In this document: positions 1 to 64,000 of the stretch, piece after piece
Position numbering within the stretch: the stretch's first letter is position 1
How the letters are laid out: the number at the start of each line of letters is the position of its first letter
Assembly: GCF_004959855.1 (NCBI RefSeq)
Contig: NZ_SPNT01000003.1
Location: 672,619 to 736,618 of the forward strand
Origin: Nitratireductor sp. XY-223
GTDB taxonomy: Bacteria; Pseudomonadota; Alphaproteobacteria; Rhizobiales; Rhizobiaceae
Length of the DNA: 64,000 nucleotides
Direction: 5' to 3'
Notes under the pieces: model-generated
What the model saw: only the letters and a program-made list of their open reading frames with translations
Told to the model about the DNA's origin: nothing
Databases searched by the model: none
Position numbers and translations under genes: made by a program

Positions 1-231
1 TTCGGCCATTCCGGATAATTGTCCGGCATCGGCTTGTCGGTATAGCGGTAGAGATCCTTGGGGCTTTGGGTCTGCACATCCGGATAGGAGCGCGACGGCT
101 CCCAAACGCCACCCAGATCGTGGCTGCGCTCCAGGACGGTTATCTCGTGTCCCTTGTCCTTGAATACCTTGGCGGCGGCAAGGCCGCTGACGCCGGCGCC
201 GATGATCGCGACTTTCTTGCGCTTGACCATG
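1..231 (-). CDS. Flavin-containing monooxygenase, N-terminal part (runs off left edge)
   Basis: Seventy-seven codons are visible from an ATG at 231; the rest lies outside the window. A short basic start leads into a beta strand and the FAD-binding glycine motif GAGVSG (residues 11-16), then LERSHDLGGVW, the end of the first Rossmann unit as seen in flavin-containing and Baeyer-Villiger monooxygenases. The family oxygenates N, S or carbonyl groups with NADPH and O2. The gene follows the cupin gene at 329-781 in the same direction, and the two are probably co-transcribed and controlled by the divergent AraC regulator. The substrate cannot be read from this fragment. Confidence 0.8.
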
Positions 232-328
232 GCATATCTCCCTCATTGCCTGCCGACGGCGCCGACAGGTTTTGTTGTCTTTCGCTGTTGGCCCGGGCCG
301 GACGGTTCCGCCCGGCCGGACCGCCTAC

Positions 329-781
329 TCATTCATTGGCTTCGGGCGGCAGGAAATCGACCTCGTGCTGGGCGGATATCTTCACGACTTCCTCGGGGTC
401 CTCGAGATTGTGCAGGTTGTTGAACAGTTCCTCGAGCTTTTGCGCCGGCGAGACCCAGAACAAGGCCCGCGCCGGCTTGTCCGACTTGTTGAAATAGCCG
501 TGCGGAATGCCGCGCGGCATGCGCACCAGGTCGCCGGCCTCGGCCTTGACCCACTGGCCGTCGAGCTTCAGGTCGAGCACGCCTTCCTGCACCAGGATGA
601 ATTCGTCCTGCGTCGGATGCACATGCACCGGCACGAACTGGCCGGGTTCGGAGTTCGTCTCGAATGCGAAGGTCGTGTCGCAACAGGCCTTGGGGTAATA
701 GGTCTGGCCAAGGATGTTCCAGGTCTTGCCGGCATAGCCGGTCCCGTTGCGGGTGATCCCCTTTTCCAGATCTTGCGTCAT
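329..781 (-). CDS. Small cupin-domain protein
   Basis: A 150-residue single-domain cupin. Motif 1 is HVHPTQDE (His53, His55, Glu60) and motif 2 is PRGIPHGYFN (His94), so the usual 3-His/1-Glu metal site is complete. The start at 781 is chosen because GGAGG lies just upstream; the open frame extends 37 codons further without a better start. Such proteins are metal-dependent dioxygenases, isomerases or simple binding proteins, and the sequence does not decide which. It is the first gene of a probable two-gene operon with the flavin monooxygenase downstream, which suggests a shared oxidative catabolic step. Confidence 0.8.
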   Translation of the reverse strand: MTQDLEKGITRNGTGYAGKTWNILGQTYYPKACCDTTFAFETNSEPGQFVPVHVHPTQDEFILVQEGVLDLKLDGQWVKAEAGDLVRMPRGIPHGYFNKSDKPARALFWVSPAQKLEELFNNLHNLEDPEEVVKISAQHEVDFLPPEANE

Positions 782-890
782 GGTTTCCTCCCTATTGACA
801 GTATCCAGATGTATTTTAAGCTTGAAGGATGGAGCCGGTCCGCTGCGCTGTCTATCCGTTTTGCGCAAAAACCGACCGGAATGCGATGCC

Positions 891-1877
891 ATGACGCCGC
901 TCTCGCAACACGCACTGTTCCGGACCAGTGATCCCGATCATGCCCGCGAGCTGGTCGCGCGGAAGTTCTGCGGCCATCGTCTCGAGCCCCTGGCCGAACG
1001 CGATGCCTTCGATGCCCGCCACCATTTCGCGCGCGGCGCGATGCTCGCCATCAACTACATGCAATACGGGGCGACGGTCCTGATCGATCCCGGGGAACTG
1101 CGGGATTTCTACCTGATCCAGATACCGGTTGCCGGCGGCGCGCAGATCGCCAACGGCAGCGTGGTGTTCGATTCCGACACCGAAAACGGCACGATCCTCA
1201 ATCCGGACCGCAAGACCCGCATGGTCTGGCATGCCGGATGCGAACAGTACCTCATCTATATCGCCCGGGACGTGCTGACCGCGTTCGCCGAACAGCTGAT
1301 CGGACGGTATCTGACGAAGCCGCTGGTTTTCGATCCGCATATCGATTTCGGGCGAAGAGGCGCACGAAACTGGCGCAGGAAAGTGATGGCGATTTACGCG
1401 GCCGCCGACGACGGCAGCCTGTTCACCGCCGATGCGCGGCAATCACAGCGCATGCTCGAAGAGCAGTTGCTTGCCACGTTCCTCGAGATTCAGCCGAGCA
1501 ACATCAGTCACTTCCTGGAGCGTGCCCCTGCGTCCCTGGCGCCCGGCTACGTGACGCGTGCGCGGCGCTACATCGTCGAAAACGCGCAGCGCCCGATCGC
1601 GCTGAGCGACATCGCGGCGGCTGCGGATGTCTCCGTGCGGGCGCTGCAATACGAGTTCATGAAAAGCCTGTCGATGAGTCCCATGCAGGCGCTGCGAAAA
1701 GAACGGCTGATGCGGATCAGGCAGGAGCTCGGATCCGGTCACTGCGACGGCACGGTCGCTTGTGTCGCGGCAAAATGGGGAATGCCGCATTTCGGCAGGT
1801 TCTCGCGGTACTACGCCAGTGAATTCGGCGAGTTGCCTAGCAATACAATACGGACCTCCAAACTACTAAAACAGTAG
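891..1877 (+). CDS. AraC-family transcriptional regulator
   Basis: A 328-residue regulator. Residues ~10-180 form an AraC-binding-like (cupin-type) sensor domain and residues ~225-320 form the double helix-turn-helix; IALSDIAAAADVS and the C-terminal block GMPHFGRFSRYYASEFGELP are the family signatures. The start at 891 (MTPLSQHALF) matches the usual start of the family; an in-frame upstream extension of 48 codons overlaps the divergent cupin start and is unlikely. It is transcribed away from the cupin/monooxygenase operon with about 110 bp between the start codons, the classic arrangement for a local activator of that operon. The inducer is unknown. Confidence 0.88.
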   Translation: MTPLSQHALFRTSDPDHARELVARKFCGHRLEPLAERDAFDARHHFARGAMLAINYMQYGATVLIDPGELRDFYLIQIPVAGGAQIANGSVVFDSDTENGTILNPDRKTRMVWHAGCEQYLIYIARDVLTAFAEQLIGRYLTKPLVFDPHIDFGRRGARNWRRKVMAIYAAADDGSLFTADARQSQRMLEEQLLATFLEIQPSNISHFLERAPASLAPGYVTRARRYIVENAQRPIALSDIAAAADVSVRALQYEFMKSLSMSPMQALRKERLMRIRQELGSGHCDGTVACVAAKWGMPHFGRFSRYYASEFGELPSNTIRTSKLLKQ

Positions 1878-2397
1878 AAACAAACGGGCACGCGTCTCAT
1901 TTCTGATGCGGTCCGGAAATTTGCGACCACGCGCGAAACATCGAAACGGCCGCGTGGTTCAACTTCATCTTGTGTATCCAGGTCTATATTGCCATTACAG
2001 CGGGAAAACACGGTTTCACTCGCAAAACCTGTGGAATTTTGGTAAAATTGCGGGTGTGAAAAATCGTCAGAAATCTGTCAAATACGGCATGACATATATT
2101 TTTGACATTGATATTGCACCGCAATAAGGCGATTTTCGGCACGATTACAGCATTTTTGACAGTTATGTACACATTGCGTGCTCATCCGGATGCCTGAGAT
2201 ATATCTCAAAGCATTCAAAAATTTAAATATCGGAAATATTGAATAGTAATCGACTTCGAGTAAACATTTATTATATTGATAAGTTACTTCTAATCTTATA
2301 ATCAGGAACTCGCTATTCACTTTCTCGAGCGCACACAGTGCTATGACGGTAAACGTGAATAGCGGATAACAAACTAACAAGAATTCCGAGGCGCAAA
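1878..2397. other. AT-rich 520-bp intergenic region upstream of mucR
   Basis: No convincing gene is present. The stretch is clearly more AT-rich than the flanking genes, with several T-runs followed by TTGACA-like hexamers (near 2102 and 2156). MucR/Ros proteins are known to bind AT-rich DNA with T-A steps and to regulate their own genes, so this is probably the autoregulated mucR promoter and leader. A ribosome site (GAGG) precedes the ATG at 2398. Confidence 0.5.
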
Positions 2398-2817
2398 ATG
2401 GATGAAACTATGGAACAGGGCCGCGAAGACCGGCTCGTTGAACTAACCGCAGATGTTGTTGCGGCCTATGTCAGCAACAATGTCGTCCAGACAAGCGATC
2501 TTCCGCATCTTATCGCTGAAGTGCATTCCGCTCTGGGATCCACCACGACGAGTGAGGAAACCAAAGTCGATACACAGCAGAAGCCTGCCGTGAACATCAG
2601 GAAATCGCTACAGGAAAATCAGATTACCTGTCTGGAATGCGGTCTGAAGTTCAAGTCGCTGAAACGCCACCTGATGACCTATCATGGTCTGACGCCTGAG
2701 GCGTATCGCGCAAAGTGGAACCTTCCGGCCAGCTATCCGATGGTGGCGCCCGCATATGCGGAAAAGCGTTCGAAGCTCGCCAAGGATATGAAACTCGGCC
2801 ACAAGCGCGGCAAATGA
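2398..2817 (+). CDS. mucR: MucR/Ros family zinc-finger transcriptional regulator
   Basis: A 139-residue protein with the prokaryotic zinc finger of the Ros/MucR family: C78-x2-C81-x9-H91-x4-H96 inside CLECGLKFKSLKRHL, followed by the conserved TYHGLTPEAYRAKWNLP segment. Length and architecture (acidic helical N terminus for oligomerisation, C-terminal finger) match the family. MucR proteins are H-NS-like global regulators that bind AT-rich promoters and control exopolysaccharide, motility and cell-cycle genes in rhizobia and Brucella. The long AT-rich leader upstream fits autoregulation. Several mucR paralogues per genome are common, so the symbol denotes the family rather than a particular orthologue. 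Confidence 0.92.
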   Translation: MDETMEQGREDRLVELTADVVAAYVSNNVVQTSDLPHLIAEVHSALGSTTTSEETKVDTQQKPAVNIRKSLQENQITCLECGLKFKSLKRHLMTYHGLTPEAYRAKWNLPASYPMVAPAYAEKRSKLAKDMKLGHKRGK

Positions 2818-2911
2818 CCGTTGTTGTCGCTCCGTGAGGGCCGGGCGGTCCTTCCGTTGCGACACGGGTGGCATTGAAGCCCGCATTCGGGTTTCAAGAC
2901 GATCACAAAGG

Positions 2912-2937
2912 AAACGGGCGCCTCAAGCGCCCGTTTT
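2912..2937. terminator. Bidirectional rho-independent terminator
   Basis: A 10-bp GC-rich perfect stem (AAACGGGCGC paired with GCGCCCGTTT, five-base loop) flanked by an A-tract on the left and a T-tract on the right. It lies between mucR (+) and the convergent dehydrogenase gene (-) and can terminate both. Confidence 0.85.
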
Positions 2938-2985
2938 CCTTTGGTTGCCGGTTCGTGGGACAGGAGACGACGCGCGCCGCTGCTT

Positions 2986-4074
2986 CTATGAACGACCCTG
3001 CCTGTCTGCGGCCGACAGCCGCTCCTCTGCGATCCGGTCCGCCACCGTTGCCGTGGGAGCATTTTCCGCCTGCGCCCGCAGGAAGATCTCGGTGAGCGTG
3101 TCGCCAATGTCGCGCACGTCTGCCTCCAGAACGTCGTCTTCCACGTCGTGCCGCGCCAGGGCGATCACGCCGCCGGCATTGATGACATAGTCCGGCGCAT
3201 AAAGAATACCGCGCTGGGCGAGGGCCTCGCCGTCGGACGGCTCGGCAAGCTGATTGTTGGCGGAACCCGCGATGATCGGCGCTCCGAGTTCAGGAATGGT
3301 GTCGCTGTTGATCCCGGCGCCCATCGCGCAGGGCGCGAAGACGTCGGCTTCCACCTTGTGGGCGTCGTTCGTGTCGACGGATTTTGCCCCGAAGGCCGAG
3401 ACGGCACGGCCAACCGCGCTCTGGTTGATGTCGGAAACGACCAGGTCCGCGCCCGCGTCATGCAGGAAGCGCGCCAGCGTGAAGCCGACATTTCCGAGCC
3501 CTTGCACCGAAACCGTGCGACCGTGAAGATCGGACGAGCCGTAGAGGTGTTTGAGCGCCGACTGAATACCGCAATAGACGCCGAGCGCGGTGTAAGGGGA
3601 GGGATCGCCCCTGTGTGTTTTCGACGTGCCGCGCACATGCTCGGTGGCTCCGCCGATCGCTTCCATGTCCGCGGGCGTCATGCCGACATCCTCGCCGGTA
3701 ATGTAAAGGCCCCCCAGGGCATCGACCTTCTTGCCGAAGGCGTGCATCAGTTCGGGGGACTTGTCCTTCTTCGGATCGGCGATGATGACGGCCTTGCCGC
3801 CGCCATAATCGAGGCCGGCCATGGCGTTCTTGTAGGTCATGCCGCGCGACAGGCGCAGCGCATCGGTGAGCGCTTCCTCGGTGTTCTGGTAGGGCCACAT
3901 CCGGCAACCGCCCAGCGCCGGGCCAAGACGCGTGTCGTGGATCGCGATGACCGTGTAAAGGCCGGTCCTGGCGTCATGGCCGAAGACGATCTTTTCGTGG
4001 CCGTCGAATTCCGGATGGTCGAATCCGGACATATTCATGCTGCCTGCTTCTTTGCTTTTCGAAGTGATTTCCAT
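2986..4074 (-). CDS. Leu/Phe/Val-type amino-acid dehydrogenase
   Basis: A 362-residue NAD-dependent dehydrogenase of the Glu/Leu/Phe/Val family. The N-terminal substrate domain carries GCRMWPY and the two conserved lysines (MTYKNA, Lys82; DYGGGKAV, Lys94). The C-terminal Rossmann domain has GLGNVG at residues 192-197, followed by GSANNQLAE. These enzymes oxidatively deaminate branched-chain or aromatic amino acids to 2-oxo acids. The length matches leucine dehydrogenase (~360) rather than glutamate dehydrogenase (~420-450). The ATG at 4074 is used because GGGAG lies 7 bases upstream; Met13/Met15 are weaker alternatives. It stands alone and ends at a bidirectional terminator. Confidence 0.88.
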   Translation of the reverse strand: MEITSKSKEAGSMNMSGFDHPEFDGHEKIVFGHDARTGLYTVIAIHDTRLGPALGGCRMWPYQNTEEALTDALRLSRGMTYKNAMAGLDYGGGKAVIIADPKKDKSPELMHAFGKKVDALGGLYITGEDVGMTPADMEAIGGATEHVRGTSKTHRGDPSPYTALGVYCGIQSALKHLYGSSDLHGRTVSVQGLGNVGFTLARFLHDAGADLVVSDINQSAVGRAVSAFGAKSVDTNDAHKVEADVFAPCAMGAGINSDTIPELGAPIIAGSANNQLAEPSDGEALAQRGILYAPDYVINAGGVIALARHDVEDDVLEADVRDIGDTLTEIFLRAQAENAPTATVADRIAEERLSAADRQGRS

Positions 4075-4283
4075 CGATAATCTCCCGGAAAATCTACACG
4101 ATACCGGCGTCAGATTACGGAGCCGCCGAACCGAATCGGCGTTTACTGGTTCTATTTTATATGATCCTTGGCCCGTTGGATTTAAAGCGTCGGATACACA
4201 CAGTTATTTGATCGCTGTTGCACGTGCAAAAGCAAAATACCCCGCCCGAATCAGCGACTTATGCGGGCCGATGAGCACTGAAT

Positions 4284-4318
4284 CAGCCAACGGCGGACGT
4301 GCGGTCCGCCATTGGCTG
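4284..4318. terminator. Strong hairpin downstream of SH3b gene
   Basis: CAGCCAA-GGCGGAC pairs with GTCCGCC-TTGGCTG (14 pairs, one internal mismatch, 5-base loop) just past the stop of the minus-strand gene at 4334. There is no clear U-tract, so it is either a poor intrinsic terminator or a 3' stabilising hairpin. Confidence 0.5.
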
Positions 4319-4333
4319 AGGTTGGGCGACTGG

Positions 4334-5038
4334 TCAGCCTCTGCGGTTGTTGCGCTGACCAAGTCCCTGCCGCGGCTGGATGCCCCTTTGTTGACCCATA
4401 CGAGGCTGCGTTGCTTGAGGCTGCCTCGGTTGCACGGGCTGTACGGCCTGCGGCCGGCGCGGCAGTATCGGCTGCACCGCTTGCGGCGGACGCGGGTTGG
4501 CCTGCGGCGGGCGCGGCGGACGGGGGTTGGCCTGCGGCGGACGCGGCGGCTGGATGGGCTGCACCATCTGCGGCGGGCGCGGATTGGCGTGCGGCGGACG
4601 CGGCGGGCGCGGGTTGGCCTGCGGCGGACGCGGCGGCGGCCTGTAGTAGCGGTTCCAGTTCGCGTACCAGGGACGCCCGTAATAGTAACGGTCCCAATAG
4701 GCACGGTTAAAGACAACGACCGTGATGCCGACTGACGGGGCAATTGCCGGGGTTATGATGCGCGGCTGGCCCTGATAGGTGACCTGGATATAGGATGCGG
4801 ACATCCATCCGCGTTCCGTACCCCAGGAAACGTCGCACCAGTTGTAGCCATCCAGGCAACCATATGTCGTGATCGGTGTCCCGTTGGGCACGGTGACAAG
4901 GATCGGATAGGCGGTGCCCGGACCCGCACGCAAATTGACATTTGCGGTGGTGTAGCTGGATGTTGCGGCCTGTGCGGCGCCCACTATTGTGGTAGCACCG
5001 ACGATGGCGACAAGACCCGTAAGTATCCGTTTTATCAT
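4334..5038 (-). CDS. Secreted SH3b-domain protein with proline-rich tail
   Basis: A 234-residue protein. Residues 1-24 form a signal peptide ending in AQA. Residues ~28-86 are a bacterial SH3 (SH3b) domain recognisable from NVNLRAGPG, NGTPITTYG and RGWMSASYI. Residues ~105-135 are rich in Tyr/Trp/Arg, and the rest is a low-complexity tail with repeated RPPQANPRPP units. Small periplasmic SH3b proteins of this kind are common in rhizobia and are thought to bind cell wall; no enzymatic domain is present. The tail is encoded by a near-repetitive GC-rich stretch (about 4440-4640) that may vary in length between strains. Confidence 0.8.
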   Translation of the reverse strand: MIKRILTGLVAIVGATTIVGAAQAATSSYTTANVNLRAGPGTAYPILVTVPNGTPITTYGCLDGYNWCDVSWGTERGWMSASYIQVTYQGQPRIITPAIAPSVGITVVVFNRAYWDRYYYGRPWYANWNRYYRPPPRPPQANPRPPRPPHANPRPPQMVQPIQPPRPPQANPRPPRPPQANPRPPQAVQPILPRRPQAVQPVQPRQPQATQPRMGQQRGIQPRQGLGQRNNRRG

Positions 5039-5285
5039 GGTTCGTTCGATCCATTGGTTGATGTTTCGGGTTTCATGCCGCGCATGTCGTGACCAATTGT
5101 GGCAGCCACAAGTACGACTTTCGCAGTAGAGATGAATTCGCCGTGACCGGTTCTCATTGTCCGCTGTGCCGGACGAGACCGCCCACAGGAGACAATGCCT
5201 TCAATCCCGATAAGACTTGCCAAACGATGCTATTCGCTGAACACTTCGGCGCGCACCGGTGGGCGGCGGCAGATTGGAATCAAGA

Positions 5286-6407
5286 ATGAACAACCGATTT
5301 AGCAACCTTGTCTACGGCCTTGCATTCGCGATCATGGTCGGCTTTGTCCTGCGGATCGGCAAGCCCATATTCATACCGGTGATTGCGGGCATCATATCCG
5401 TCTACGTCCTGAGCACCGTGGCAACGAGCCTGGGCAGGGTCCCAATCATCGGCTCATGGATTCCGCTCTGGCTGCGCCATATCGCAGCGCTGCTTGTTTT
5501 CATTTTTCTTGGTTTTCTGCTGGTTCTGCTTTTTGCAGATAACGTACAGCGGGTGATCGCGCTGGCACCGCAATATCAGGCCACGCTGCTCGCTTTTGCC
5601 GGTGACATCGCCAAAATGCTGGGTGTCGAGGACGAACCCACATGGGGCACGATACGCAATCTGTTTCTCGGCGAAATTGACCTTCAAAGGCTCATTGGCA
5701 CAACCGTGACATCGGTGACCGTGCTTGGCGGACAGCTTTTCGTTGTCATTTTATATGCCAGTTTTCTCATGGCCGAACGCCTGCATTTCAGCCGGAAGAT
5801 CATTCTCGCCACGACAACGCAGCAGGATGCCAAGCGCATCATGGAAGTCGTCGGCAACGTCAACGAACGCATCGGCAACTACCTGACCGTCAAAACGCTG
5901 GTCAATGTGCTTCTGGGGCTGATCAGCTATGTGTGCATGCGCCTCATCGGGGTCGATTTCGCCGGCTTTTTTGCCGTGCTGATCGGCGTCCTGAACTACA
6001 TCCCCTATGTCGGATCGTTAGTTGGCGTGGCCTTTCCGGTTCTTTTGACGGCGGCCCAGTTCGGCTCGATTGAGCCAATCCTGATCGTTTTGATCAGCCT
6101 GACGGCCTCGCAGATGTTCATGGGCGGTGTCGTCGAACCACGGCTCCTCGGACGGTCGATGAACCTGAGCCCGTTCGTGGTGCTGATCTCGCTGACGGTC
6201 TGGTATGCGCTGTGGGGGATCGGCGGCGCGATCCTCGCGGTGCCGATGACGTCGGTCGTCGTCATTATCCTGGCGGAATTCAGCCCGACCCGGCCGATCG
6301 CCATCCTGCTCTCCCAGAGCGGGAATTTCGGCAGCAACAGGGGAACGGCCGATGCCGCAGGCAGTGGGCAAAAACGACAGCCTGCGGCTCCGAACCAGGG
6401 CGTGTAA
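5286..6407 (+). CDS. AI-2E family transporter (membrane permease)
   Basis: A 373-residue polytopic membrane protein with about eight hydrophobic segments. It has the AI-2E/PerM layout: two N-terminal helices, a soluble loop (~95-140), then helices carrying VLNYIPYVGSLVG and the conserved VVEPRLLGRSMNLSP block near residue 295. Members are secondary transporters for varied small molecules or ions; the autoinducer-2 name should not be taken as function. The start is placed at the ATG at 5286 rather than an in-frame GTG 27 bases upstream because the resulting N terminus matches the family. It is convergent with the cyclase gene that ends at 6428. Confidence 0.85.
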   Translation: MNNRFSNLVYGLAFAIMVGFVLRIGKPIFIPVIAGIISVYVLSTVATSLGRVPIIGSWIPLWLRHIAALLVFIFLGFLLVLLFADNVQRVIALAPQYQATLLAFAGDIAKMLGVEDEPTWGTIRNLFLGEIDLQRLIGTTVTSVTVLGGQLFVVILYASFLMAERLHFSRKIILATTTQQDAKRIMEVVGNVNERIGNYLTVKTLVNVLLGLISYVCMRLIGVDFAGFFAVLIGVLNYIPYVGSLVGVAFPVLLTAAQFGSIEPILIVLISLTASQMFMGGVVEPRLLGRSMNLSPFVVLISLTVWYALWGIGGAILAVPMTSVVVIILAEFSPTRPIAILLSQSGNFGSNRGTADAAGSGQKRQPAAPNQGV

Positions 6408-6427
6408 TCATCAACGGCTGGCCGTGG

Positions 6428-8104
6428 TCATTCCGGCAGGCCGGCCTTTCGCAGCCCGTCGAAGTAGCGTTCACCGCCAGCCGAGCCGCCGTAGTCGTTC
6501 ATGGCCTTCCAGGAGGAGATCGTTCGGTCCGGCACCAGTTCCCGATAGGCGGACAATGCGGCAGCGGCCTTTTCAGGTTGGCCGGAATTCGCATAGGCCG
6601 CTGCCAATACCGAATAGAGCGATGCATATGTGCTGGACAGTTCGAGCCCCTCATTGGCCATCCTGATGGCTGTGGCATCGTCGCCCAACTGGAGGGATGC
6701 AATCGCTGCTCCACCTTTAGCCGGCGCTGAAAACGGATGGGCCTTGCCGAAACGTTCGAATTTTCTGAAGCAGTCCAGGGCGGTCGAGGTCTCCCCGCAC
6801 CAAAGCGAGCACCATGCCGCATAATGCAGGACGTTCGCATCCGACGCCGACACGCGCAGTGCATCTGCAATCGCGTTGCGCAATGGCGCTGCATCCGAAC
6901 TCGATTTGAAATTGGCGAGTGCGATTCCGATACCGAGAACAGGACTGCGGCCGGTCAGACGACTGCCGCGGGCGACCCAATCGGGGAAATACTTCTCGTA
7001 GAAAGGCAAAACACTCTTGAGGCCGATTGACATCCCCGCATAGGTCGTCCAGATCGCCTCACCATAAGCGTCCGCCAGATCCGCGTCCTTTTCGATCGCC
7101 TGCACATAGCTGGACAGCGAGTCCGCAAACGACTGTGAATCGCCCAGCCGAAGTTGCATGAAACCCTGGACCAGACATTCCTCCGCCGTCCGGTCTTCCA
7201 GTCGGATGCGCGACATGCGATCTCTCTCGGCGTCCAGCAACCTGGTGATGACCTCAAACGCCACCGCCTCGGCCGTGCCGTCCTGCCAGTCGAAACTATT
7301 CGCCAGATCCCCATCGAACTTGCCGGCCCAGATCTGCGTGCCGCCCGGCTCGAACAATCGAGCTTCCAGCCGCAGGCGGTCGCCACGGCTTCGCAGCGCG
7401 CTTTTCAGTACGTAGCCTCGTGCTTGCTGCCGCTCACTTACCGCAACGACCAGCCAGCGCACAGCAGCCAGAGTCGCGTCCAGATCGCCCGTCAGACCTT
7501 CCGCCAGTTCGCGGACATCTGTCCGTTCGTCTGAAGTTGCGACAGGCAGAATCGCGAGATGCGGATAGCCGGTGGAGCGGCCGCGCATCGGGACGTTCGA
7601 AGCCTCCGACGGCGCCGTCGCCTTTGTCCACACACGCATCGGCTTGGCTACGTTCTTTAACGTTTGCTCGCCAGCATCGACAAAGGATGGGGTGAGGGTG
7701 CCGTCCAGGCCCGAATAGGCCGGGTCCGAGACGGCGATACCACCGGGCTCGGCCAAAGCCTCCAGCCTCGCGGCGACGTTAACGCCGTCGCCGAATATGT
7801 CCTCATCCTCATGAACCACATCGCCTATATGCACCCCGATTCGCAGTGCGATGAGTGGATGCCCGGTCAGACGGTCCTGCACTTGCACGGCGCAATTCAC
7901 CGCCTCGACGACGGAGCTGAATACCACCAGCCACCCATCACCCATCGATTTGACGATTTTGCCGTGATGCCCGGCGACCGTCGGTCCGAACACCTCTGTG
8001 CGAAATGCGCGCAAGGCGGCGAGCGCGCCGGCCTCATCGGCGCCAATCATGCGCGTATAACCCACAACGTCGGCTGCAAGGACCGCTGCCAAGCGACGTT
8101 CCAT
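6428..8104 (-). CDS. Class III adenylate/guanylate cyclase with TPR-like C terminus
   Basis: A 558-residue protein. Residues 1-150 form a class III nucleotide cyclase domain starting directly at the first strand (LAAVLAADVVGY, metal Asp12; KSMGDGWLV, Asp56; GDGVNVAARLEA). Residues ~180-300 resemble the TolB/FlgO-like domain that often follows (HLAILPV, LRLEARLFEPGGTQIWAG). The remainder is helical TPR-like repeats ending in a clear TPR near residue 500. Both metal aspartates are present, so catalytic activity is likely. This architecture is expanded in rhizobia, where many paralogues make cAMP in response to unknown signals. No membrane segment is visible, so it is probably cytosolic. Confidence 0.88.
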   Translation of the reverse strand: MERRLAAVLAADVVGYTRMIGADEAGALAALRAFRTEVFGPTVAGHHGKIVKSMGDGWLVVFSSVVEAVNCAVQVQDRLTGHPLIALRIGVHIGDVVHEDEDIFGDGVNVAARLEALAEPGGIAVSDPAYSGLDGTLTPSFVDAGEQTLKNVAKPMRVWTKATAPSEASNVPMRGRSTGYPHLAILPVATSDERTDVRELAEGLTGDLDATLAAVRWLVVAVSERQQARGYVLKSALRSRGDRLRLEARLFEPGGTQIWAGKFDGDLANSFDWQDGTAEAVAFEVITRLLDAERDRMSRIRLEDRTAEECLVQGFMQLRLGDSQSFADSLSSYVQAIEKDADLADAYGEAIWTTYAGMSIGLKSVLPFYEKYFPDWVARGSRLTGRSPVLGIGIALANFKSSSDAAPLRNAIADALRVSASDANVLHYAAWCSLWCGETSTALDCFRKFERFGKAHPFSAPAKGGAAIASLQLGDDATAIRMANEGLELSSTYASLYSVLAAAYANSGQPEKAAAALSAYRELVPDRTISSWKAMNDYGGSAGGERYFDGLRKAGLPE

Positions 8105-8393
8105 ATGTGACCTCAGGGACGATGCTTTTCGACCGCAACTTTATCACCGATATACAATAGCCATTCGGCCATGACCACCTGCCGCGTTGGAGCGGATGCT
8201 CTGATCAATGGTGGCCGAACAACGGCTTCGACTCATTTGCGACCCCTGCCAAGGACGCTTTCAGTTCCGTGGCGACGAGAGCGCCATGCCGCCTCGGGGC
8301 TCATGACCACAATTCGCATCGGCGCGACGCTTTCTCGCCGGGGCACCGGCTGGACACTTTCCCCATCTTCGGCTTTTGCATAGTCTCACTCCC

Positions 8394-8645
8394 ATGCTTT
8401 TCGAACTCACATTCATCGATTGGGTCGGCATCGTCGGTTCGTTTGTAATCGCCGGCGCCTATCTCGCCGTTTCGCGCGTATGGGTCAGTGCGGAACGTCC
8501 CGCGTTTCATCTGATCAATCTGGGAGGCGCGCTGATGATACTGGTTTCGCTTTGGTACCGCCCGAACGCGGGCGCGATTTTGATCGAGCTTTTATGGATA
8601 GGGATCGCGTTACTCTCATTGCTGCGCTGGGCGCGCAGGCGATAG
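8394..8645 (+). CDS. Small membrane protein, CBU_0592-like
   Basis: An 83-residue protein made almost entirely of three hydrophobic helices (DWVGIVGSFVIAGAYLAVS, a middle helix around LINLGGALMILVSL, and a C-terminal helix), ending in a basic tail RWARRR that favours a cytoplasmic C terminus. The pattern matches the CBU_0592 family of small bacterial membrane proteins of unknown function. The ATG at 8394 is preferred over one six codons upstream because hydrophobic sequence begins soon after it. It has no operon partner; the ~290 bases on either side show no gene. Confidence 0.7.
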   Translation: MLFELTFIDWVGIVGSFVIAGAYLAVSRVWVSAERPAFHLINLGGALMILVSLWYRPNAGAILIELLWIGIALLSLLRWARRR

Positions 8646-8942
8646 CGATGAGGACGGGAAGGGAGCTATCCGATTGGCTCCGGCAACAATCGGTGACGTG
8701 CTTCCGGACGTCCGCTTCGGGTCCGGAGCCGATATTCGCTGCGGTTGATCCAGACGCCGTTCATGCCAAGAGACGGAACGCCAATCACGAGCACACCAAG
8801 GACAGTTGAGCCTACGCAGAGCCTGCCGTCGTGACCGGCAAGTGATCGCCGGTTGCGGCCGTATAGGAGAGTGCCGGCCCGGCGGGGCCTGATTGACGAA
8901 TTTTACCCGTTTCCGTAAACTGCAATCCCTGGGGGTGGGGAA

Positions 8943-9689
8943 ATGACTGCGGGTGGAATTCTCGCAAAATTCGTTCCGACGATTGCATCCGAACGACGCT
9001 GGATCCGTACATTAAACTGGATGTTCCTCTTCGGCGCCGCGTTTGTCGTGGTCGGGATTTTCGTGCTCTCAGCGGCGCCGTTCGAGGCCTATCTCGACGG
9101 CGCATCGGCAACCGACAGGGCGCTGACGCACCGGCTTCGCAACAACGCCGATCGCGCCGGCATCTTTTTCATTCACATCTATACGGGAACGACCGCGCTG
9201 GCGCTCGGGACCCTGCAAATCTACAAGCCGTTGCGGTCGGCGCATCCCAACCTGCATCGCTGGCTCGGCCGTCTTTACGTCGTACTCGTCATGATCTCTG
9301 CCGGAGCGTCGCTTTGGCTCTCGCCGCGCCTGTCGGTGTTCGGCACGGAATTCATCCGCCAACTTGGAGCGGTGCTTTGGGCGACATTCACCATCCTCGG
9401 CGTGATCGCCATTCGCAATTCCGACGTGGCGAGCCATCGGCGATGGATGGCCCGAAGTTATGCCTTCGCGTATATGGGAATTACATTCCTCTTTCTCAGC
9501 GCCATTCGCAAACTCTCGGGGATGCCGCTTGAGTACGGATATCCCATGGTCGTCCATTTGAGCTTTCTGCTGAATTTGGCGGTATGTGAACTGATCCTTC
9601 GCAGATCCAAATTCCAGGCATCGAAGCCGGGTGTAAGCGATCCTCGCGGGCTCAACACCACCGGGCTTGAAGCGACCAGAGGCAGTTAA
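8943..9689 (+). CDS. DUF2306 family membrane protein
   Basis: A 248-residue protein with about seven hydrophobic segments and the DUF2306 features: HRLRNNADRAGIFFIHIYTG, LQIYKPLRSAHPNLHRWLGR and a conserved SHRRWMARSYAFA motif preceding the last helices. The histidine-rich conserved motifs have led to suggestions of heme or metal binding, but the function is unknown. The last ~15 codons and the stop lie inside a repeat that recurs at 13.85 and 30.25 kb, so the C terminus may have been rebuilt by repeat insertion. The 3' half of this gene is duplicated at 13512-13908. Confidence 0.82.
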   Translation: MTAGGILAKFVPTIASERRWIRTLNWMFLFGAAFVVVGIFVLSAAPFEAYLDGASATDRALTHRLRNNADRAGIFFIHIYTGTTALALGTLQIYKPLRSAHPNLHRWLGRLYVVLVMISAGASLWLSPRLSVFGTEFIRQLGAVLWATFTILGVIAIRNSDVASHRRWMARSYAFAYMGITFLFLSAIRKLSGMPLEYGYPMVVHLSFLLNLAVCELILRRSKFQASKPGVSDPRGLNTTGLEATRGS

Positions 9690-9690
9690 C
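9294..9690 (+). repeat. Copy 1 of ~395-bp duplication (3' part of DUF2306 gene)
   Basis: This segment is nearly identical to 13512-13908; by eye about 20 substitutions and one single-base deletion separate them, with divergence rising over the last 40 bases. Together the two copies bracket the large cyclase gene. Confidence 0.9.
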
Positions 9691-10044
9691 TTACTCGAGC
9701 GGCACGGCCGCGTTGGCGAAATACAGCCATCGCAGCGCCGAAACCGTTGGCACCGAAGGGGCTCGTACCCGCATGAAAAATCAACGCCGCATACATCCAG
9801 CAGATTCTCTGCTTTGCGAACACTGAGTGGAAGCCGGAATTAGTGCCATCCCGCATGTAGAATGATCACGGGTGGGAAATGGTTTCGGGTACAAGAAACA
9901 TCATGCATCCGACATCGTTGACGGCGTCTCCCACAGTGGATTTGGCAACAATGGCTAAACGATCGAAGCCTCCATACAAATCGCCTATTCGCTTGAATAA
10001 CGCCGACTGCCGCGCCTATAGTCGCGCCACGGACAAGGAAGCAA
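9690..10044. other. Intergenic region upstream of large cyclase gene
   Basis: The first ~25 bases are the tail of the dispersed repeat also seen at ~13890 and ~30285. The rest holds no open frame with a ribosome site and no recognisable RNA gene. The promoter of the cyclase gene at 10045 must lie here, but no clear -35/-10 pair stands out. Confidence 0.4.
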
Positions 10045-13000
10045 ATGACCGACATCGGCGACTGGCTTGAAGCTCTGGGGCTCGGGAAATATGTTGCAAA
10101 CTTCGCTGAAAGCGAAGTCGAACTTTCGGATCTTGCGGAACTGAGCGATGAGGATCTGATCGAGATCGGATTGCCTCTTGGTCCCCGGCGCCGCATTCTC
10201 AAAGCGTTGCGGTCCGACGCCAGTCAACCCGCCGCTCCTGCTGAAGTTGCCGAGAGCGACCCCGAGGCACCGGATCGTCCGACCGTGGCCGAGCGGCGTC
10301 AACTCACCGTCATGTTTTGCGATCTGGTCGGATCGACTGAGCTTTCAACACGTCTGGATCCTGAAGAATACCGCGAAACGATGCGCGCCTACCAGGACAT
10401 GTGTGCTGGTGTCATCACCCGATATGACGGCTATGTGGCCAAATTCATGGGAGACGGCGTTCTGGCTTATTTCGGCTGGCCGCGCGGGCACGAGAATGAT
10501 GCGGAACGGGCGCTTAGCGCCGGACTCGGGCTTGCACGAAACGTCGGTACAATCTCGGCACCCGGTCTGCAGAATGGCTCATTGAAAGTTCGGATTGGCG
10601 TGGCGACCGGCCCCGTTGTCGTCGGCGATATCATCGGCGAAGGCGCCGCTCAGGAGGCGGCGGTCACGGGCGAAACGCCGAACCTGGCGGCGCGACTGCA
10701 GGAACTTGCGCCGCCGAATTCCGTTGTGGTTTCGCACAACACACAGGCTTTGGCCGGCGGCCTTTTCGATTATGAACCCATGGGGGAAGTGTCGCTGAAA
10801 GGCATCCCCCAGCCCGTTGATGCCTTCAGGGTTACCGGTGAACGAGCGATTGAGAGCAGGTTTGAGGCCCGAAGCGCCGAAATTCTGCCAATGGTCGGGC
10901 GCGATCAGGAACTGGCTTTGTTGCTGGAGCGATGGGCGAAGGTTGAAGGCGGGGAGGGGCAGGGTGTTCTACTGGTCGGGGAAGCCGGAATCGGCAAATC
11001 GCGCATCGTTCGCGGTTTGATCGATGGTCTGTCCGATCGGGCCTACACGCGCATCCATTACCAGTGTTCGCCGCTTCATACAGGCAGCGCTCTTTGGCCG
11101 GCGATCCAGCAATTGCGGTTTGCCGCGAGCATGCTGCCTACCGATTCACAGAGCGATCAGAAGCAGAAGCTGCGTAATTTCCTGAATTCGTCGAACGGCA
11201 GCGCCGATGATCTTGCTCTGGTGGCGGAGTTGATCGGGGTGCAGGAGTCGGAGGACCTCCCATTCCTCGAACTGCCGCCCCAGATCAGACGTTCCAGAAC
11301 GCTCGAGATGCTCCTGGGGTTGTTGACGAAACAATCGCGGATACGGCCGGTTCTCTTCGTTATGGAAGATGTTCATTGGATCGATCCGACGACGCTTGAG
11401 CTGCTCGAACTCTGTCTGGATACCATTGCGGAGACATCGGTGATGATGCTGATGACCAGCCGCCCGGACAATCAGCCCGAACTTGCGGCTCACCCCTATG
11501 TCACGCGTCTGACGCTCAACCGGCTTGGGCGATCCGGATTACACGAAATCGTCGCACGCCTGGGCGGCGGAAATCTGCCTGTTGAAAGCGTTAATGAGAT
11601 ACTGGCCCGAACGGATGGTGTCCCGTTGTATGTGGAGGAACTGACCAAAGCGGTTCTGGAGACGGGCGAGACTGCCATTCCAGCCTCATTGCATGACTCG
11701 CTGATGTCGCGGCTGGACAGGTTTCCGGATGTCAAGGAAGTTGCCCAGACCGCAGCCTGTATCGGACGAGAATTCGATCTTGTTTTGCTGCAGCAAATAG
11801 TCGACGGCACCGACGTAGAGCTGGATGAAGCGCTTCAGGAACTGGTGGCGGCACAGCTTGTCTTCCGTCGCGGAACCGCGTCCTCGGGCGGCTATATCTT
11901 CAAGCATGCGCTGGTTCGGGACGCGGCCTATGAAAGCATGCTGAAAAAGCGCCGGCAGGCGATCCACACCCGGCTGGTGAATGTCCTGGAACGGCAGGAT
12001 GACGCAACTCAGGAAGTGGTTGCGCGCCATGCAGAAGCCGCAGGGCTGATGGAGTCGGCAATCGAACACTGGGCCCTTGCGGCCGCGCAGTCGATGAAGC
12101 GACCCGCCTACAAGGAAGCGATCGCCAGCTATCAGTCGGCGATCGCCTTGTGCCGCAATCAAGGGGATGACATCAAATGGAAGCGCCGCGAACTGGAATT
12201 GCAGGTGGAAGTGGGGCAGGCGCTGATCGCCAACCTCGGCTATCAGGCGCCGGCGACCGTCGAGGCATTCGAGTCCGCTTTGCTCCTTGCCGACCGCATT
12301 GATGATCCGGAACGCCTTGTCCGGTCGATTTTTGGGCTGTGGGCCGCCAGATACATCTGCAATGTTCCATCCTACGAGCTGGCTGACCGGATGGCTGCGG
12401 CGACAAATGTCGATATTGATCGCGGTGCAAAATGTGTGTCCTACCGCATGCTGGCTCTCGAGAATTTCCATATGGCCCAATACCGCAATTCCCTCGATCT
12501 GGTTGGGAAGGCCCTGGAAATCTATAATGAAGAAGAGGATCGGGATCTGGCGCTACGCTATGGGCATGATCCGCGGGTCGCGGCCACGAACTACAAGGCA
12601 TGGAATCTCTGGTATCTCGGCTTTCCCGTTCAGGCAAAGGCGGCTGCCGAGCAATCTTTGACCTGGGCGCTGGAGCGCGATCACCCCAATACCATTGGAC
12701 TTTCCCAGTGTTTTGGTGTGTGCCTGACGAACATTTGGCTCGGCGATACAGACCGCGTGGCCAGGGCCGCCAAAGACGTTCTGGTCCTTGCTGAAGAAAA
12801 ATCCCTCGAGCTGTGGAATGCCTGGGGACGGATTTATCGTGGCTGGGCGCGCTTCCAGGGCAATCAAAATGAAGGCTTCGATGATCTTGCGGCCGGCCTT
12901 GAATTCAGCGCACGAATTGGCGCCGTCCGGCTGGAGCCCTTCCACTTCGGCCTGGCAGCACAGATGTATTCGAAAATCGGTCAGCACGACGAGGCGGACC

Positions 13001-13338
13001 ACTTCATTCAAAAGGCGTTTTCATCGCAGGAGCTCCGCAATGACGTCCCCTTCGAGGCAGAACTTCATCGACTGCGGGCCGCCGTTTCCCTCAACCGCAA
13101 CGCAAGGATAACGGATGCGGTCGAACATGACCTGCTGCGCGCTCTGGAGGTAGCAAAGAGCCAGAACGCCCTTTCGCTGGAGTTGCGGGCATCACGCGAC
13201 CTGGCGCTGATCCGGGTGCAAGGCGGCGATCGGCCAGGGGCTTATGATCTGCTATCCGGCGTTCGTCGGAGATTTACCGAGGGCGATGACATGCCCGAGT
13301 TGAGGCTGGTGGATTCCATATTAGCCGATTTGCAGTGA
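10045..13338 (+). CDS. SAM domain - adenylate cyclase - AAA ATPase - TPR signalling protein
   Basis: A 1097-residue multidomain protein. Residues 1-58 are a SAM domain (WLEALGLGKYVANFAESEV). Residues ~86-270 are a class III cyclase domain with metal aspartates Asp93 (FCDLVGSTELS) and Asp137 (FMGDGVLAYFGWP). Residues ~290-600 form a STAND/AAA-16 ATPase with a Walker A GEAGIGKS near residue 313 and Walker B LFVMEDVHW near 440. The remainder is TPR-like helical repeats. This rhizobial signalling architecture probably couples ligand binding on the TPRs and nucleotide switching to cyclic nucleotide synthesis. It stands as a single gene between two copies of a DUF2306 segment, which suggests it arrived by, or was isolated by, a duplication or recombination event. 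Confidence 0.9.
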   Translation: MTDIGDWLEALGLGKYVANFAESEVELSDLAELSDEDLIEIGLPLGPRRRILKALRSDASQPAAPAEVAESDPEAPDRPTVAERRQLTVMFCDLVGSTELSTRLDPEEYRETMRAYQDMCAGVITRYDGYVAKFMGDGVLAYFGWPRGHENDAERALSAGLGLARNVGTISAPGLQNGSLKVRIGVATGPVVVGDIIGEGAAQEAAVTGETPNLAARLQELAPPNSVVVSHNTQALAGGLFDYEPMGEVSLKGIPQPVDAFRVTGERAIESRFEARSAEILPMVGRDQELALLLERWAKVEGGEGQGVLLVGEAGIGKSRIVRGLIDGLSDRAYTRIHYQCSPLHTGSALWPAIQQLRFAASMLPTDSQSDQKQKLRNFLNSSNGSADDLALVAELIGVQESEDLPFLELPPQIRRSRTLEMLLGLLTKQSRIRPVLFVMEDVHWIDPTTLELLELCLDTIAETSVMMLMTSRPDNQPELAAHPYVTRLTLNRLGRSGLHEIVARLGGGNLPVESVNEILARTDGVPLYVEELTKAVLETGETAIPASLHDSLMSRLDRFPDVKEVAQTAACIGREFDLVLLQQIVDGTDVELDEALQELVAAQLVFRRGTASSGGYIFKHALVRDAAYESMLKKRRQAIHTRLVNVLERQDDATQEVVARHAEAAGLMESAIEHWALAAAQSMKRPAYKEAIASYQSAIALCRNQGDDIKWKRRELELQVEVGQALIANLGYQAPATVEAFESALLLADRIDDPERLVRSIFGLWAARYICNVPSYELADRMAAATNVDIDRGAKCVSYRMLALENFHMAQYRNSLDLVGKALEIYNEEEDRDLALRYGHDPRVAATNYKAWNLWYLGFPVQAKAAAEQSLTWALERDHPNTIGLSQCFGVCLTNIWLGDTDRVARAAKDVLVLAEEKSLELWNAWGRIYRGWARFQGNQNEGFDDLAAGLEFSARIGAVRLEPFHFGLAAQMYSKIGQHDEADHFIQKAFSSQELRNDVPFEAELHRLRAAVSLNRNARITDAVEHDLLRALEVAKSQNALSLELRASRDLALIRVQGGDRPGAYDLLSGVRRRFTEGDDMPELRLVDSILADLQ

Positions 13339-13404
13339 TCCGTTGAATCCACCGCTCAAAGCGGTCCTCGCCAATCTTGCATTCGCGTATTGCAGGCTGC
13401 TCGG

Positions 13405-13514
13405 AGGTCTTGAGTGATGTGGTCGGTACCCGGGTTGGCCGGGGTGCGCGCGCGGCCCGGTCCGGCGCAGTAGCAGCGCACAGCCAGCGCAGACCGCCGC
13501 AAACACCAGCACCA
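13405..13514 (-). repeat. Duplicated 3' end of the MFS gene (copy at 28929-29038)
   Basis: This 110-bp segment closely matches 28929-29038, the last codons and immediate 3' flank of the MFS transporter gene. On the minus strand it still encodes CAGCALLLRRTGPRAHPG, the MFS C terminus. It abuts the DUF2306 remnant at 13512, so two unrelated gene ends are fused here. Confidence 0.85.
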
Positions 13515-13908
13515 TCTCCGCCGGAGCGTCGCTTTGGCTCTCGCCGCGCCTGTTGGTGTTCGGCACGGAATTCATCCGCCAACTTGGAGCGGTGCTTTGG
13601 GCGACATTCACGATCCTCGGCGTGATCGCCATTCGCAATTCCGACGTGGCGAGCCATCGGCGCTGGATGGCCCGCAGTTACGCCTTCGCGCATATCGGAA
13701 TAACGTTCCTCTTTCTCAGCGCCATTCGCAAACTCTCGGGGATGCCGCTTGAGTACGGATATCCATGGTCGTCCATTTGAGCTTTCTGCTGAATATGGCG
13801 GTATGTGAACTGATCCTTCGCAGATCCAAATTCCAGGCATCGAATCCGGGTGTAAGCGATCCCCGCGGGCCAATTGCCACCGGGCTTGAAGCGACCAGGG
13901 GCAATTGA
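13512..13908 (+). pseudogene. Decayed 3' fragment of a DUF2306 gene
   Basis: A partial copy of 9294-9690. It lacks the 5' half of the gene and its start codon, and a one-base deletion after GGATATCC (near 13764) breaks the frame, so the conserved C-terminal helix is lost. A ~75-residue open frame (from 13553) still reads FGTEFIRQLGAVLWATFTIL before the frameshift. It is almost certainly non-functional. It may be the product of the event that also copied the MFS 3' end. Confidence 0.85.
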
Positions 13909-13978
13909 GTTTACCGGGTCGAACGGCAGCGTTAGCCAGCTATCGCCTGCAATTGAAGGCATGGGAGGCGGACTTTAG

Positions 13979-14012
13979 CCGCGAGCTGCACAAACGACCG
14001 CGGTGCGGACAT
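13979..14012. repeat. Dispersed repeat, copy at 14.0 kb
   Basis: The core CTGCACAAACGACCGCGG is shared, with small changes, with 27375-27410 (CTGCGCAAACGACCGCGG) and 30381-30426 (CTGCACAGACGACTGCGG), always in the same orientation and always followed by TGCGGAC or CGCGGAC. It lies in the gap between the DUF2306 remnant and the FAD oxidoreductase gene. Confidence 0.7.
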
Positions 14013-14130
14013 GGCTGCCATTGAAAACTCAATGTGAACGTGGGCTCCGATGCCGGCTCTGTCGAATATCCACGCATTTTTCCTCAACGTGTATTCGCCA
14101 TTCGCGACTGATGGCACGCCTGAGGCTCCA

Positions 14131-15522
14131 TCAAGCATCAAGTTGCTCCCTAGTTGTCTGCTGCGCGGCACTGCGCCCGGCAATCAGCCCCAGGACCACC
14201 GCGGCGAGCAGGCCGTTGCCGGAAAGATATCCGCTGTCACCGCTCCCGGACACGCCGACCGCCGCGCCGCCGGCCGCAAACAGATTGGGAAACACGTCCC
14301 CGGACTTCCGGATCACACGCGCGTCGGAAGAGATGCTCAGCCCGCCCTGGGTGTGAAAGAGCGCGCCCGTGACCTTCACCGCGCAATAGGGCGGCGCGAG
14401 CGGCGGGCCGCCAAACACACGGCCAATGCTGTCGGCTCCAGCCTGCGGGATCGCACCCAGCGTCTCCGCCAAAGCGCCGGCGGGCAGCCCGCAGATTGTG
14501 GACAGTTCATCCAACGTGTCCGACGTCCGGATCGCGCCGGCAGCCTCGGCGTCCTTGAAATCCTGAAACTGTCGCGCGACAGCCGCAATGCGGGCGTCGA
14601 AGATCGTCCACGCCACGCCGCCCGGCTGGGCCAGAACCGCCCGTGCCGCCTCCGAGTAGCCTTGGCTTTCGTCCCAGAACCGGCGCCCGTGGACGTCGAC
14701 CTGAACACCACCCTCGGTGATCACGGCCCATGTGATCAGAATGCTATGCGGCGTCGCGACGTTGCCGTGCCCCTGGTAGGCGCGAAGATGCTGGCAGTCG
14801 GCACCGAGCGCCTCGCCCCAGACCACTGCGTCACCCCTGTTTCCGTCGTGACCAAACCAGAGCGCTCCTTCGATTTCAGGCAGGAAACGGGCCACCATTT
14901 CGCGATTGCCGCCAAAACCGTTGCAGGCGAGAACGAGGGTCTCGCATCCAATGCGCTCCGGGCCTTCGGGGCTCTCCACTTCGACGCCGGTAATCCGGTT
15001 GCCGTCCCGAAACAACGTCTCCGCCCGCCGATTGCAGATGATGTCGATGCCCTGGGCCTCGCAGCTGGCACGCAGGCGGTCGACGAGTTCGCGTCCGGAA
15101 CGGCTCGGCAGGCCATGCATCCGGCGCCGGGAGTGGCCGGGATAGTCGAAGTTCGTCACGACCGAGAACGGCAGGTCGAAGCGGTCGGCCAACCACTCGA
15201 TCGTGGGTCCGGCGTTCCGGGCAAGCAGGTCGACCAGGGCCTGCGAGTTTTCGCCCTTGGCCTTGGCCTGAATATCGCCGGCAAACAGTGTAGCATCGTC
15301 GCTGATGCCGGCATCGCGCTGGAATCGGGTGCCGGCTGCGGGGATCAGCCCCGCTGAAAGGGCTGTAGAGCCTGATGGCATGGGGTCGGTTTCGACGACC
15401 AGGACTTCACCGCCGGCATCGGCAGCCGCCAGTGCCGCCACCATTCCGCTGGCGCCCGCGCCGACAATCAGAACGGGCACGTCCAGATCGAATGGGGATT
15501 CTGGCGTTGGGTGTACTCGCAT
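14131..15522 (-). CDS. FAD-dependent oxidoreductase, fumarate-reductase/TcuA/KstD-like
   Basis: A 463-residue flavoprotein with an N-terminal FAD site GAGASG (residues 21-26), the ETDPMPSGSTALSAG segment typical of the succinate dehydrogenase/fumarate reductase flavoprotein group, and the C-terminal FAD block PNLFAAGGAAVGVSGSGDSG. Relatives oxidise or reduce a C-C bond next to a carbonyl or carboxylate: tricarballylate dehydrogenase (TcuA), 3-ketosteroid dehydrogenase, urocanate and fumarate reductases. It is the last gene of a six-gene minus-strand operon and starts 3 bases after the lyase gene ends. Within that pathway it may introduce or remove the double bond of a substituted succinate/maleate. 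Electron acceptor and substrate are unknown. Confidence 0.82.
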   Translation of the reverse strand: MRVHPTPESPFDLDVPVLIVGAGASGMVAALAAADAGGEVLVVETDPMPSGSTALSAGLIPAAGTRFQRDAGISDDATLFAGDIQAKAKGENSQALVDLLARNAGPTIEWLADRFDLPFSVVTNFDYPGHSRRRMHGLPSRSGRELVDRLRASCEAQGIDIICNRRAETLFRDGNRITGVEVESPEGPERIGCETLVLACNGFGGNREMVARFLPEIEGALWFGHDGNRGDAVVWGEALGADCQHLRAYQGHGNVATPHSILITWAVITEGGVQVDVHGRRFWDESQGYSEAARAVLAQPGGVAWTIFDARIAAVARQFQDFKDAEAAGAIRTSDTLDELSTICGLPAGALAETLGAIPQAGADSIGRVFGGPPLAPPYCAVKVTGALFHTQGGLSISSDARVIRKSGDVFPNLFAAGGAAVGVSGSGDSGYLSGNGLLAAVVLGLIAGRSAAQQTTREQLDA

Positions 15523-15525
15523 GCC

Positions 15526-16386
15526 TCAACCGGACTCGTAGCGCTTGCCCAATCTGAGCATCTCGTCTGTCCCGATCCGGTCGTTCAATCCACCGAAGTC
15601 GAACATCCGGTCGGCAAACGGCCGATTCGATCCATGGGTGCGCAGACTGGCGTAATATTCGACCGCAGTCCGGGCCAGCGCCCGGACGATGCCGCCGGGA
15701 AAGATGACGATGTCGTAGCCCAGAGCCTCCAGATCGGCGGCGCTTTGCAGGGGGGTTGCGCCGCCCTCGACCATGTTGGCCAGCAGCGGCATGCGCGCGC
15801 CGAACTGATCGGCAACCCGGCGCAACTCGTCGCCGGACCGCGGGGCCTCGACAAACAGGATGTCGGCACCCGCGGCAACATAGGTCTCGGCACGGGACAT
15901 CGCCGCCTCAAGACCCTCAACGGCGATCGCGTCGGTCCGGGCGATGATCAGCGTCTCGTCCGATTGGCGCGCATCCGCCATGGCCGCGATCTTGCCGGCC
16001 ATTTCCCCTGCGGGGATCAGCGACTTGTCGGAAAGATGCCCGCATCGCTTCGGGAAGGTCTGGTCCTCAAGCTGCAGCGCGTTCGCCCCGGCGCGCTCAA
16101 AAAGACGCATCGTGCGTTGTGCGTTCAGCGCATTTCCAAATCCGGTGTCGGCGTCGATGATCACGGGCAGCTCCACCCGGTCGCGGATCAGCGCCATCGT
16201 TTCTGCCACTTCGCTGACGGACGTCAGCCCGATATCCGGGCGTCCCAGACGGGTGTAGGCCACCGCGGCCCCGGAGAGGTAGAGCGCTTCGAAGCCGGCC
16301 TCTGTGGCAAGCGCCGCGGTCAACGCGTCGTAGACACCTGGGGCAATCAGAATATTCGGCTCTTGCAGCCGTGACATCAGATTCAT
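15526..16386 (-). CDS. Isocitrate lyase/PEP mutase superfamily lyase (2,3-dimethylmalate/methylisocitrate lyase-like)
   Basis: A 286-residue TIM-barrel protein. It has the Mg site IDADTGFGN (Asp78, Asp80), QLEDQ (Glu107, Asp108) and the catalytic loop KRCGH at residues 113-117. A cysteine in this loop marks carbon-carbon lyases (isocitrate, 2-methylisocitrate and 2,3-dimethylmalate lyases); PEP mutases and hydrolases lack it. It therefore probably splits a substituted malate into a 2-oxo acid and a carboxylate. The start at 16386 overlaps the upstream stop as ATGA, showing translational coupling. Its partnership with an aconitase-family dehydratase in the divergent arm parallels Dml with DmdAB in nicotinate fermentation. 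Confidence 0.85.
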   Translation of the reverse strand: MNLMSRLQEPNILIAPGVYDALTAALATEAGFEALYLSGAAVAYTRLGRPDIGLTSVSEVAETMALIRDRVELPVIIDADTGFGNALNAQRTMRLFERAGANALQLEDQTFPKRCGHLSDKSLIPAGEMAGKIAAMADARQSDETLIIARTDAIAVEGLEAAMSRAETYVAAGADILFVEAPRSGDELRRVADQFGARMPLLANMVEGGATPLQSAADLEALGYDIVIFPGGIVRALARTAVEYYASLRTHGSNRPFADRMFDFGGLNDRIGTDEMLRLGKRYESG

Positions 16387-16988
16387 GCCAATTCTTCCAA
16401 CATGTCGGTGCAGGACCTGATAGTCGTGATCGAACCGAGTGACACCAGCGTCGCTTCGTGCACCTCTGGTTTGAACGCAGCGCACCCGTCCGACATGAGC
16501 ACGGTGTGGATGTCGCGAAGATGCGCATCGCGCACCGTACTGGCGACGCCGCCATTTGTGACAATGCCGCCTACGATCAGCGTGTCGATGCCAAGCGCAC
16601 GCAGAATGTGTTCCAGTCGTGTCTGGTAGAAGGCGGAGTAGGCCACCTTCTCGATCGTGTAGTTGGCCGGGGCCAGTTCCTCGACGAGTGCATGTCCAAA
16701 GGCGCCCGGCGCGAAGTCACCCTTGCCAAGGAACGGCCGCAGTTTTTTGAGATGCGGCGCGATCAACGGTTCGCCGCCAGGGCCGGGAACGAGCGTGAAT
16801 TGGGCACTGATATAGGTGCCGCCCTTTGCGTGCAGCGCGTCGACAAATGGCCGGATTCGCGCCGGCAGGGCCGAGATCGCTTCGGAGGTTTGTCCTGCCC
16901 GGCCATAGGCACCTTCAGGGTGCAGAAAATCATTCTGAAGATCGATGGTCAGGAGCGCGGTGCGCTGTGGGTCAATCGTCTGGGTCAT
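16383..16988 (-). CDS. Isochorismatase-fold hydrolase lacking the catalytic cysteine
   Basis: A 201-residue protein of the isochorismatase-like (cysteine hydrolase) fold. The catalytic Asp (LLTIDLQNDF, Asp16) and Lys (TIEKVAYSAF, Lys114) are present. The usual nucleophile cysteine in the T-N-x-C-V motif is glycine (VTNGGVASTVRDA, Gly147). True isochorismatases (EntB, PhzD) also have glycine here and hydrolyse a vinyl ether, whereas amidases such as maleamate or nicotinamide hydrolases need the Cys. It may therefore act on an enol ether or enamine rather than an amide. The start at 16988 (GAGGA upstream) lies just after the HyuA stop; a start 24 bases further upstream is possible. It overlaps the lyase gene by 4 bases. 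Confidence 0.82.
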   Translation of the reverse strand: MTQTIDPQRTALLTIDLQNDFLHPEGAYGRAGQTSEAISALPARIRPFVDALHAKGGTYISAQFTLVPGPGGEPLIAPHLKKLRPFLGKGDFAPGAFGHALVEELAPANYTIEKVAYSAFYQTRLEHILRALGIDTLIVGGIVTNGGVASTVRDAHLRDIHTVLMSDGCAAFKPEVHEATLVSLGSITTIRSCTDMLEELA

Positions 16989-16989
16989 C

Positions 16990-19047
16990 TCAGTCCTCGT
17001 CCGGCTCGACAATCGTGTTACCGTAGCGATCGACCCGTCCTGTCAGGCCGGGGTCGATCAGGACGGTTGTGTCTGGCTGGACCAGTATGGCCGGTCCGGG
17101 AATCTCTGCACCGACCGGCAGGGCGAGGCGGTTATAAATCGCGGTGTCGTGCCAGGCATTGTCGAAGTGAACCTTGCGCGTACCCAATCGCGCCTGCTCG
17201 ACACTCCCGCTCAGAGGGACCAGGGCGGTCAGGTCGAATTTTGGCCGTCGGCCGATGACCGCCGTTCGCAGGTTCATCACACGTCGCGCACCATTCTTGA
17301 GCAGCCGGCCGTAGGTCGCTTGATAAGCGGCGTCGAAGGCAGCCTCGATCTCCGAAATCGTGGTCGCCTGAACCCGGCCATCTTTCACCGCCACGGGGAA
17401 TGGCACAGCCACGGTGTGCGTCTGACCGACATAGGCCATGTCGAGCTCGAACACCGTGTCTCTGGCGTCGAACCGGGATTGTGCCGCGTCCAGCATGGCA
17501 AGCCCGTCGTCGACATGACGCTGCATGACCTCGCGCAGGTCCGCAACGTCGAGGCCGCCGGTCATCGCATTGATCGTCTGCACAAAATCCTGCCGCATGT
17601 CGGCGATCACGCAGCCCATCGCGCTGGTCACACCCGGATATCTCGGCACGATTGCGCGGCCGATGCCCACCTCTTTAAGCATCGCGCCAGTGTGCAGCGC
17701 GCCGCCACCGCCAAACGGCATGAATGCGAACCGCTTGGGGTCGAAGCCGCGTTCGATGCTTACCAGCCGGATAGCCCCGGCCATGCGCGAGTTGGCGACC
17801 CGCAGGATCGCCTCTGCAGCCTCGGTCGTTGTCAGGCCCAGTTTGCCGCCGACATGGACGTCGATCGACTTCGCAGCCGCTTCTACGTCAAGCCGGTCGA
17901 GCGTGCCACCGATCGGGCTGTCCGGATCGATCCGCCCGAGAACGACATTGGCGTCGGTAACTGTCGGCCGCGTGTTGCCCTGCCCATAGGCAACAGGGCC
18001 TGGCACTGAGCCCGCACTTTCCGGGCCAATGTTCAAAAGGCCGCCCTTGTCCACCCAAGCAATCGATCCACCGCCTGCGCCGATCGTCGTGATCTCGATC
18101 ATCGGGGTGCGGACAACCATGCCGAAATCGATCGAGGTCTGCGGCGACAGCATGGACTGCCCGTCGGCGATCAGCGCGACATCGAAACTGGTGCCGCCCA
18201 TGTCTCCGGTGATCACATTGTCGAAGCCCACCGATTGCGCGATGTGCCCGGCCGCGATAACCCCGGCTGCCGGGCCCGACAGCGCGGTGCGCACCGGCAA
18301 GCGGCATGCAGTGTCAGTGCCCATGACACCGCCGTTCGACTGGACGATCAAGAATTCGCCGCCAAAGCCCGAATCGTTCAGCGCCGCATCGAGCCGGTTG
18401 ATATAGCCGGACAGTTCGGGCTGGAGATAGGCATTGAGCGCAGTGGTGGAGAACCGCTCGAACTCCCGGATCTCGGGCAGGATCTCAGCCGACGCGCTGA
18501 CGTGGGTATTGGGCCAAAGATCGCGCACGAGCGCAACGGCCTTCTCCTCGTTTTCCGGATTCGCATAGGCGTTTGCAAAAAGGATCGCAACGGCAAGACA
18601 ATTCTTGTCCAGAAGCTCCGCGGCTGCCGCCCGCACCGCATCCAGATCGACCGGCGTGCGGATCGTGCCGTCTGCCAAGGTGCGTTCGGGCACTTCGAGC
18701 CGCAGATCGCGCGGTACGACAGGATCGAAATCCCCGCGCAGGCCCCACGTACGCGGCCGATCCCGGCGGCGCATCTCCAGTACATCGCGCAGACCTTCCG
18801 TCGTAATGATCCCGATCTTTGCCCCCTTACGCTCCAAGAGTGCATTGGTGCCGGCCGTGGTCCCGTGTATGACGGTGCCGACCGTCGAAAGCGCATCCAC
18901 CTGGCGCGAGATCCCGGCGAGAAATCCGCCGGACTGATCCGGACGCGTGGTGGGCACCTTGGCAACCTCGGCGGTTCCCGTGGCTTCGTCGAGCACGAAG
19001 ACGTCCGTGAACGTCCCACCAACATCAACGCCGATCATCCGCGTCAT
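16990..19047 (-). CDS. Hydantoinase/oxoprolinase family subunit A (HyuA-like)
   Basis: A 685-residue protein of the ATP-dependent hydantoinase A/5-oxoprolinase N-domain family. It starts with the ASKHA phosphate-1 loop IGVDVGGTFTDVF, has the conserved HGTTAGTNALLER, GDMGGTSFDVALI and PFGGGGALHTG motifs, and is full length. With HyuB it forms an enzyme that couples ATP hydrolysis to opening of cyclic amides (N-methylhydantoin, 5-oxoproline); relatives carboxylate acetone or acetophenone. The start at 19047 overlaps the HyuB stop as ATGA, giving co-translation of the two subunits. No separate carboxylase gamma subunit is encoded nearby, which favours a ring-opening role over a carboxylase. Confidence 0.9.
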   Translation of the reverse strand: MTRMIGVDVGGTFTDVFVLDEATGTAEVAKVPTTRPDQSGGFLAGISRQVDALSTVGTVIHGTTAGTNALLERKGAKIGIITTEGLRDVLEMRRRDRPRTWGLRGDFDPVVPRDLRLEVPERTLADGTIRTPVDLDAVRAAAAELLDKNCLAVAILFANAYANPENEEKAVALVRDLWPNTHVSASAEILPEIREFERFSTTALNAYLQPELSGYINRLDAALNDSGFGGEFLIVQSNGGVMGTDTACRLPVRTALSGPAAGVIAAGHIAQSVGFDNVITGDMGGTSFDVALIADGQSMLSPQTSIDFGMVVRTPMIEITTIGAGGGSIAWVDKGGLLNIGPESAGSVPGPVAYGQGNTRPTVTDANVVLGRIDPDSPIGGTLDRLDVEAAAKSIDVHVGGKLGLTTTEAAEAILRVANSRMAGAIRLVSIERGFDPKRFAFMPFGGGGALHTGAMLKEVGIGRAIVPRYPGVTSAMGCVIADMRQDFVQTINAMTGGLDVADLREVMQRHVDDGLAMLDAAQSRFDARDTVFELDMAYVGQTHTVAVPFPVAVKDGRVQATTISEIEAAFDAAYQATYGRLLKNGARRVMNLRTAVIGRRPKFDLTALVPLSGSVEQARLGTRKVHFDNAWHDTAIYNRLALPVGAEIPGPAILVQPDTTVLIDPGLTGRVDRYGNTIVEPDED

Positions 19048-20738
19048 TGCGCCGCCTCTTGCCATTCGGGTCCATAGGTCTGTGTCGCGGCTTCCGGAGA
19101 CAGATAGCCGAGCGCCACATCCCGTGCGATCGCTTCGGGCGAACGGTCGGCCGCATGGCCATAGCCCCCGCCACCCGGCGTCTCCAGGCGGACGGCCTGG
19201 CCTCGAACCAGCTTGATGCCAAGCATCTTCGATGCAAGCAACGGCTGGTGCCAGCCGTCAGCCTGCTCGTAGCGGAATTCATTCATCGCAGCGGTCTCAC
19301 CGCCGGCGACTCCCTGCGGGGGGAACCGCCCACGCTCCCCAAACAAGAATGCCTCGGCCTTCTCTTCGAGCAATTCAATCTCGTAGACAGCGCCCAATCC
19401 GCCGCGATGCCGGCCCGCTCCGGCGCTGTCTGGTCTCAGTGCCCATTGCCGGAACATCACCGGATAGGCCGCCTCGAGAATCTCCATCGGCGGGATCGTG
19501 GCCGTCGAGATCGGGGCATTGCCATGATTCAACCCGTTGGTTTCGATGCTGCCGCCATGGCCACCACCGTAGAAGCTGAACATCACCCAGGGCTGGCCGT
19601 TGGCGCGTTTGCCCGCGATCGACAAGGCATTGATGGTCCCGTAGGCGTTGGCCACGGCACGATCAGGGGCCGCTTGCGCCGCGGCAGAGAAGATCACGTC
19701 GATCATCCGCAAAATCGTCTCGGTGTAACCGCCAACGGGGGCCGGGAATTCCGCCGACAGAAGCGAACCGTCCGGAACGCGAACGTCAATGGGCCGCATG
19801 ACGCCGGCATTGGCGGGCAGGTCCGGAAAGATGTGCTTGATCGCAACATAGGCCGTTGCGACAGCGGTTGGCAGCGCGATGTTCACCGGGCCGGCGGTTA
19901 CCGGTGCCGTGCCCTCGAAGTCCAGGACCATCCGGTCGCCGTCTATTTCCAGCGCGACCCGAATCGGCAGCGCCGTGTCGGTGATCCCGTCATTATCCAG
20001 ATAGTCCTCGGCCTCCCAGCGGCCGTCGGGCAAACCAGTCAGCTCGGTCCTCATCAGTGTCTCGGCCCGGTCGCCCAGGGCATCGAGGGCGGCTCTGACT
20101 GTGCCGGCACCATATTCGTCCAGCAGTTCGTCAAGGCGCTTCACCCCAAGATCGAGAGCCCCGAGCTGGCCATTCAGATCGCCCATGGCTGACTGCGGCA
20201 GCCGGGTGTTGCGCATCAAGATGTCGATGATGTCCTGCTGGACCACGCCCCCGCGCGCCAGCTTGACGGGCGGCAAAACGAACGCCTCCTGAAAGGCTTC
20301 TGTCGCCGAAGGGTTATAGTTGCCGGGCACCGCGCCGCCGACATCGTGCCAGTGGCCGACACTCGCGAGATAACAGAACAGTACGCCATCTCGAAAGTAC
20401 GGTCGCACCAGCCGCATATCGGACAGATGCGTCCCGCCAAGATGCGCGTCGTTGAAGATGTAGATATCGCCATCGGTGAGGTCCCCGGCATCAGCCGCCT
20501 TGTCGATCACAGCCTTGACGGCAAATGACATCACGCCAACAAAAATCGGAAGGCCGGACTTGCCCTGAACCAGCGTGTCGCCCGTAGCGGAGTGGTAGAG
20601 CCCATGCGAGGCGTCGTGTGCCTCGGCGATGATCGGGTTGAACGCGGCCCGAAACAGGGTCGCGTCCATTTCGTCGGCGATTTGCTCCATTCGGCCCGCC
20701 AGGACGGCGAGGGTAATCGAGTCGATCGCTTCGGTCAT
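19044..20738 (-). CDS. Hydantoinase B/oxoprolinase family subunit (HyuB-like)
   Basis: A 564-residue hydantoinase B family protein. Recognisable blocks are ADEMDATLFRAAFNPIIAEA at the N terminus, YIFNDAHLGGTHLSDMRLV with the conserved metal-binding Asp/His residues, HWHDVGGAVPG, and a C-terminal ETPGGGGYGHAADR. It is the second subunit of the HyuA/HyuB complex and is normally the half that carries the hydrolytic metal site. Both ends overlap neighbouring genes as ATGA (tautomerase fusion upstream, HyuA downstream), so the operon is translated as a chain. Substrate identity is unknown; the pathway context suggests a cyclic imide, lactam or hydantoin. Confidence 0.9.
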   Translation of the reverse strand: MTEAIDSITLAVLAGRMEQIADEMDATLFRAAFNPIIAEAHDASHGLYHSATGDTLVQGKSGLPIFVGVMSFAVKAVIDKAADAGDLTDGDIYIFNDAHLGGTHLSDMRLVRPYFRDGVLFCYLASVGHWHDVGGAVPGNYNPSATEAFQEAFVLPPVKLARGGVVQQDIIDILMRNTRLPQSAMGDLNGQLGALDLGVKRLDELLDEYGAGTVRAALDALGDRAETLMRTELTGLPDGRWEAEDYLDNDGITDTALPIRVALEIDGDRMVLDFEGTAPVTAGPVNIALPTAVATAYVAIKHIFPDLPANAGVMRPIDVRVPDGSLLSAEFPAPVGGYTETILRMIDVIFSAAAQAAPDRAVANAYGTINALSIAGKRANGQPWVMFSFYGGGHGGSIETNGLNHGNAPISTATIPPMEILEAAYPVMFRQWALRPDSAGAGRHRGGLGAVYEIELLEEKAEAFLFGERGRFPPQGVAGGETAAMNEFRYEQADGWHQPLLASKMLGIKLVRGQAVRLETPGGGGYGHAADRSPEAIARDVALGYLSPEAATQTYGPEWQEAAQ

Positions 20739-21295
20739 TGCGCACGCACCTCGGCAATATCATTCCAGACGTCCTGACGGGCGATCTTGCCGCCGACCAC
20801 TTCAAACCTGTCGATGAACCGAATTCCGTCGAAGGCCGCACCGTCCAGCCACTCTCCTGCGAGGGTTCCGCGGGCATAGACGATCGCGGCTCCGCCGCTG
20901 TGAAAAGCCTCGACCGCTTCGTAGGTCTTTTTCACAAAGCGGTACCGGGATCTAGACCAGTTAGTGAGTTCCGTGAGAGCGGTCATAGGCGCAGTTCCGG
21001 GGAACACCATCTCGAAACCGTCGCCAAGCATGGCCTCGGCGCGTTCAAGCTCCCGCGCTTCCATGGCCTCCAGATAATCGAGGACCAACCGGTCCGGTTT
21101 CGGCAGTGCCGGCGCCGGCGCCCTGTGTACGCCACCGCGGGCATAGGCCTCCCCGGGGTATTCATGGAGCATGACGGTGATCGCCACGTCCGGCGCGGGA
21201 ACGACAAGCCGGACGGCATCTGTCAGGGCCGCAGTCAGGCGGGTTTTCTCCTCCGGCGCATAGCCCTCGAGTATATGCGCCTCGACGATCGGCAT
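20735..21295 (-). CDS. Tautomerase - SnoaL-like domain fusion
   Basis: A 186-residue two-domain protein. Residues 1-60 resemble a 4-oxalocrotonate tautomerase: processing of Met would expose Pro1 (MPIVEAHILEGY), the catalytic base of that family, followed by EEKTRLTAALTDAV and an Arg/Gly-rich tail. Residues ~70-186 look like a SnoaL/NTF2 cone (LDYLEAMEARELERAEAML, with FIDRFEVVGGKIARQDVWND near the end), as in polyketide cyclases and ketosteroid isomerase. The start at 21295 has GGGAGAAAG upstream; an in-frame extension of 20 codons runs into the inverted repeat and is rejected. It is the first gene of the minus-strand operon. Fusion of two small proton-transfer folds is unusual and fits keto-enol or double-bond isomerisation of a pathway intermediate. 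Confidence 0.75.
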   Translation of the reverse strand: MPIVEAHILEGYAPEEKTRLTAALTDAVRLVVPAPDVAITVMLHEYPGEAYARGGVHRAPAPALPKPDRLVLDYLEAMEARELERAEAMLGDGFEMVFPGTAPMTALTELTNWSRSRYRFVKKTYEAVEAFHSGGAAIVYARGTLAGEWLDGAAFDGIRFIDRFEVVGGKIARQDVWNDIAEVRAQ

Positions 21296-21304
21296 TCTCT
21301 TTCT

Positions 21305-21340
21305 CCCAAAATCTGTGCTTTTCATATAACAGGTTTTGGG
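21305..21340. promoter_or_regulatory. Inverted-repeat operator between the two arms of the catabolic locus
   Basis: CCCAAAATCTG and CAGGTTTTGGG form an 11-bp inverted repeat (one mismatch) with a 14-base AT-rich spacer containing CATATAAC. It sits 10 bases upstream of the tautomerase start and ~100 bases upstream of gntR, so one regulator dimer could control both divergent promoters. The GntR protein encoded at 21439 is the likely ligand. Confidence 0.65.
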
Positions 21341-21438
21341 ATATGAAAAGATCAAAATCCCTACCGAAGAAATATCAGGTAGGCTTGACCACAGGTGTCG
21401 ACTCTAGGTTCGGGGCACTTGACAGGAGACGTGCAGCG

Positions 21439-22233
21439 GTGACCATTCACACGCAGACGGCGCTACCCGAAGGCGGCAAGGCCCGCCGCGTGTACCTGTT
21501 GTTGCGCGATGACATTTCCAATGATCGGTTTGCGGAGGGCTCGCTTCTGCCCGGCGAGAATCGCCTCGCCGACAACTATGGCGTAAGCCGCGTTACCATC
21601 CGGCGCGCACTCGATGCGCTGGCTGCCGACGGCTGGATCGAGAAGCGAACCGGCGCCGGCTCCGTGGTCGTTCCACGCAGCGGGTCGGATTCCAAAATCG
21701 CAGCCAACTTCGCCACACTGATCCCGCAGTTGGTCGAGTTCGACAAGCGAACAACCGCACGACTGCTGTCGTTTTCATACGACCGGGCACCTTCGGCAGT
21801 TGCCAGATCACTCGGCCTGCCAGAGGACGGCAAGGTCCAGACCGCCGTGCGCGTGCGCCTGTCGGACGGGCAGGCGTTTTCCCACCTGACCACCCACGTC
21901 CCGGAGGACATCGCGCGCAGTTACGATGAGGCGGACCTGGCGACGCAACCGCTCTTTCGTCTGCTCGAACGCAGCGGGGTAAAGGTCGAGGGTGCACACC
22001 AGTCCGTGACGGCAACGCTCGCGACGCCTGATGTGGCAGATGCGCTTGGCATTTCGGTCGGGTCGGCCCTCCTGGCCTTGCGCCGGGTGGTGCGCGATTC
22101 CGATGGCCGGGGCGTCGAGCACCTGTCGGCACTATACCGGCCGGACCTGTTTCGCCTGGAGATGACGCTGAACCGCGTCGGCGCCGGCGAGGCCCGCCAC
22201 TGGGAACCGGTGATCGGAGCGCAGGACGAATGA
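21439..22233 (+). CDS. GntR-family (HutC/UTRA) transcriptional regulator
   Basis: A 264-residue regulator: N-terminal winged helix (ARRVYLLLRDDISNDRF, LLPGENRLADNYGVSRVTIR, residues ~15-85), then a UTRA ligand-binding domain (~100-250) as in HutC. A GTG at 21439 with AGGAGA nine bases upstream is preferred. An ATG at 21343 is open but would put the 5' end of the gene on the inverted-repeat operator and add 32 residues of unlikely sequence. It is the first gene of the plus-strand arm and overlaps the dehydratase gene as ATGA. It probably represses both arms and is released by the pathway substrate or an intermediate. Confidence 0.85.
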   Translation: MTIHTQTALPEGGKARRVYLLLRDDISNDRFAEGSLLPGENRLADNYGVSRVTIRRALDALAADGWIEKRTGAGSVVVPRSGSDSKIAANFATLIPQLVEFDKRTTARLLSFSYDRAPSAVARSLGLPEDGKVQTAVRVRLSDGQAFSHLTTHVPEDIARSYDEADLATQPLFRLLERSGVKVEGAHQSVTATLATPDVADALGISVGSALLALRRVVRDSDGRGVEHLSALYRPDLFRLEMTLNRVGAGEARHWEPVIGAQDE

Positions 22234-23624
22234 AAACCCTGCTCGACAAGCTCTGGGACGCCCACGAAATCCATCGCCGCGACGACGGCGCGTCGCTGAT
22301 GTGGGTCGATCGCCATTTCGTGCACGAAGGCTCTCACCATGCCTTTGCCAAGCTTGCCGGGCGTGGAGGCTCGGTGGCCGAGCCGGGCCTTACCTTCGGC
22401 GTCGTCGACCACTACGCGCCGACGCGCGGACCGGCCGCGAGCCCGGAGATCGCCCGGATGATCGAAACGCTCGAGAAGAACACGCGCGATCACGGCATCA
22501 CCTGTTTTGGCCTGAACGACGCGCGGCAGGGTATCGTGCACGTCATCGGGCCCGAGCAGGGCCTGACCTTGCCGGGTCTGCTCATCAACTGCGGCGACAG
22601 CCATACCTCGACCCATGGCGCTTTCGGCGCCCTTGCCTTCGGGATCGGCGCCACAGAGGTTGCTCATGTTCTGGCAACCCAAACGGTCTGGCAAAAGAGG
22701 CCGAAGAGCATGCGGATCACCGTTACCGGCCGCCTTGCACCGGGCGTCGGCGCCAAGGACCTCGCGTTGGCCTGGATCGCAAAGCTCGGGGCGCATGGTG
22801 CGCAAGGGCATGCCATCGAATATGCCGGCGACACGGTGCGCGGCCTGACGATGGAAGGGCGGATGACGCTCTGCAATCTGTCGATCGAGGGCGGCGGGCG
22901 CTTCGGTATGATCGCGCCCGACAAGACGACTTTTGACTATGTCAGCGGCCGCCCCTTCGCGCCCAGTGACGAAGACCTCGATCGCGCTGTCGGCGAATGG
23001 CAGGCGCTTGCCTCGGACACCGACGCGGCCTTCGACACGGAGGTCACGCTTCAGGCTTCCGATATCGCCCCGATCGTGACCTGGGGCACATCGCCGGAGG
23101 ACGCATTACCCGTCACCGGCACCGTGCCGGACCCGTCGCGCCTTTCCGGGCCCAAAGCGGACCGTGTCCGCACAGCGCTTGACTATATGGGATTGGTTCC
23201 GGGCCGTGCGCTGGTTGACGTCGAGATCGATCAGGTATTCATAGGCTCCTGCACCAACGCCCGGATCGAGGACCTGCGTGCGGCGGCGGCCGTCCTGTCG
23301 GGACGCCGGGCAAAGGTGCCCGGCCTTGTCTCGCCCGGCTCACGTCTTGTCCAGGCACAGGCCGAGGCCGAAGGTCTCGACAAAATCTTCACTGAAGCGG
23401 GCCTCGACTGGGTCGGGCCGGGCTGCTCGATGTGCGTGGCCATGAACGGCGATCGTGTCGAACCGGGCAAGCGTTGCGCCTCGACGACCAATCGCAATTT
23501 CCGCGGCCGGCAGGGCCGCGGCGCCCGCACGCATCTCATGTCGCCCGCCATGGTCGCGGCAGCCGCTGTCACCGGCCGCCTGACCGACGTGCGCCCGATG
23601 CTCGGCAGCGAGGCCGCGGCATGA
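22230..23624 (+). CDS. Aconitase-family dehydratase, large subunit (LeuC/DmdA-like)
   Basis: A 464-residue protein of the isopropylmalate/homoaconitate dehydratase large-subunit family. It has CGDSHTSTHGAFGALAFGIG and all three Fe-S cysteines: one in GSCTNARIEDL and two in GCSMCVAMNGD, so a [4Fe-4S] hydro-lyase is expected. Housekeeping LeuC has the same size, but here the gene sits between a GntR regulator and a TRAP transporter and opposite a Cys-type ICL-family lyase. A catabolic substrate such as a substituted maleate (compare 2,3-dimethylmaleate hydratase DmdAB) is therefore more likely than isopropylmalate. It is translationally coupled to both neighbours (ATGA at each end). Confidence 0.88.
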   Translation: MKTLLDKLWDAHEIHRRDDGASLMWVDRHFVHEGSHHAFAKLAGRGGSVAEPGLTFGVVDHYAPTRGPAASPEIARMIETLEKNTRDHGITCFGLNDARQGIVHVIGPEQGLTLPGLLINCGDSHTSTHGAFGALAFGIGATEVAHVLATQTVWQKRPKSMRITVTGRLAPGVGAKDLALAWIAKLGAHGAQGHAIEYAGDTVRGLTMEGRMTLCNLSIEGGGRFGMIAPDKTTFDYVSGRPFAPSDEDLDRAVGEWQALASDTDAAFDTEVTLQASDIAPIVTWGTSPEDALPVTGTVPDPSRLSGPKADRVRTALDYMGLVPGRALVDVEIDQVFIGSCTNARIEDLRAAAAVLSGRRAKVPGLVSPGSRLVQAQAEAEGLDKIFTEAGLDWVGPGCSMCVAMNGDRVEPGKRCASTTNRNFRGRQGRGARTHLMSPAMVAAAAVTGRLTDVRPMLGSEAAA

Positions 23625-24238
23625 GCGGCTGGACCCGACACACCGGCAAGGCCGTCGCGCTCGATCTTGAGAGTGTCGATACCGATCAGCTGCTCACGGC
23701 CCGTTTCATGACTACACCGCGCGCCGAGGGCTACGGCCGGTATCTGCTTTACGACCTGCGTTACAACAGTGCTGAGCAGCCGGTTCCCGACTTCCCGCTC
23801 AATCGTGTCCCTGACGCCAGCGTTCTCGTGGCACGACGCAATTTCGGCGGTGGCTCCTCGCGAGAAGCCGCCGTCTATGCGCTCGTCGACTTTGGCATTC
23901 GCACCGTGATTGCGCCCAGTTTCGGCGACATTTTTGCGTCGAACGCCGTGAACAACGGGCTGTTGCCGGCGCGGGTCGATGAGGCCGAAATCGATGCTCT
24001 GATCGACGAACTCAGAGGCGACGCGGCCCATGTGACGGTTGAGCTGGAGCACGGCGAGATCGAGATCGGGTCACGAAAGCTTGCCTTCACACTGGACACC
24101 GCCTGGCGCCAGAAACTGATCAATGGTTGGGACGATATCGACCTGACCGGACACCATCACCCGGCAATCGCACGATACCGGGCCCGGCGCGCCAAGGCGC
24201 AGCCGTGGGCATTTCCAGCGGGGAAAGCCGCCGGATGA
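23621..24238 (+). CDS. Aconitase-family dehydratase, small subunit (LeuD/DmdB-like)
   Basis: A 205-residue swivelling-domain subunit partnering the large subunit upstream (ATGA overlap at 23621). The family core is present, but the hallmark motif differs: NFGGGSSREAAVYAL, where LeuD proteins have NFGCGSSREHAPWAL, so Cys and His are both replaced. The serine and arginine that contact substrate in aconitases are retained, followed by PSFGDIFASNAVNNGLLP. The substitutions support a substrate other than 3-isopropylmalate. A histidine-rich TGHHHPAIARYRARR segment ends the protein. A downstream SD (AGGAGG) begins the next gene after 68 bases. Confidence 0.85.
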   Translation: MSGWTRHTGKAVALDLESVDTDQLLTARFMTTPRAEGYGRYLLYDLRYNSAEQPVPDFPLNRVPDASVLVARRNFGGGSSREAAVYALVDFGIRTVIAPSFGDIFASNAVNNGLLPARVDEAEIDALIDELRGDAAHVTVELEHGEIEIGSRKLAFTLDTAWRQKLINGWDDIDLTGHHHPAIARYRARRAKAQPWAFPAGKAAG

Positions 24239-24306
24239 CTATCGGGCGCATCGCCCGCAAAAGCGAAAGCCAGGGCACTGGCACTTGGGATAGGAGGAAT
24301 TAACCC

Positions 24307-25320
24307 ATGAAAATGCAAATCGCCGCCGGTATCATCGCCGGTTCCATGACGATCGGGGCCGTGGCCCAGGCCGAAGAGGTCATCACGGCCGTTCATGCCT
24401 TTCCCGAAACCCTGATCTACACGAAAAGCTTCCTGTCGTTTGTCGACAAGGTGAACGAAGCAGGCAAGGGTGTTGTCCAGATCGAGGTTCGCGGCGGACC
24501 CGAAGCGATCGGCATGTTCCAGCAGCCTGACGCTGTGCGCGACGGGATTGTCGATTTGGTTTACACGCCGGGGTCCTTCTATGGCGGCGCGCTGCCCGAG
24601 AAGGACGCCCTCGTTGCCTCCAACCTCACGGCGATTGAAACCCGCAAGAACGGCGGGATCGATTTGATCGACGAGATCCATCAGGAGAAGATGGGCCTGA
24701 AATACCTCGGCTGGTTCGACAGCGGTGTCTGCTACAACCTTTGGACCCGGAACGAGCCGAGCTTCGATGCCGATGGCAACCTCGAAGTCGATGGCCTCAA
24801 GCTGCGCGGCAATGCCGTCTACAACGCCTTCTTCACCAATCATCTCGGCGCGCAGGTGATCGACCTGCCGACCGGTGAGGTCTACGCCGCCCTTCAGCGC
24901 GGTGTCGTTGATGCCACCGGCTGGACGCAAATCGGGCTGATCGACCTGAAATGGAACGAGTTCCTGAATTACCGGATCGAGCCCTGCTTTTTCTCAACCG
25001 ACCTCGGCGTGATCGTCAATCTCGACCGCTGGAACGCATTGAGCCCAGAGGCCCAGAAGATCGTTCAGGACGTGGCGATCCAGCACGAGATCGACAGCGT
25101 GAACGCGTTGCGTGCCAAGCGTGACGAGGACTTCGCCGCACTCGACGCGCAAGGCATGAATGTCGTGTCGCTAGAGGGCGAGGCCAAGGCCAATTACCTG
25201 CTCGCCGCCCGCGAAAAGAACTGGGAGCGGATGAAGGGTTTGATGGCCGAACATGCCATGGGCACTGCAAACTATGATCGCCTGATCGAGCTGTTCTACG
25301 ATCCAGACGCTGACAAGTAA
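24307..25320 (+). CDS. dctP: TRAP transporter substrate-binding protein DctP
   Basis: A 337-residue periplasmic binding protein of the DctP family. A signal peptide (MKMQIAAGIIAGSMTIGAVA, cleavage near residue 22) is followed by the two-lobed fold with IEVRGGPEAIGMFQQPDAVRDG and the substrate-binding region LRGNAVYNAFFTNHLGAQV and PTGEVYAALQRGVVDATGW. In TRAP proteins an Arg in the conserved LR motif usually binds a ligand carboxylate; Arg is present in KLRGN, so an organic acid ligand is likely. AGGAGG before the ATG is a strong ribosome site. It is followed by a hairpin and then the membrane subunits. Confidence 0.92.
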   Translation: MKMQIAAGIIAGSMTIGAVAQAEEVITAVHAFPETLIYTKSFLSFVDKVNEAGKGVVQIEVRGGPEAIGMFQQPDAVRDGIVDLVYTPGSFYGGALPEKDALVASNLTAIETRKNGGIDLIDEIHQEKMGLKYLGWFDSGVCYNLWTRNEPSFDADGNLEVDGLKLRGNAVYNAFFTNHLGAQVIDLPTGEVYAALQRGVVDATGWTQIGLIDLKWNEFLNYRIEPCFFSTDLGVIVNLDRWNALSPEAQKIVQDVAIQHEIDSVNALRAKRDEDFAALDAQGMNVVSLEGEAKANYLLAAREKNWERMKGLMAEHAMGTANYDRLIELFYDPDADK

Positions 25321-25336
25321 GCTACACCAACCTTAT

Positions 25337-25360
25337 CCCCGGGGCAGTGATGTCCCGGGG
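25337..25360 (+). terminator. Hairpin between dctP and dctQ
   Basis: CCCCGGG and CCCGGGG form a perfect 7-bp GC stem with a 10-base loop, followed by TTCTTC. In TRAP operons such intercistronic hairpins commonly stabilise the dctP transcript or partly terminate it so that the binding protein exceeds the permease. It also argues against translation starting at the GTG/ATG inside the loop. Confidence 0.6.
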
Positions 25361-25382
25361 TTCTTCAATCTCCGGTTCGACC

Positions 25383-25889
25383 ATGCGCATTCTGATCCGC
25401 GCCTACGACGCGCTGCTTTACTCCATGGCTTTGATCGCAGCGGCAACGCTGGTCTGGCTGATGGTGTCCGTCGTGCTGTCGGTGGCGATGCGAAACTTCG
25501 GGATCCAGCCATGGGCCTGGCTTTTCACATCCGCTGAATATGGCCTTCTCTACATGACGATGCTGGGGGCACCTTGGCTCGTGCGCGAGAAGGGGCACGT
25601 GCACATCGAACTGGTGACCGCTGCACTGCCGCCGTATCTGCGCCGGATTGTCAGCCGGACGGTCGCCGCCGCATGCGTCCTGGTTTCGCTTATCCTTGCC
25701 TGGTACGGGCTGGAACTGTTCCTGACCAACATTGAACGCAGCGATTATGACGTGCGGGCGTACTTTTATCCGCGCTGGCTGTTGACGATCACGTTCCCCA
25801 TCGCGTTCTCGCTGATGGCGGTGGAGTTTGCCCGTTTCGTCTTCGGCCCCAACCTGATGCATTCCGGCGAGGCGGGGATTCACGAATAA
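25383..25889 (+). CDS. dctQ: TRAP transporter small permease DctQ
   Basis: A 168-residue membrane protein with the four helices of DctQ, including WLMVSVVLSVAMRNFG and the conserved EYGLLYMTMLGAPWLVREKGH block. The start at 25383 (MRILIRAYDALLY) gives the typical short cytoplasmic N terminus; an upstream in-frame start would begin inside the hairpin loop. It ends one base inside dctM (TAATG), so the permease subunits are co-translated. It forms the membrane complex with DctM and receives ligand from DctP using a sodium gradient. Confidence 0.9.
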   Translation: MRILIRAYDALLYSMALIAAATLVWLMVSVVLSVAMRNFGIQPWAWLFTSAEYGLLYMTMLGAPWLVREKGHVHIELVTAALPPYLRRIVSRTVAAACVLVSLILAWYGLELFLTNIERSDYDVRAYFYPRWLLTITFPIAFSLMAVEFARFVFGPNLMHSGEAGIHE

Positions 25890-27199
25890 TGGAGTGGTAC
25901 GAGGCCCTCGCGCTGCTGATCGGCAGCATCATGTTCCTGATGGCCATGGGGATGCCCGTGGCGCTGGCGTTCCTGGCGGCCAACATTATCGGCGCCTGGA
26001 TCTTCATGGGCGGCGAGCGCGGCATCGTCGCACTCCTGAACAATGGCTGGGGCGCACTGACGAAGTTTGCTCTGGTACCTATCCCGCTCTTCCTGCTGAT
26101 GGGCGAGATCTTCTTCCACACCGGCCTGGGCGGGCGCATGTTCTCCGCAATCGACAAGCTGCTTGGCAGGCTGCCTGGCCGGTTGAGCTATGTGACCGTG
26201 CTCGGCGGCACCGGGTTCTCCACCCTGTCGGGCTCCTCCATGGGCTCGACCGCGCTGCTCGGTTCGCTGATGGTCCCGGAAATGTCGAATCGCGGATATA
26301 AGCGCTACATGTCGATTGGCCCGATCCTCGGCACCGGGGGTCTCGCCATCATCATCCCGCCCTCTGCGCTGGCGGTGCTGCTGGCCACACTGGCGCAAAT
26401 CGACGTCGGCGCGCTGCTTATCGCCGGCATCATTCCCGGCCTGATCCTGGCCGCGCTCTATATCGGCACCATCTTTCTGCAGACCCGGCTCGATCCGAGC
26501 GCCGCACCGGCCTACGAAGTGCCGCCGCATTCCATTGCCGAGAAGATCAAACTCCTGACGACCGACGTTGTTCCGATGATCGGGCTGATGGTGGTGATCG
26601 TCGTGATGATGATCAACGGTATCGTCACCCCATCGGAGGCCGCCGCCTTCGGCGCGCTCGGTGTCCTGATCCTGGCACTCATCTATCGCTGCCTGACCTG
26701 GCAGGCGATCAAGGCCTCTATTCGCGGTGCTTTGAGGGTGACACTGATGGCCTATCTGATCGTCTTCGGGTCGGCGACCTTCAGCCAGCTTCTGGCCTTC
26801 TCCGGCGCCTCGCGCGGGCTGATCAATTGGGCAACCGGCTTCGATTTTGACCCAATCTTCATGCTGCTCATCATGTTTGGTGTGCTGCTGATCCTCGGTA
26901 TGTTCATGGAGCAGATCTCGATGATGCTGCTGACCGTGCCGATTTTCTTCCCGCTGGCCATCAGCCTCGGCTTCGACCCGATCTGGTTCGGCCTGATCAT
27001 GCTGCTTGCGCTGGAGATCAGTTTCACCACACCTCCTTTCGGGCTGCTCCTTTTCGTCATGAAGGGCGTGGCACCCCCCGACACGACGATGCGCGAGATC
27101 TATCTCTCGGCGATTCCCTTCATCATCTGCTCGCTGTTCCTGGTCGCGCTTCTTATCATGTTCCCGCCGATCGCCATATGGTTGCCGCAGGTAGGCTAG
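25889..27199 (+). CDS. dctM: TRAP transporter large permease DctM
   Basis: A 436-residue polytopic protein with about 12 hydrophobic segments and the DctM/SiaM signatures MAMGMPVALAFL, LPGRLSYVTVLGGTGFSTLSG, GGLAIIIPPSALAVLLA and FTTPPFGLLLFVMKG. It completes a DctPQM TRAP system whose likely role is import of the substrate of the surrounding catabolic operon. It is the last gene of the plus-strand arm; 260 bases with a dispersed repeat separate it from the convergent amidase gene. Confidence 0.92.
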   Translation: MEWYEALALLIGSIMFLMAMGMPVALAFLAANIIGAWIFMGGERGIVALLNNGWGALTKFALVPIPLFLLMGEIFFHTGLGGRMFSAIDKLLGRLPGRLSYVTVLGGTGFSTLSGSSMGSTALLGSLMVPEMSNRGYKRYMSIGPILGTGGLAIIIPPSALAVLLATLAQIDVGALLIAGIIPGLILAALYIGTIFLQTRLDPSAAPAYEVPPHSIAEKIKLLTTDVVPMIGLMVVIVVMMINGIVTPSEAAAFGALGVLILALIYRCLTWQAIKASIRGALRVTLMAYLIVFGSATFSQLLAFSGASRGLINWATGFDFDPIFMLLIMFGVLLILGMFMEQISMMLLTVPIFFPLAISLGFDPIWFGLIMLLALEISFTTPPFGLLLFVMKGVAPPDTTMREIYLSAIPFIICSLFLVALLIMFPPIAIWLPQVG

Positions 27200-27374
27200 G
27201 GCGTTTGAGGCGTATGCCACGATGTGTCCAGTTCTGGCGAGCAGCAGCCCTGAATATCTGGATTGCCGCCAGTTACTGACTGGCTATGTGCTTTGCCCCT
27301 AAGCCGCTTTGGATCAATGCCGGAAGTAGCCGAAGGTCTGTTCAAGGCTCTGAGCAACCGTTCGCCGCGCGTTT

Positions 27375-27410
27375 GCCGCCAGCTGCGCAAACGACCGCGG
27401 CGCGGACAAT
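27375..27410. repeat. Dispersed repeat, copy at 27.4 kb
   Basis: CTGCGCAAACGACCGCGG followed by CGCGGACAATGCGGACAT, preceded by TTCGCCGCGCGTTTGCCGCC. It matches the copies at 14.0 and 30.4 kb in order and orientation. It lies in the 3' gap between dctM and the amidase gene, which otherwise holds nothing recognisable. Confidence 0.7.
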
Positions 27411-27461
27411 GCGGACATATAGTCATTATTTATTGCGAAGCCCGGTTTTAATTTGCATGCT

Positions 27462-28835
27462 TTAAAGCGGTGGCTGCTGCCAGCCACCGAATCTGTCTTC
27501 CAACTGCTTTGCCACGGCGAGCACCAGGTCCTCACGCCAGGGTTTGGCCGCGACCTGAACGCCTATCGGAAGCCCTTCGGGTGAAGTGCCGCAACGCACG
27601 ACCGCAACGGGCCAACCCAGCAGATTGTAGAAGTATGAATAGTCGAGCGGCGATGTGTCATCGTGAAGTGTAGCGGGCGTCGCGCAAACCGGGCTGAGGA
27701 CGACGTCATAGCGTTCGAGGAATGCCAGGCAGTCACTTCGAAGTCTGTTCCACTCGGTCAACGTGTCGAAATATTGCTTGGTCGACATCGCTTCACGTCC
27801 CTGCGTCCACTCAAGCAGAGGATGCATTTCTTCCGTGCCGAGCCTGGCCAATAGCTCAACGATGCCACGCCCGCCGTCGGCTAGCACCAGACGCATCCAA
27901 AGATCGGGCGATGTCTCAATACCGGGCGGGCGGTCTTCGATGACGGACGCCACCATATCTTTCAGGGACGAAGCCGCTGCATTCAGTGTTGCTGCCGTTT
28001 CTGTTGTGGGCGCTGTAATACCGTTGTCGGTGTAGTGAGCTACGCGCAATTTTTCGAGCGCCACTTCGTCCGGATTGCCGAGTGGTGCGGGAACAACCAT
28101 CGGGTCACGTCCATCAGCCCCGGATATCAGCTTCAGGATAAGTCCCAGGTCTTCGACTTTGCGGGTCATTGGACCAACCGCAATGAAAGCTTCAGAAGCA
28201 CCGGTTTCCAAAAAGGGAATATGACCAGTCCGAGGCACGCGCCCGCTTGTCGGCTTGAGCCCGGCGATGCCGCAGAAGTGTGCGGGCATGCGAATGCTCC
28301 CTCCGTAGTCGGTTCCGATGTCAAATGTCGCGCCACCGGCCGCAACAAGGGCCGCCGCCCCACCGCTGCTTCCGGCGGGGCTGCGCGCAACATCGTACGG
28401 ATTGTTTGTGCGCCCGAACACATGATTGTCCGTGACAAATTTCAAGGTGATTTCGGGCGTGTTGGACTTTCCCAGAAGAATGGCGCCAGCCGATTTCAAC
28501 CGGGCAACAACCGTTGCGTCTTTGTCCGGTATATTGGCAATCAAGCCTCTTGTGCCGGCGGTTGTGACCAGACCCTCAGTTTCGAGAGAGTCCTTGATGG
28601 TGATCGGAATGCCATGCAGTGGCCCTCGTATTTTTCCGCGAGCCAATGCGTCATCAGCGGCTCTGGCATCGTCAAGCGCCGCATCGAGCCTCAAAGTTGC
28701 CGCTGCGTTCAGCTTGGTGTTGATTTCGCTAATTCGATCGCAATAGGCGCGCGTCAGTTCGAAACACGAAATTTCGCGCCGGGAGATCATTCCGGCCAGT
28801 TTCGTTGCCGAATGAAAAGTCAGGTCCTGCTGCAC
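27462..28835 (-). CDS. Amidase (amidase signature family)
   Basis: A 457-residue amidase-signature hydrolase. The Ser-cis-Ser-Lys triad is complete: Lys81 in ITIKDSLE, Ser156 in SPAGSSGGAAAL and nucleophile Ser180 in GTDYGGSIRMPA. Family members hydrolyse amides, and some act on maleamate-like or aryl amides. It lies just beyond the catabolic locus in convergent orientation to dctM, so a role in amide hydrolysis for that pathway is possible, particularly because the isochorismatase-fold enzyme there lacks its cysteine. No regulator is adjacent, so membership is uncertain. The ATG at 28835 gives the usual family N terminus. Confidence 0.87.
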   Translation of the reverse strand: MQQDLTFHSATKLAGMISRREISCFELTRAYCDRISEINTKLNAAATLRLDAALDDARAADDALARGKIRGPLHGIPITIKDSLETEGLVTTAGTRGLIANIPDKDATVVARLKSAGAILLGKSNTPEITLKFVTDNHVFGRTNNPYDVARSPAGSSGGAAALVAAGGATFDIGTDYGGSIRMPAHFCGIAGLKPTSGRVPRTGHIPFLETGASEAFIAVGPMTRKVEDLGLILKLISGADGRDPMVVPAPLGNPDEVALEKLRVAHYTDNGITAPTTETAATLNAAASSLKDMVASVIEDRPPGIETSPDLWMRLVLADGGRGIVELLARLGTEEMHPLLEWTQGREAMSTKQYFDTLTEWNRLRSDCLAFLERYDVVLSPVCATPATLHDDTSPLDYSYFYNLLGWPVAVVRCGTSPEGLPIGVQVAAKPWREDLVLAVAKQLEDRFGGWQQPPL

Positions 28836-28928
28836 GGCCTTCTTCCAACCAAAGTTGCACCAGTGACCAGTCTACACCAGCAACCAAGCTCTGTGAAAAA
28901 TGGACAACGTGTAGCGTTCGCTTTGAGC

Positions 28929-29038
28929 AGGTCTTGAGTGATGTGGTCGGTACCCGGGTCAGCCGGGGTGCGCGCGCGGTCCGGTCCGGCGCAGCAGCAG
29001 CGCACAGCCCGCGCAGATCGCCGCACACACCAGCACCA
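28929..29038 (-). repeat. MFS 3' end, source copy of the 13405-13514 repeat
   Basis: This covers the last ~27 codons of the MFS gene and about 30 bases beyond its stop. It matches 13405-13514 with a scatter of substitutions. The intact gene here suggests this is the parental copy. Confidence 0.82.
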
Positions 29039-30143
29039 CCGGAATGGCGCCATGCCACGCGCCGCTCCAGGCGACGAGAGCAGCTCCGATTGGCGGTCCG
29101 ACCAGCTGGCCGATGGCCGCGCCCTGCATGACAATGCCGCTGACCGTCGCAATGACGGTGCGATCCGGCGCATGGTCGGGAATCAGTGCGAACAGTGAAC
29201 TCGGGATCAATCCCGTACAAATGAACAATCCGCCGGCGGCAACGGTTCGCAAGAGGCCTGAAATACCGTCCAGCAGCACGATCGACCCGCCGATTGCCAT
29301 GGCCGCACAGCCAACGAGGATCAGTGTCGTGGAGCGGACACCACGATCGTGCAGCCAGCCGGAGAGCAAGTTTCCGGCGGCGTTGCAGAAGACCGCAAAT
29401 GCCCCGACCACCGCCGCGCCCGACGGCGTGAAACCGTTCAGTTCGATGAGGATCAGCGGCAGGAATCCGGCGACGATGAGGTATTGACCGGCATAGAAGG
29501 CGAAGACGGTGCCGAGCAGGACCGGACCCCGGCCGAGAGCATGCCCCAGGCTTTGCCACAAGCGCGGTTTTGCCTCCGGTCGCCGCGCACCCTCTCCAAG
29601 GCCGCGCCCCACCCGGTAGACCGGAAGCGCCGCGACAAGGATCAGGACCGAGGTCAGCCACCACAGGACCCGCCAGTCGAAATGCGCCAGGATCAGCCCC
29701 GACAGCGCCAGCATGAAACCGGAACCGACCGGCATGTACATGCCCCATAGCGCAAACGACGTCTTCATGTGCCGTTCGGAGACGGCGTGCAGGATGAGAC
29801 CGGGCATTGAGGTGGTGGTCAGCAAAAAGCCGAGACCCTCGAACACCCGTGTCGCCAGCAGCGCCGTGCCGCTGTCGACGAACCCGCCCGCAATTCCCGA
29901 GAGCGCCGCAAGAACCATACCAAAGATGGCGACCCGGAGGCGTCCGAACTGGTCCGACACGGTTCCGAGAAACACCGCTGTCGCAGCGGCCACCAGATTG
30001 AAAATGGCAATGACCCAGCCCGACTGCACCAGGCTCAGCCTGAGCTCGGCCTGCAGGTCCGGCAACGCCGCCGGCACCTTGCCGACCAGCATCGCAACGG
30101 CGGCGCCCGCGCCGATCAGGATGGTCACTCGCAGCCAGGTCAT
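28959..30143 (-). CDS. Major facilitator superfamily transporter
   Basis: A 394-residue MFS permease with 12 predicted helices. The loop 2-3 signature reads GTVSDQFGRLRVAIFGM, close to the MFS G-x-x-x-D-x-x-G-R-R/K motif, and the family motif GFLLTTTSMPG follows in helix 4-5. It most resembles drug/metabolite efflux or CynX-type members; the substrate is not predictable. It is the last gene before a repeat-rich gap, and its own 3' end is duplicated at 13.4 kb. An upstream 344-bp gap separates it from the oxidoreductase at 30488, so it is probably a separate transcript. Confidence 0.88.
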   Translation of the reverse strand: MTWLRVTILIGAGAAVAMLVGKVPAALPDLQAELRLSLVQSGWVIAIFNLVAAATAVFLGTVSDQFGRLRVAIFGMVLAALSGIAGGFVDSGTALLATRVFEGLGFLLTTTSMPGLILHAVSERHMKTSFALWGMYMPVGSGFMLALSGLILAHFDWRVLWWLTSVLILVAALPVYRVGRGLGEGARRPEAKPRLWQSLGHALGRGPVLLGTVFAFYAGQYLIVAGFLPLILIELNGFTPSGAAVVGAFAVFCNAAGNLLSGWLHDRGVRSTTLILVGCAAMAIGGSIVLLDGISGLLRTVAAGGLFICTGLIPSSLFALIPDHAPDRTVIATVSGIVMQGAAIGQLVGPPIGAALVAWSGAWHGAIPVVLVCAAICAGCALLLRRTGPRAHPG

Positions 30144-30239
30144 GCGGCTTTGTGCACGAAATCGGTTCTCCGAAAGGAATTCAGGTCCGGAACCCGTCTC
30201 GGTTAAATGGAATTATCTCCATTTGCAATCATTGAAGCC

Positions 30240-30426
30240 GCGCGTTAGCGACCCGGTGGGCAAAGCGCCACCGGGTTCGAAGCGGCCAAAGGCCATTAAC
30301 TTACACGAACGGCACAGCCGCGGTGGCGCCATGCAGCCATCGCCATGCTGCTATCAAAGGCAGGGGAGGGGGAGCGGCTTTCGCCGCGAACTGCACAGAC
30401 GACTGCGGTGCGGACGTTTGAGACAT
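30240..30426. repeat. Dispersed repeat cluster with 9-bp hairpin
   Basis: This region holds the fullest copy of the dispersed repeat. It begins with a perfect hairpin (ACCCGGTGG at 30251-30259 with CCACCGGGT at 30268-30276), continues with GAAGCGGCCAAAGGCCATTAAC, which parallels 9670-9690 and 13880-13905, and ends with CTGCACAGACGACTGCGGTG, which parallels the copies at 14.0 and 27.4 kb. It occupies most of the gap between the MFS gene and the oxidoreductase gene, and no gene was seen there. Confidence 0.7.
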
Positions 30427-30487
30427 TCACGCGAATACCGCCGGGGGATTCGGGAGTTTCAGGAATACGCATTATCGCCGGATGAAA

Positions 30488-31507
30488 TTAATGCGGTTCA
30501 GCCGATACGCGCAGGACCAATTTACCCCTCACATGTCCTCCCTCCAGTTTTTCGTGTGCTCGGGCGACGTCGTTCAATTCGAAGGGCTCAGTGGGGGGAA
30601 GCCGCATTCCACCGGCGTCTACAATATCAACCAATTTTTGCAGTTCCTCGCCAAAACGTGAGTCATCGACGTAAGCCAAGATTTTGGCAGCGCCGCGTTC
30701 CTTCGCTTCAGCAATACTCGCTTCGATGTCACCGTCATCCGTCAACGTTGCGATACTGACAAGCTTTCCACCCTGCTTTAGCAGGGCTACGGGATCAGTG
30801 AGAGAGCCGGCGCTGATCGCGTCGACTATCAAATCAACGCCATTGGGTGCCCATTTGGCGATTTCGTCGCTGATATTTTGGGTTTTGTAGTCAATTGGAA
30901 AATCGGCTCCCAAGGATCTGACATACTCCAAATTGGCACCACTGCAGGTCGTGGCCACGTCCGCGCCAGCCCACTTGGCCAGTTGAACCGCAAAGCTGCC
31001 CACACCACCGGAAGCACCGTTAATCAGTATTTTTCGGTTCTCTCCCTTTTCTAGCGCGCCCTTGTCGGCGGCAAACAGTGCCTGCCAAGCCGTGATGCCT
31101 GCAACGGGTATCGTGGCCGCAGATTCCAAAGTCATTTCCGGCGGAACCAACGCAACACGCTTCTTGTTGACGACGAGATATTGTGCGTAGGAACCAGGTT
31201 TTCCCGCAGTAAATTGATTGGTTCCGGAAACGACCCTGTCACCCTCTGAAAATTCAACAACGTTTTCACCTGTCGCCACTACGATCCCCGAAGCGTCAAG
31301 CCCGAGAACCAGTGGAAACGCTCCGTTGGGCAATGCCGACTCAAGGTAACCTGCTCGCATTTTCCAATCGGCGGGATTGACTCCCGCGTATGCCACTTTG
31401 ACCAGTACGTCATCCGCCTCAAGTTCCGGTATGGGACGTTGTACAATCTCGAATGTTTCCGCACTGCCCCATTGATTTATGACAGCCGCCATCATTGATT
31501 TAAGCAT
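30488..31507 (-). CDS. NADP-dependent zinc-free alcohol dehydrogenase/quinone oxidoreductase family
   Basis: A 339-residue MDR-family reductase. The N-terminal GroES-like domain (residues ~25-120, YAGVNPADWKMRAGY) lacks the zinc-ligand cysteines of alcohol dehydrogenases. The Rossmann domain carries NGASGGVGSFAVQLAKWAG near residue 150, the A-x-x-G-x-x-G form found in NADPH-dependent quinone oxidoreductases. A start at 31507 (MLKSMMAAVINQWG) is most plausible; Met5 or Met6 could also serve. It reduces quinones or alpha,beta-unsaturated carbonyls in related enzymes. It stands alone, with the dehalogenase-like gene 200 bases upstream in the same direction. Confidence 0.86.
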   Translation of the reverse strand: MLKSMMAAVINQWGSAETFEIVQRPIPELEADDVLVKVAYAGVNPADWKMRAGYLESALPNGAFPLVLGLDASGIVVATGENVVEFSEGDRVVSGTNQFTAGKPGSYAQYLVVNKKRVALVPPEMTLESAATIPVAGITAWQALFAADKGALEKGENRKILINGASGGVGSFAVQLAKWAGADVATTCSGANLEYVRSLGADFPIDYKTQNISDEIAKWAPNGVDLIVDAISAGSLTDPVALLKQGGKLVSIATLTDDGDIEASIAEAKERGAAKILAYVDDSRFGEELQKLVDIVDAGGMRLPPTEPFELNDVARAHEKLEGGHVRGKLVLRVSAEPH

Positions 31508-31708
31508 GGTTCCGTTCTTCCAAGTGTTGATCTGTAAATCTTGTAGGGTTTGGTCTCCCAAACGGCTGGGCTATCGATCATGGCTGTGCCTCGTGCCGCT
31601 GTTTCCGCCGGTGGCTGCTATATCTTTCAGTCGGTTCACGCTGTTTCCTTTCACCAACTTTTGCCAGTGTGGGTGGATTGGCAGTCGACGGGGTGCGCCG
31701 GTTTGCCG

Positions 31709-32659
31709 TCAAACCCGCGCAAGCCACTCGGACAGTGCCTTGCCGATCTCATCGGGATAGTCTTCCTGAACGAAATGCCCGCCTTGCCCAAGGAACACCG
31801 TTTCAAGATTCTTCAATGTTTTCCGCAAATGTTCAGCTTGCGCCATCGGAATGATCGCCCCGGGATCAACGTGGAACATCAGCTTTGGAAGTTCGCTCGC
31901 CAGCAACCAGTCGTTGTTGGCCACTGCCACCTCGTAAACGTCCGCAGGTTCGCCCGCGATGGGAATTTCGCGTGGCCAATCCAGCAGGATCTTGCGGCTT
32001 TCCGGCGTGGGGTAATAGCGGTTGTACTCGGCAATGACCTCGTCCGGGAGTGACCCGTTCGGGCTGCCATGGCGCATAAACTGGTCCAGAAGGATATTCT
32101 GGTTCATGATCATTTCTTCGCCGACGCCGGCGGTGTTGACGTTGCGGACGAACTCCGCGAACGATCCTAGGGACTCGTAGCTTTCGTACGGAATGAAGGG
32201 CGGTGTCATGGCTTCCATGAAAGCAATGGCCGATATCCGTTCCGGACGCGTGCGCGCATAGTGCCAACCAAGACCAGAACCCCAATCGTGGATGACCAGC
32301 ACGGCATCGCGAAGATCAAGCGCATCGAGAAACGCAAACATGTATTCCGCAGTTTCGGTGTACGTGTCGGTCAATGCCGGTTTGTCACTGTCGCCCATGC
32401 CGATCAAATCCGGCGCAATGGCGCGGTGGCCGGCGGAAACATAAGGAATGATGTTTCGCCATAGGAAGGAAGATGCCGGATTGCCATGCAGGAAAACGAC
32501 CGGCCGGCCTTCGCCAACATCGACATAGGCAATTTTTTGGCCCTTCACCGTCATAAAGGATTTTTCGGGCACGGTAACCGTAGCGGCTGACGCGGTTGAG
32601 ACAATTGCTGCCATTGCGGCAACCGAGACGGCATTCTTAAGAAACGATCTGCGGTTCAT
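31709..32659 (-). CDS. Haloalkane-dehalogenase-like alpha/beta hydrolase with Tat signal
   Basis: A 316-residue alpha/beta hydrolase. The N terminus MNRRSFLKNAVSVAAMAAI is a twin-arginine signal with cleavage near TASAA (residue ~26). The catalytic set matches haloalkane dehalogenases of the HLD-II type: nucleophile Asp125 and halide-binding Trp126 in VIHDWGSGLG, halide-binding Asn60 in FLHGNPASS, acid Glu149 in AFMEAM, and His295 in GQGGHFVQED. Such enzymes replace halide on alkanes with hydroxyl; most are cytosolic, so export is unusual. A LysR regulator is divergent, with a perfect inverted repeat between. Fluoroacetate dehalogenase-like or epoxide hydrolase activity is an alternative, but the Asn/Trp pair favours HLD. 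Confidence 0.85.
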   Translation of the reverse strand: MNRRSFLKNAVSVAAMAAIVSTASAATVTVPEKSFMTVKGQKIAYVDVGEGRPVVFLHGNPASSFLWRNIIPYVSAGHRAIAPDLIGMGDSDKPALTDTYTETAEYMFAFLDALDLRDAVLVIHDWGSGLGWHYARTRPERISAIAFMEAMTPPFIPYESYESLGSFAEFVRNVNTAGVGEEMIMNQNILLDQFMRHGSPNGSLPDEVIAEYNRYYPTPESRKILLDWPREIPIAGEPADVYEVAVANNDWLLASELPKLMFHVDPGAIIPMAQAEHLRKTLKNLETVFLGQGGHFVQEDYPDEIGKALSEWLARV

Positions 32660-32689
32660 TTCTATCTCCTTCGTTTGTGTTTTCCAGAA

Positions 32690-32715
32690 TTTATGTTTAC
32701 TAGTTGAAACATAAA
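32690..32715. promoter_or_regulatory. Perfect inverted repeat between dehalogenase and LysR genes
   Basis: TTTATGTTT and AAACATAAA, 9-bp arms with an 8-base spacer. It contains a T-N11-A type core, lies in the 107-bp divergent intergenic region, and is the probable binding site of the LysR regulator encoded at 32767. Confidence 0.7.
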
Positions 32716-32766
32716 CTGCGCACGACTAAACACGGCGTTCCATATTTGAAACACCAAGGTTACCCG

Positions 32767-33669
32767 ATGCGATCAAGCGACTGGGAGATGATGCCATTCT
32801 TTCTGGCCGTGGCGCGTGGCGGAAGCTTGCGCGCAGGCGCAGCAATAATGAATGCCAACCATGTCACCGTGAACCGAAATATCCAGGTTCTGGAAGCGAG
32901 CTATGGCGTCCAGCTTTTCACCCGCTCCCGGCGCGGATTTAAACTGACCGCGGCCGGCGAGGCGCTATTGCCAATGGCTGAAGAAGCCGAGCGGGTTTTC
33001 CTAGGGGCCCGGCGGCGGGTTGAGGGGCTCGACAGAACCGAAGCCGGAACGATCCGGTTTTCGCTTTCCCCGATGATGGCTTTCGACATCGTCGCACCAA
33101 TTCTGGCGCGCTTTTTTGAAGCCTATCCGGAGATCGACATCGAGTTCCGTTTGACTGACAAAAAAGAAGACATCAACCGGGCCGAAACGGATGTTTCGCT
33201 GCGGGTCGCGTTTGAGGTGACTGACGATGTGGTTGCCCGCAAGCTGTATCCTATCGCGATCGGTACCTACGCCAGCAAAAGTTATCTGGAGAACGCTGTA
33301 TCAAAGGCTGAGTCCGGTGGGGCCGGGCTTTACTGGCTTGGTTGGACCGGGCCGGGCGAAAATACCGAATTGCTTCGCCAGTCGCCATTTCCGTTGGCTG
33401 CTGTCCGCCATGCTTCCGATGAAGGTTACATGCATTTGAGCCTGGTCAGACAGGGGTGCGGCATGTCAAAGCTCCCCGTTGTCTACGAGCACCTGTACCC
33501 CGATCTGTGTCAGGTTCCTGGTACCGAGATGGAATTGAGTCGCACTCTTTGGATTTTGCTTCACACGGATTTGCGCCGCACAGTCCGCGTTCGAAGGTTT
33601 GTGGACTTCCTGGCGGAAGGGTTGCGGGAGTTGCAACCCAAAATGCAAGGGACGCTCTATCAAAAGTGA
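32767..33669 (+). CDS. LysR-family transcriptional regulator
   Basis: A 300-residue LysR regulator: winged HTH at residues ~5-65 (FFLAVARGGSLRAGAAIMN, FTRSRRGFKLTAAGEALL) and a periplasmic-binding-like effector domain after residue ~90. The ATG at 32767 gives the standard N terminus; the open frame upstream crosses the inverted repeat. It is divergent from the Tat-targeted dehalogenase-like gene and is presumably its regulator, acting at the 32690-32715 palindrome. The closing part is convergent with the peptidase gene and leaves only 48 bases between the stop codons. Confidence 0.9.
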   Translation: MRSSDWEMMPFFLAVARGGSLRAGAAIMNANHVTVNRNIQVLEASYGVQLFTRSRRGFKLTAAGEALLPMAEEAERVFLGARRRVEGLDRTEAGTIRFSLSPMMAFDIVAPILARFFEAYPEIDIEFRLTDKKEDINRAETDVSLRVAFEVTDDVVARKLYPIAIGTYASKSYLENAVSKAESGGAGLYWLGWTGPGENTELLRQSPFPLAAVRHASDEGYMHLSLVRQGCGMSKLPVVYEHLYPDLCQVPGTEMELSRTLWILLHTDLRRTVRVRRFVDFLAEGLRELQPKMQGTLYQK

Positions 33670-33717
33670 TGCGTTCTGGAATTGTGACGGCATCTGGCTA
33701 ACCCGGGCGCTTGCCCT

Positions 33718-34701
33718 TCAGCAGGATTTCGTCCGCTTGGCATTGCCGGAAGCGAACCTGTTCCCGGCATCGATCACGGCTTCGGAAAGCGGGCCATACA
33801 ACGTGCCATGCAGTGCGCCGGGAATGACGATCAGCTTGGAGGAGGGCATCGCCCGGTGGAGTTTCCACGCTGTCGAAAGCGGCGTGGAGAGGTCGAGCCG
33901 GCTGTTGATCAGAACTGCCGGAATGTCTTTCAAGGCCTCGGCCCGTTCCAAAAGAGGAGGATTGAGCCCTGCTAGGTTTCGAAAGTAGTGGGTGACCACT
34001 CTTGCAAAGCCGAGGCTGAAGCGCTGATCGGCAAACAGTCCGGGCGTCTCGGCACGAGGGTCGACCGTGAGGACAGCCGCTTCCCAACGGCACCACGCCA
34101 GAGCCGCGGCTATCTGGCTTGACGGGTCGCCCGAAACCAGCCTTTCGTAATAGGCGGCGACCATACCCAGCCCCGGTTCGCCTTCCGGCGCCCCTTTCCG
34201 AAATTCCTCAAAAGCTTCAGGCAGAAATTCCCCGGCACCGCCATACAAAAGGTCTATTTCGAATTTGCTGGTTGACGTGACGGCCGCCAGAAGCAGGCCG
34301 CTGACCCGTGCCGCGTGCGCATGGGCATAGGCTTGTGCCAGTGTCGCACCCCACGACGATCCATAGACGTGCCACCCGTCAACGCCGAGCAGGGTTCGCA
34401 GCCGTTCGATATCGTTCAATAGATGCGCCACGGTGTTGGCGTCGAGCGCTTCAAGGGATTCGCCTGCATGGGGCCTGGAACGGCCCGCACCTCTTTGGTC
34501 CATTGCCACAATGTGCCAGCGATCCGGGTCGAACAGGCGTGGCATGCGGGGCGAAATGCCATCGCCCGGTCCGCCGTGAAGCAGAAGGATTGCCGGACAG
34601 GACGCGTTGCCGAAGGTCTCCCAGTGCACCGAATGACCGTCCTGTTCCGGAAGATATCCGGATCGAAGCGGTCCTGTTTCCGGAAAGAGTGTTGTCGCCA
34701 C
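33718..34701 (-). CDS. Prolyl aminopeptidase-like (S33) hydrolase
   Basis: A 327-residue alpha/beta hydrolase of peptidase family S33. It has the N-terminal ATTLFPETGPLRSGYL typical of proline iminopeptidases, the oxyanion motif LHGGPGDG (residues 41-48), MDQRGAGRS (68-75) and the nucleophile elbow YGSSWGATLA (Ser116). The GTG at 34701 is chosen because a perfect AGGAGG lies five bases upstream; ATG codons 18-20 codons earlier lack any ribosome site. These enzymes remove N-terminal proline from peptides, though some members hydrolyse esters. It is divergent from the ArsR gene. Confidence 0.87.
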   Translation of the reverse strand: MATTLFPETGPLRSGYLPEQDGHSVHWETFGNASCPAILLLHGGPGDGISPRMPRLFDPDRWHIVAMDQRGAGRSRPHAGESLEALDANTVAHLLNDIERLRTLLGVDGWHVYGSSWGATLAQAYAHAHAARVSGLLLAAVTSTSKFEIDLLYGGAGEFLPEAFEEFRKGAPEGEPGLGMVAAYYERLVSGDPSSQIAAALAWCRWEAAVLTVDPRAETPGLFADQRFSLGFARVVTHYFRNLAGLNPPLLERAEALKDIPAVLINSRLDLSTPLSTAWKLHRAMPSSKLIVIPGALHGTLYGPLSEAVIDAGNRFASGNAKRTKSC

Positions 34702-34787
34702 ATTCACCTCCTGAATTCCAGCCTCGCATATCGCTGATCGGATCCGCAACGGGTCCATCATTCGTTTTTCCCGGCTCTGGCGGGCCG

Positions 34788-34835
34788 TTCGCCGCGAACT
34801 GAACAAGTGCCGCATTGGGGTAAATGCTGACAATG
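34788..34835. repeat. Degenerate copy of the dispersed repeat
   Basis: GTTCGCCGCGAACTGAACAA followed by GTGCCGCATTGGGG resembles the 30.38-kb copy (TTCGCCGCGAACTGCACAGA) in its first ~17 bases and drifts afterwards. It lies between the peptidase and ArsR genes, partly inside the untranslated 5' side of the former. Confidence 0.45.
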
Positions 34836-34876
34836 TTCAACCCCGGTCTGGTGGCCGCTCTTCGATCAAACTTGAC

Positions 34877-34896
34877 ATGCAGTAAAATTACTGCAT
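34877..34896. promoter_or_regulatory. ArsR operator overlapping its promoter
   Basis: ATGCAGTAA and TTACTGCAT, a perfect 9-bp inverted repeat with a 2-base centre. A TTGACA -35 box (34872-34877) abuts it, so the palindrome fills the -35/-10 spacer of the promoter of the ArsR gene at 34908. Autorepression is expected. Confidence 0.8.
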
Positions 34897-34907
34897 ATCG
34901 GTGATCG

Positions 34908-35216
34908 ATGACAGATGAGCAGCTCGATCTCATATTCAAAGCGCTCTCCGACAGTACTCGCCGCCGCATCATCGATCGTTTGAGCCAGCAACCGGCCCAG
35001 TCATTGTTCGAGGTATGCGCGGCATCGGTTGCTGAGGATGGCGTTGCATTGTCGCGTCAGACCGTTTCTCAGCATCTCGCCGTCCTGGAGAAGGCTGGAT
35101 TGATCGAGACAACGTGGAAAGGGCGCACGAAAGCCCATTCGCTGAGTATCAGCGAGGATCATATCGCCGCTGCATCGTGGCTCATGAACTACAAACAAGA
35201 CGGAGAAAAATCATGA
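34908..35216 (+). CDS. ArsR-family winged-helix regulator
   Basis: A 102-residue single-domain ArsR/SmtB-type repressor: FKALSDSTRRRIIDRLSQQP, a recognition helix around LSRQTVSQHLAVLEKAGLIE and a wing WKGRTKAHSLS. The metal-binding cysteine motif ELCVC of classic ArsR is absent, so it is probably one of the non-metal members. It starts 11 bases after the palindromic operator and overlaps the VOC gene by 4 bases (ATGA). Regulators of this type are commonly paired with VOC or SRPBCC proteins. Confidence 0.9.
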   Translation: MTDEQLDLIFKALSDSTRRRIIDRLSQQPAQSLFEVCAASVAEDGVALSRQTVSQHLAVLEKAGLIETTWKGRTKAHSLSISEDHIAAASWLMNYKQDGEKS

Positions 35217-35614
35217 AGATTTATGTGACCAACGTCTTTGTCGATAACCAAGACAAAGCAGAGAAATTCTACACCGAGGTCCTCGGTTTCGATGTGAAAA
35301 ACAATATTCCCATGGGTGAACATCGTTGGCTGACGGTCGTGTCGGGCGAAGACCCCGACGGCACGGAATTGCTGCTTGAGCCCAGCGAGCATCCCGCCGT
35401 TAAGCCCTACAAAGATGCACTGGTTTCCGACGGCATTCCCGCGCACTCTTTTCAGGTGGAGAATCTGGATGCGGAGCGGAAAAGACTTGGCGAGCACGGA
35501 GTGACGTTTGTTCAGGAACCGATGAATGCCGGACCAGTTCGCATGGCGGTTTTCGACGATACCTGTGGGAACCTCATTCAGCTTATTGAGATGGTTGACA
35601 CTTCTCCAGCATGA
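35213..35614 (+). CDS. VOC-family (glyoxalase/bleomycin-resistance) protein
   Basis: A 133-residue VOC-fold protein consisting of two beta-alpha-beta-beta-beta modules: VFVDNQDKAEKFYTEVLGF at the start and FDDTCGNLIQLIEM at the end, with Glu122 a likely metal ligand. The family includes glyoxalase I, dioxygenases and antibiotic-binding proteins, and this short type is often regulated by an adjacent ArsR protein. Translation is coupled to the ArsR gene (ATGA at 35213). The inducer of the pair is unknown. Confidence 0.88.
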   Translation: MKIYVTNVFVDNQDKAEKFYTEVLGFDVKNNIPMGEHRWLTVVSGEDPDGTELLLEPSEHPAVKPYKDALVSDGIPAHSFQVENLDAERKRLGEHGVTFVQEPMNAGPVRMAVFDDTCGNLIQLIEMVDTSPA

Positions 35615-35750
35615 GCATCGGGTCAGCACGCATAGTCTCTACCCGAGCGGCACACAGCAGCCGTTCGGGCAAACCACAAGATGCTGCTCTGGAACCAGGT
35701 CAAAGCCGTGTAATCGACGCATGCTTACTGCTAAACGCCAACACAGAGAT

Positions 35751-36737
35751 TCAGTCTTTTTCGACTCCAAAACGCTTTCTGTATTCCGTCGGTGAAATTC
35801 CGAAGACACGTTGCATGGCGCGCCGCATACGTTCGTCATCCTCAAAGCCGGCTCGTTGCGCGATCGTCGCAACGGGAAGTTCGGTGACCTCGAGCAGGTC
35901 GCGCGCTGCCGCTATGCGAAACAGTTCTATGGTTTTGGCGGGCGTTCGGCCGGTAGTTGCCCGATAGACCCTGGTGAAATTACGTTCGCTCATTCCTACT
36001 TGCTCAGCCAATCGATCGACGCGCAAATCCCGGTTCAAATTGTCCCCGATCCAGGTGTGAAGAGCATCGAACCGACCATCGGCATCATTGATTTGACTGA
36101 GAAGCACGGAACTGAACTGAGACTGGCCACCGGAGCGGACCATATACACGACCAATGTTCGTGCCAGACGAACGGCAACCTTTCTCCCCGAATCTTCAGC
36201 CACCATGGCAAGAGCCATATCAATGCCCGCGGTCACGCCTGCCGACGTCCATACATTTCCATCCTTTATGAACATACGGTCCGGTTCTACTGTCACATCC
36301 GGATGCTGATTTGCCAGTTCGTCGCATGAATACCAATGCGTTACCGCGCGACGGCCATCAAGCAGGCCGCCTGCCGCGAGAACGAACGCGCCCGTGCAAA
36401 CAGAGCCTATTCGCGCGGCTTGATCGGCCAGATGGAGTGTATTTTCTACAAGCTTCGGATCTTGCGCTGCCGCTTGCGCTCCGAAGCCGCCTGAAATCAG
36501 TAGGGTATGGATTTTTCGGTCGCGCCATCGCTCCAAAGGTTCCGTGTCGAGTTCAACTCCTGCATCCGTCAGCTGAACCCCGCCTTTCGCAGACGCAAGC
36601 ACGATCTCGTATTCTTCGCCTCCAACTCGTCTTGCATCGGCAAAGACCTGCATTGGACCGGTGACGTCCAGCAGTTTGGCGTCCGGAAAAACGACGATAA
36701 GAACAACCGGGCGCGATTTGGCGGAAAATGAGGGCAT
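35751..36737 (-). CDS. GlxA-family transcriptional regulator (DJ-1/PfpI + AraC HTH)
   Basis: A 328-residue regulator. Residues ~8-185 are a DJ-1/PfpI (class I amidotransferase-like) domain with VVLIVVFPDAKLLDVTGPMQ and a nucleophile-like Cys in GSVCTGAFVLAAGG. Residues ~220-325 are an AraC-type HTH (VDRLAEQVGMSERNFTRVYR, FGISPTEYRKRF). Related proteins include GbdR and CdhR, which sense quaternary amines. The start at 36737 is used; an in-frame ATG eight codons earlier is less likely. Its first codons and promoter belong to a 76-bp sequence repeated at 37890-37966. Confidence 0.9.
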   Translation of the reverse strand: MPSFSAKSRPVVLIVVFPDAKLLDVTGPMQVFADARRVGGEEYEIVLASAKGGVQLTDAGVELDTEPLERWRDRKIHTLLISGGFGAQAAAQDPKLVENTLHLADQAARIGSVCTGAFVLAAGGLLDGRRAVTHWYSCDELANQHPDVTVEPDRMFIKDGNVWTSAGVTAGIDMALAMVAEDSGRKVAVRLARTLVVYMVRSGGQSQFSSVLLSQINDADGRFDALHTWIGDNLNRDLRVDRLAEQVGMSERNFTRVYRATTGRTPAKTIELFRIAAARDLLEVTELPVATIAQRAGFEDDERMRRAMQRVFGISPTEYRKRFGVEKD

Positions 36738-36793
36738 GTGTCGGTTTTGCCAAAAAAACAATTGTTAGTCTATCCACAAGCGACCCGGAGCGT
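36718..36793. repeat. Promoter/start region of glxA-like gene, copy 1 of duplication
   Basis: The segment shares GGCGGAAAATGAGGGCATG and GTCTATCCACAAGCGAC with 37890-37966, with a more divergent A-rich middle. It contains the start codon and first six codons of the GlxA-family gene and its immediate upstream region. Confidence 0.85.
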
Positions 36794-36884
36794 GCGGGCG
36801 TTGGCCGCGGCGCCAAAACCACCATGAGAAAACGCCCTCGAAATCGCGATTCCGTTCGGGCGCTCGAGGCTTTGATGGCAAACG

Positions 36885-37535
36885 TCAATCACCGTGGGAC
36901 CAGGGTTTCTCGATTGAGGGATCCGTCGGCGCCTCGTTAATGTAGGATGCGATCAGGCGGTCGATTGCGCGGCGGGCCAGCCGGTTATGATCGGGGGAAA
37001 AGCCGAGGGTCGCGATATAACTCCAATGCGCATGCATCATGGAGACAACAAGAAATGAAAGCTCCTTGCAAGCAGCGTCATCGAGTTCCGGATGCGTAAT
37101 TGCCAGTTCATGAAGAATGACCTGACCGAGGGTTTTGTATTTCTCACACAAGCGCTCTTTCAACGACGCTGAGCCTACTGCATAGGCGAACAAAGCGTCA
37201 TAAGCCTCAAGATTGTCGGGCATGGGATGGTCCTCGGACAGACCAAAGAGAAAATCCAGAAAGAACTTGAGACGCTCGACCTGACGGACTTCCACGATGC
37301 CTGCAACCAGGGCGTCCTGATAGACCTGTTGCAGATGGCCGCATAATTCCACCATCAAGGCATCAAGGTCGGAATAGTAGTACCGGACCAATTGGCGGGA
37401 CAGACCCGCTTCATTTGCGATGCTTTCAAACGAAACCACCTGCAGTCCCTGGGTGGTCAGCAATCGCGTCGCGGCATTCAGGATCTGAGTTTTCTTGTCA
37501 TGGGTCGGATCGCCTGCGTTTGGATCGGTGTTCAT
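36885..37535 (-). CDS. TetR-family transcriptional regulator
   Basis: A 216-residue TetR regulator: N-terminal HTH (residues ~15-65, ILNAATRLLTTQGLQVVSFE, IANEAGLSRQLVRYYYSDLD) followed by an all-helical ligand and dimer domain with no recognisable specificity. It is flanked on both sides by the duplicated glxA promoter segments and has no obvious adjacent target gene in the same or divergent orientation, so its regulon cannot be inferred. An ATG at 37535 with GGGAGG upstream supports the start. Confidence 0.88.
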   Translation of the reverse strand: MNTDPNAGDPTHDKKTQILNAATRLLTTQGLQVVSFESIANEAGLSRQLVRYYYSDLDALMVELCGHLQQVYQDALVAGIVEVRQVERLKFFLDFLFGLSEDHPMPDNLEAYDALFAYAVGSASLKERLCEKYKTLGQVILHELAITHPELDDAACKELSFLVVSMMHAHWSYIATLGFSPDHNRLARRAIDRLIASYINEAPTDPSIEKPWSHGD

Positions 37536-38210
37536 CTATCCCCTCCCGAAAACCCGCGCCGCCCGATTCAATCATAAGAGAAATTCGCGGCCGGGAAATA
37601 TTAATGAGAGGCATTTTCGGATTGAAAGTGCACAACTTTCAATATCGGCGTCGACTATATTTGCAACCTCTTGATATTGGTGCGTTTATTTCGGTCGTTG
37701 CATTGATTTGTCCGGCTATATTTTTCGAAATGCAAAGATCAGGACTGATTGACTCTATCTTCCTGATTTCAATAATATTTAAGCAATCTGATCGCTCGTA
37801 TTTCGATTGATCATGATGATCAAAACTCGGTTTTGAAACTTAAGACTGGCTTGAACGAAACCTGGGCGGATAACGCAAACGGGCGCCAATTGGCGGAAAA
37901 TGAGGGCATGTTGTCAGTCTTGCCCAAAAATTTGCTGCTAGTCTATCCACAAGCGACCTGGAGCGTTCGATGCAACCTGGGGGAGGGGTCATGCGATCGC
38001 GGACTACAACGGTCTTGGATTGAAGATCATCGGTGCAGGTCAACTGCACCGGGCCAGTGAAGACGCCTTAACGAGAGCGCAGTGGTTTGGATGCGGCGAG
38101 ATCGCTCGGCGGCTGTGTTTTGGAGGAGGTTGAGGCCCAGTAATCTGGGCCCTTTGGGTCACAAAGGCTGAAGGTACAGCGGGCGGGACAAATTGGGGGA
38201 ATGTCGGGTA
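37536..38210. other. 675-bp region without a gene, containing a duplicated promoter segment
   Basis: No open frame with credible codon use or ribosome site was found. The left 300 bases are AT-rich. The middle holds the second copy of the glxA promoter segment. The right part is GC-rich and leads to the LuxR-hydrolase gene. On the minus strand the repeat still gives MPSFSA followed by unrelated residues and a stop, consistent with a gene remnant. Confidence 0.5.
37890..37966. repeat. Copy 2 of the glxA promoter segment
   Basis: It matches 36718-36793 in the same orientation (start codon context and the GTCTATCCACAAGCGAC block). No GlxA gene follows on the minus strand, so this is an orphan copy that could still bind the same regulator. 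Confidence 0.82.
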
Positions 38211-39833
38211 GTGACAGGTTCTCAGCTGAACGCACTCGACCATATCGGTCAGGAGATGCGAGCCGCCTTTTCGCTTCTTTCTCGCAAGGATGCTGAGCGG
38301 GCCGTTTCGGCCACGCTGGCGCATTTTGAAGGCGGGTTGGAGTCCGAGTTCGTCAAACGTGATTGCCCGCTTCATTGGGCCGATATTGACCAAGCTGGCC
38401 GCTTTATCAGGGGCGGTCGCTGTGGTCTCTTGAGCCGGTCCGCGGATATTGTAGCGCAACCACAAGACGACCCTGTGATTTCCATGATTGTGGCGCTTGC
38501 CGCAAGGGAAAGGGCCGTGGCCGGCGACATAATCCCGCTGCCAAAAGAAGACAGGTTCCTGTGGTTTGTTCCGGTCACAGACAGCGCCGCAAAGAGCCCC
38601 GCACGAACCAATTTGCGCGGCATCTCGGTTGGCCGGGAGCTCTGCGAACAAATCATGGAAATTTACAACCATCGCGCCAATCTGACACCAGCGGAGAAAC
38701 GAGCCATTTTCCAGTTGGTTGGTGGGCTGTCCAATCGTCAATCCGCCATCAAGGACGGGGTCAGCGTTGAAACCAAACGGGCGCATACAAAGAACGCCTG
38801 CGCCAAGTTGGGATGCGCAGGACAGACCGAGTTGATCAAAAAAGTGCTCGGGCAGTTGGTTCCCCTGGTTGCGATCGGTGACACGGACACGGACACGGCC
38901 CGCGTTCGCATCGCCTCGGATTTTGTTGCCCGTCATTTGTCAAATGATGCTCGCCTTACCGTGCAGCTTCTTCCCGATGGCCGGCAGATCCGTATCATCG
39001 AGTGCGGCCCGCTCTCGGGGCGACCCATCCTTCTCATCCACGGCATGATGTGGCCGCTCTTTCTCATTGATCTGGGTCGCCACCTTGAAGCGGCGGGCTT
39101 GCGGATAATAATGCCCATTCGCCGCGGACATCTCGAACCGGCCTCGGTTCCCTCGCTGTACAGTCAGGGTGACTTCGCGGTGGATTTTCTCGATAGCATC
39201 GCCACTTTCATACGCCAGAACTTCAACGAGCCTCCTCCGGTAATCGGCAACTCGTTGGGTGCCGTTCTGGCTGCATCGTTCGCAAACCGGCATCCGGATC
39301 TGGTTCCGCAACTCTTCCTTGTTGCAACCAACCTTACCCAGACGAAGGAATCGTCAAGTCCCAGGGCCAGCCGATTCTATGGCGCAATGAACCGGATTTC
39401 ACAGCGGCGGCAACTTTTTCAGCAAGTTACCTGGGAGTACAGGGATTACTATCGAAATCACAAGACTTGCCGGGACATTCTTCGAAAGCTCTTTGAAGAA
39501 AGCAGTGGTGACCTGAGCACCCTGGAAGGACGTTATTCCGGGCGCAACATGTACGAGATATTCTCCGAAAGCTATCAATCCTCCATTGCGGGCATAGCAG
39601 AGGATTTCAGTTTCGTCATGCAAAGCTGGCGAAGCGAGCTTGAGAGGTTGAATTGCCCGGTGACCTTCATTCAAGGCACCCATGATCCGCTTACCCGAGT
39701 TTCCGATTTCGAGAGCGTACTATCCGGTTCTGGCCGGCGGAAAACGATCGAACTGATCAAAAACGGCGGACATTTCCTGTCGAACTCCCACCCGGAGGAG
39801 CTTTGGGGGATCATCAGGAGACAGATCAGATGA
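38211..39833 (+). CDS. LuxR-type HTH fused to alpha/beta hydrolase
   Basis: A 540-residue protein. Residues ~1-155 form an unassigned sensor-like region. Residues ~158-215 are a LuxR-type HTH (LTPAEKRAIFQLVGGLSNRQ, then VETKRAHTKNACAKLG). From ~265 on lies an alpha/beta hydrolase with LLIHGMMWP, nucleophile elbow VIGNSLGAVLA (Ser348) and a C-terminal His near residue 520 (NGGHFLSNSH). A DNA-binding module placed ahead of a complete hydrolase suggests a regulator whose activity depends on binding or hydrolysing a ligand. The start is uncertain: GTG at 38211 has GGGGGA upstream, and an in-frame TTG lies 18 bases earlier. Confidence 0.75.
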   Translation: MTGSQLNALDHIGQEMRAAFSLLSRKDAERAVSATLAHFEGGLESEFVKRDCPLHWADIDQAGRFIRGGRCGLLSRSADIVAQPQDDPVISMIVALAARERAVAGDIIPLPKEDRFLWFVPVTDSAAKSPARTNLRGISVGRELCEQIMEIYNHRANLTPAEKRAIFQLVGGLSNRQSAIKDGVSVETKRAHTKNACAKLGCAGQTELIKKVLGQLVPLVAIGDTDTDTARVRIASDFVARHLSNDARLTVQLLPDGRQIRIIECGPLSGRPILLIHGMMWPLFLIDLGRHLEAAGLRIIMPIRRGHLEPASVPSLYSQGDFAVDFLDSIATFIRQNFNEPPPVIGNSLGAVLAASFANRHPDLVPQLFLVATNLTQTKESSSPRASRFYGAMNRISQRRQLFQQVTWEYRDYYRNHKTCRDILRKLFEESSGDLSTLEGRYSGRNMYEIFSESYQSSIAGIAEDFSFVMQSWRSELERLNCPVTFIQGTHDPLTRVSDFESVLSGSGRRKTIELIKNGGHFLSNSHPEELWGIIRRQIR

Positions 39834-39907
39834 CGTGTGTTCTTCTCTGTGTTACTTGTTCGCCTTGACCGCGGGTTGGCCAGATAGGCAGCGTAGGCTG
39901 GGGCTGT

Positions 39908-41713
39908 TCACTCCTCATGAATGAGGAAGATACCGCCACCGGCAGTACATCGAACAACATAAAGCAAACCGCCTTCGACTTGCCGTTGGTTTACAATTTC
40001 GCCACCAGCGCCGGCTGCGAGTGACTTTTCCTTGCGGGTTTTGACGTAAAAAAGACCCGCTGAACTGCTCATTATTTCGATCTGTTTTTCGGCGATGCGA
40101 ACCTCTACGCGATTGTTGATATGTGCGCGGTACTTTGCTTCCGCGCGAGAGGTCGTTACAAACTCCAGCCACGGATAAGTGTCTCTTACCTGTGCAATCC
40201 AAGCGTCCAGTTGGGTGAGGAGCCCGGGCTGACCTGCGGTGTTTGAAGTCCGCCAGCCAAGTGTCTCGGGGTTTCTGCAATATTTAGATTCACCCGACTT
40301 GCCCGGGATGTCGTAAATGTCGTCCGGATGCACGAAATGAGTCCAAATACCCATGCCGGCGATCTGAGACAGCATCATCATTCTGACATCCGGCCGGAGC
40401 ACATAGCCGTATGTGTCGCGCGGCAGACACAGCAGCTCGTTCATCCAGGGCTCGGGCCCAAACTCCCTGTATCCGCCATTTGCGGTGTCGCCGGTGGAAA
40501 ACAGACCGCAAACCACTGAAATTTCGGGAAACACCGCCTTGAGCGCGCGAACGTGGTCTGCGTGATACCAATTGTTTGCCGGTACCCATGATGTCGGAAG
40601 AGGCACGGGGACACAGTCGCTCCAGAGCGATCGGGCGACGGCCAGCTTGGACTTGAGTGTTGCCTTGTCCGGCCAGAAATCGTCCGTCATTGGTTCATGA
40701 TTATAACCGTGAAAACCAAACTCATCGTCCTCTGCAAATTGCCGAATCCGAGTGAATCGCTGCTGCAGTATCTGCCGGCCGCCGAGCAATGCCGGCGCGG
40801 AAAGATCGGCTTCCCGACCGTTGTCGACATCGTCGTAGTTCATGATGGCGTACCACGAGTATTTGAGATCATGCTTCTCCCGCAAAGCCATCATGTCTTT
40901 GTGCCATACGCCAAAGAAGAAGCCGTTCCAGTCGAGACCCTGAAACTCACTGGTTACCGGTTCCAGCCGAGCGTCCGACAGCGAAGTCGGAAAGTCGTCA
41001 ATATGAAACATTGCGAAGCCGGCTATTGCACTTACGCCGACATCCATGGTGTCCAGAACCGTCTGAACAATAAATCCACGCAATACCCTCCAGAACAAGG
41101 CACCGGTGTTCCAATAGGCAAGCCTGCCGCGACCGATATCTCTACGCCAGAGTATGGGATTCCCCGCGCAATCCGAGATGAGTATGACACAGTCCGGCGA
41201 AAGATCGGCGCGCCCGATCACCAGACGACTGTGCTCGATCAACCAGTCCGCATCGCTTACGTTGAGACCGGCCGAACCGGCAAAAACTTCGGCGTCAATT
41301 GAGAGCCCCGTTGAAACTTGCATTGACGGTTCTGTTGCGTTCACTCCCAGTCCGAACAACTCCGATAACTGCGTATTCCAGCATCTGTGCGCAACGACCA
41401 TGCCGCCACCGGAACGAACGAAGGCGGAAAGTTCCAGCGTTTTTTTTTGCCCCAATTCCCCAATCCTCTCGGTGCACAGGACGATTGAGCTGAAATTATC
41501 AAGCGCAGGCCAGGCGGACCGCCGCGCAAGGTCCAATATCGAAAACCGAACCTTGGCGAAATCCAAAGCCCTGCAGATGTTCTCCAGGATGGCCTGTGAG
41601 GGGTCACCGCCATGGCAAATAATGAGCAGTTCCTGTGAGCGGCTGGATGTGGTTATCAAAGCGGGTGCCGGGCCGCTGGAGGAGCGCGTTTTGCGGAAAG
41701 GCCAAAGCTGCAT
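39908..41713 (-). CDS. DUF2194-like protein (polysaccharide deacetylase-related)
   Basis: A 601-residue protein with no signal peptide. The middle region (MFHIDDFPTSLSDARLEPVT, then GFHGYNHEPMTDDFWPDKAT and FVHPDDIYDIPG) has the Asp/His pattern of polysaccharide-deacetylase-like TIM barrels, and the overall layout recalls DUF2194 proteins. The N-terminal ~170 residues resemble a glutamine-amidotransferase-like Rossmann fold. It is divergent from a glycosyltransferase gene 113 bases away, which supports a role in surface polysaccharide handling. The exact family assignment is from memory of motifs and is moderate in confidence. Confidence 0.6.
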   Translation of the reverse strand: MQLWPFRKTRSSSGPAPALITTSSRSQELLIICHGGDPSQAILENICRALDFAKVRFSILDLARRSAWPALDNFSSIVLCTERIGELGQKKTLELSAFVRSGGGMVVAHRCWNTQLSELFGLGVNATEPSMQVSTGLSIDAEVFAGSAGLNVSDADWLIEHSRLVIGRADLSPDCVILISDCAGNPILWRRDIGRGRLAYWNTGALFWRVLRGFIVQTVLDTMDVGVSAIAGFAMFHIDDFPTSLSDARLEPVTSEFQGLDWNGFFFGVWHKDMMALREKHDLKYSWYAIMNYDDVDNGREADLSAPALLGGRQILQQRFTRIRQFAEDDEFGFHGYNHEPMTDDFWPDKATLKSKLAVARSLWSDCVPVPLPTSWVPANNWYHADHVRALKAVFPEISVVCGLFSTGDTANGGYREFGPEPWMNELLCLPRDTYGYVLRPDVRMMMLSQIAGMGIWTHFVHPDDIYDIPGKSGESKYCRNPETLGWRTSNTAGQPGLLTQLDAWIAQVRDTYPWLEFVTTSRAEAKYRAHINNRVEVRIAEKQIEIMSSSAGLFYVKTRKEKSLAAGAGGEIVNQRQVEGGLLYVVRCTAGGGIFLIHEE

Positions 41714-41826
41714 TTCGCGTTTTTCTCGAATTTACCGGCAAATTTCAACCGGACTTGATTAGTCACGATTGAAGAAGGCATGATGCCGATTTGCGTGTTT
41801 TGAGTCGAGGGGTTGCGCGAAACAGC

Positions 41827-42939
41827 ATGTCGTTGAATGGGGATCAGGACCACGAAAATCCGCCGATACACGTCCTTCTTTGCCCGGATCAACCGTCCTG
41901 GGCATTTGACAATATCGCCACCAATATCGCCCGGTTCGCAGGACCCAACAGGATTTCAAAGCTCTATATGCGAGACCTGATCGGCAATGAGAGCCGGATT
42001 TTCGAGGCCCTGTTTCTCAAACGCATCGATCTTTGCCACGTTTTCTGGCGTGAAGACCTATTCTATCTGCTGCATCCGCAAACCATCGGCAAAGCGGCCA
42101 GACAAATGGGTCTTGAATATGAAACGGCTGTCAGGGCTATCAACAGCTGCGCATTCACGACGTCCATCTACGATCACCTGTTCAGTAGCAGCGCTGATAT
42201 CAATAGTCGTCGCTCAAGTTTCGCGATGATTGACGGCTATACGGTTTCATCGGCCAGGCTGCAATCGATCTATTCGGCCGAACCGGACATACCGGCTCCT
42301 GACCGTGTCATCTCCGACGGTGTCGATGTTGAGCATTTTCATCCACGCGAGCCCGATCGGACAAAAGACCGTGCCGCTGTCGGATGGGTGGGCAACAGTG
42401 CATGGGGAAAGCAGAGCGAGTGTTTGGACGTAAAGGGGTACCACCGGCTCTTTCAGCCGATGATGAACGAACTAAGTGCGCGTGAGATTGCAACGGATGC
42501 AAAAATCGCAGACCCGCAGATCAATCGCATTCGTTTTGAGGACATGCCTGATTTTTACAGGCAGCTTGATGTTTTCGTATGCACGTCGTCCATGGAAGGA
42601 ACACCCAACCCTGTGTTGGAAGCCATGGCCTGTGGCATACCGGTCGTGTCTTCCAACGTAGGAATTGTTCCTGAAGTATTCGGAGACCTGCAGAAGCGAT
42701 TCATTATCGAGGCGCCAACGGCAAAGAATTTTGCGGATGCCGTCGCCGAGCTGCTCGGTGACAAACAGCTTTGCCGCCAAATCTCCAGACAAAACAGAGA
42801 ACGAGCACTTGACTGGTCTTGGGAGATCAAAACAAGAGACTGGTGGCCCTTTTGGGAAGGTGTAATGCGTCGCACAATGGAGCCGCGAAACGCGATCCGC
42901 CGGGAAGTCTACCTTCGTTCAAACGCCGGCGGCGCTTGA
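41827..42939 (+). CDS. GT4-type glycosyltransferase
   Basis: A 370-residue glycosyltransferase of GT-B fold. The C-terminal half carries SDGVDVEHFHPREPDR, VGWVGNSAWG and the donor-binding EGTPNPVLEAMACGIPVVSSNVG block (shown in pieces: EGTPNPVLEAMACG, IPVVSSNVG), where the E-x7-E motif is intact. The N-terminal half is shorter than usual and lacks a clear glycine-rich loop. The ATG at 41827 is the best start, although the ribosome site is weak and upstream TTG codons are in frame. Its partner is the divergent DUF2194-like gene; together they suggest synthesis or modification of an extracellular glycan. Confidence 0.8.
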   Translation: MSLNGDQDHENPPIHVLLCPDQPSWAFDNIATNIARFAGPNRISKLYMRDLIGNESRIFEALFLKRIDLCHVFWREDLFYLLHPQTIGKAARQMGLEYETAVRAINSCAFTTSIYDHLFSSSADINSRRSSFAMIDGYTVSSARLQSIYSAEPDIPAPDRVISDGVDVEHFHPREPDRTKDRAAVGWVGNSAWGKQSECLDVKGYHRLFQPMMNELSAREIATDAKIADPQINRIRFEDMPDFYRQLDVFVCTSSMEGTPNPVLEAMACGIPVVSSNVGIVPEVFGDLQKRFIIEAPTAKNFADAVAELLGDKQLCRQISRQNRERALDWSWEIKTRDWWPFWEGVMRRTMEPRNAIRREVYLRSNAGGA

Positions 42940-43047
42940 AATAAACAAGAAATTTACCTCAGCCGACAACAAATCCCGACAACTCACCCAATTGGGTAAT
43001 GCGGCGCCGCAGAAATTGTTCTCCTATCTGAAGTGACATGATCGGGC

Positions 43048-44076
43048 ATGGCTTCAAGGGAGAGCGCCGTGGACTTTTGCCACTTATCGGAAACCCTGGG
43101 TGACGAGCGTTGCGGGCTGTATTTCCTGGCGGGGATGGATTTGAACCCCGCGGCAGCCGGAACCGGCGTGGTGACAATTCACGCCGCTGAAGGCGCTCTG
43201 AATAATGGACATCAGGATTTCATCGAGAGCGTTTTCGCTGCTCAGTTCCGCGATTATGATGTCCGGTTCAGGTTCCACTCGAGCGAAGAACTGCATTGTC
43301 CCGACAGCCTTGAGAGTTTTGCACGGAGTTTCCGGCACGACCACATCGTATCTGACCCGACAGGAGCATTCACCAGGGTCGCCAAACTGCTTGAGCTTGT
43401 GCGGGATATTCGCGCCGAACTGGGCTCTTCAGTTGACCGCATTCTGTGGCGGTCCGAGACCTCGGCCCTTGTTGTTCTCGCTACCGGGTTCCAAGTCGGT
43501 GAAACCGGCACGGCTGAAGATGACCGCCTGAACTTCCTGCACGATCAGGTCAGTTCACTGATCAGGGATCGGGCGGCAGCCGATCTGAAGAAAGCAATCA
43601 GATCGGTGCATGTGAACACCGAGATGCCAGCGGGCCGCTATACACATGTTGATGAAGGTCACCGCGCTGCTCAAGATAAATCTACAGGCTTAACCGGAAT
43701 GTTCGCTCGAATTTCCGGCATAGCAGCGCTTATTGGTCTCGGAACGATCTCCGCTGCTAGCGCCAGCGTGCCTGCTCTTGTCGAAGACGATGGGTCTCTA
43801 ACGCCGGGGGTTGCCGCGCTTGTCGGGCTCACCACACTTGGCGAGAACTCTTACGGCCTACGCAATCACTATCAGGCAGTCGGCGGCTTAAGGCTGTATT
43901 TTGGAAAAACCGATGGATCAATCGAAACAGGTTTGTTACCGGGTGCTCCGGGTTCTGACGAGATCGCATTGACAGACACACCTAGTCCTGACGGTGCAAA
44001 ACCAACCGGCGAGCCAAATTTGCCGGCACCAAGCCCCGAGCTCCTGGACCTGCCGGACACTCCCAGCAATTCATAA
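43048..44076 (+). CDS. Hypothetical protein upstream of BcsS-like gene
   Basis: A 342-residue protein not recognised. The first ~200 residues look soluble and globular. A hydrophobic stretch at ~225-245 (ARISGIAALIGLGTISAASA) is followed by a Gly/Leu-rich region with GLRNHYQAVGGLRLYFGKTD, which could be a membrane hairpin or beta-rich region, and a Pro/Asp-rich tail. It lies 38 bases upstream of the BcsS-like gene in the same direction, so both may belong to one operon tied to surface polysaccharide. No catalytic motif is visible. Confidence 0.6.
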   Translation: MASRESAVDFCHLSETLGDERCGLYFLAGMDLNPAAAGTGVVTIHAAEGALNNGHQDFIESVFAAQFRDYDVRFRFHSSEELHCPDSLESFARSFRHDHIVSDPTGAFTRVAKLLELVRDIRAELGSSVDRILWRSETSALVVLATGFQVGETGTAEDDRLNFLHDQVSSLIRDRAAADLKKAIRSVHVNTEMPAGRYTHVDEGHRAAQDKSTGLTGMFARISGIAALIGLGTISAASASVPALVEDDGSLTPGVAALVGLTTLGENSYGLRNHYQAVGGLRLYFGKTDGSIETGLLPGAPGSDEIALTDTPSPDGAKPTGEPNLPAPSPELLDLPDTPSNS

Positions 44077-44114
44077 TCGTGCATAACACGGGTTGATGAG
44101 AGGAAAGGGGAAAC

Positions 44115-44885
44115 GTGAGGGAATTTTCAGAAATCAACATGCGCACCATCATGCTTAAGGCGGGTGCAATAGCGCTTTTGCTGCCGACGGCAGCGCTGGC
44201 AGCCGATGCAACGGCATTTGTGGAAATCAACGAGAGCCCGGTCAATGACACGGTTGTCTATTGGGGCGCCGATTTCGCCCACAAAAGCGATGGAAACAAC
44301 GGATACGGTGCGGGTGCCGGTTTTGTCACCGCGCTGAACGGGGACATCGGAGCCACGGGGTGGACTCTGACCGGCAACATCGGCGGTTCTCGGACAGAGG
44401 ATGTGAATTCCGATACGAATTCGTTCTACAGCTCGGCCCTGGTGGGGTATCAATGGCACGCGCCTGGCTATTACATCACCGTGGCCGGCGGTGTGAACTA
44501 CGTCAACAACGATGAGACGCCGCCGGGTGGAGTGACCGATGGTGGCGAGGTGGGGGCAATCGCACAGTACGGTTTTGAGACGAAAATGGTCGATGCGTTT
44601 TACGTCCAGAGCTACGGCGCCTATTCGACCGCTTTCGATCAGAAATACGTCCATGCCAAAGTCGGCTACAAGACGCCGGTCCTAAGGTTCGGTCCGGAGT
44701 TCACCTTTTTCGATGAGAGCACCAGCCAGGAGACACTCCGTTTCGGCGGTTTCGTCGGTGACATATCTGTAACCGACTCGGTGAACATGGTGGTCTCCGC
44801 CGGATATCAGCATGAACTGGAGCCTGGTGTCGAAGACGGATTTTACGCAACGATCGGCTTCTCGGTCCCGCTTTCACTGCGCTAG
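44115..44885 (+). CDS. BcsS-like outer-membrane beta-barrel protein
   Basis: A 256-residue secreted protein. The signal peptide is MRTIMLKAGAIALLLPTAALA, cleaved before ADA. The mature part alternates hydrophobic and polar residues with many Gly/Tyr/Phe, as in outer-membrane beta-barrels, and resembles BcsS, a cellulose-biosynthesis accessory protein of alphaproteobacteria. A GTG at 44115 has a strong GAGGAAAGGGG upstream; an ATG at 44139 would start directly at the signal peptide and is also possible. No bcsA/bcsB genes lie in this window, so if it acts with cellulose synthase the partners are elsewhere. Confidence 0.65.
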   Translation: MREFSEINMRTIMLKAGAIALLLPTAALAADATAFVEINESPVNDTVVYWGADFAHKSDGNNGYGAGAGFVTALNGDIGATGWTLTGNIGGSRTEDVNSDTNSFYSSALVGYQWHAPGYYITVAGGVNYVNNDETPPGGVTDGGEVGAIAQYGFETKMVDAFYVQSYGAYSTAFDQKYVHAKVGYKTPVLRFGPEFTFFDESTSQETLRFGGFVGDISVTDSVNMVVSAGYQHELEPGVEDGFYATIGFSVPLSLR

Positions 44886-45046
44886 AAACACCGGCAATCG
44901 ACCGCAGAACTTTCTCTTCTGGTTTGCCAATCCCGGGAACCGACAGAGCGAATGACGGTTCACTGTCATCATTGCTGCGGCACTGGGCAGGTTGGTCCGA
45001 GCCCAATCCGGCAGGCCGCAGGAAGATGTTCATACCGCATTTCGTA

Positions 45047-45943
45047 TCAGAGCAGGTTCATCGCGGTGGCCGAGCGCGGCGCAATCGAGAGGTCCGCGAA
45101 AGTCGCTACCGCATCGCCAACAAGGTTATCCTTCTGCATCAGGGCAACCTGACCCGGGGTCAGCGGTGGATTCGGCAGTAGATCTGCCAGGATAGCGAGG
45201 GCCCGCCAGGCCATGAACGGCACCGACAGAAACAGCCGACGCCGACCGGCCCGTGCGGCAAGCCTCATCAGTATCTCGCGGTATGTAAAGATCTCGGGTC
45301 CGCCCAGTTCATAGACTTTACCGGTGGCTCCGTCCCGATCGAGAACACGACAGATGGCTTCGGCGACGTCGCCGACATAGACGGGCTGAAGCCGCGTGCT
45401 GCCGTCGCCGAACAGCGGCACGACAGGAAGCCGTCGGAGGATCGCATCGAGATCGCCGAAAAAGGCCCCGTCGCGGCTGAACATGACACTCGGACGCAAG
45501 ATGGTTGCTTCCGGACAGATGCGGCGCAACACCTCTTCTCCCTCGGCCCGGGCGCGGACATATGCCGACGGGGAATCCCGGCAAACGCCGATCCCGGATA
45601 TCTGGATCAGTTGACAATCTCCGGCCGCCTTCACGATCTCCGCAATCCTGCGCGCCGCATCCACATGAACGTCCCGGAAGGTCTCGGTGCGCGTTTCAAC
45701 ATAAAGCCCGATGCAATTGACTACGGCCCGTGCGCCGCGGAGAGCCCGGTCCAAAACGTCCGGGTCCGACAGGTCGATCTGAACCGGGCGAACCGGGCGA
45801 TCCCAGTGGCTGGAAAGTTGAGAGAGCTTTTCCGGAGAACGCGTTGCGACACAGACGGCATACCCGTGCTCCTGCAGCTTGCGGACCACCCGCCTGCCAA
45901 GGAACCCGGTTCCGCCAAGTACGATTACCTCTTGTCCAGCCAT
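45047..45943 (-). CDS. NDUFA9-like NAD(P)-binding SDR protein
   Basis: A 298-residue atypical short-chain dehydrogenase of the NmrA/NDUFA9 group. The cofactor loop is LGGTGFLGRRVV (residues 9-20), followed by ATRSP, VNCIGLY and ISGIGVC. The catalytic Tyr-Lys pair of classical SDRs is lost (AYVRARAEGEE keeps Tyr but lacks the K of YxxxK). Homologues associate with respiratory complex I or act in quinone/ubiquinone metabolism. It is convergent with the BcsS-like gene, with a 161-bp gap that holds nothing recognisable. Confidence 0.82.
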   Translation of the reverse strand: MAGQEVIVLGGTGFLGRRVVRKLQEHGYAVCVATRSPEKLSQLSSHWDRPVRPVQIDLSDPDVLDRALRGARAVVNCIGLYVETRTETFRDVHVDAARRIAEIVKAAGDCQLIQISGIGVCRDSPSAYVRARAEGEEVLRRICPEATILRPSVMFSRDGAFFGDLDAILRRLPVVPLFGDGSTRLQPVYVGDVAEAICRVLDRDGATGKVYELGGPEIFTYREILMRLAARAGRRRLFLSVPFMAWRALAILADLLPNPPLTPGQVALMQKDNLVGDAVATFADLSIAPRSATAMNLL

Positions 45944-46004
45944 CTATGCGATCAATCAGCTCCAAATTAGCACTAGGAACAGGTGCGCAGCCCGCCGCGA
46001 CGGG

Positions 46005-47003
46005 CTAGGCGCCTTGCGGGTCTTCGTCAGCCCCGCTCGCCCTGATCTCCTCATCCACCACGGACTGGATGGCCCGCAAGGTCCGCTCGAGATTGGACGG
46101 GCCGTCCTTCGTGGCGCGTGTCTTGGGATCGAGATAGCCGCGCGGGCCGTTGTGGCCGATACCCTGCAGCCGGATCTTGGAGATTTGCCCGTGCTTGCGC
46201 GCCTGGTTCCAGTAGGACGAACCGAAGATCCGCCACCTGTGCACGAAGAACAGCCCGCTGACGCGCGAGACGCGGTCCGCCGTTCCTTCCAGGTGGACGA
46301 TGCGATTGAGCGACGCGATGCCGGCATGCGAGGAAAGCACACCGCCGAGCGACAGCAGCGTCAGGCGGCTCTGGAACTCGCCGTGCAGGAACGGGGCGGC
46401 GCCCAGCGAGATCTCGGCGCCGCCGCTGTAGCCTAGCAGGATCACCGGCTGGTGCGATTGCGGGGCGTGGCCGTTCTCCAGCAGCTTCTCGCGTATGATA
46501 CGAAACGTGCCGGCGCTGTAGATCGGGCCGTAGCGCCCGTCGGCAGCCACCAGGACCTGGAACATGTTGCGCAGGCGGATGAGGTTCTGTGTCACGAATG
46601 CCCGGTGGCGCCCGGAATAGCGCCAGAAGCGGGCGAATATGCGCTGGCCGGTCAGCGGAATGCCGGCGGGCGAATAGGGAAAGAAATCCGCAATGACGGT
46701 CACGTAGGGCAGCCGTTGTTGCAGCTCGTCGAGAAAGTGCTGCTCCAGCTTCGGATGCCGCTCGCCGGTGATGGTGCCGATGCCGGTGACATAAAAGACC
46801 ACGGCCTTGGTGTGCGCCAGCTTGTTTTCGTCCGGGATGACGTTGCGGACGCTGCGGCTTTCATCGCCGACATCGTCATCCGGCCCCGCGGTCCAGCGCG
46901 ACCACCAGGTCATGGCCTCGAAGGGCGCCGTGATGAGGGCCACGAACAGCATGACGCTGGCGATGAGGAAGGCACCGAACAGGAGCTGCTGGATATCGGT
47001 CAT
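46005..47003 (-). CDS. Membrane-anchored alpha/beta-hydrolase-like protein
   Basis: A 332-residue protein. One N-terminal membrane helix (residues ~8-30) anchors a large soluble domain. VILLGYSGGAEISLGAAPFL (residues ~190-210) contains a G-x-S-x-G elbow typical of serine hydrolases, and a GHNG motif late in the sequence could supply the His. No close family was recognised. Its start codon overlaps the stop of the 47000-47647 membrane gene (ATGA), so the two are coupled and probably act together in the envelope. Confidence 0.6.
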   Translation of the reverse strand: MTDIQQLLFGAFLIASVMLFVALITAPFEAMTWWSRWTAGPDDDVGDESRSVRNVIPDENKLAHTKAVVFYVTGIGTITGERHPKLEQHFLDELQQRLPYVTVIADFFPYSPAGIPLTGQRIFARFWRYSGRHRAFVTQNLIRLRNMFQVLVAADGRYGPIYSAGTFRIIREKLLENGHAPQSHQPVILLGYSGGAEISLGAAPFLHGEFQSRLTLLSLGGVLSSHAGIASLNRIVHLEGTADRVSRVSGLFFVHRWRIFGSSYWNQARKHGQISKIRLQGIGHNGPRGYLDPKTRATKDGPSNLERTLRAIQSVVDEEIRASGADEDPQGA

Positions 47004-47647
47004 CGGCTGCGCACCCTCTGCTTGACGAATTCAAGCACCTGATCGGAGGTGAAGCGCGAGAGCTGACGGCTTGCAAAAAGGAACCCGCCGCTCTGCGCCG
47101 CGCTGCTTTTGGTGAAGAACATGCGTTCGAGAAAGGACACCGCGACCCAGCCCGACAACATGCAGACCGCGCCGGGCAGGAACGGAACCTGCGCGCCGTA
47201 GAAGAGGCCGTACATCATCGTCAGGCAGGTCCATCCGTAAAGGACATAGGAAATGACGATACCGATGCTCGGCAACACGGCGAGGAAACCGAAGACCAGC
47301 GGGGCCGTCGCGACGAAGATCACGGACATGAAGTTCCACGGCGCCGTCACCACGCCGAACAATATGGCGGCAAAGAGGACCGAACAGCTCACCCACAGCC
47401 CCAGGCGAACGGTCAGGGATACGCCACTGAACACCAGCCCCAGGACAAACCCGATCGGCGACGCGGAAACCAGAAACAGCGCAAAGCATTGACCCAGCAG
47501 CAGCGAAACGCCGGCGAGAAAGACGACCCCGGTCGAAATGAACCGGGTGCGGTCGTCCATGATCGCCGTGTCGTAGACCGTCGGATCGAACCACAGGGCG
47601 CGGCCGATCATGTCGCGAAGCTGCGTGATGATGTCAAACCAATCCAT
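47000..47647 (-). CDS. Polytopic membrane protein of unknown function
   Basis: A 215-residue protein with four or five hydrophobic segments (FISTGVVFLAGVSLLLGQCF onward) and short charged termini. The start at 47647 (MDWFDIITQLRDMIGRALWF) is chosen because the preceding 39 in-frame codons look like non-coding sequence rich in Arg/Ala. It is the first gene of a two-gene operon with the hydrolase-like gene at 46005. No transporter or enzyme family is recognised; it may serve as a membrane partner for that hydrolase domain. Confidence 0.6.
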   Translation of the reverse strand: MDWFDIITQLRDMIGRALWFDPTVYDTAIMDDRTRFISTGVVFLAGVSLLLGQCFALFLVSASPIGFVLGLVFSGVSLTVRLGLWVSCSVLFAAILFGVVTAPWNFMSVIFVATAPLVFGFLAVLPSIGIVISYVLYGWTCLTMMYGLFYGAQVPFLPGAVCMLSGWVAVSFLERMFFTKSSAAQSGGFLFASRQLSRFTSDQVLEFVKQRVRSR

Positions 47648-47848
47648 GAGACAGTCCGGCTCGATTTCGGGTGTCGTCTGGAGGCTTGCCCATTTCCGGC
47701 AAAAACTCAATGCGGCGGGACGCGCGGCGCGGCCTGTTGCGGCAAGCTGGTGATTTTGGGACACAGCGTCGGCATGACCAGTGTCCGTTTGCGACGGGAC
47801 CTGTGCCGCAACAATTCGAGGCTGAACACCGAATCCGCGATTGCAAAT

Positions 47849-47863
47849 GTTCTTGAAATGTTC
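47849..47863. promoter_or_regulatory. SOS (LexA) box upstream of ICL/PEPM gene
   Basis: GTTCTTGAAATGTTC, a perfect GTTC-N7-GTTC match to the alphaproteobacterial LexA site, ending 28 bases before the ATG at 47892. Confidence 0.7.
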
Positions 47864-47891
47864 CTATATTGGCCGAGACAGGAGCGGTGCG

Positions 47892-48719
47892 ATGGAAACA
47901 CACAGGAAGTTCGAGACCTTCAAGGGGCTTCACGAGAGGGACGGTGCCTTCGTCATTCCCAATCCGTGGAATGCCGGTTCGGCGGTCATTTTGGAGTCGC
48001 TTGGTTTCGACGCCCTGGCGACGACATCGGCCGGCCTTGCCTTCGCGAAAGGCCGATGCGACGGGGCGGCTGAGATTACCCGCGACAGCGCGCTCGAAAA
48101 TGCCCGCGAGATCGTCGAGGCGACGCATCTGCCGGTGTCCGCCGATCTCGAGGGCGGCTTCGGCGACCGTCCGGAGGACTGCGCCGAGACGATCGCGCTG
48201 GCGAGCGGGACAGGGCTGATGGGCGGCTCCATCGAGGACGCGACCGGAAGTCCCGGCGTGCCGATATACGATTTCTCCCAGGCGGTCGAGCGCATCGCTG
48301 CCGCCGCCGAGGCGGCGAGGGGTTTGCCGTTCCTGCTGACGGCAAGGGCGGAGAACTTCCTTTACGGCCGCCCAGATCTGGACGACACGATCCGGCGCCT
48401 TCAGGCCTATGAGGAGGCGGGGGCCGATGTTCTCTATGCGCCCGGCCTGCCGGATCTCGAGGCGATCCGTCTTGTCTGTCGGTCCGTCACGAAACCGGTC
48501 AATGTCGTCATGGGCCTCTCGGGGCCGACCTGGTCGGTCGCGCAACTGGCCGAGGCGGGCGTGAAGCGCATCAGCGTCGGCGGCTCGTTCGCCAGGGCCG
48601 CGCTCGGCGGCTTCATCCGCGCCGCCAATGAAGTGCGGGAGCGGGGTACGTTCACCTACGTGGTGGAAGCGCTGCCGGATGCGGAAGCGAGGAGGCTGAT
48701 GGAAAGCAGGAGGCGGTAG
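47892..48719 (+). CDS. ICL/PEP mutase superfamily protein without catalytic cysteine
   Basis: A 275-residue TIM-barrel protein of the isocitrate lyase/PEP mutase superfamily. It has the metal-binding SADLEGGFGD and SIEDATG segments, but the loop that carries K-[KR]-C-G-H in carbon-carbon lyases has no cysteine, unlike the paralogue at 15526. This group includes carboxy-PEP mutase-like and oxaloacetate hydrolase/decarboxylase-like enzymes, and the function of this common short form is not established. The ATG at 47892 has GGAGCGG upstream. A consensus SOS box lies directly upstream, suggesting DNA-damage control, and the prophage begins shortly after the gene. Confidence 0.82.
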   Translation: METHRKFETFKGLHERDGAFVIPNPWNAGSAVILESLGFDALATTSAGLAFAKGRCDGAAEITRDSALENAREIVEATHLPVSADLEGGFGDRPEDCAETIALASGTGLMGGSIEDATGSPGVPIYDFSQAVERIAAAAEAARGLPFLLTARAENFLYGRPDLDDTIRRLQAYEEAGADVLYAPGLPDLEAIRLVCRSVTKPVNVVMGLSGPTWSVAQLAEAGVKRISVGGSFARAALGGFIRAANEVRERGTFTYVVEALPDAEARRLMESRRR

Positions 48720-48897
48720 CCGTTACGCACAAGAAATCCGAATGCCGAGAGCAGGTAAATCTGAAAGCAATCAATCGTTTACATCGAATCTGTGCTGCAC
48801 CTTTGGCATGCAGTCGTCAAATGGCATGGCCAATTGTCTGTGCATCCAGTAGAAATCGAAGAGTTGCAATGTTGTTCGAAATAACCTATAGGTAGAA

Positions 48898-48912
48898 GAA
48901 CAAAAAGGGAAC
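48898..48912. promoter_or_regulatory. SOS (LexA) box at left end of prophage module
   Basis: GAACAAAAAGGGAAC, perfect GAAC-N7-GAAC, 62 bases before the ATG at 48975. Confidence 0.8.
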
Positions 48913-48974
48913 AATAGCTCCGATTGTGTCTTGCAACATAGAGATTTTGCCGCTGGTCCACAGAGGAATGCTGA

Positions 48975-49877
48975 ATGTCCGAGAAACGCTACACGCTCAA
49001 GCTCGCCTATTTTCCGATCGCGCTTTCCGGCGGAAATCGTGGAAAGTCCCGCGCCGTGAATCTGTCGACCGGATACAATCATGCATTCTTCCTGATTTAC
49101 GACAACGAGGGCAATCTTTTTAGGGAAATCAACGGTTTTGCCACGGACAAACACGGTAAAAAGAAGGCTATCGGCTCCCCGCTCGACAGCAGCGACCGGC
49201 TGAAAATCCACATATTCGGCAAGAAGGGCGATCTTGGGCCGCAGAAAAACGAACGCGTCATATACGACAACCTGACCGAGGTGGAACTGAAAGCTCTGAT
49301 GGCGACTGTCTATTCGCTGGAAGATGAGCTCGACAAACGCGATCTGCACTACCGGCTGCTCTCGCAAAACAGCAATAGTGTCGCCGCAACGCTTATGGAA
49401 GCGTGGGGGTTCAAGCGCAGCGACCTTTTCCGTTCTGATTTCTCCCGCAACGCAGATGGCGAAGGTCTTCCGACGAAAGGTTCGCTGCCCGGAGCGGAAC
49501 GTGTCCTGCTCCACAACAAGAAGATGGCCGACTACGCGCAGCGGACACAATCGCTGATTAAGGGATTCGATGCGATTGAACGATCACTGACGTCGGATAG
49601 CCCCACCGTTCGATACAATGGAGTGGCATCCGGATTGAAAAAGATCTCGCCCCACATCCGGGCACTCGATGATGATGCTACCAAAAGATACTTGCAAGAG
49701 GCCAACCGAAGGCTGGGCTTTGGCGCAATCGGTGAATCTGGGAGTTTTGGTTCGCAGTCGACGTCCGGTCTTGTTCAACAATTGGATTTCAACATATCGC
49801 AAAGGCGGTTGGGCGAGCCTGGCGGTATCGATATTCCGGTTCCGCAGCGCAGACCCTCAGAACGGCCGCGGCTCTAG
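48975..49877 (+). CDS. SOS-controlled prophage cargo protein, unknown
   Basis: A 300-residue protein with no signal or membrane segment. The N-terminal ~140 residues show a compact beta-rich domain with STGYNHAFFLIYDNEGNLF, LFREINGFATD and a later QNSNSVAATLMEAWGF. The spaced His, Asn and Asn-Ser residues recall papain-like or amidase domains in phage and toxin proteins, but no family was recognised. The C-terminal ~150 residues are Ser/Gln/Arg-rich and probably flexible. It starts the prophage region under its own SOS box and is followed by a lipoprotein gene. A role as effector or virion-associated protein is possible; this is inference only. Confidence 0.6.
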   Translation: MSEKRYTLKLAYFPIALSGGNRGKSRAVNLSTGYNHAFFLIYDNEGNLFREINGFATDKHGKKKAIGSPLDSSDRLKIHIFGKKGDLGPQKNERVIYDNLTEVELKALMATVYSLEDELDKRDLHYRLLSQNSNSVAATLMEAWGFKRSDLFRSDFSRNADGEGLPTKGSLPGAERVLLHNKKMADYAQRTQSLIKGFDAIERSLTSDSPTVRYNGVASGLKKISPHIRALDDDATKRYLQEANRRLGFGAIGESGSFGSQSTSGLVQQLDFNISQRRLGEPGGIDIPVPQRRPSERPRL

Positions 49878-49994
49878 GGCCCCGCGATAGCGGCAACAAA
49901 ATACGGGGCAAACGCATTTGACGGACAAGAGCAGAGCGATACGGCTGCGAAATCGTAACGGCTGATCTTTTTGCCCTAACGTGGTGTAATTGTG

Positions 49995-50711
49995 ATGGAG
50001 GTTAAATTGGTCGTCTGTAGCAGAGTGATATTGATGGCCGGGGCACTGGTTTCCCAATTGATTTTGCACGGTTGTGCGTCGCCGAGCGAATACCATTTTA
50101 TCACCTCCGGGCCGGTTGAGGCTGTCGGTTCCTCCTGCGGTTCCGTTGATGAAAATATCGTCTACGAGGCCGCATTGCCGGAACTCAGGCGCTATGACGG
50201 AACCCTGTTCCGAAGCGTTGAATATGGCTACAGGGATGTGTCCGAGCAGCAGATCGTTGCAATTGATCAAGCCCTTGCCCGAAAATTGCTTGCAGGGAAA
50301 AGCGTATCGAGCGAACCGAACGGAGCCACGAACGGCCGTTGCCGCATAACGTTCTGGATGGGAACCCATACAGTCATGTTCCCAATACAGGTGTTGCTTC
50401 CCTACCGTGTGGAGTTTTCCCTGAACAAAGGGCAAATTGAGGAAATCTGCCTAGGACTGGAGATTAAGGAACGTGACAGGTATTCACGCCCTCACGATCC
50501 GGAAATGGTGCTGAATCCCGACAAATTCCCGAACTTGAAACGCGACATGATCGTCGCGAACAGCGATTTGTACGTTAAAGCGGACGGCCCGCCTTTTGTA
50601 TTGAGGGAAACATGGGAACCACTCAGGGTTCTTGGTTCACCGTGCTTTGACGGCAATGGTCAGTTGGTCGGCTACAAGCAACTGTTTCCGGAGTTGAAAA
50701 ACAAGCCATGA
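49995..50711 (+). CDS. Prophage-encoded lipoprotein
   Basis: A ~239-residue protein with a lipobox at the end of the signal (LILHGC, Cys at residue ~27), so it should be anchored in the outer or inner membrane after lipidation. The mature part has several cysteines and no recognised domain. The start is ambiguous: ATG at 49995, or TTG at 50007, which has GGAGG at ideal spacing. It overlaps the small-terminase-like gene as ATGA, so it is co-translated with packaging genes. Phage lipoproteins often block superinfection or act in lysis; neither is shown here. Confidence 0.65.
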   Translation: MEVKLVVCSRVILMAGALVSQLILHGCASPSEYHFITSGPVEAVGSSCGSVDENIVYEAALPELRRYDGTLFRSVEYGYRDVSEQQIVAIDQALARKLLAGKSVSSEPNGATNGRCRITFWMGTHTVMFPIQVLLPYRVEFSLNKGQIEEICLGLEIKERDRYSRPHDPEMVLNPDKFPNLKRDMIVANSDLYVKADGPPFVLRETWEPLRVLGSPCFDGNGQLVGYKQLFPELKNKP

Positions 50712-51040
50712 GTGCAACTGTTTGCCGAGCGAGGCGGCCAACCAACCAGAAGTCAGCGCAGGCGTACGTTGATGGAGCGGGGCGGATTGGCCAGACCGGA
50801 TCTGGGTCTCCTGTTATTCGAGACGCGATCATCCAGGCGGCGGTCGAGGCCGGTGGCGGCGACATGATCGCTTATCTCAAGAAGCAGGCGGAAACCCATC
50901 CGAGCGCATTCATGACGCTGCTTGGAAAAGTGCTGCCCATGCAGCTGACCGGCGGAAAGGGCGAGCCGGTCAATCTGGAGTTCTCGGTCCGGTTCGTCGC
51001 CGCCGAGGAAGCGAGCGACCCCGGCGCGGTCGGCGACTGA
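50708..51040 (+). CDS. Small terminase subunit-like phage protein
   Basis: A 110-residue protein directly upstream of the large terminase gene (20-base gap). It has a basic N terminus, a helical middle (VIRDAIIQAAVEAGGGDMIA, HPSAFMTLLGKVLPMQLTG) and an acidic end. The sequence HPSAFMTLLGKVLP resembles phage proteins annotated as small terminase or terminase-associated in podovirus-like prophages. Position and size, rather than a solid motif, support the call. The start ATG overlaps the lipoprotein stop. Confidence 0.6.
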   Translation: MSATVCRARRPTNQKSAQAYVDGAGRIGQTGSGSPVIRDAIIQAAVEAGGGDMIAYLKKQAETHPSAFMTLLGKVLPMQLTGGKGEPVNLEFSVRFVAAEEASDPGAVGD

Positions 51041-51060
51041 CGCAACCTTTTCGAGGATAA

Positions 51061-52344
51061 ATGGACATTAAATTTCCGGACGTGTTCCGGCCGCTGGTTG
51101 CGCCGGCGCGCTACAAGGGCGCCTGGGGCGGCCGCGGCAGCGGAAAATCGCATTTCTTTGGCGGGCTCCTTTGCCTGCGCGCGCTGAAGCAGCAGACCCG
51201 CGCGGTGTGCCTGCGCGAGGTCCAGAATTCGATCAAGGATTCCGTCAAGCAGCTCATCGAGGACAAGATTTCCGCGTTCGGCCTTTCCGGCTATTTCGAC
51301 ATCACCGACACGCAAATTCGCGGGCCGAACGACAGCCTTTTCGTCTTCCGCGGGCTGAAGAACCACAACGCGGCGAGCATCAAGTCGCTGGAGGGCTTCG
51401 ACATCGCCTGGGTGGAGGAGGCGCAGACCGTGTCGCAAAAGAGCCTCGATCTGCTCATCCCGACAATCCGCATGCCGGCCAGCGAATTGTGGTTCTCGTG
51501 GAACCCGGAGAGCCCGACCGATCCGATCGATCGTTTCCTGCGAAAGCGGAAACCGGCCGGCGCGATTGTCGTGCGCGCCAACTACAACGACAATCCGTTC
51601 TTCCCGGAGGTCCTGCGCGCCGACATGGAGCGCGACCGGACAACGGATCATTCAAAGTTCGATCACGTCTGGCTGGGCGGCTATCGGAACGTCTCCGACA
51701 TGCAGTTCATCGCACGCGAAACGGTGCGCGCCGCGCAAGAGCGGCAAAGCGGGCGAGGGCAGGGGCCGCGCATCTTGGGGCTCGACGTCGCGCGCTTCGG
51801 CGACGACCGGACCGTGCTTCTCCTGCGGGAGGGACACCGGGTCAGCCGCATCTGGCGCTGGTCGGCGCTTGACCTGATGCAGACGGCGGGACGGGTCAGC
51901 GAGATTGCGGCGCGCGAGAAACCGCATGCACTGTTCGTTGACGGCGTTGGCGTCGGCGGCGGGGTCGTCGACCGGCTACGGCAACTGGGCCTGAAGGTGA
52001 TCGACGTCAATGGCGGCGCGCGGGCCGGCAACGCCGTGCGCTACCGCAACAAGCGTGCCGAGATGTGGGCAAGGATGCGCGACTGGCTGCGCGATGTCGG
52101 CGCGATACCGGATGACGACGAGTTGGCGATCGATCTTCAAGCGCCGAACTACGCCTTCGACGCGCTGAACCGGATCCAGATCGAGAAGAAAGAGGACATG
52201 AAAAAGCGCGGCCTTCTGTCGCCCGATCTTGCGGACGCATTGGCGCTGACCTTTGCCGAGGCGGTCCATCCCGAACGCATGAATGCGGCAGCGAATGCCC
52301 AGCGCGCGGCGGGGAAGCCATATAATCCGCTGGAGGGCTGGTGA
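51061..52344 (+). CDS. terL: Phage terminase large subunit
   Basis: A 427-residue terminase of the Terminase_3/PBSX type. The ATPase domain has Walker A GGRGSGKS (residues ~22-29), the C-motif region GFDIAWVEEAQTVS with Walker B acidic residues, and a coupling SWNPESPTDP. The RNase-H-like nuclease domain starts at RILGLDVARFGDDRTVLLL with the metal aspartates. It packages phage DNA into the prohead through the portal. It is full length with no disruption and is preceded by a ribosome site (GAGG). It overlaps the next gene (TGATG). Confidence 0.93.
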   Translation: MDIKFPDVFRPLVAPARYKGAWGGRGSGKSHFFGGLLCLRALKQQTRAVCLREVQNSIKDSVKQLIEDKISAFGLSGYFDITDTQIRGPNDSLFVFRGLKNHNAASIKSLEGFDIAWVEEAQTVSQKSLDLLIPTIRMPASELWFSWNPESPTDPIDRFLRKRKPAGAIVVRANYNDNPFFPEVLRADMERDRTTDHSKFDHVWLGGYRNVSDMQFIARETVRAAQERQSGRGQGPRILGLDVARFGDDRTVLLLREGHRVSRIWRWSALDLMQTAGRVSEIAAREKPHALFVDGVGVGGGVVDRLRQLGLKVIDVNGGARAGNAVRYRNKRAEMWARMRDWLRDVGAIPDDDELAIDLQAPNYAFDALNRIQIEKKEDMKKRGLLSPDLADALALTFAEAVHPERMNAAANAQRAAGKPYNPLEGW

Positions 52345-52862
52345 TGGTGGACATCAGACCGGCCTCATTGCGCGATGTGTCGTTCATCGCCGCCAATATG
52401 CGCGAATGCGACCGCGCGGAGATCTTCTGCCAGGTGGCGCCCGGAACGAAGTCCGCGGACATCGCCGCGTTCTGCATCGGGCGCGGGCAGAGCTGGACGG
52501 CTTTCCGCAACGGCCTGCCGTCGGGTGCGTTCGGTTTCAGCGAGATCAGCGACGGCGTGCTGAACGGCTGGGCCTTTGGCCGGCCGGGGTTCGGGCGCTG
52601 TATCCCGGCGGTAACGCGATTCGTCTTTCGCGAATTGGTGCCGGGCTGGCAGCGTGATGGTGTCCGACGCATCGAGGTGCGCACGATCGAAAGCCACGAA
52701 AGCGCGCACCGCTGGCTGGCCGCCGCCGGCGCCGTCCGTTGCTGCTCGCTCGAGGATTGGGGCAGGGGCGGCGAGCGCTTCTATCTTTATGCCTGGACCT
52801 GCCGAAAGGTGCCGGAACAATTTTTCCAGCGTTGGCTTCCAACTTCACCGATTTCGAAATAA
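52344..52862 (+). CDS. Gp13/GNAT-like phage protein
   Basis: A 172-residue protein with a GNAT-type fold: an N-terminal strand-helix (IRPASLRDVSFIAANMRECD), an acetyl-CoA-loop-like region and RRIEVRTIESHESAHRWLAA near residue 115. Proteins of this kind are placed near the terminase in T7-like and related podoviruses (gp13-type internal virion assembly proteins). The role is probably in virion assembly or host modification. The start is the ATG at 52344 with GGAGGG six bases upstream; a GTG three bases earlier is in frame. Confidence 0.7.
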   Translation: MVDIRPASLRDVSFIAANMRECDRAEIFCQVAPGTKSADIAAFCIGRGQSWTAFRNGLPSGAFGFSEISDGVLNGWAFGRPGFGRCIPAVTRFVFRELVPGWQRDGVRRIEVRTIESHESAHRWLAAAGAVRCCSLEDWGRGGERFYLYAWTCRKVPEQFFQRWLPTSPISK

Positions 52863-52873
52863 GCATTGACAAG

Positions 52874-52888
52874 AACAAAATAGGAACA
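52874..52888. promoter_or_regulatory. SOS (LexA) box upstream of cargo pair
   Basis: GAACAAAATAGGAAC, perfect GAAC-N7-GAAC, just downstream of a TTGACA -35 box (52867-52872). It lies 57 bases before the ATG at 52946. Confidence 0.85.
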
Positions 52889-52945
52889 CACTATATGGTT
52901 GCACTACAAAGGTAACATTTGGGGACCAGACAAGGCTGCGTTTTG

Positions 52946-53290
52946 ATGGGTAAAAAACTGGGGATGTGGATCCTTAGAGTGTTTCTCGGCCTGACCTTGT
53001 CGTTGGCACTGTTTGTGCAGCTGTTCGTTTTTAACCGCACTTTCATGCCGCCTGAGCGTTTGATCGCCGTCCAGAAGAATCAGATGACCGAGCAATGCGA
53101 TCTGAAGCCGGGAGACAAGATATTTTCGGAAGATTTCCTCTGGGATTCAGAATACTATGTCGAATATACAACCGGCGATTTCCGCCTCGTCGCGAAACGG
53201 AACCTCTTGGGCTCGCTGCTCTGCTTCCCGGGGATCGGCTGCCTTACACCTCCGCAATTTACCGCCGACTGCTATGCGCCACGAGAGTAA
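52946..53290 (+). CDS. Small membrane-anchored cargo protein (paralogue of 53419)
   Basis: A 114-residue protein: one N-terminal helix (MWILRVFLGLTLSLALFVQL) and a ~85-residue exterior domain with four cysteines, including LLCFPGIGCLTPPQFTADCY. The membrane-proximal PPERLIAVQKNQ, DSEYYVEYTTGDF and CFPGIGCLT blocks are shared with the gene at 53419, so the two are tandem duplicates. Expression is expected from the SOS box at 52874. There is no recognised family. The cysteine spacing suggests a disulfide-stabilised periplasmic domain. Confidence 0.65.
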   Translation: MGKKLGMWILRVFLGLTLSLALFVQLFVFNRTFMPPERLIAVQKNQMTEQCDLKPGDKIFSEDFLWDSEYYVEYTTGDFRLVAKRNLLGSLLCFPGIGCLTPPQFTADCYAPRE

Positions 53291-53418
53291 AGGCCGCATT
53301 GAGAGACGCCAGCAGGGAAATTATCGAGGCATTTCCAACAGCCTGGTATGGGCGCGGTCCACCTGTCAAATTGCATGACGAATTGCCTGGAAATCTCAAC
53401 AGCTTTCCATTGGAGCGT

Positions 53419-53760
53419 ATGAAGATGAAACAGTGGGCCCTCAGGATATTCATAGACGTCATTGTCGTGTTCGCTGTTTTCATCTTGCTGGCCTAGTTTC
53501 GTGGGTACGGTTATCCGGACCGGTTGGTCGCGGCCAATCTGAAGCCTATCGCCGAGGAATGCGGCATGGACGAAACCGACAAGCTGATCATCGATTCATT
53601 CCTGTTCGATTCCGACTACTACGCCGAGAATCTCAATGGGAGTTGGCGGCATGTCGCGCGGCGTTCGAATTTGGGCGAGATGCTTTGTTTCCCGGTTGTT
53701 GGCTGCCTGACAAAGCCGGTCTACACCGTCGAATGCTATGGAAGTAAGCGCCACCGGTAA
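53419..53760 (+). pseudogene. Second copy of the 52946-type gene, with an in-frame amber codon
   Basis: From the ATG at 53419 (TGGAG upstream) the frame encodes one membrane helix, then a TAG at 53494-53496, then continues in the same frame through RLVAANLKPIAEECGMDETD, DSDYYAENLNGSW and CFPVVGCLTKPVYTVECY to a stop at 53760. The two halves align with the intact paralogue at 52946 over its whole length, so the TAG replaces an internal codon rather than ending a gene. It is either a pseudogene by one point mutation or requires readthrough. A short second product from an internal start at 53524 is conceivable. Confidence 0.75.
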
Positions 53761-53843
53761 GGATGGCGCCCGCCGAATTTCCAATCATGCATGTTTAGCA
53801 AAAGAGGCGCCCGGAAAACTACGCGCCCCTTGCGCAGCGCTGA

Positions 53844-54041
53844 TCAATTCAACCGATCGGCACGTTCACGCGCGATACGGTCCATGACGTGCTCACCCGG
53901 CTCTTCTCGCGAAAGGGCATCCTGCTTCCGGATGCGGGCAGCGGAACGACGAGCCTCGCGCGTCGGCGCTTAGAGACCAAGCGACGCAATGGCGCCTTGA
54001 CGAAAGATGATGTCGGGGAACTGATGCATCGTCTCAGGTGA
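53844..54041 (+). pseudogene. Possible truncated phage gene remnant
   Basis: A 65-codon open frame after a TGA at 53841 has protein-like composition (PIGTFTRDTVHDVLTRLFSR, then LARRRLETKRRNGALTKDDV) and ends at 54041, but no start codon or ribosome site is present. It looks like the C-terminal end of a gene whose 5' part was deleted. The family is unknown. Confidence 0.35.
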
Positions 54042-54053
54042 TGGCATCGACGA

Positions 54054-54068
54054 GAACAAAATAAGAAC
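54054..54068. promoter_or_regulatory. SOS (LexA) box
   Basis: GAACAAAATAAGAAC, perfect GAAC-N7-GAAC, 61 bases before the ATG at 54130. The flanking bases ACATAATCTATGG resemble those after the 52874 box. Confidence 0.85.
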
Positions 54069-54129
54069 ATAATCTATGGTTGAAGTGCCGTTCCATGTTG
54101 TGCGAGACGCGCGCCAAAGGGGAACCGAA

Positions 54130-54551
54130 ATGAAGCACCTGGAATTGTGGTTGTTTTTGGGATTCTTTGGAACGTTCTTTACCGCGCTGGCCGTGTGGAT
54201 TTATTTGGATACCGCCGACTATCGCCCCCCATTTTTGCCGAGGAACACATCGAAATACTCAGTGACAGGGGCGCGATCAGAAGCGACGATCCTCTCTTTG
54301 CCGGCTACGAGCGCCTCTGTCTGTTTGGCACGCGCAGTTCAGAATTTACGGACCATGGGTGCGGCTTGTTCGATGAATCGGCCATCGCCCTGTTTCGCGA
54401 CGGACAGTGCTATGCGTACTCAGCCCACAACGTTCCTGCACGCGTCAAGGAAGAATATGACTGGGAGTGCCGCGATCTCAATCAGCAGTTTGAAATAGGC
54501 ATTTTAGGCACTGAAGAAGACCCACCCCGATACTTGATATTTGACCCCTAA
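54130..54551 (+). pseudogene. SOS-controlled membrane protein gene with a frameshift
   Basis: The ATG at 54130 (GGGGA upstream) opens a frame for a short membrane helix (FLGFFGTFFTALAVWIYLDT). Its natural continuation, from IFAEEHIEILSD through CLFGTRSSEFTDHGCGLFD to FEIGILGTEEDPPRYLIFDP, is in the frame one base behind, ending at 54551. The switch occurs at CGCCCCCCATTTTTG (near 54225), where a one-base loss or a -1 slip on the C6/T5 runs would join them. It is a decayed gene, a sequencing error or programmed frameshifting; the sequence alone cannot decide. The downstream domain has four cysteines like the other cargo proteins. Confidence 0.6.
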
Positions 54552-54565
54552 TCCGGAGAGAAAGT

Positions 54566-54736
54566 ATGGATCGTATTGTTCCAGATATCGACGCACTCAA
54601 CAATAAAATCAACAATTTGTCGGACAGATTCAAAATAAGGAATGAGCAGGGTCCCAACCGGAAGGACCAGCACAAGAGTGCATTTGCCCATGCCTATGCG
54701 TCCGCTGTCTTAAGGTTCGAGAATAATCAGGCCTGA
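54566..54736 (+). CDS. Small 56-residue protein
   Basis: ATG at 54566 with GGAGAG upstream; it encodes a hydrophilic, helical peptide (IDALNNKINNLSDRFKIRN, then RKDQHKSAFAHAYASAVLRF). It lies 14 bases downstream of the frameshifted gene and probably shares its SOS-driven transcript. No family is recognised. The alpha-helical pattern with alternating Asn/Leu/Lys could mediate binding to another protein. Confidence 0.5.
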   Translation: MDRIVPDIDALNNKINNLSDRFKIRNEQGPNRKDQHKSAFAHAYASAVLRFENNQA

Positions 54737-55051
54737 AAATCTGGGGCAGACGGCTGCCGTCCAAAGCGGCGACAGATATGGCGGAATTCCTATTGCGGAA
54801 TTCGTGTTTTAAATCCAGACAATTGGAAGGTCTTCGACTGCATCGGTGTGGTACAGCCGCCAATTGGCATGGCCGCATCTGCGGCGATTACCTAGTGTGC
54901 GTCTGCTAAGCCAAGATCGGCCGCTCGTCTGCCCCCATCTTGGTCAAACCGTGATTCAGAATCCGAACCTGCCTTCAAGCGCTGCCCGTGTCCCGTGGCC
55001 GCGCATGGGCATCTGCCGACTCATCCGGCACCAATCAGGAAAGGTGATCCC
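54737..55051. other. 315-bp gap upstream of the portal cluster
   Basis: No open frame with a ribosome site, no SOS box and no convincing promoter or hairpin were found. A GGAATTC direct repeat occurs near 54790 and nothing else stands out. Confidence 0.4.
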
Positions 55052-55264
55052 ATGTGCTTCAGCACCAAGGTTGAAACCCCCGAGCCGGTCGCGCCGCCGC
55101 CGGTGACCCGGGACAAGGATGCGAGCCTGCGCGTCGAAGCGCGGCTGCGGCGCCGTCGCTCACGCGGATCGCGCGCCAATATCTTCACCTCGGCGCTGGG
55201 CGACAGCGGTTTTGGCGGCAGCGTCGTCTCCGGTGCGACGCGGCTCGGGCAGTCGAACACATGA
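55052..55264 (+). CDS. Small phage structural-cluster protein
   Basis: A 70-residue protein with a short Cys-containing start (MCFSTKVETPEPVAPPPVT), a strongly basic middle (RVEARLRRRRSRGSRANIF) and a Gly/Ser-rich end. Its stop overlaps the portal start as ATGA. Proteins of this size and basic character commonly precede the head-tail connector gene in podovirus-type modules, where their role is undefined. AGGA eight bases upstream supports the ATG at 55052. Confidence 0.65.
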   Translation: MCFSTKVETPEPVAPPPVTRDKDASLRVEARLRRRRSRGSRANIFTSALGDSGFGGSVVSGATRLGQSNT

Positions 55265-57000
55265 ACGGCATCATCGACAAGCTGCTCGACCGGCTGGCGC
55301 AGCTCGAGGACGCCCGCAGGCCTTGGGAAAGCCATTGGCGCGACATCGCCCGCTACGTGGCGCCTGATATGGCCTATCACGAGATGCTGGAGGCGGTGGG
55401 CGGCGGCGCATCGCGGCCGCACGGCGCGCAACAGGCGCCGAACATCTACGACCACACCTCGCTGATGGCGATCGACCGGCTGGCTGCGGGCGAGATTTCC
55501 CTGGTCATGCCGTCCAGCGCCACCTGGCACACGCTGAAGAGCAACGATCCCTTTGCCGGCGACCCCGGCGACACCGAGAAACGGTGGTTCGACGACCTGA
55601 CCCGCTACGCCTTCCGCATGCGCTACAACCCGGTTTCCGGGTTCACGCTGGCAAGCAAGGCGGCCGTGAAGGGCAGGGCGGCCTTCGGCACCAGCGTCAT
55701 GTATGTGGAAGAGAGTTTCGGGCGCGGGCTGTCCTCGCCGGTCTCATACCGCCATGTGCCGCTGCTGGAAAACCACCTGGCGACGAATTTCGAAGGCGTG
55801 GTGGACACCAATTTCCGTGTCTTCCGCCGCACCGCGCGCCAGTGCGTGGAACGTTGGGGCGACAAATGTTCCGAGAAGGTGCGCCAGGCGGCGGAGGATC
55901 CCAAGCGGCAGGAAAAACCGGTCACGCTTGTGCACGCCGTAATGCCGCACCCAAGAGGCGATGAAAGTCCGATGCGCTTTGCCTCAACCTATTTCGAGAA
56001 GGACGAGAAGCACCTGATCGGCGAGGGCGGCTATCGCAGCTTTCCCTATGTCGTCTTTCACTGGAACCGCGAGCACCAGGGTCCCTATTGCGAGGGGCCG
56101 GTGTCGATGGCGCTGGCCGAGATCAAATCGGTCAACATGCTGTCGAAACAGGAATACATCGCCACGCAGCAATGGGTGAACCCGCCGACGGCGCAGCGCG
56201 ACGATGCGGCCAACCCGCCGAATCTTAATCCCGGCGCGCCCAATCCGGGCCTTTTGAGCGAGACGGGCGAACTCCTGATCCGCCCGATCATCACCCAGCA
56301 GCGGCCGGATTTCGCCCGCGCCGTGATCGAGGCCAAGCAGAACCAGCTTCGCGACAGCCTTTACGTTAATCTGTGGCAGATCCTCATCCAGAACCCACAG
56401 ATGACGGCGACGGAAGCGGCCATCCGCGCGCAGGAAAAAGGCGATCTCCTCGGGCCGTCGGGCCTTTCGCTGCAGGAGGGGCTGGCGCGGATGGTTGACC
56501 GGGAGTTCGCGGTCCTGGAAAGCAAGGGCGTGTTCCGCCCGGGCGCCGCGCTTGCCGCGCCGACCAGCCTGCAGGGCCAGGATATCGGCGTTGCCTTTAC
56601 CGGACCGCTCGACAAGATGCGCCGGGCCGGCGAGGTGGTCGGCATGCAGCGAGTCCTGGAGCTAGCCGGCCTGATGGCGCAGATGGGCCGGCCGGAAGTG
56701 CTCCAGCGTTTCGATATGGATGAAATGCTCGACATTGCCCAGGACGTGCACGGCGCGCCGCGCTCGATCTTCCGGCCGGCCGGGGAGGTGGCGCAGGACG
56801 CCGCCAAGGCCGAACAGCTTCAGCAGATCCTCGGATCCATGGATGTCATCAGGGCGGGTGGCGAGGCGGCCAAGGCCGCGGCCGAGGGGGGCAAGGCGCT
56901 GGGCGCGACCGGGCCGGACGGCGCACTCGATCCACAGGCCGTGGCGGCGATGCTGCAGGGTGCTGCCGGCGAACAGACGGATGAAACGGAGCTGCCGTAA
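55261..57000 (+). CDS. Phage head-tail connector (portal) protein, T7-type
   Basis: A 579-residue protein matching the podovirus head-tail connector family. N-terminal RPWESHWRDIARYVAPDMAY, IYDHTSLMAIDRLAAGEISL, then MPSSATWHTL and the clip/wing region PYCEGPVSMALAEIKSVNML are characteristic. The C-terminal 80 residues are Ala/Gly/Gln-rich. Twelve copies form the DNA entry ring and dock the terminase. It is intact, translationally coupled to the small gene upstream and, by TAATG, to the Bbp19-like gene downstream. This places the element among phages with short-tail-type portals. Confidence 0.92.
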   Translation: MNGIIDKLLDRLAQLEDARRPWESHWRDIARYVAPDMAYHEMLEAVGGGASRPHGAQQAPNIYDHTSLMAIDRLAAGEISLVMPSSATWHTLKSNDPFAGDPGDTEKRWFDDLTRYAFRMRYNPVSGFTLASKAAVKGRAAFGTSVMYVEESFGRGLSSPVSYRHVPLLENHLATNFEGVVDTNFRVFRRTARQCVERWGDKCSEKVRQAAEDPKRQEKPVTLVHAVMPHPRGDESPMRFASTYFEKDEKHLIGEGGYRSFPYVVFHWNREHQGPYCEGPVSMALAEIKSVNMLSKQEYIATQQWVNPPTAQRDDAANPPNLNPGAPNPGLLSETGELLIRPIITQQRPDFARAVIEAKQNQLRDSLYVNLWQILIQNPQMTATEAAIRAQEKGDLLGPSGLSLQEGLARMVDREFAVLESKGVFRPGAALAAPTSLQGQDIGVAFTGPLDKMRRAGEVVGMQRVLELAGLMAQMGRPEVLQRFDMDEMLDIAQDVHGAPRSIFRPAGEVAQDAAKAEQLQQILGSMDVIRAGGEAAKAAAEGGKALGATGPDGALDPQAVAAMLQGAAGEQTDETELP

Positions 57001-57347
57001 TGACGAACACCATGCATTCGCTGTCCACTGGCAAGTCGGGCGGGCAGCGCCGGAACGCGGCGGCGATGAGCGAACTGCAGGGCGCCTATCACCGGCTTTT
57101 CTTCGGCAAGGGCGCGACGCCGCAGGACCAGTCCGTCGTGCTGGCCGACCTTTCGGCCTTTACCGGCTACTTCTTTTCGCAGGACGCGGAGGCAAGCGGC
57201 GAAGCGCTGCGGGAGGCGAACGCCATGCGCCGTGTGCTGGCCCGCATCATCCGGCTCGGTCTCGGCGCCGAGGGCGACCTTTCGGCGCTCTACCGCGCCG
57301 CCGTCGCAGAGACGCTTGCCACACGAGAAGAGGGCAGGACGTTGTGA
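57000..57347 (+). CDS. Bbp19-like phage protein
   Basis: A 115-residue protein directly coupled to the portal gene. The block GKGATPQDQSVVLADLSAFT, then GYFFSQDAEASGEALREANAM and VLARIIRLG resembles Bbp19-type proteins found after the portal gene in Bordetella phage BPP-1-like podoviruses. The role is unknown but presumably structural. It closes the contiguous structural cluster; the next phage-like gene appears only near 58 kb, and possibly at 63.9 kb. Confidence 0.7.
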   Translation: MTNTMHSLSTGKSGGQRRNAAAMSELQGAYHRLFFGKGATPQDQSVVLADLSAFTGYFFSQDAEASGEALREANAMRRVLARIIRLGLGAEGDLSALYRAAVAETLATREEGRTL

Positions 57348-57380
57348 TCGCCGCCGAGTGGATAGGTCACGTTGATATCG

Positions 57381-57395
57381 GAACAAAATAAGAAC
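57381..57395. promoter_or_regulatory. SOS (LexA) box
   Basis: GAACAAAATAAGAAC, perfect GAAC-N7-GAAC, 54 bases before the ATG at 57450. It is followed by ACAATTCAGGGTAG, nearly identical to the bases after the 62682 box. Confidence 0.85.
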
Positions 57396-57449
57396 ACAAT
57401 TCAGGGTAGAATTCATGTCAAACTTCTTGAACGGCGGCGAAGGACTACA

Positions 57450-57740
57450 ATGACAGTCAAGATGGATGGCGCGCCCACACTGGCGCGTTCAAGGGAAAAG
57501 AACATCTACACGATCATGGCCACGGCGGGCTGGTTTTTTCCGCTGGTTTTCTGCGCGTTGGTGTCTCCGACCATGAATCTCTTTGCAGCGGGCGTTTTGT
57601 ACCTCTATTCAATGATCATCCCGCTCTTTATTCTCTGTGTATTGTCGATTTTCAAATACGACCGCAGGATGTGGCTGGCGTTTACGCCTTTTGTGACCCA
57701 TACCCCGTTGGTCATCTATGCGGGCATTGTTTACTCATGA
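57450..57740 (+). CDS. SOS-controlled small membrane protein 1
   Basis: A 96-residue protein with a ~27-residue polar N terminus followed by three hydrophobic segments (FFPLVFCALVSPTMNLFAAG, VLYLYSMIIPLFILCVLS, LAFTPFVTHTPLVIYAGIV). AAGGA precedes the ATG. It overlaps the next membrane gene as ATGA, indicating an SOS-induced pair. Small phage membrane pairs of this kind can be holins, superinfection-exclusion proteins or toxins; no motif decides. Confidence 0.65.
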   Translation: MTVKMDGAPTLARSREKNIYTIMATAGWFFPLVFCALVSPTMNLFAAGVLYLYSMIIPLFILCVLSIFKYDRRMWLAFTPFVTHTPLVIYAGIVYS

Positions 57741-58036
57741 CCGCGATCTCTGGAGTACAACGGTGGAGTCGAGCGATCGCGGCATTCCACAAGCCGGCCT
57801 TCATTGTCCTCTCTTGTTTGACGTGGGCCTCGCCCCCGGCTTCTCTTGTGTTGCTCTCGGAGGGTTGGACACCGCTCGCCTTGATTTTGGGGCCGGCCTT
57901 TGTCTTTCCGCCGATTGGCCTGATGGTGGTTCTCTCGATTGTGGCAGTCCGACATTACCACCCGCTCATGTGGCTTTCCTTCCTTCCGGTCGCCACCACG
58001 ATTTTCTCCTTTATCTGGCTGGACATCCCTATGTAG
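57737..58036 (+). CDS. SOS-controlled small membrane protein 2
   Basis: A 99-residue protein with three hydrophobic segments (AFIVLSCLTWASPPASLVLL, LALILGPAFVFPPIGLMVVL, MWLSFLPVATTIFSFIWL). The first and last segments share spacing and a D/H-R/H-x-M-W-L turn with the preceding gene (DRRMWLAF and YHPLMWLSF), so the two are probably divergent paralogues. The ATG at 57737 overlaps the upstream stop. Co-expression from the 57381 SOS box is expected. Confidence 0.65.
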   Translation: MTAISGVQRWSRAIAAFHKPAFIVLSCLTWASPPASLVLLSEGWTPLALILGPAFVFPPIGLMVVLSIVAVRHYHPLMWLSFLPVATTIFSFIWLDIPM

Positions 58037-58219
58037 GGCAGCCGTTGGACACCATGACGTTCCGCTGGAAATCCGTTCGTCAAGCGCCCGTTCTGGCGCG
58101 GATGCAACGGCGCTGACCCGCGGCTGCTAGGCGCAAATTCGCACCTTAGAAAACTGCTGGCTCGTCAAAGAACTTGGCGCGCTGCCGGCCGTTGTTACTC
58201 GAAAACCAAAGGAAGAACC

Positions 58220-59005
58220 ATGCCCCAACCAACCAGCCAATATACGGAAACAACCAGAAAATTCGTTGAAAAAACCGGCGGGCTGGCAGTGCCGGTTGCC
58301 AAGGAACTGGGCGTTTCGCCCACAGCGATCGTCGGTGCGGTTGCCAATGAGTATGACACCAGGAAAAAGTTCAATGTCGGGAAGCAGGCTATTGCAGATG
58401 GATTTGCTAATATCTGGTCTTTTGAACACCTTCAAAGCCGCAAAATGAAGCCAAGCGGAGGAACGCCCGGCATAGGCTATAAAATCATGAGCCCTCGGAA
58501 AATTGACGTCGGTCCGGGGAACATTCGCGTGGATGCAGCCATTTCAATGGTTCAGGACTATGTGAAGCGTTACGAGGGCACCAAGATGGACCCGCTCGGC
58601 CTGCTTAAATACAGGAACGATTACAACGGCCTGGTCGACGATTTGCTGAACTTCGAGAACTCGCGGGCAAGTTACGCGATCGCCGGTCTTTTTCTTGCGA
58701 AGGGTCAGAAGCTCCTCAAGCGCAAATCCCTTCAAGCCTGGGAAAGGCTGTCGCCCGACCAGAAGGATGCGTTGCTGGTCACCTATTACAAGATCGGCGA
58801 AGAGCGGATCAAGCGAAACATCGACAAGAGGCTCAATCCCTCCAACCGGTCGCCGGAGAGTTTCGCCTACAATCCGAGGGGCGACGGCAGCCAGCAGCAC
58901 CTCAACAATGCCGAGAATCTGAAGAAATGGCTGAAATTGCCGCGGTTGGACTATCCGGTCAGCTCCGTGGGCTCCGAGCGTAAAATTCCGAATTTGTCGA
59001 GATAG
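58220..59005 (+). CDS. Cargo protein, possible peptidoglycan-active domain
   Basis: A 261-residue soluble protein without a signal peptide. The first ~120 residues (AVPVAKELGVSPTAIVGAVA, then NEYDTRKKF with a possible catalytic Glu, and IDVGPGNIRVDAAISMVQDY) resemble lysozyme-like domains of phage and toxin proteins in which a Glu follows an S-x-x-A-I-x-G-A helix. The rest is charged, helix-rich and ends in Ser/Arg. AAGGAAG precedes the ATG. It could be a virion-associated lysin or internal toxin. The assignment is by motif resemblance only. Confidence 0.5.
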   Translation: MPQPTSQYTETTRKFVEKTGGLAVPVAKELGVSPTAIVGAVANEYDTRKKFNVGKQAIADGFANIWSFEHLQSRKMKPSGGTPGIGYKIMSPRKIDVGPGNIRVDAAISMVQDYVKRYEGTKMDPLGLLKYRNDYNGLVDDLLNFENSRASYAIAGLFLAKGQKLLKRKSLQAWERLSPDQKDALLVTYYKIGEERIKRNIDKRLNPSNRSPESFAYNPRGDGSQQHLNNAENLKKWLKLPRLDYPVSSVGSERKIPNLSR

Positions 59006-59064
59006 CTGTCTGCGCCGGAGCCGCCACTATTGGATGGATGTTGTCCGCGAGACTCAACCAATCC

Positions 59065-59196
59065 CTAACCCGGCTCTTCCGGCAATGTCAGCGTGATGCC
59101 GGAGATCGGCAGGTCCAGCCGGTCCAACCGGGATGCCGTGGTCTCAACCAGCGAGCCGCGCGATTGAACCGAAGGCTTGACGTATTGTTTCTTCAT
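59065..59196 (-). CDS. Candidate RiPP/lasso-like precursor peptide A
   Basis: A 43-residue peptide. Residues 1-16 read MKKQYVKPSVQSRGSL, matching the Y-x2-P-x-[LIV]-x3-G leader motif bound by lasso-peptide B1 proteins. A Thr pair (19-20) precedes a C-terminal part ending LPISGITLTLPEEPG. If Ala21 is core residue 1, Asp28 sits at ring position 8. It is nearly identical to peptide B (last four residues differ), from a tandem 164-bp-spaced duplication. No cyclase or protease gene is adjacent. Confidence 0.6.
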   Translation of the reverse strand: MKKQYVKPSVQSRGSLVETTASRLDRLDLPISGITLTLPEEPG

Positions 59197-59219
59197 TGGA
59201 GTGCCCCCACGCTGTACTT
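59081..59219 (-). repeat. Tandem duplication unit 1 (peptide A gene)
   Basis: It matches 59245-59383 at a fixed offset of 164 bases, covering most of the peptide gene and its 5' flank; only a few bases differ. This is a recent tandem duplication. Units C and D further right are older, diverged members of the same array. Confidence 0.9.
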
Positions 59220-59228
59220 TCCGGATCA

Positions 59229-59360
59229 TCAATCCGGTTCGTCGGGCAATGTCAGCGTGATGCCGGAGATCGGCAGATCCAGCCGGTCCAACCGGGATGC
59301 CGTGGTCTCAACCAGCGAGCCGCGCGATTGTACCGAAGGCTTGACGTATTGTTTCTTCAT
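59229..59360 (-). CDS. Candidate RiPP/lasso-like precursor peptide B
   Basis: A 43-residue peptide identical to A except for its last residues (LPDEPD in place of LPEEPG) and silent changes. It has the same MKKQYVKPSVQSRGSL leader. The near identity and conserved frame across the duplication argue that it is translated rather than accidental. A GGGGGC-type site, weak as a Shine-Dalgarno, precedes the ATG. Confidence 0.6.
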   Translation of the reverse strand: MKKQYVKPSVQSRGSLVETTASRLDRLDLPISGITLTLPDEPD

Positions 59361-59383
59361 TGGAGCGCCCCCACGCTATACTT
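59245..59383 (-). repeat. Tandem duplication unit 2 (peptide B gene)
   Basis: Partner of 59081-59219. The duplicated unit carries its own start region, so each copy could be translated independently from one long transcript. Confidence 0.9.
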
Positions 59384-59450
59384 CTGTCGATCGGGCCGTC
59401 GGCCCCAATTCCCTTATGCTTCCCGCATGCCGTCCGCGGATTTCAGGCAC

Positions 59451-59576
59451 TTATTCGGCGGGATCGAAGATCGGCGGCAGCGGCACGCCTGAAAAAACGG
59501 GTTTCTTGTCCACGAGACCGGACTCGGCCAGGGAACCGCGCCTTGTGATCTTCGGTGCCTCATAGGATTTCTTCAT
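59451..59576 (-). CDS. Candidate RiPP-like precursor peptide C
   Basis: A 41-residue peptide, leader MKKSYEAPKITRRGSLAES, core-like end KKPVFSGVPLPPIFDPAE. It shares the leader motif Y-x2-P-x-I-x3-G and the P-[IV]-F-S-G-V-P-L-P segment with peptide D, and a weaker P-I-S-G-I-T-L match with A and B. There is no suitable ring acceptor spacing, so if modified it need not be a lasso. Confidence 0.55.
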   Translation of the reverse strand: MKKSYEAPKITRRGSLAESGLVDKKPVFSGVPLPPIFDPAE

Positions 59577-59643
59577 GTTCGCACCTCATCTGTCTGCCGC
59601 TTACTGTCGAGCCTTGGCGTTACATAGATCCGCGTCATAGCGA

Positions 59644-59772
59644 TTACGTGTCCACATCGAAGAGCTTAGATGGAAGCGGAACGCCCGAGAAAATCGGTTT
59701 GCTCGGCTTTGCCGTCAAACGTTCCAGGCTGCCGCGCTTTTCCACCGCGGGTGCTTCATAGCTTTTCTTCAC
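59644..59772 (-). CDS. Candidate RiPP-like precursor peptide D
   Basis: A 42-residue peptide with a GTG start at 59772 (an ATG is not available in frame), leader KKSYEAPAVEKRGSL and end SKPIFSGVPLPSKLFDVDT. It is the promoter-proximal gene of the array. A TTGACT hexamer at 59832-59837 upstream on the minus strand is a possible -35 box. Leader and C-terminal motif conservation with C argue for a real gene family. Confidence 0.55.
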   Translation of the reverse strand: MKKSYEAPAVEKRGSLERLTAKPSKPIFSGVPLPSKLFDVDT

Positions 59773-59964
59773 GAGATGCCCCCAAAATTCGCGTAACTCG
59801 TACAAATTCAACTACGATTTATCGTGGATAGAGTCAATTTTCACGCACATAATGATTTGTGGGCAATGCGCGAATAATCGATAGATCGGCAATAATGCAA
59901 CAGCGTGTACTTGCGCGTATTGCCAGGCGCCATGCCGTTTGCGGTAATTATTTGGGGGTATTGA

Positions 59965-61131
59965 CTAAATCCGGCCGCCCTTGCGAGTGGCGCCGGTGAG
60001 TTTTCCTATGAGATCGTCGATTTCATCTTTGTTGTCGCGTACGAAATCTTTGCCGGCCTGCCGGATGCGGCTGATATTGTCGGAAGAAGGGTTGAATGCG
60101 CTGGTATCGGCCGGAACCTTAGGCGACAGCACCGTCAGCCTGATGTCGATGCTGGAATCGAAGGCATCGTGTTCTTCCAACGCACCGCGACTGACCGTCG
60201 TCTCGCCGCGATAGACAAGCCGGTAGGCGGGGGTGAACCACTGCAGCATTCCCCCCTTTATGCCGATATCCTCGGTGATCGAGAAATCGCGTGTCGTTCC
60301 GAGCGCGACGACGATGAACTCCTCCACCTTCGGCAGGTGCTTTCGCGCATGGATATATGCAAGGTCCCCGGGTGCGTTCAGAATGAGGCCGGGATCGCCG
60401 TAAAAGTAGTCACCGTCCTTGTCGCCCGCGAGCACGACCGCCGGGAAGACGGTCGGAACGCTGGTCACGGCGGTGATCAGCGGCCAAAGATACATGTTCG
60501 CTTCCGTGCGATCCCAGTTGCGGAACACCTTGAGGCCGCTCGTCCTTTGCGAATAGGCGGGGAACATGGCCGGCCGCAGCAGGTCCTTGAAACGCGCAGT
60601 TCCGAAGACCCTTTGCGCTGTATCGATCCGGCCCCTATTGGTGAGCGCCGGGCCGAACACGCCAAAACCGGTCAAAACGGTGTGGTAGCGCGGACCGCTG
60701 AAGACCTGGCCGGCGAACTCCTCATAGGCGTCTATCGCTTCGTCCGCCGTCATCGGCTGCCCGCTGCTCGCATCAGGGTTCAGCAGGAGCGTGGAAATGA
60801 TCGCGCCGGTCGAGGCGCCGGCGATGAAGTCGAACAACTCGTAGATGCGCTTTCCCGAGCGCTGCTCGATCGCCTTGAGCACCTCGAGATCCGCCAGCCC
60901 GTCGAGGCCGCCGCCCTCGATGGCGAGAATGCGGGCGCGGCGCGGCACCTCCGTGGTAACAGCCACCGGTTCGTGAAACGTCGATTCGAGCGGCCAGGCG
61001 ACGAGCTGATACTCGTAGTCGGCCAGATGCCGGCTGTAGACATGGCCGATCGCAAAAAACAAGAGCACAGCCAAAGCCAGCAACCCGAGAAGGGATACAA
61101 AAAATCGGATCAGTCGCCTCAACAATACCAC
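59965..61131 (-). CDS. Patatin-like phospholipase, membrane-anchored
   Basis: A 388-residue protein. One N-terminal helix (residues ~5-30, FFVSLLGLLALAVLLFFAIG) anchors a patatin domain. The oxyanion hole ILAIEGGGLDGL lies near residue 70, nucleophile Ser in FIAGASTGAIISTLLL near residue 106 and catalytic Asp in YGDPG near residue 248 (DPG rather than the usual DGG/DGA). Patatins hydrolyse acyl chains from phospholipids. It runs toward the peptide array on the same strand and may be cargo inserted into the prophage. Phospholipases in prophages can act as anti-phage or inter-bacterial effectors. Confidence 0.85.
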   Translation of the reverse strand: MVLLRRLIRFFVSLLGLLALAVLLFFAIGHVYSRHLADYEYQLVAWPLESTFHEPVAVTTEVPRRARILAIEGGGLDGLADLEVLKAIEQRSGKRIYELFDFIAGASTGAIISTLLLNPDASSGQPMTADEAIDAYEEFAGQVFSGPRYHTVLTGFGVFGPALTNRGRIDTAQRVFGTARFKDLLRPAMFPAYSQRTSGLKVFRNWDRTEANMYLWPLITAVTSVPTVFPAVVLAGDKDGDYFYGDPGLILNAPGDLAYIHARKHLPKVEEFIVVALGTTRDFSITEDIGIKGGMLQWFTPAYRLVYRGETTVSRGALEEHDAFDSSIDIRLTVLSPKVPADTSAFNPSSDNISRIRQAGKDFVRDNKDEIDDLIGKLTGATRKGGRI

Positions 61132-61341
61132 CTAACGTTTGGCTGTTCGCGGCCGCAACGCGCCCGGGGCGCGTGCAACCGGCAGTCATCCCAAATGAAA
61201 CAGCCAATACTTTAAGTATTTATTATCCCCGCTGGCCAGCAAAGTGTCCGACCGGGGCGGATCTGAGCGTTATCGGGCGTGTGGCGTTTCTCCCGAACAC
61301 CGCGTTATGCTGCGCATATCGCAGGAGAACAACGATCTGTC

Positions 61342-62388
61342 ATGGATTATCGAAGCCTGAACGAAGTGGGCATGGCGCCAGCAAACCGGGAGGACGGATG
61401 GGAGATATCCGGACCGCAACAGGCCGGGTTCGACCCCGAAGCGCTCGCGGCCATCGCTGACGAAATAGACGATGATCAGCACGGCGATTTTCACGCGCTG
61501 CTCATCGCCAGGCGCGGCCGGCTGGTCTTCGAGGCCTATTTCAACGGCTACGACGCGGCGCGCCTGCACGACATCCGGTCCGCGGGCAAGAGCTTCACGG
61601 CAACACTTATCGGCATCGCGATCGACCAGGGCGCTATCCCGAATGCGGACGTCCGCATGCTGCCTTACTTCCCGAATTTCAGGCCCCACGCCCGCGTGGA
61701 CCCGCAAAAGGAGGCGATCACGGTCCGGCATCTCCTGATGATGACGTCAGGTTTCGATGCCGATGATGCGGACCCGGCAACCCCCGGCTGCGAAGACAAC
61801 ATGCTGAAATCGGACGACTGGATCCGCTGCGGGCTTGACCTGCCCATGGCCCGGGCACCGGGCGAGCAGTGGGTCTATGCGGGGGTGAACACCATGCTCC
61901 TGGCGGGCCTTCTTGAAGCCGCGACCCAAGGGCCGCTGATCGACTTCGCCAGTGAATGGCTCTTTGGCCCGTTGGGAATCGATAAGTTCCACTGGCAGAG
62001 ATCGCCCCGGGGGATTGTCGCCGGCCAGGGGTTCCTGTCGCTTCGCGGCCGGGACCAGCTCAAACTGGGACAGCTCCACCTCGACAACGGGGTGTGGGGC
62101 GGGAAAAGGATTGTCTCGGAACAATGGGTCCGCGCCGCCACGAAACACCGGGTCGATATTCCGAATGAAGGCCACGCGGGCTACGGCTACCAGTGGTGGC
62201 GCATGACGATCGACATGGACGGCAAGGGTATCGGTTGTTTCTTCGCGAGCGGCAACGGCGGCAACAAGATCTATGTTCTGCCTTCCCTTGGCATGGTTGT
62301 CGGGACCGCCAGCTCGGCCTATGGCAAGCCCTATATGCACACAAGATCACACACGATCTTGCGCAGGGTTATCCAGGCGGCGATCTAG
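61342..62388 (+). CDS. Beta-lactamase-fold serine hydrolase
   Basis: A 348-residue class C beta-lactamase/DD-peptidase-like hydrolase. The S-x-x-K motif is SAGK (within IRSAGKSFTATL, residues ~81-84), the Tyr motif is YAGVN, and a C-terminal GNGG (FFASGNGGNKIY) replaces the H/K-T-G triad. No signal peptide is present, so it is probably cytosolic and acts on esters or peptides rather than cell wall. The ATG at 61342 has AGGAG 14 bases upstream, longer than ideal. It is divergent from the patatin gene with a 210-bp gap and lies inside the prophage interval. Confidence 0.85.
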   Translation: MDYRSLNEVGMAPANREDGWEISGPQQAGFDPEALAAIADEIDDDQHGDFHALLIARRGRLVFEAYFNGYDAARLHDIRSAGKSFTATLIGIAIDQGAIPNADVRMLPYFPNFRPHARVDPQKEAITVRHLLMMTSGFDADDADPATPGCEDNMLKSDDWIRCGLDLPMARAPGEQWVYAGVNTMLLAGLLEAATQGPLIDFASEWLFGPLGIDKFHWQRSPRGIVAGQGFLSLRGRDQLKLGQLHLDNGVWGGKRIVSEQWVRAATKHRVDIPNEGHAGYGYQWWRMTIDMDGKGIGCFFASGNGGNKIYVLPSLGMVVGTASSAYGKPYMHTRSHTILRRVIQAAI

Positions 62389-62681
62389 CCTGCCCGCCAG
62401 GACCGAAGCGGGAAGAGCTGCCGTACAGGAAGAACTTCTTACCCTGGCCGGCGCGTGACGACACGGAGAAAGAACTGCGCCACGCGGTGGATGCCGAAAC
62501 AAATCAACGGGATAGGGCAGGGCCGTACTGCATCGCCGGCCCGCAGCCGGTTATCGGGATCGCCGTCTGTCCGCGAATTCCCTATTGTTGCATGCAACCC
62601 ATGGAGTATCGCGCAGCCGCGTCGGCAAAAAGCCTGCCGACATCGTTATTGGTACTTCCACGATCGATCGTATTCTGATAG
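62389..62681. other. Intergenic region between serine hydrolase and last cargo pair
   Basis: About 290 bases without a credible gene, continuing as the SOS-box promoter region to 62757. Open frames here have poor codon use and no ribosome site. Confidence 0.4.
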
Positions 62682-62696
62682 GAACAAAATAAGAAC
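62682..62696. promoter_or_regulatory. SOS (LexA) box upstream of secreted cargo pair
   Basis: GAACAAAATAAGAAC, perfect GAAC-N7-GAAC, 61 bases before the ATG at 62758, followed by ACAATTGTGGGTAG as at 57396. Confidence 0.85.
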
Positions 62697-62757
62697 ACAA
62701 TTGTGGGTAGCAATGGTTAGCACCTAGATGCAAGCGTTCGAACACGGGAGTAGTGCC

Positions 62758-63276
62758 ATGCGGGTCAATCGGTTTGCAGGTGCGTTGTGCGCAGCATTCG
62801 TGGCGCTCGGTGTTTTCCTGTCAGCGTCTGCTGTCGGCGCGCAGGTGGTTTTCTGGATCGAGCCCAAAAAAGGTTTCCAAGCGGTCAGCGCCGCGGATTT
62901 TGAGAAAATCAAGCGCCTGGAGCGATCCGTCTTCGTGTCCGAACTGAAGCAGGACGAGCTCGCGATCCAGGACTTCAATTCGGAAAATCACATCTACCGC
63001 GTGCTGCGCTTCTGCGCCCCGGAGAAAACGGAGGAGTGCTTTACCTCGTTTTATCGTGACGAACTCGCCGATGAGAACCTGTTCCTGGCGACGAGGCTGC
63101 CCGGCATAACCGCCGCCCAGTACGATTCCTTCTTTTTTTGCAAAGACTGCGGGTCTGCCTACGAGGTCTGGTTCTTCAGTCCAGATCGCCCGTTGTCTCC
63201 TTACGCGTGTCCAACAATCGCTTACCTTACGGACGACAGAGCGACATTAAACTTCGGCGCCGGTTGCTCCAATTGA
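62758..63276 (+). CDS. SOS-controlled secreted cargo protein, paralogue 1
   Basis: A 172-residue protein with a signal peptide (MRVNRFAGALCAAFVALGVF, cleavage near VGAQ). The mature domain has eight or so cysteines, including RVLRFCAPEKTEECF, and the motif SFYRDELADENLF, which it shares with the next gene (SFYRDEIKDENFF). The ATG at 62758 has GGGAG upstream; an in-frame ATG ten codons earlier is less likely. Function unknown; a disulfide-stabilised exported protein induced by DNA damage could be an envelope effector or immunity protein. Confidence 0.7.
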   Translation: MRVNRFAGALCAAFVALGVFLSASAVGAQVVFWIEPKKGFQAVSAADFEKIKRLERSVFVSELKQDELAIQDFNSENHIYRVLRFCAPEKTEECFTSFYRDELADENLFLATRLPGITAAQYDSFFFCKDCGSAYEVWFFSPDRPLSPYACPTIAYLTDDRATLNFGAGCSN

Positions 63277-63336
63277 GCAACCGTTCTGTTTCAATAGCCC
63301 AACAGGATGCCAACTTGGAAATTGCAGGAGGCAGAT

Positions 63337-63846
63337 ATGCGATCAAGTAACACAAAGCGCCTTGTTCTTGGCTGCTTTGCCGCGCTCTTCATGTTTGCGT
63401 CGACTGGGACTGGGAGTGCCCTAGGATTAACGACCACACCTGCCAACAACTTTCTGCCAGTTTATCTACCGCTGTACGAGCAGATCAAAAAATTGAAAAA
63501 AGGCACTCCAACGACGCAGCCGAAGCAGGAAGAGCTGTCTGTCATGGAGTTTAGTTCGCACAACCATACATATACCATCCTCCGCTATTGCATGCCGATA
63601 AGCACGGAGAATTGCCTTGTCTCCTTCTACCGCGACGAAATCAAGGACGAAAATTTTTTCGGAGCCGCAGTTTTGCCTGCCTTTTCGTCGTATTGGGAAA
63701 CGCAGGTGAAACTCTGCGAGCATTGCGCGCCGGTGCATCCGATCTCCTTTCATTATGAAGACGGGTTCAGACACAGTGCATGTTCGATTACGATTATTGT
63801 GTCAGATGAAGGCGTGCTCCAGTATCTCGGCTGTCCGAAATACTGA
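63337..63846 (+). CDS. SOS-controlled secreted cargo protein, paralogue 2
   Basis: A 169-residue protein with a signal peptide (LVLGCFAALFMFASTGTGSA) and a mature domain aligned with the preceding gene: NHTYTILRYCMPISTENCLV, then SFYRDEIKDENFFGAAVLP and two further cysteine pairs. AGGAGG seven bases before the ATG is a strong ribosome site. The 60-base gap to its neighbour suggests one transcript. The pair probably arose by tandem duplication within the prophage. Confidence 0.7.
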   Translation: MRSSNTKRLVLGCFAALFMFASTGTGSALGLTTTPANNFLPVYLPLYEQIKKLKKGTPTTQPKQEELSVMEFSSHNHTYTILRYCMPISTENCLVSFYRDEIKDENFFGAAVLPAFSSYWETQVKLCEHCAPVHPISFHYEDGFRHSACSITIIVSDEGVLQYLGCPKY

Positions 63847-63915
63847 TGAGGCCGCCGCGTGCGGCAAACCGACCGGCAAGAAATCCACGCAAGTCAAACA
63901 ACAGGATAGACAGAT

Positions 63916-64000
63916 ATGGCTGACCCGGAAATCACCGGCAGCAAGGATTTGCTGCGCAGTTTTCACTACCTCTATGACAAGTCGCCGAGTTTCAGGAATA
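63916..64000 (+). CDS. Hypothetical phage protein, N-terminal part (runs off right edge)
   Basis: Twenty-eight codons are visible from an ATG at 63916 (MADPEITGSKDLLRSFHYLY, then DKSPSFRN). In podovirus-type modules the head genes (scaffold, protease, capsid) follow the connector, so this may resume the structural cluster after the cargo. The fragment is too short to assign. Confidence 0.55.
   Translation, partial: MADPEITGSKDLLRSFHYLYDKSPSFRN

Follow-up and report, generated by a model that had tools for sequence, protein, structure and literature searches.

Candidate precursors of a putative lasso-derived, apparently cyclase-free RiPP pathway in a phage-derived element of Nitratireductor sp. 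XY-223

Introduction

The closest described systems to the locus studied here are the clusters for phosphorylated and phosphoglycosylated lasso peptides (paeninodin, pseudomycoidin and bsf of Bradymonas sediminis), which, in the excerpts of two reports on which we draw (PMC8498205, PMC10368454), have in common with it a YxxPx[LIV] leader with Thr at -2, a discrete RRE protein (B1), a B2 protease, an HprK-like kinase and an NTP_transf_5-type nucleotidyltransferase. According to the same excerpts, BsfK phosphorylates Ser3 of the core, aided by its B1 (PMC10368454), and pseudomycoidin, once phosphorylated, acquires one or two hexoses through a nucleotidyltransferase (PMC8498205). A model of the discrete lasso RRE is described by the authors of RRE-Finder, in an excerpt of a further report, as covering almost 8,000 proteins, with ~4,000 accompanied by protease and cyclase, ~300 of the rest going with radical SAM enzymes, and the others taken as possible false positives (PMC7470986).

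We analyzed a window of 64,000 nt from Nitratireductor sp. XY-223 (genome G000), to which position numbers refer, and focused on four small open reading frames (ORFs) that we consider, at a probability of roughly 0.7, to be precursors of a lasso-derived, cyclase-free RiPP pathway, with an enzyme block on another contig, C55, acting on them in trans. Unlike the phosphorylated lasso clusters, this block has no cyclase C and no transporter D that we could see, part of the comparable loci carry extra ACP, GNAT and AMP-ligase genes, and the precursors are dispersed, here in a phage-derived element; the cores, unlike those of phosphorylated lasso peptides, are short and without a conserved ring acceptor.

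Two other kinds of system invite comparison. Acylated RiPPs made with GNAT enzymes include the selidamides, goadvionin and lipolanthines, and a carrier-protein-bound acyl donor working with a GNAT would follow a similar logic, although those systems have a different leader and other enzymes and acylation here is a guess. Prophage-borne RiPP clusters such as that of sublancin in SPbeta likewise place RiPP precursor genes in phage DNA, but they carry precursor and enzymes together, whereas the element here holds precursors only. A search by title and abstract start of the open-licence PubMed Central literature returned no description of a cyclase-free B1-B2-kinase system, a weak negative.

Results and discussion

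The four ORFs (Table 1), which follow one another as D, C, B and A in the direction of transcription (window 59065-59772), are identical in 13 alignment columns (4/4), including Y5, P8, R13-L16, S29 and G30. An earlier note on this DNA had correctly described them as open minus-strand frames of 41-43 codons with a common leader and a hydrophobic S-G-[VI]-x-L end, and had attributed the near-identity of A and B to a 164-bp duplication, which we recovered as a tandem repeat of 1.9 copies with 95% matches that leaves both frames open. Over 132 nt these two copies differ at 8 sites: 4 are synonymous, 2 fall in the stop codon, and 2 are amino acid replacements close to the C terminus. The lasso-type leader motif reported there was borne out as well, the Tyr, Pro and hydrophobic spacing being present in all four; A, B and D keep every position of YxxPx[LIV]...Thr -2, and C is without the Thr. 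With the lasso_leader_L3 model (NCBIfam, cut-off 19), D scored 18.3 bits and C 14.2 bits, both under the cut-off, and A and B gave no match. The cores of these four are 20-22 residues long, longer than those of their relatives. An Rfam scan of 57000-62500 gave no match, and a tRNA scan of the whole window found none.

Table 1. Features of the precursor array, the phage-derived element and the two RRE loci; positions refer to the window unless a locus or contig is named.
Feature	Position	Strand	Size	Remarks
Precursor D	59644..59772	-	42 codons	GTG start; leader 1-21 ending Thr20-Ala21; core with F-S29-G30-V
Precursor C	59451..59576	-	41 codons	ATG start; leader as D, but Gly20-Leu21 replaces Thr-Ala; core with F-S29-G30-V
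Precursor B	59229..59360	-	43 codons	ATG start; leader ends Thr20-Ala21; core with I-S-G-I
Precursor A	59065..59196	-	43 codons	ATG start; near-identical to B
Phage structural block	50708..57347	+		Adjoins cargo; PHROGs and phage records
Small protein	in 50708..57347	+		phrog_11043; terminase-small-subunit-like by position
Terminase large subunit	51061-52344	+		PHROGs
Internal-virion-type GNAT	52341-52862	+		PHROGs
Head-tail adaptor	55261-57000	+		PHROGs
orf115	in 50708..57347	+		Structural block
orf261	58220..59005	+	261 aa	No assigned function; beside array in G006 too; not found in fetched G007 region
Patatin-like protein	59965..61131	-	388 aa	PF01734, 48 bits; upstream of array; adjoins array in G007 and G006 too
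Serine beta-lactamase family protein	61279-62388			PF00144, 101 bits; adjoins patatin gene; broad esterase/peptidase family, no resistance implied
C55 enzyme block	L010 8860-13849	one strand		B1 RRE, 97 aa; B2, 146 aa; HprK-like kinase, 328 aa
C55 enzyme block, continued		other strand		NTP_transf_5, 385 aa; ACP, 79 aa; GNAT, 195 aa; AMP-ligase, 480 aa
Second RRE locus	L011 7762-13079 = C33:649760-655080			PqqD-like, 160 aa; HprK-like kinase; two glycosyltransferase-like ORFs; NTP_transf_5; class-II amidotransferase; no B2

To place these peptides in a family, we searched 101 genomes with a profile of the four rows. Beyond G000, the best matches among same-genus-labelled genomes were four ORFs of Hoeflea poritis E7-10 (G007; E 9.7e-11 to 7.2e-8), followed by G006 (best 2.1e-5), G001 (1.5e-4) and G005 (0.0086), while outside that label one match fell in G097 (5.6e-4, with two stop codons and without the leader part) and one in G045 (0.012); at E <= 1 matches came from 57/101 genomes and were mostly at chance level. 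The H. poritis array sits at the same place, in the order patatin gene, four precursors, orf121, orf122, orf115, head-tail adaptor, and the corresponding place in G006 holds two clear precursor ORFs and one degenerate copy (Cys for Tyr). Because the same family recurs there with open frames in both genomes, we regard the array as more than chance. The search for homologous arrays that the earlier note had suggested thus gave a positive answer: relatives have arrays in which leader and reading frames are intact, namely these four H. poritis ORFs and arrays of up to ten precursors beside enzyme blocks.

A second alignment, of 28 rows, was assembled from precursors chosen by hand, and within that choice Tyr5, Pro8, Ser29 and Gly30 are invariant (28/28); left out by hand were a 30-residue ORF of L046 that has no Ser-Gly and, with Ser-Gly, the degenerate 39-residue ORF of L045, a long ORF of L053 and an ORF of L054. 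Its profile returned four precursors each in G000 and H. poritis, all inside the phage-derived element, and eight in G006, of which the cargo has two, the distal end of the same block two, and other places four. Precursor D had no tblastn match in 50,697 phage records (a weak negative, as short peptides are easily missed), and no relative was confirmed among viral contigs in profile searches that used the four-precursor alignment, orf261 or the head-tail adaptor, again weak negatives.

The array lies in the cargo of a podovirus-like block, which could be a domesticated phage or a gene-transfer-like element. With regard to its earlier designation as a prophage, terminase, GNAT and head-tail adaptor were recognized by PHROGs, whereas occupation of the same site in four species argues for a fixed element. 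Relatives of three window genes on the flank (46005-48719) keep their order beside the block in G006, G007 and G026, and since the chromosomal neighbors of the block are constant in the four species, it may be an old, fixed element. The head-tail adaptor matched 167 of the 50,697 phage records, all at <60% identity, and has relatives in 8/101 genomes. Downstream, the block presumably continues in G006 and G007 with scaffold, tail tubular, internal virion and fiber proteins; in G026 and G099 a scaffold-like gene follows orf115, in the former after two or three further ORFs. Neither patatin nor precursor was found in G026, G099 or G096, a comparison from which the adaptor genomes G074 and G097 were left out.

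Between orf115 and the scaffold-like gene the cargo varies (window 46005-64000, L044, L045, L095, L155 and L160; four species in two genera). The H. poritis cargo (L044 804-7046) contains two copies each of orf179-like and orf182-like ORFs, as well as three related ORFs of ~310 aa, two of which have an HExxH-like stretch, which suggests more effector-like cargo.

Precursor copies in an old phage remnant might be neutral or degenerate leftovers, drifting as parasitic sequences, and the scatter of copies over several genomes, the degenerate G006 ORF and the lack of a minus-strand promoter in a simple sigma-70 scan would each sit well with such decay. We nevertheless consider it unlikely, given that every frame is open in two species, that codon position 3 differs most in 11/11 pairs (8 between G000 and G007, 3 within a genome), and that both species keep two FSGV and two ISGIT peptides. 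Moreover, the three of the eight adaptor genomes with clear arrays (G000, G006, G007) are also the three with B2, which none of the other five has.

We then asked which enzymes could act on these peptides. In G000, PF13471 and PF05402 matched at two places each and side by side on C55 only, where the lasso B2 model also had its one match, so that this is the single lasso-type B2 in the genome. The earlier view of an orphan array whose maturation genes lie elsewhere in the genome agrees with this result, B1 and B2 being adjacent on a different contig; of the three components sought, B2 and RRE were thus located and a lasso cyclase was not. B1 scored 53.2 bits with PF05402 and B2 48.8 bits with NF033537 (cut-off 33). 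B1, B2, NTP_transf_5, GNAT and AMP-ligase of this block are above Pfam cut-offs, with the ACP (18.6 vs 20.8) and the kinase (27.4 vs 33.3) just below, and the kinase profile matches solved HPr kinases (E 3.5e-4) over the ATP-binding part only. Cys83 and His120 of B2 are invariant in 8/8 aligned sequences and Ser36 of the ACP is kept in 7/7, residues that we take to be catalytic. Also invariant in 8/8 are H137, SGxGKT 155-160 and D176-D177 of the kinase; a His, an ATP-binding loop and an Asp-Asp form the motif listed for lasso kinases in the excerpt of PMC10368454. The B2 profile found no relative among solved structures, and B2 had no match in 72,556 plasmid records, a weak negative. Several observations count against our reading: array and enzymes are on different contigs in G000, no exporter or transporter D was noticed in the C55 block, C is without Thr -2, the ACP and kinase scores are under their cut-offs, only some of the relatives' cores have Ser-Gly, and a further RRE-kinase-NTP_transf_5 locus exists (below).

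The genomic link between precursors and enzymes comes from relatives. In G001, G002 and G005, precursors of the family adjoin the same seven-gene block, and arrays stand beside such blocks in L084, L117, L121, L122, L124 and others. A profile search of genome contigs with the B2 alignment yielded 15 loci, mostly from Rhizobiales, plus one Sedimenticola and one Verrucomicrobia MAG, and in these phmmer found B1, B2, kinase and NTP_transf_5 in 15/15 and, in 7/15, also ACP, GNAT and a full-length AMP-ligase. The leader spacing (Tyr -17, Pro -14, Thr -2) is that published for BsfA, as given in the excerpt of PMC10368454.

Co-occurrence was evaluated in 394 genomes of the family, with precursor matches accepted at E <= 0.01 and B2 at E <= 0.001. 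Precursors were found in 24, B2 in 30 and both in 22, such that B2 is present in 22/24 genomes with a precursor vs 8/370 without; removal of the six genomes that fed the profile left counts of 16, 2, 8 and 362 (both, precursor only, B2 only, neither; Fisher p 1e-20, kinship uncorrected). The two genomes with a precursor but no B2, G010 and G171, show matches that are weak and partial. Of the eight B2-only genomes, an Asn-synthase accompanies B2 in five (G113, G124, G217, G233, G318), the B2 score stays under the cut-off in G175 and G216, and in G288 precursor-like ORFs lie a few kb away from B2.

The array's own contig, ~82 kb away, holds a second RRE locus (Table 1), possibly another peptide-modifying system, and with its RRE, kinase and NTP_transf_5 genes, kept in the array-bearing H. 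poritis, it might serve the array in place of C55. This seems highly improbable to us, as the locus is without B2, its RRE protein (E 1e-5) was not found in the precursor-bearing G006, G001, G002 and G005 and does occur in the B2-less G095 and G096, and the relatives' precursors adjoin the B1-B2 block instead.

Maturation by the C55 block remains our preferred reading, and we next considered whether its product would be a lasso peptide. For this we compared 27 loci of the present type, comprising the 15 from the B2 contig search and 12 of 20 further fetched regions (the others being 7 lasso-type regions and L126, which has precursors and no B2); they represent 26 distinct places (L082 = L119), some of them truncated where a contig ends, and do not include L070 of G006. 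An Asn-synthase query matched at 0/27 of them vs 7/7 lasso-type loci, with G262 and G357 carrying one locus of each kind; among the 12 present-type regions, L120 had only B2 recognized and L118 no NTP_transf_5. No lasso cyclase was found in G000, where PF00733 had six matches, none on C55: the two full-length Asn-synthases reached 276 and 170 bits with the lasso cyclase model (cut-off 525; control cyclases 542 and 791) and 522 and 368 with the asparagine synthase model (cut-off 267), and the remaining four are partial and weak. A kinase tree separated 28 cyclase-free from 7 lasso loci by one branch of weak support (76/80).

We also surveyed core sequences by reading the leader spacing off D and scanning 43 fetched regions, 32 of which had matches; this fixed spacing misses some precursors, e.g., those of L082 and L091. 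The survey gave 81 different precursors with cores of 6-22 residues (median 11; <13 in 62/81), every one with Ser or Thr (81/81). Asp or Glu at positions 7-9 occurs in 12/81, and a simple lasso rule fits 2/81. Ser-Gly is present in 35/81 vs 12.7 expected when each core is shuffled (0/2000 shuffles as high), a count that includes 26 sequences (L127-L146) fetched, as was L126, via a profile that knows Ser-Gly; in the L082-L126 subset it occurs in 22/55 sequences and 9/15 loci, ten of these 22 coming from L084. It is not general, being confined to those 35 and absent from the five-member arrays of G222 and G279.

True lasso peptides, threaded and closed by a cyclase that acts in trans or escaped the draft assembly (98.7% complete), would account for the leader type and for B1 and B2, which are those of lasso clusters, and precursors A and B do offer Ser1 and Asp7 as ring donor and acceptor if cut after Ala21. 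The earlier note had restricted a plausible acceptor to A and B, and C and D are indeed without Asp or Glu at 7-9; with no cyclase detected, these residues probably mean little. Since no cyclase was found in the genome or at the 27 comparable loci, G000's full-length Asn-synthases score as asparagine synthases, and the relatives' cores are mostly under 13 residues and rarely fit the simple lasso rule, we set the lasso product aside as very unlikely.

In the cyclase-free pathway that we favor, B1 would recognize the leader by its Tyr -17, its Pro -14 and the hydrophobic side chain at -12, B2 would cleave after Ala21 (Thr -2, Ala -1), and the HprK-like kinase would phosphorylate Ser or Thr in the core, with the conserved Ser of Ser-Gly as the likeliest site. 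We infer these three steps from characterized homologues, and because BsfK phosphorylation and pseudomycoidin glycosylation are published, a phospho-Ser/Thr peptide is the product that we infer. NTP_transf_5, ACP, AMP-ligase and GNAT may then decorate the peptide further, perhaps by placing a sugar or nucleotide on its phosphate and by acylation or aminoacylation, with these modifications and their order guessed from domain names. All detected precursors of G000 and H. poritis lie in the element, so in these two the phage-derived element would provide the peptides and the host the enzymes, which in G000 are encoded elsewhere on its chromosome or replicon.

Judged by family, neighborhood and co-occurrence, the system appears to have the hallmarks of a RiPP, an encoded precursor with a leader and dedicated modifying enzymes, and the pathway would resemble the front half of phosphorylated lasso biosynthesis. 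A lasso-like host enzyme set in which no ring-closing enzyme was seen suggests a modified peptide of a kind yet to be described, and there is a reasonable chance of a chemistry that sets the system apart as its own class. We give even odds to the fuller proposal of a new RiPP class in which lasso-leader peptides stay uncyclized and are cleaved, phosphorylated on Ser/Thr and decorated via NTP_transf_5 and an ACP/AMP-ligase/GNAT relay, with substrates in a fixed element and enzymes in the host. Should this hold, cyclase-less sets of lasso-type RRE, protease and kinase genes would be a pathway in their own right instead of broken lasso clusters, and could account for part of the unexplained RRE-model proteins. 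It would also provide a testable case of a phage-derived element's peptides depending on host maturation enzymes, together with 81 short precursors from relatives and a set of candidate peptide-phosphorylating and perhaps peptide-acylating enzymes.

Core composition differs among the relatives' arrays. A tie between Ser-Gly and the AMP-ligase set was considered and dropped, as by eye both kinds of locus hold cores with and without Ser-Gly. The five-member arrays of L121 (6836-8074) and L122 (10987-11924), in loci where no ACP, GNAT or AMP-ligase was seen, have cores without Ser-Gly and a common hydrophobic VT-I-W-P pattern. Ten precursors with variable cores lie beside a full enzyme block in L117 (10725-12618), and in L084 (9470 and 14891-16385) ten precursors, nine of them in one run with the full enzyme block adjacent, have very uniform cores (GANFSGKK).
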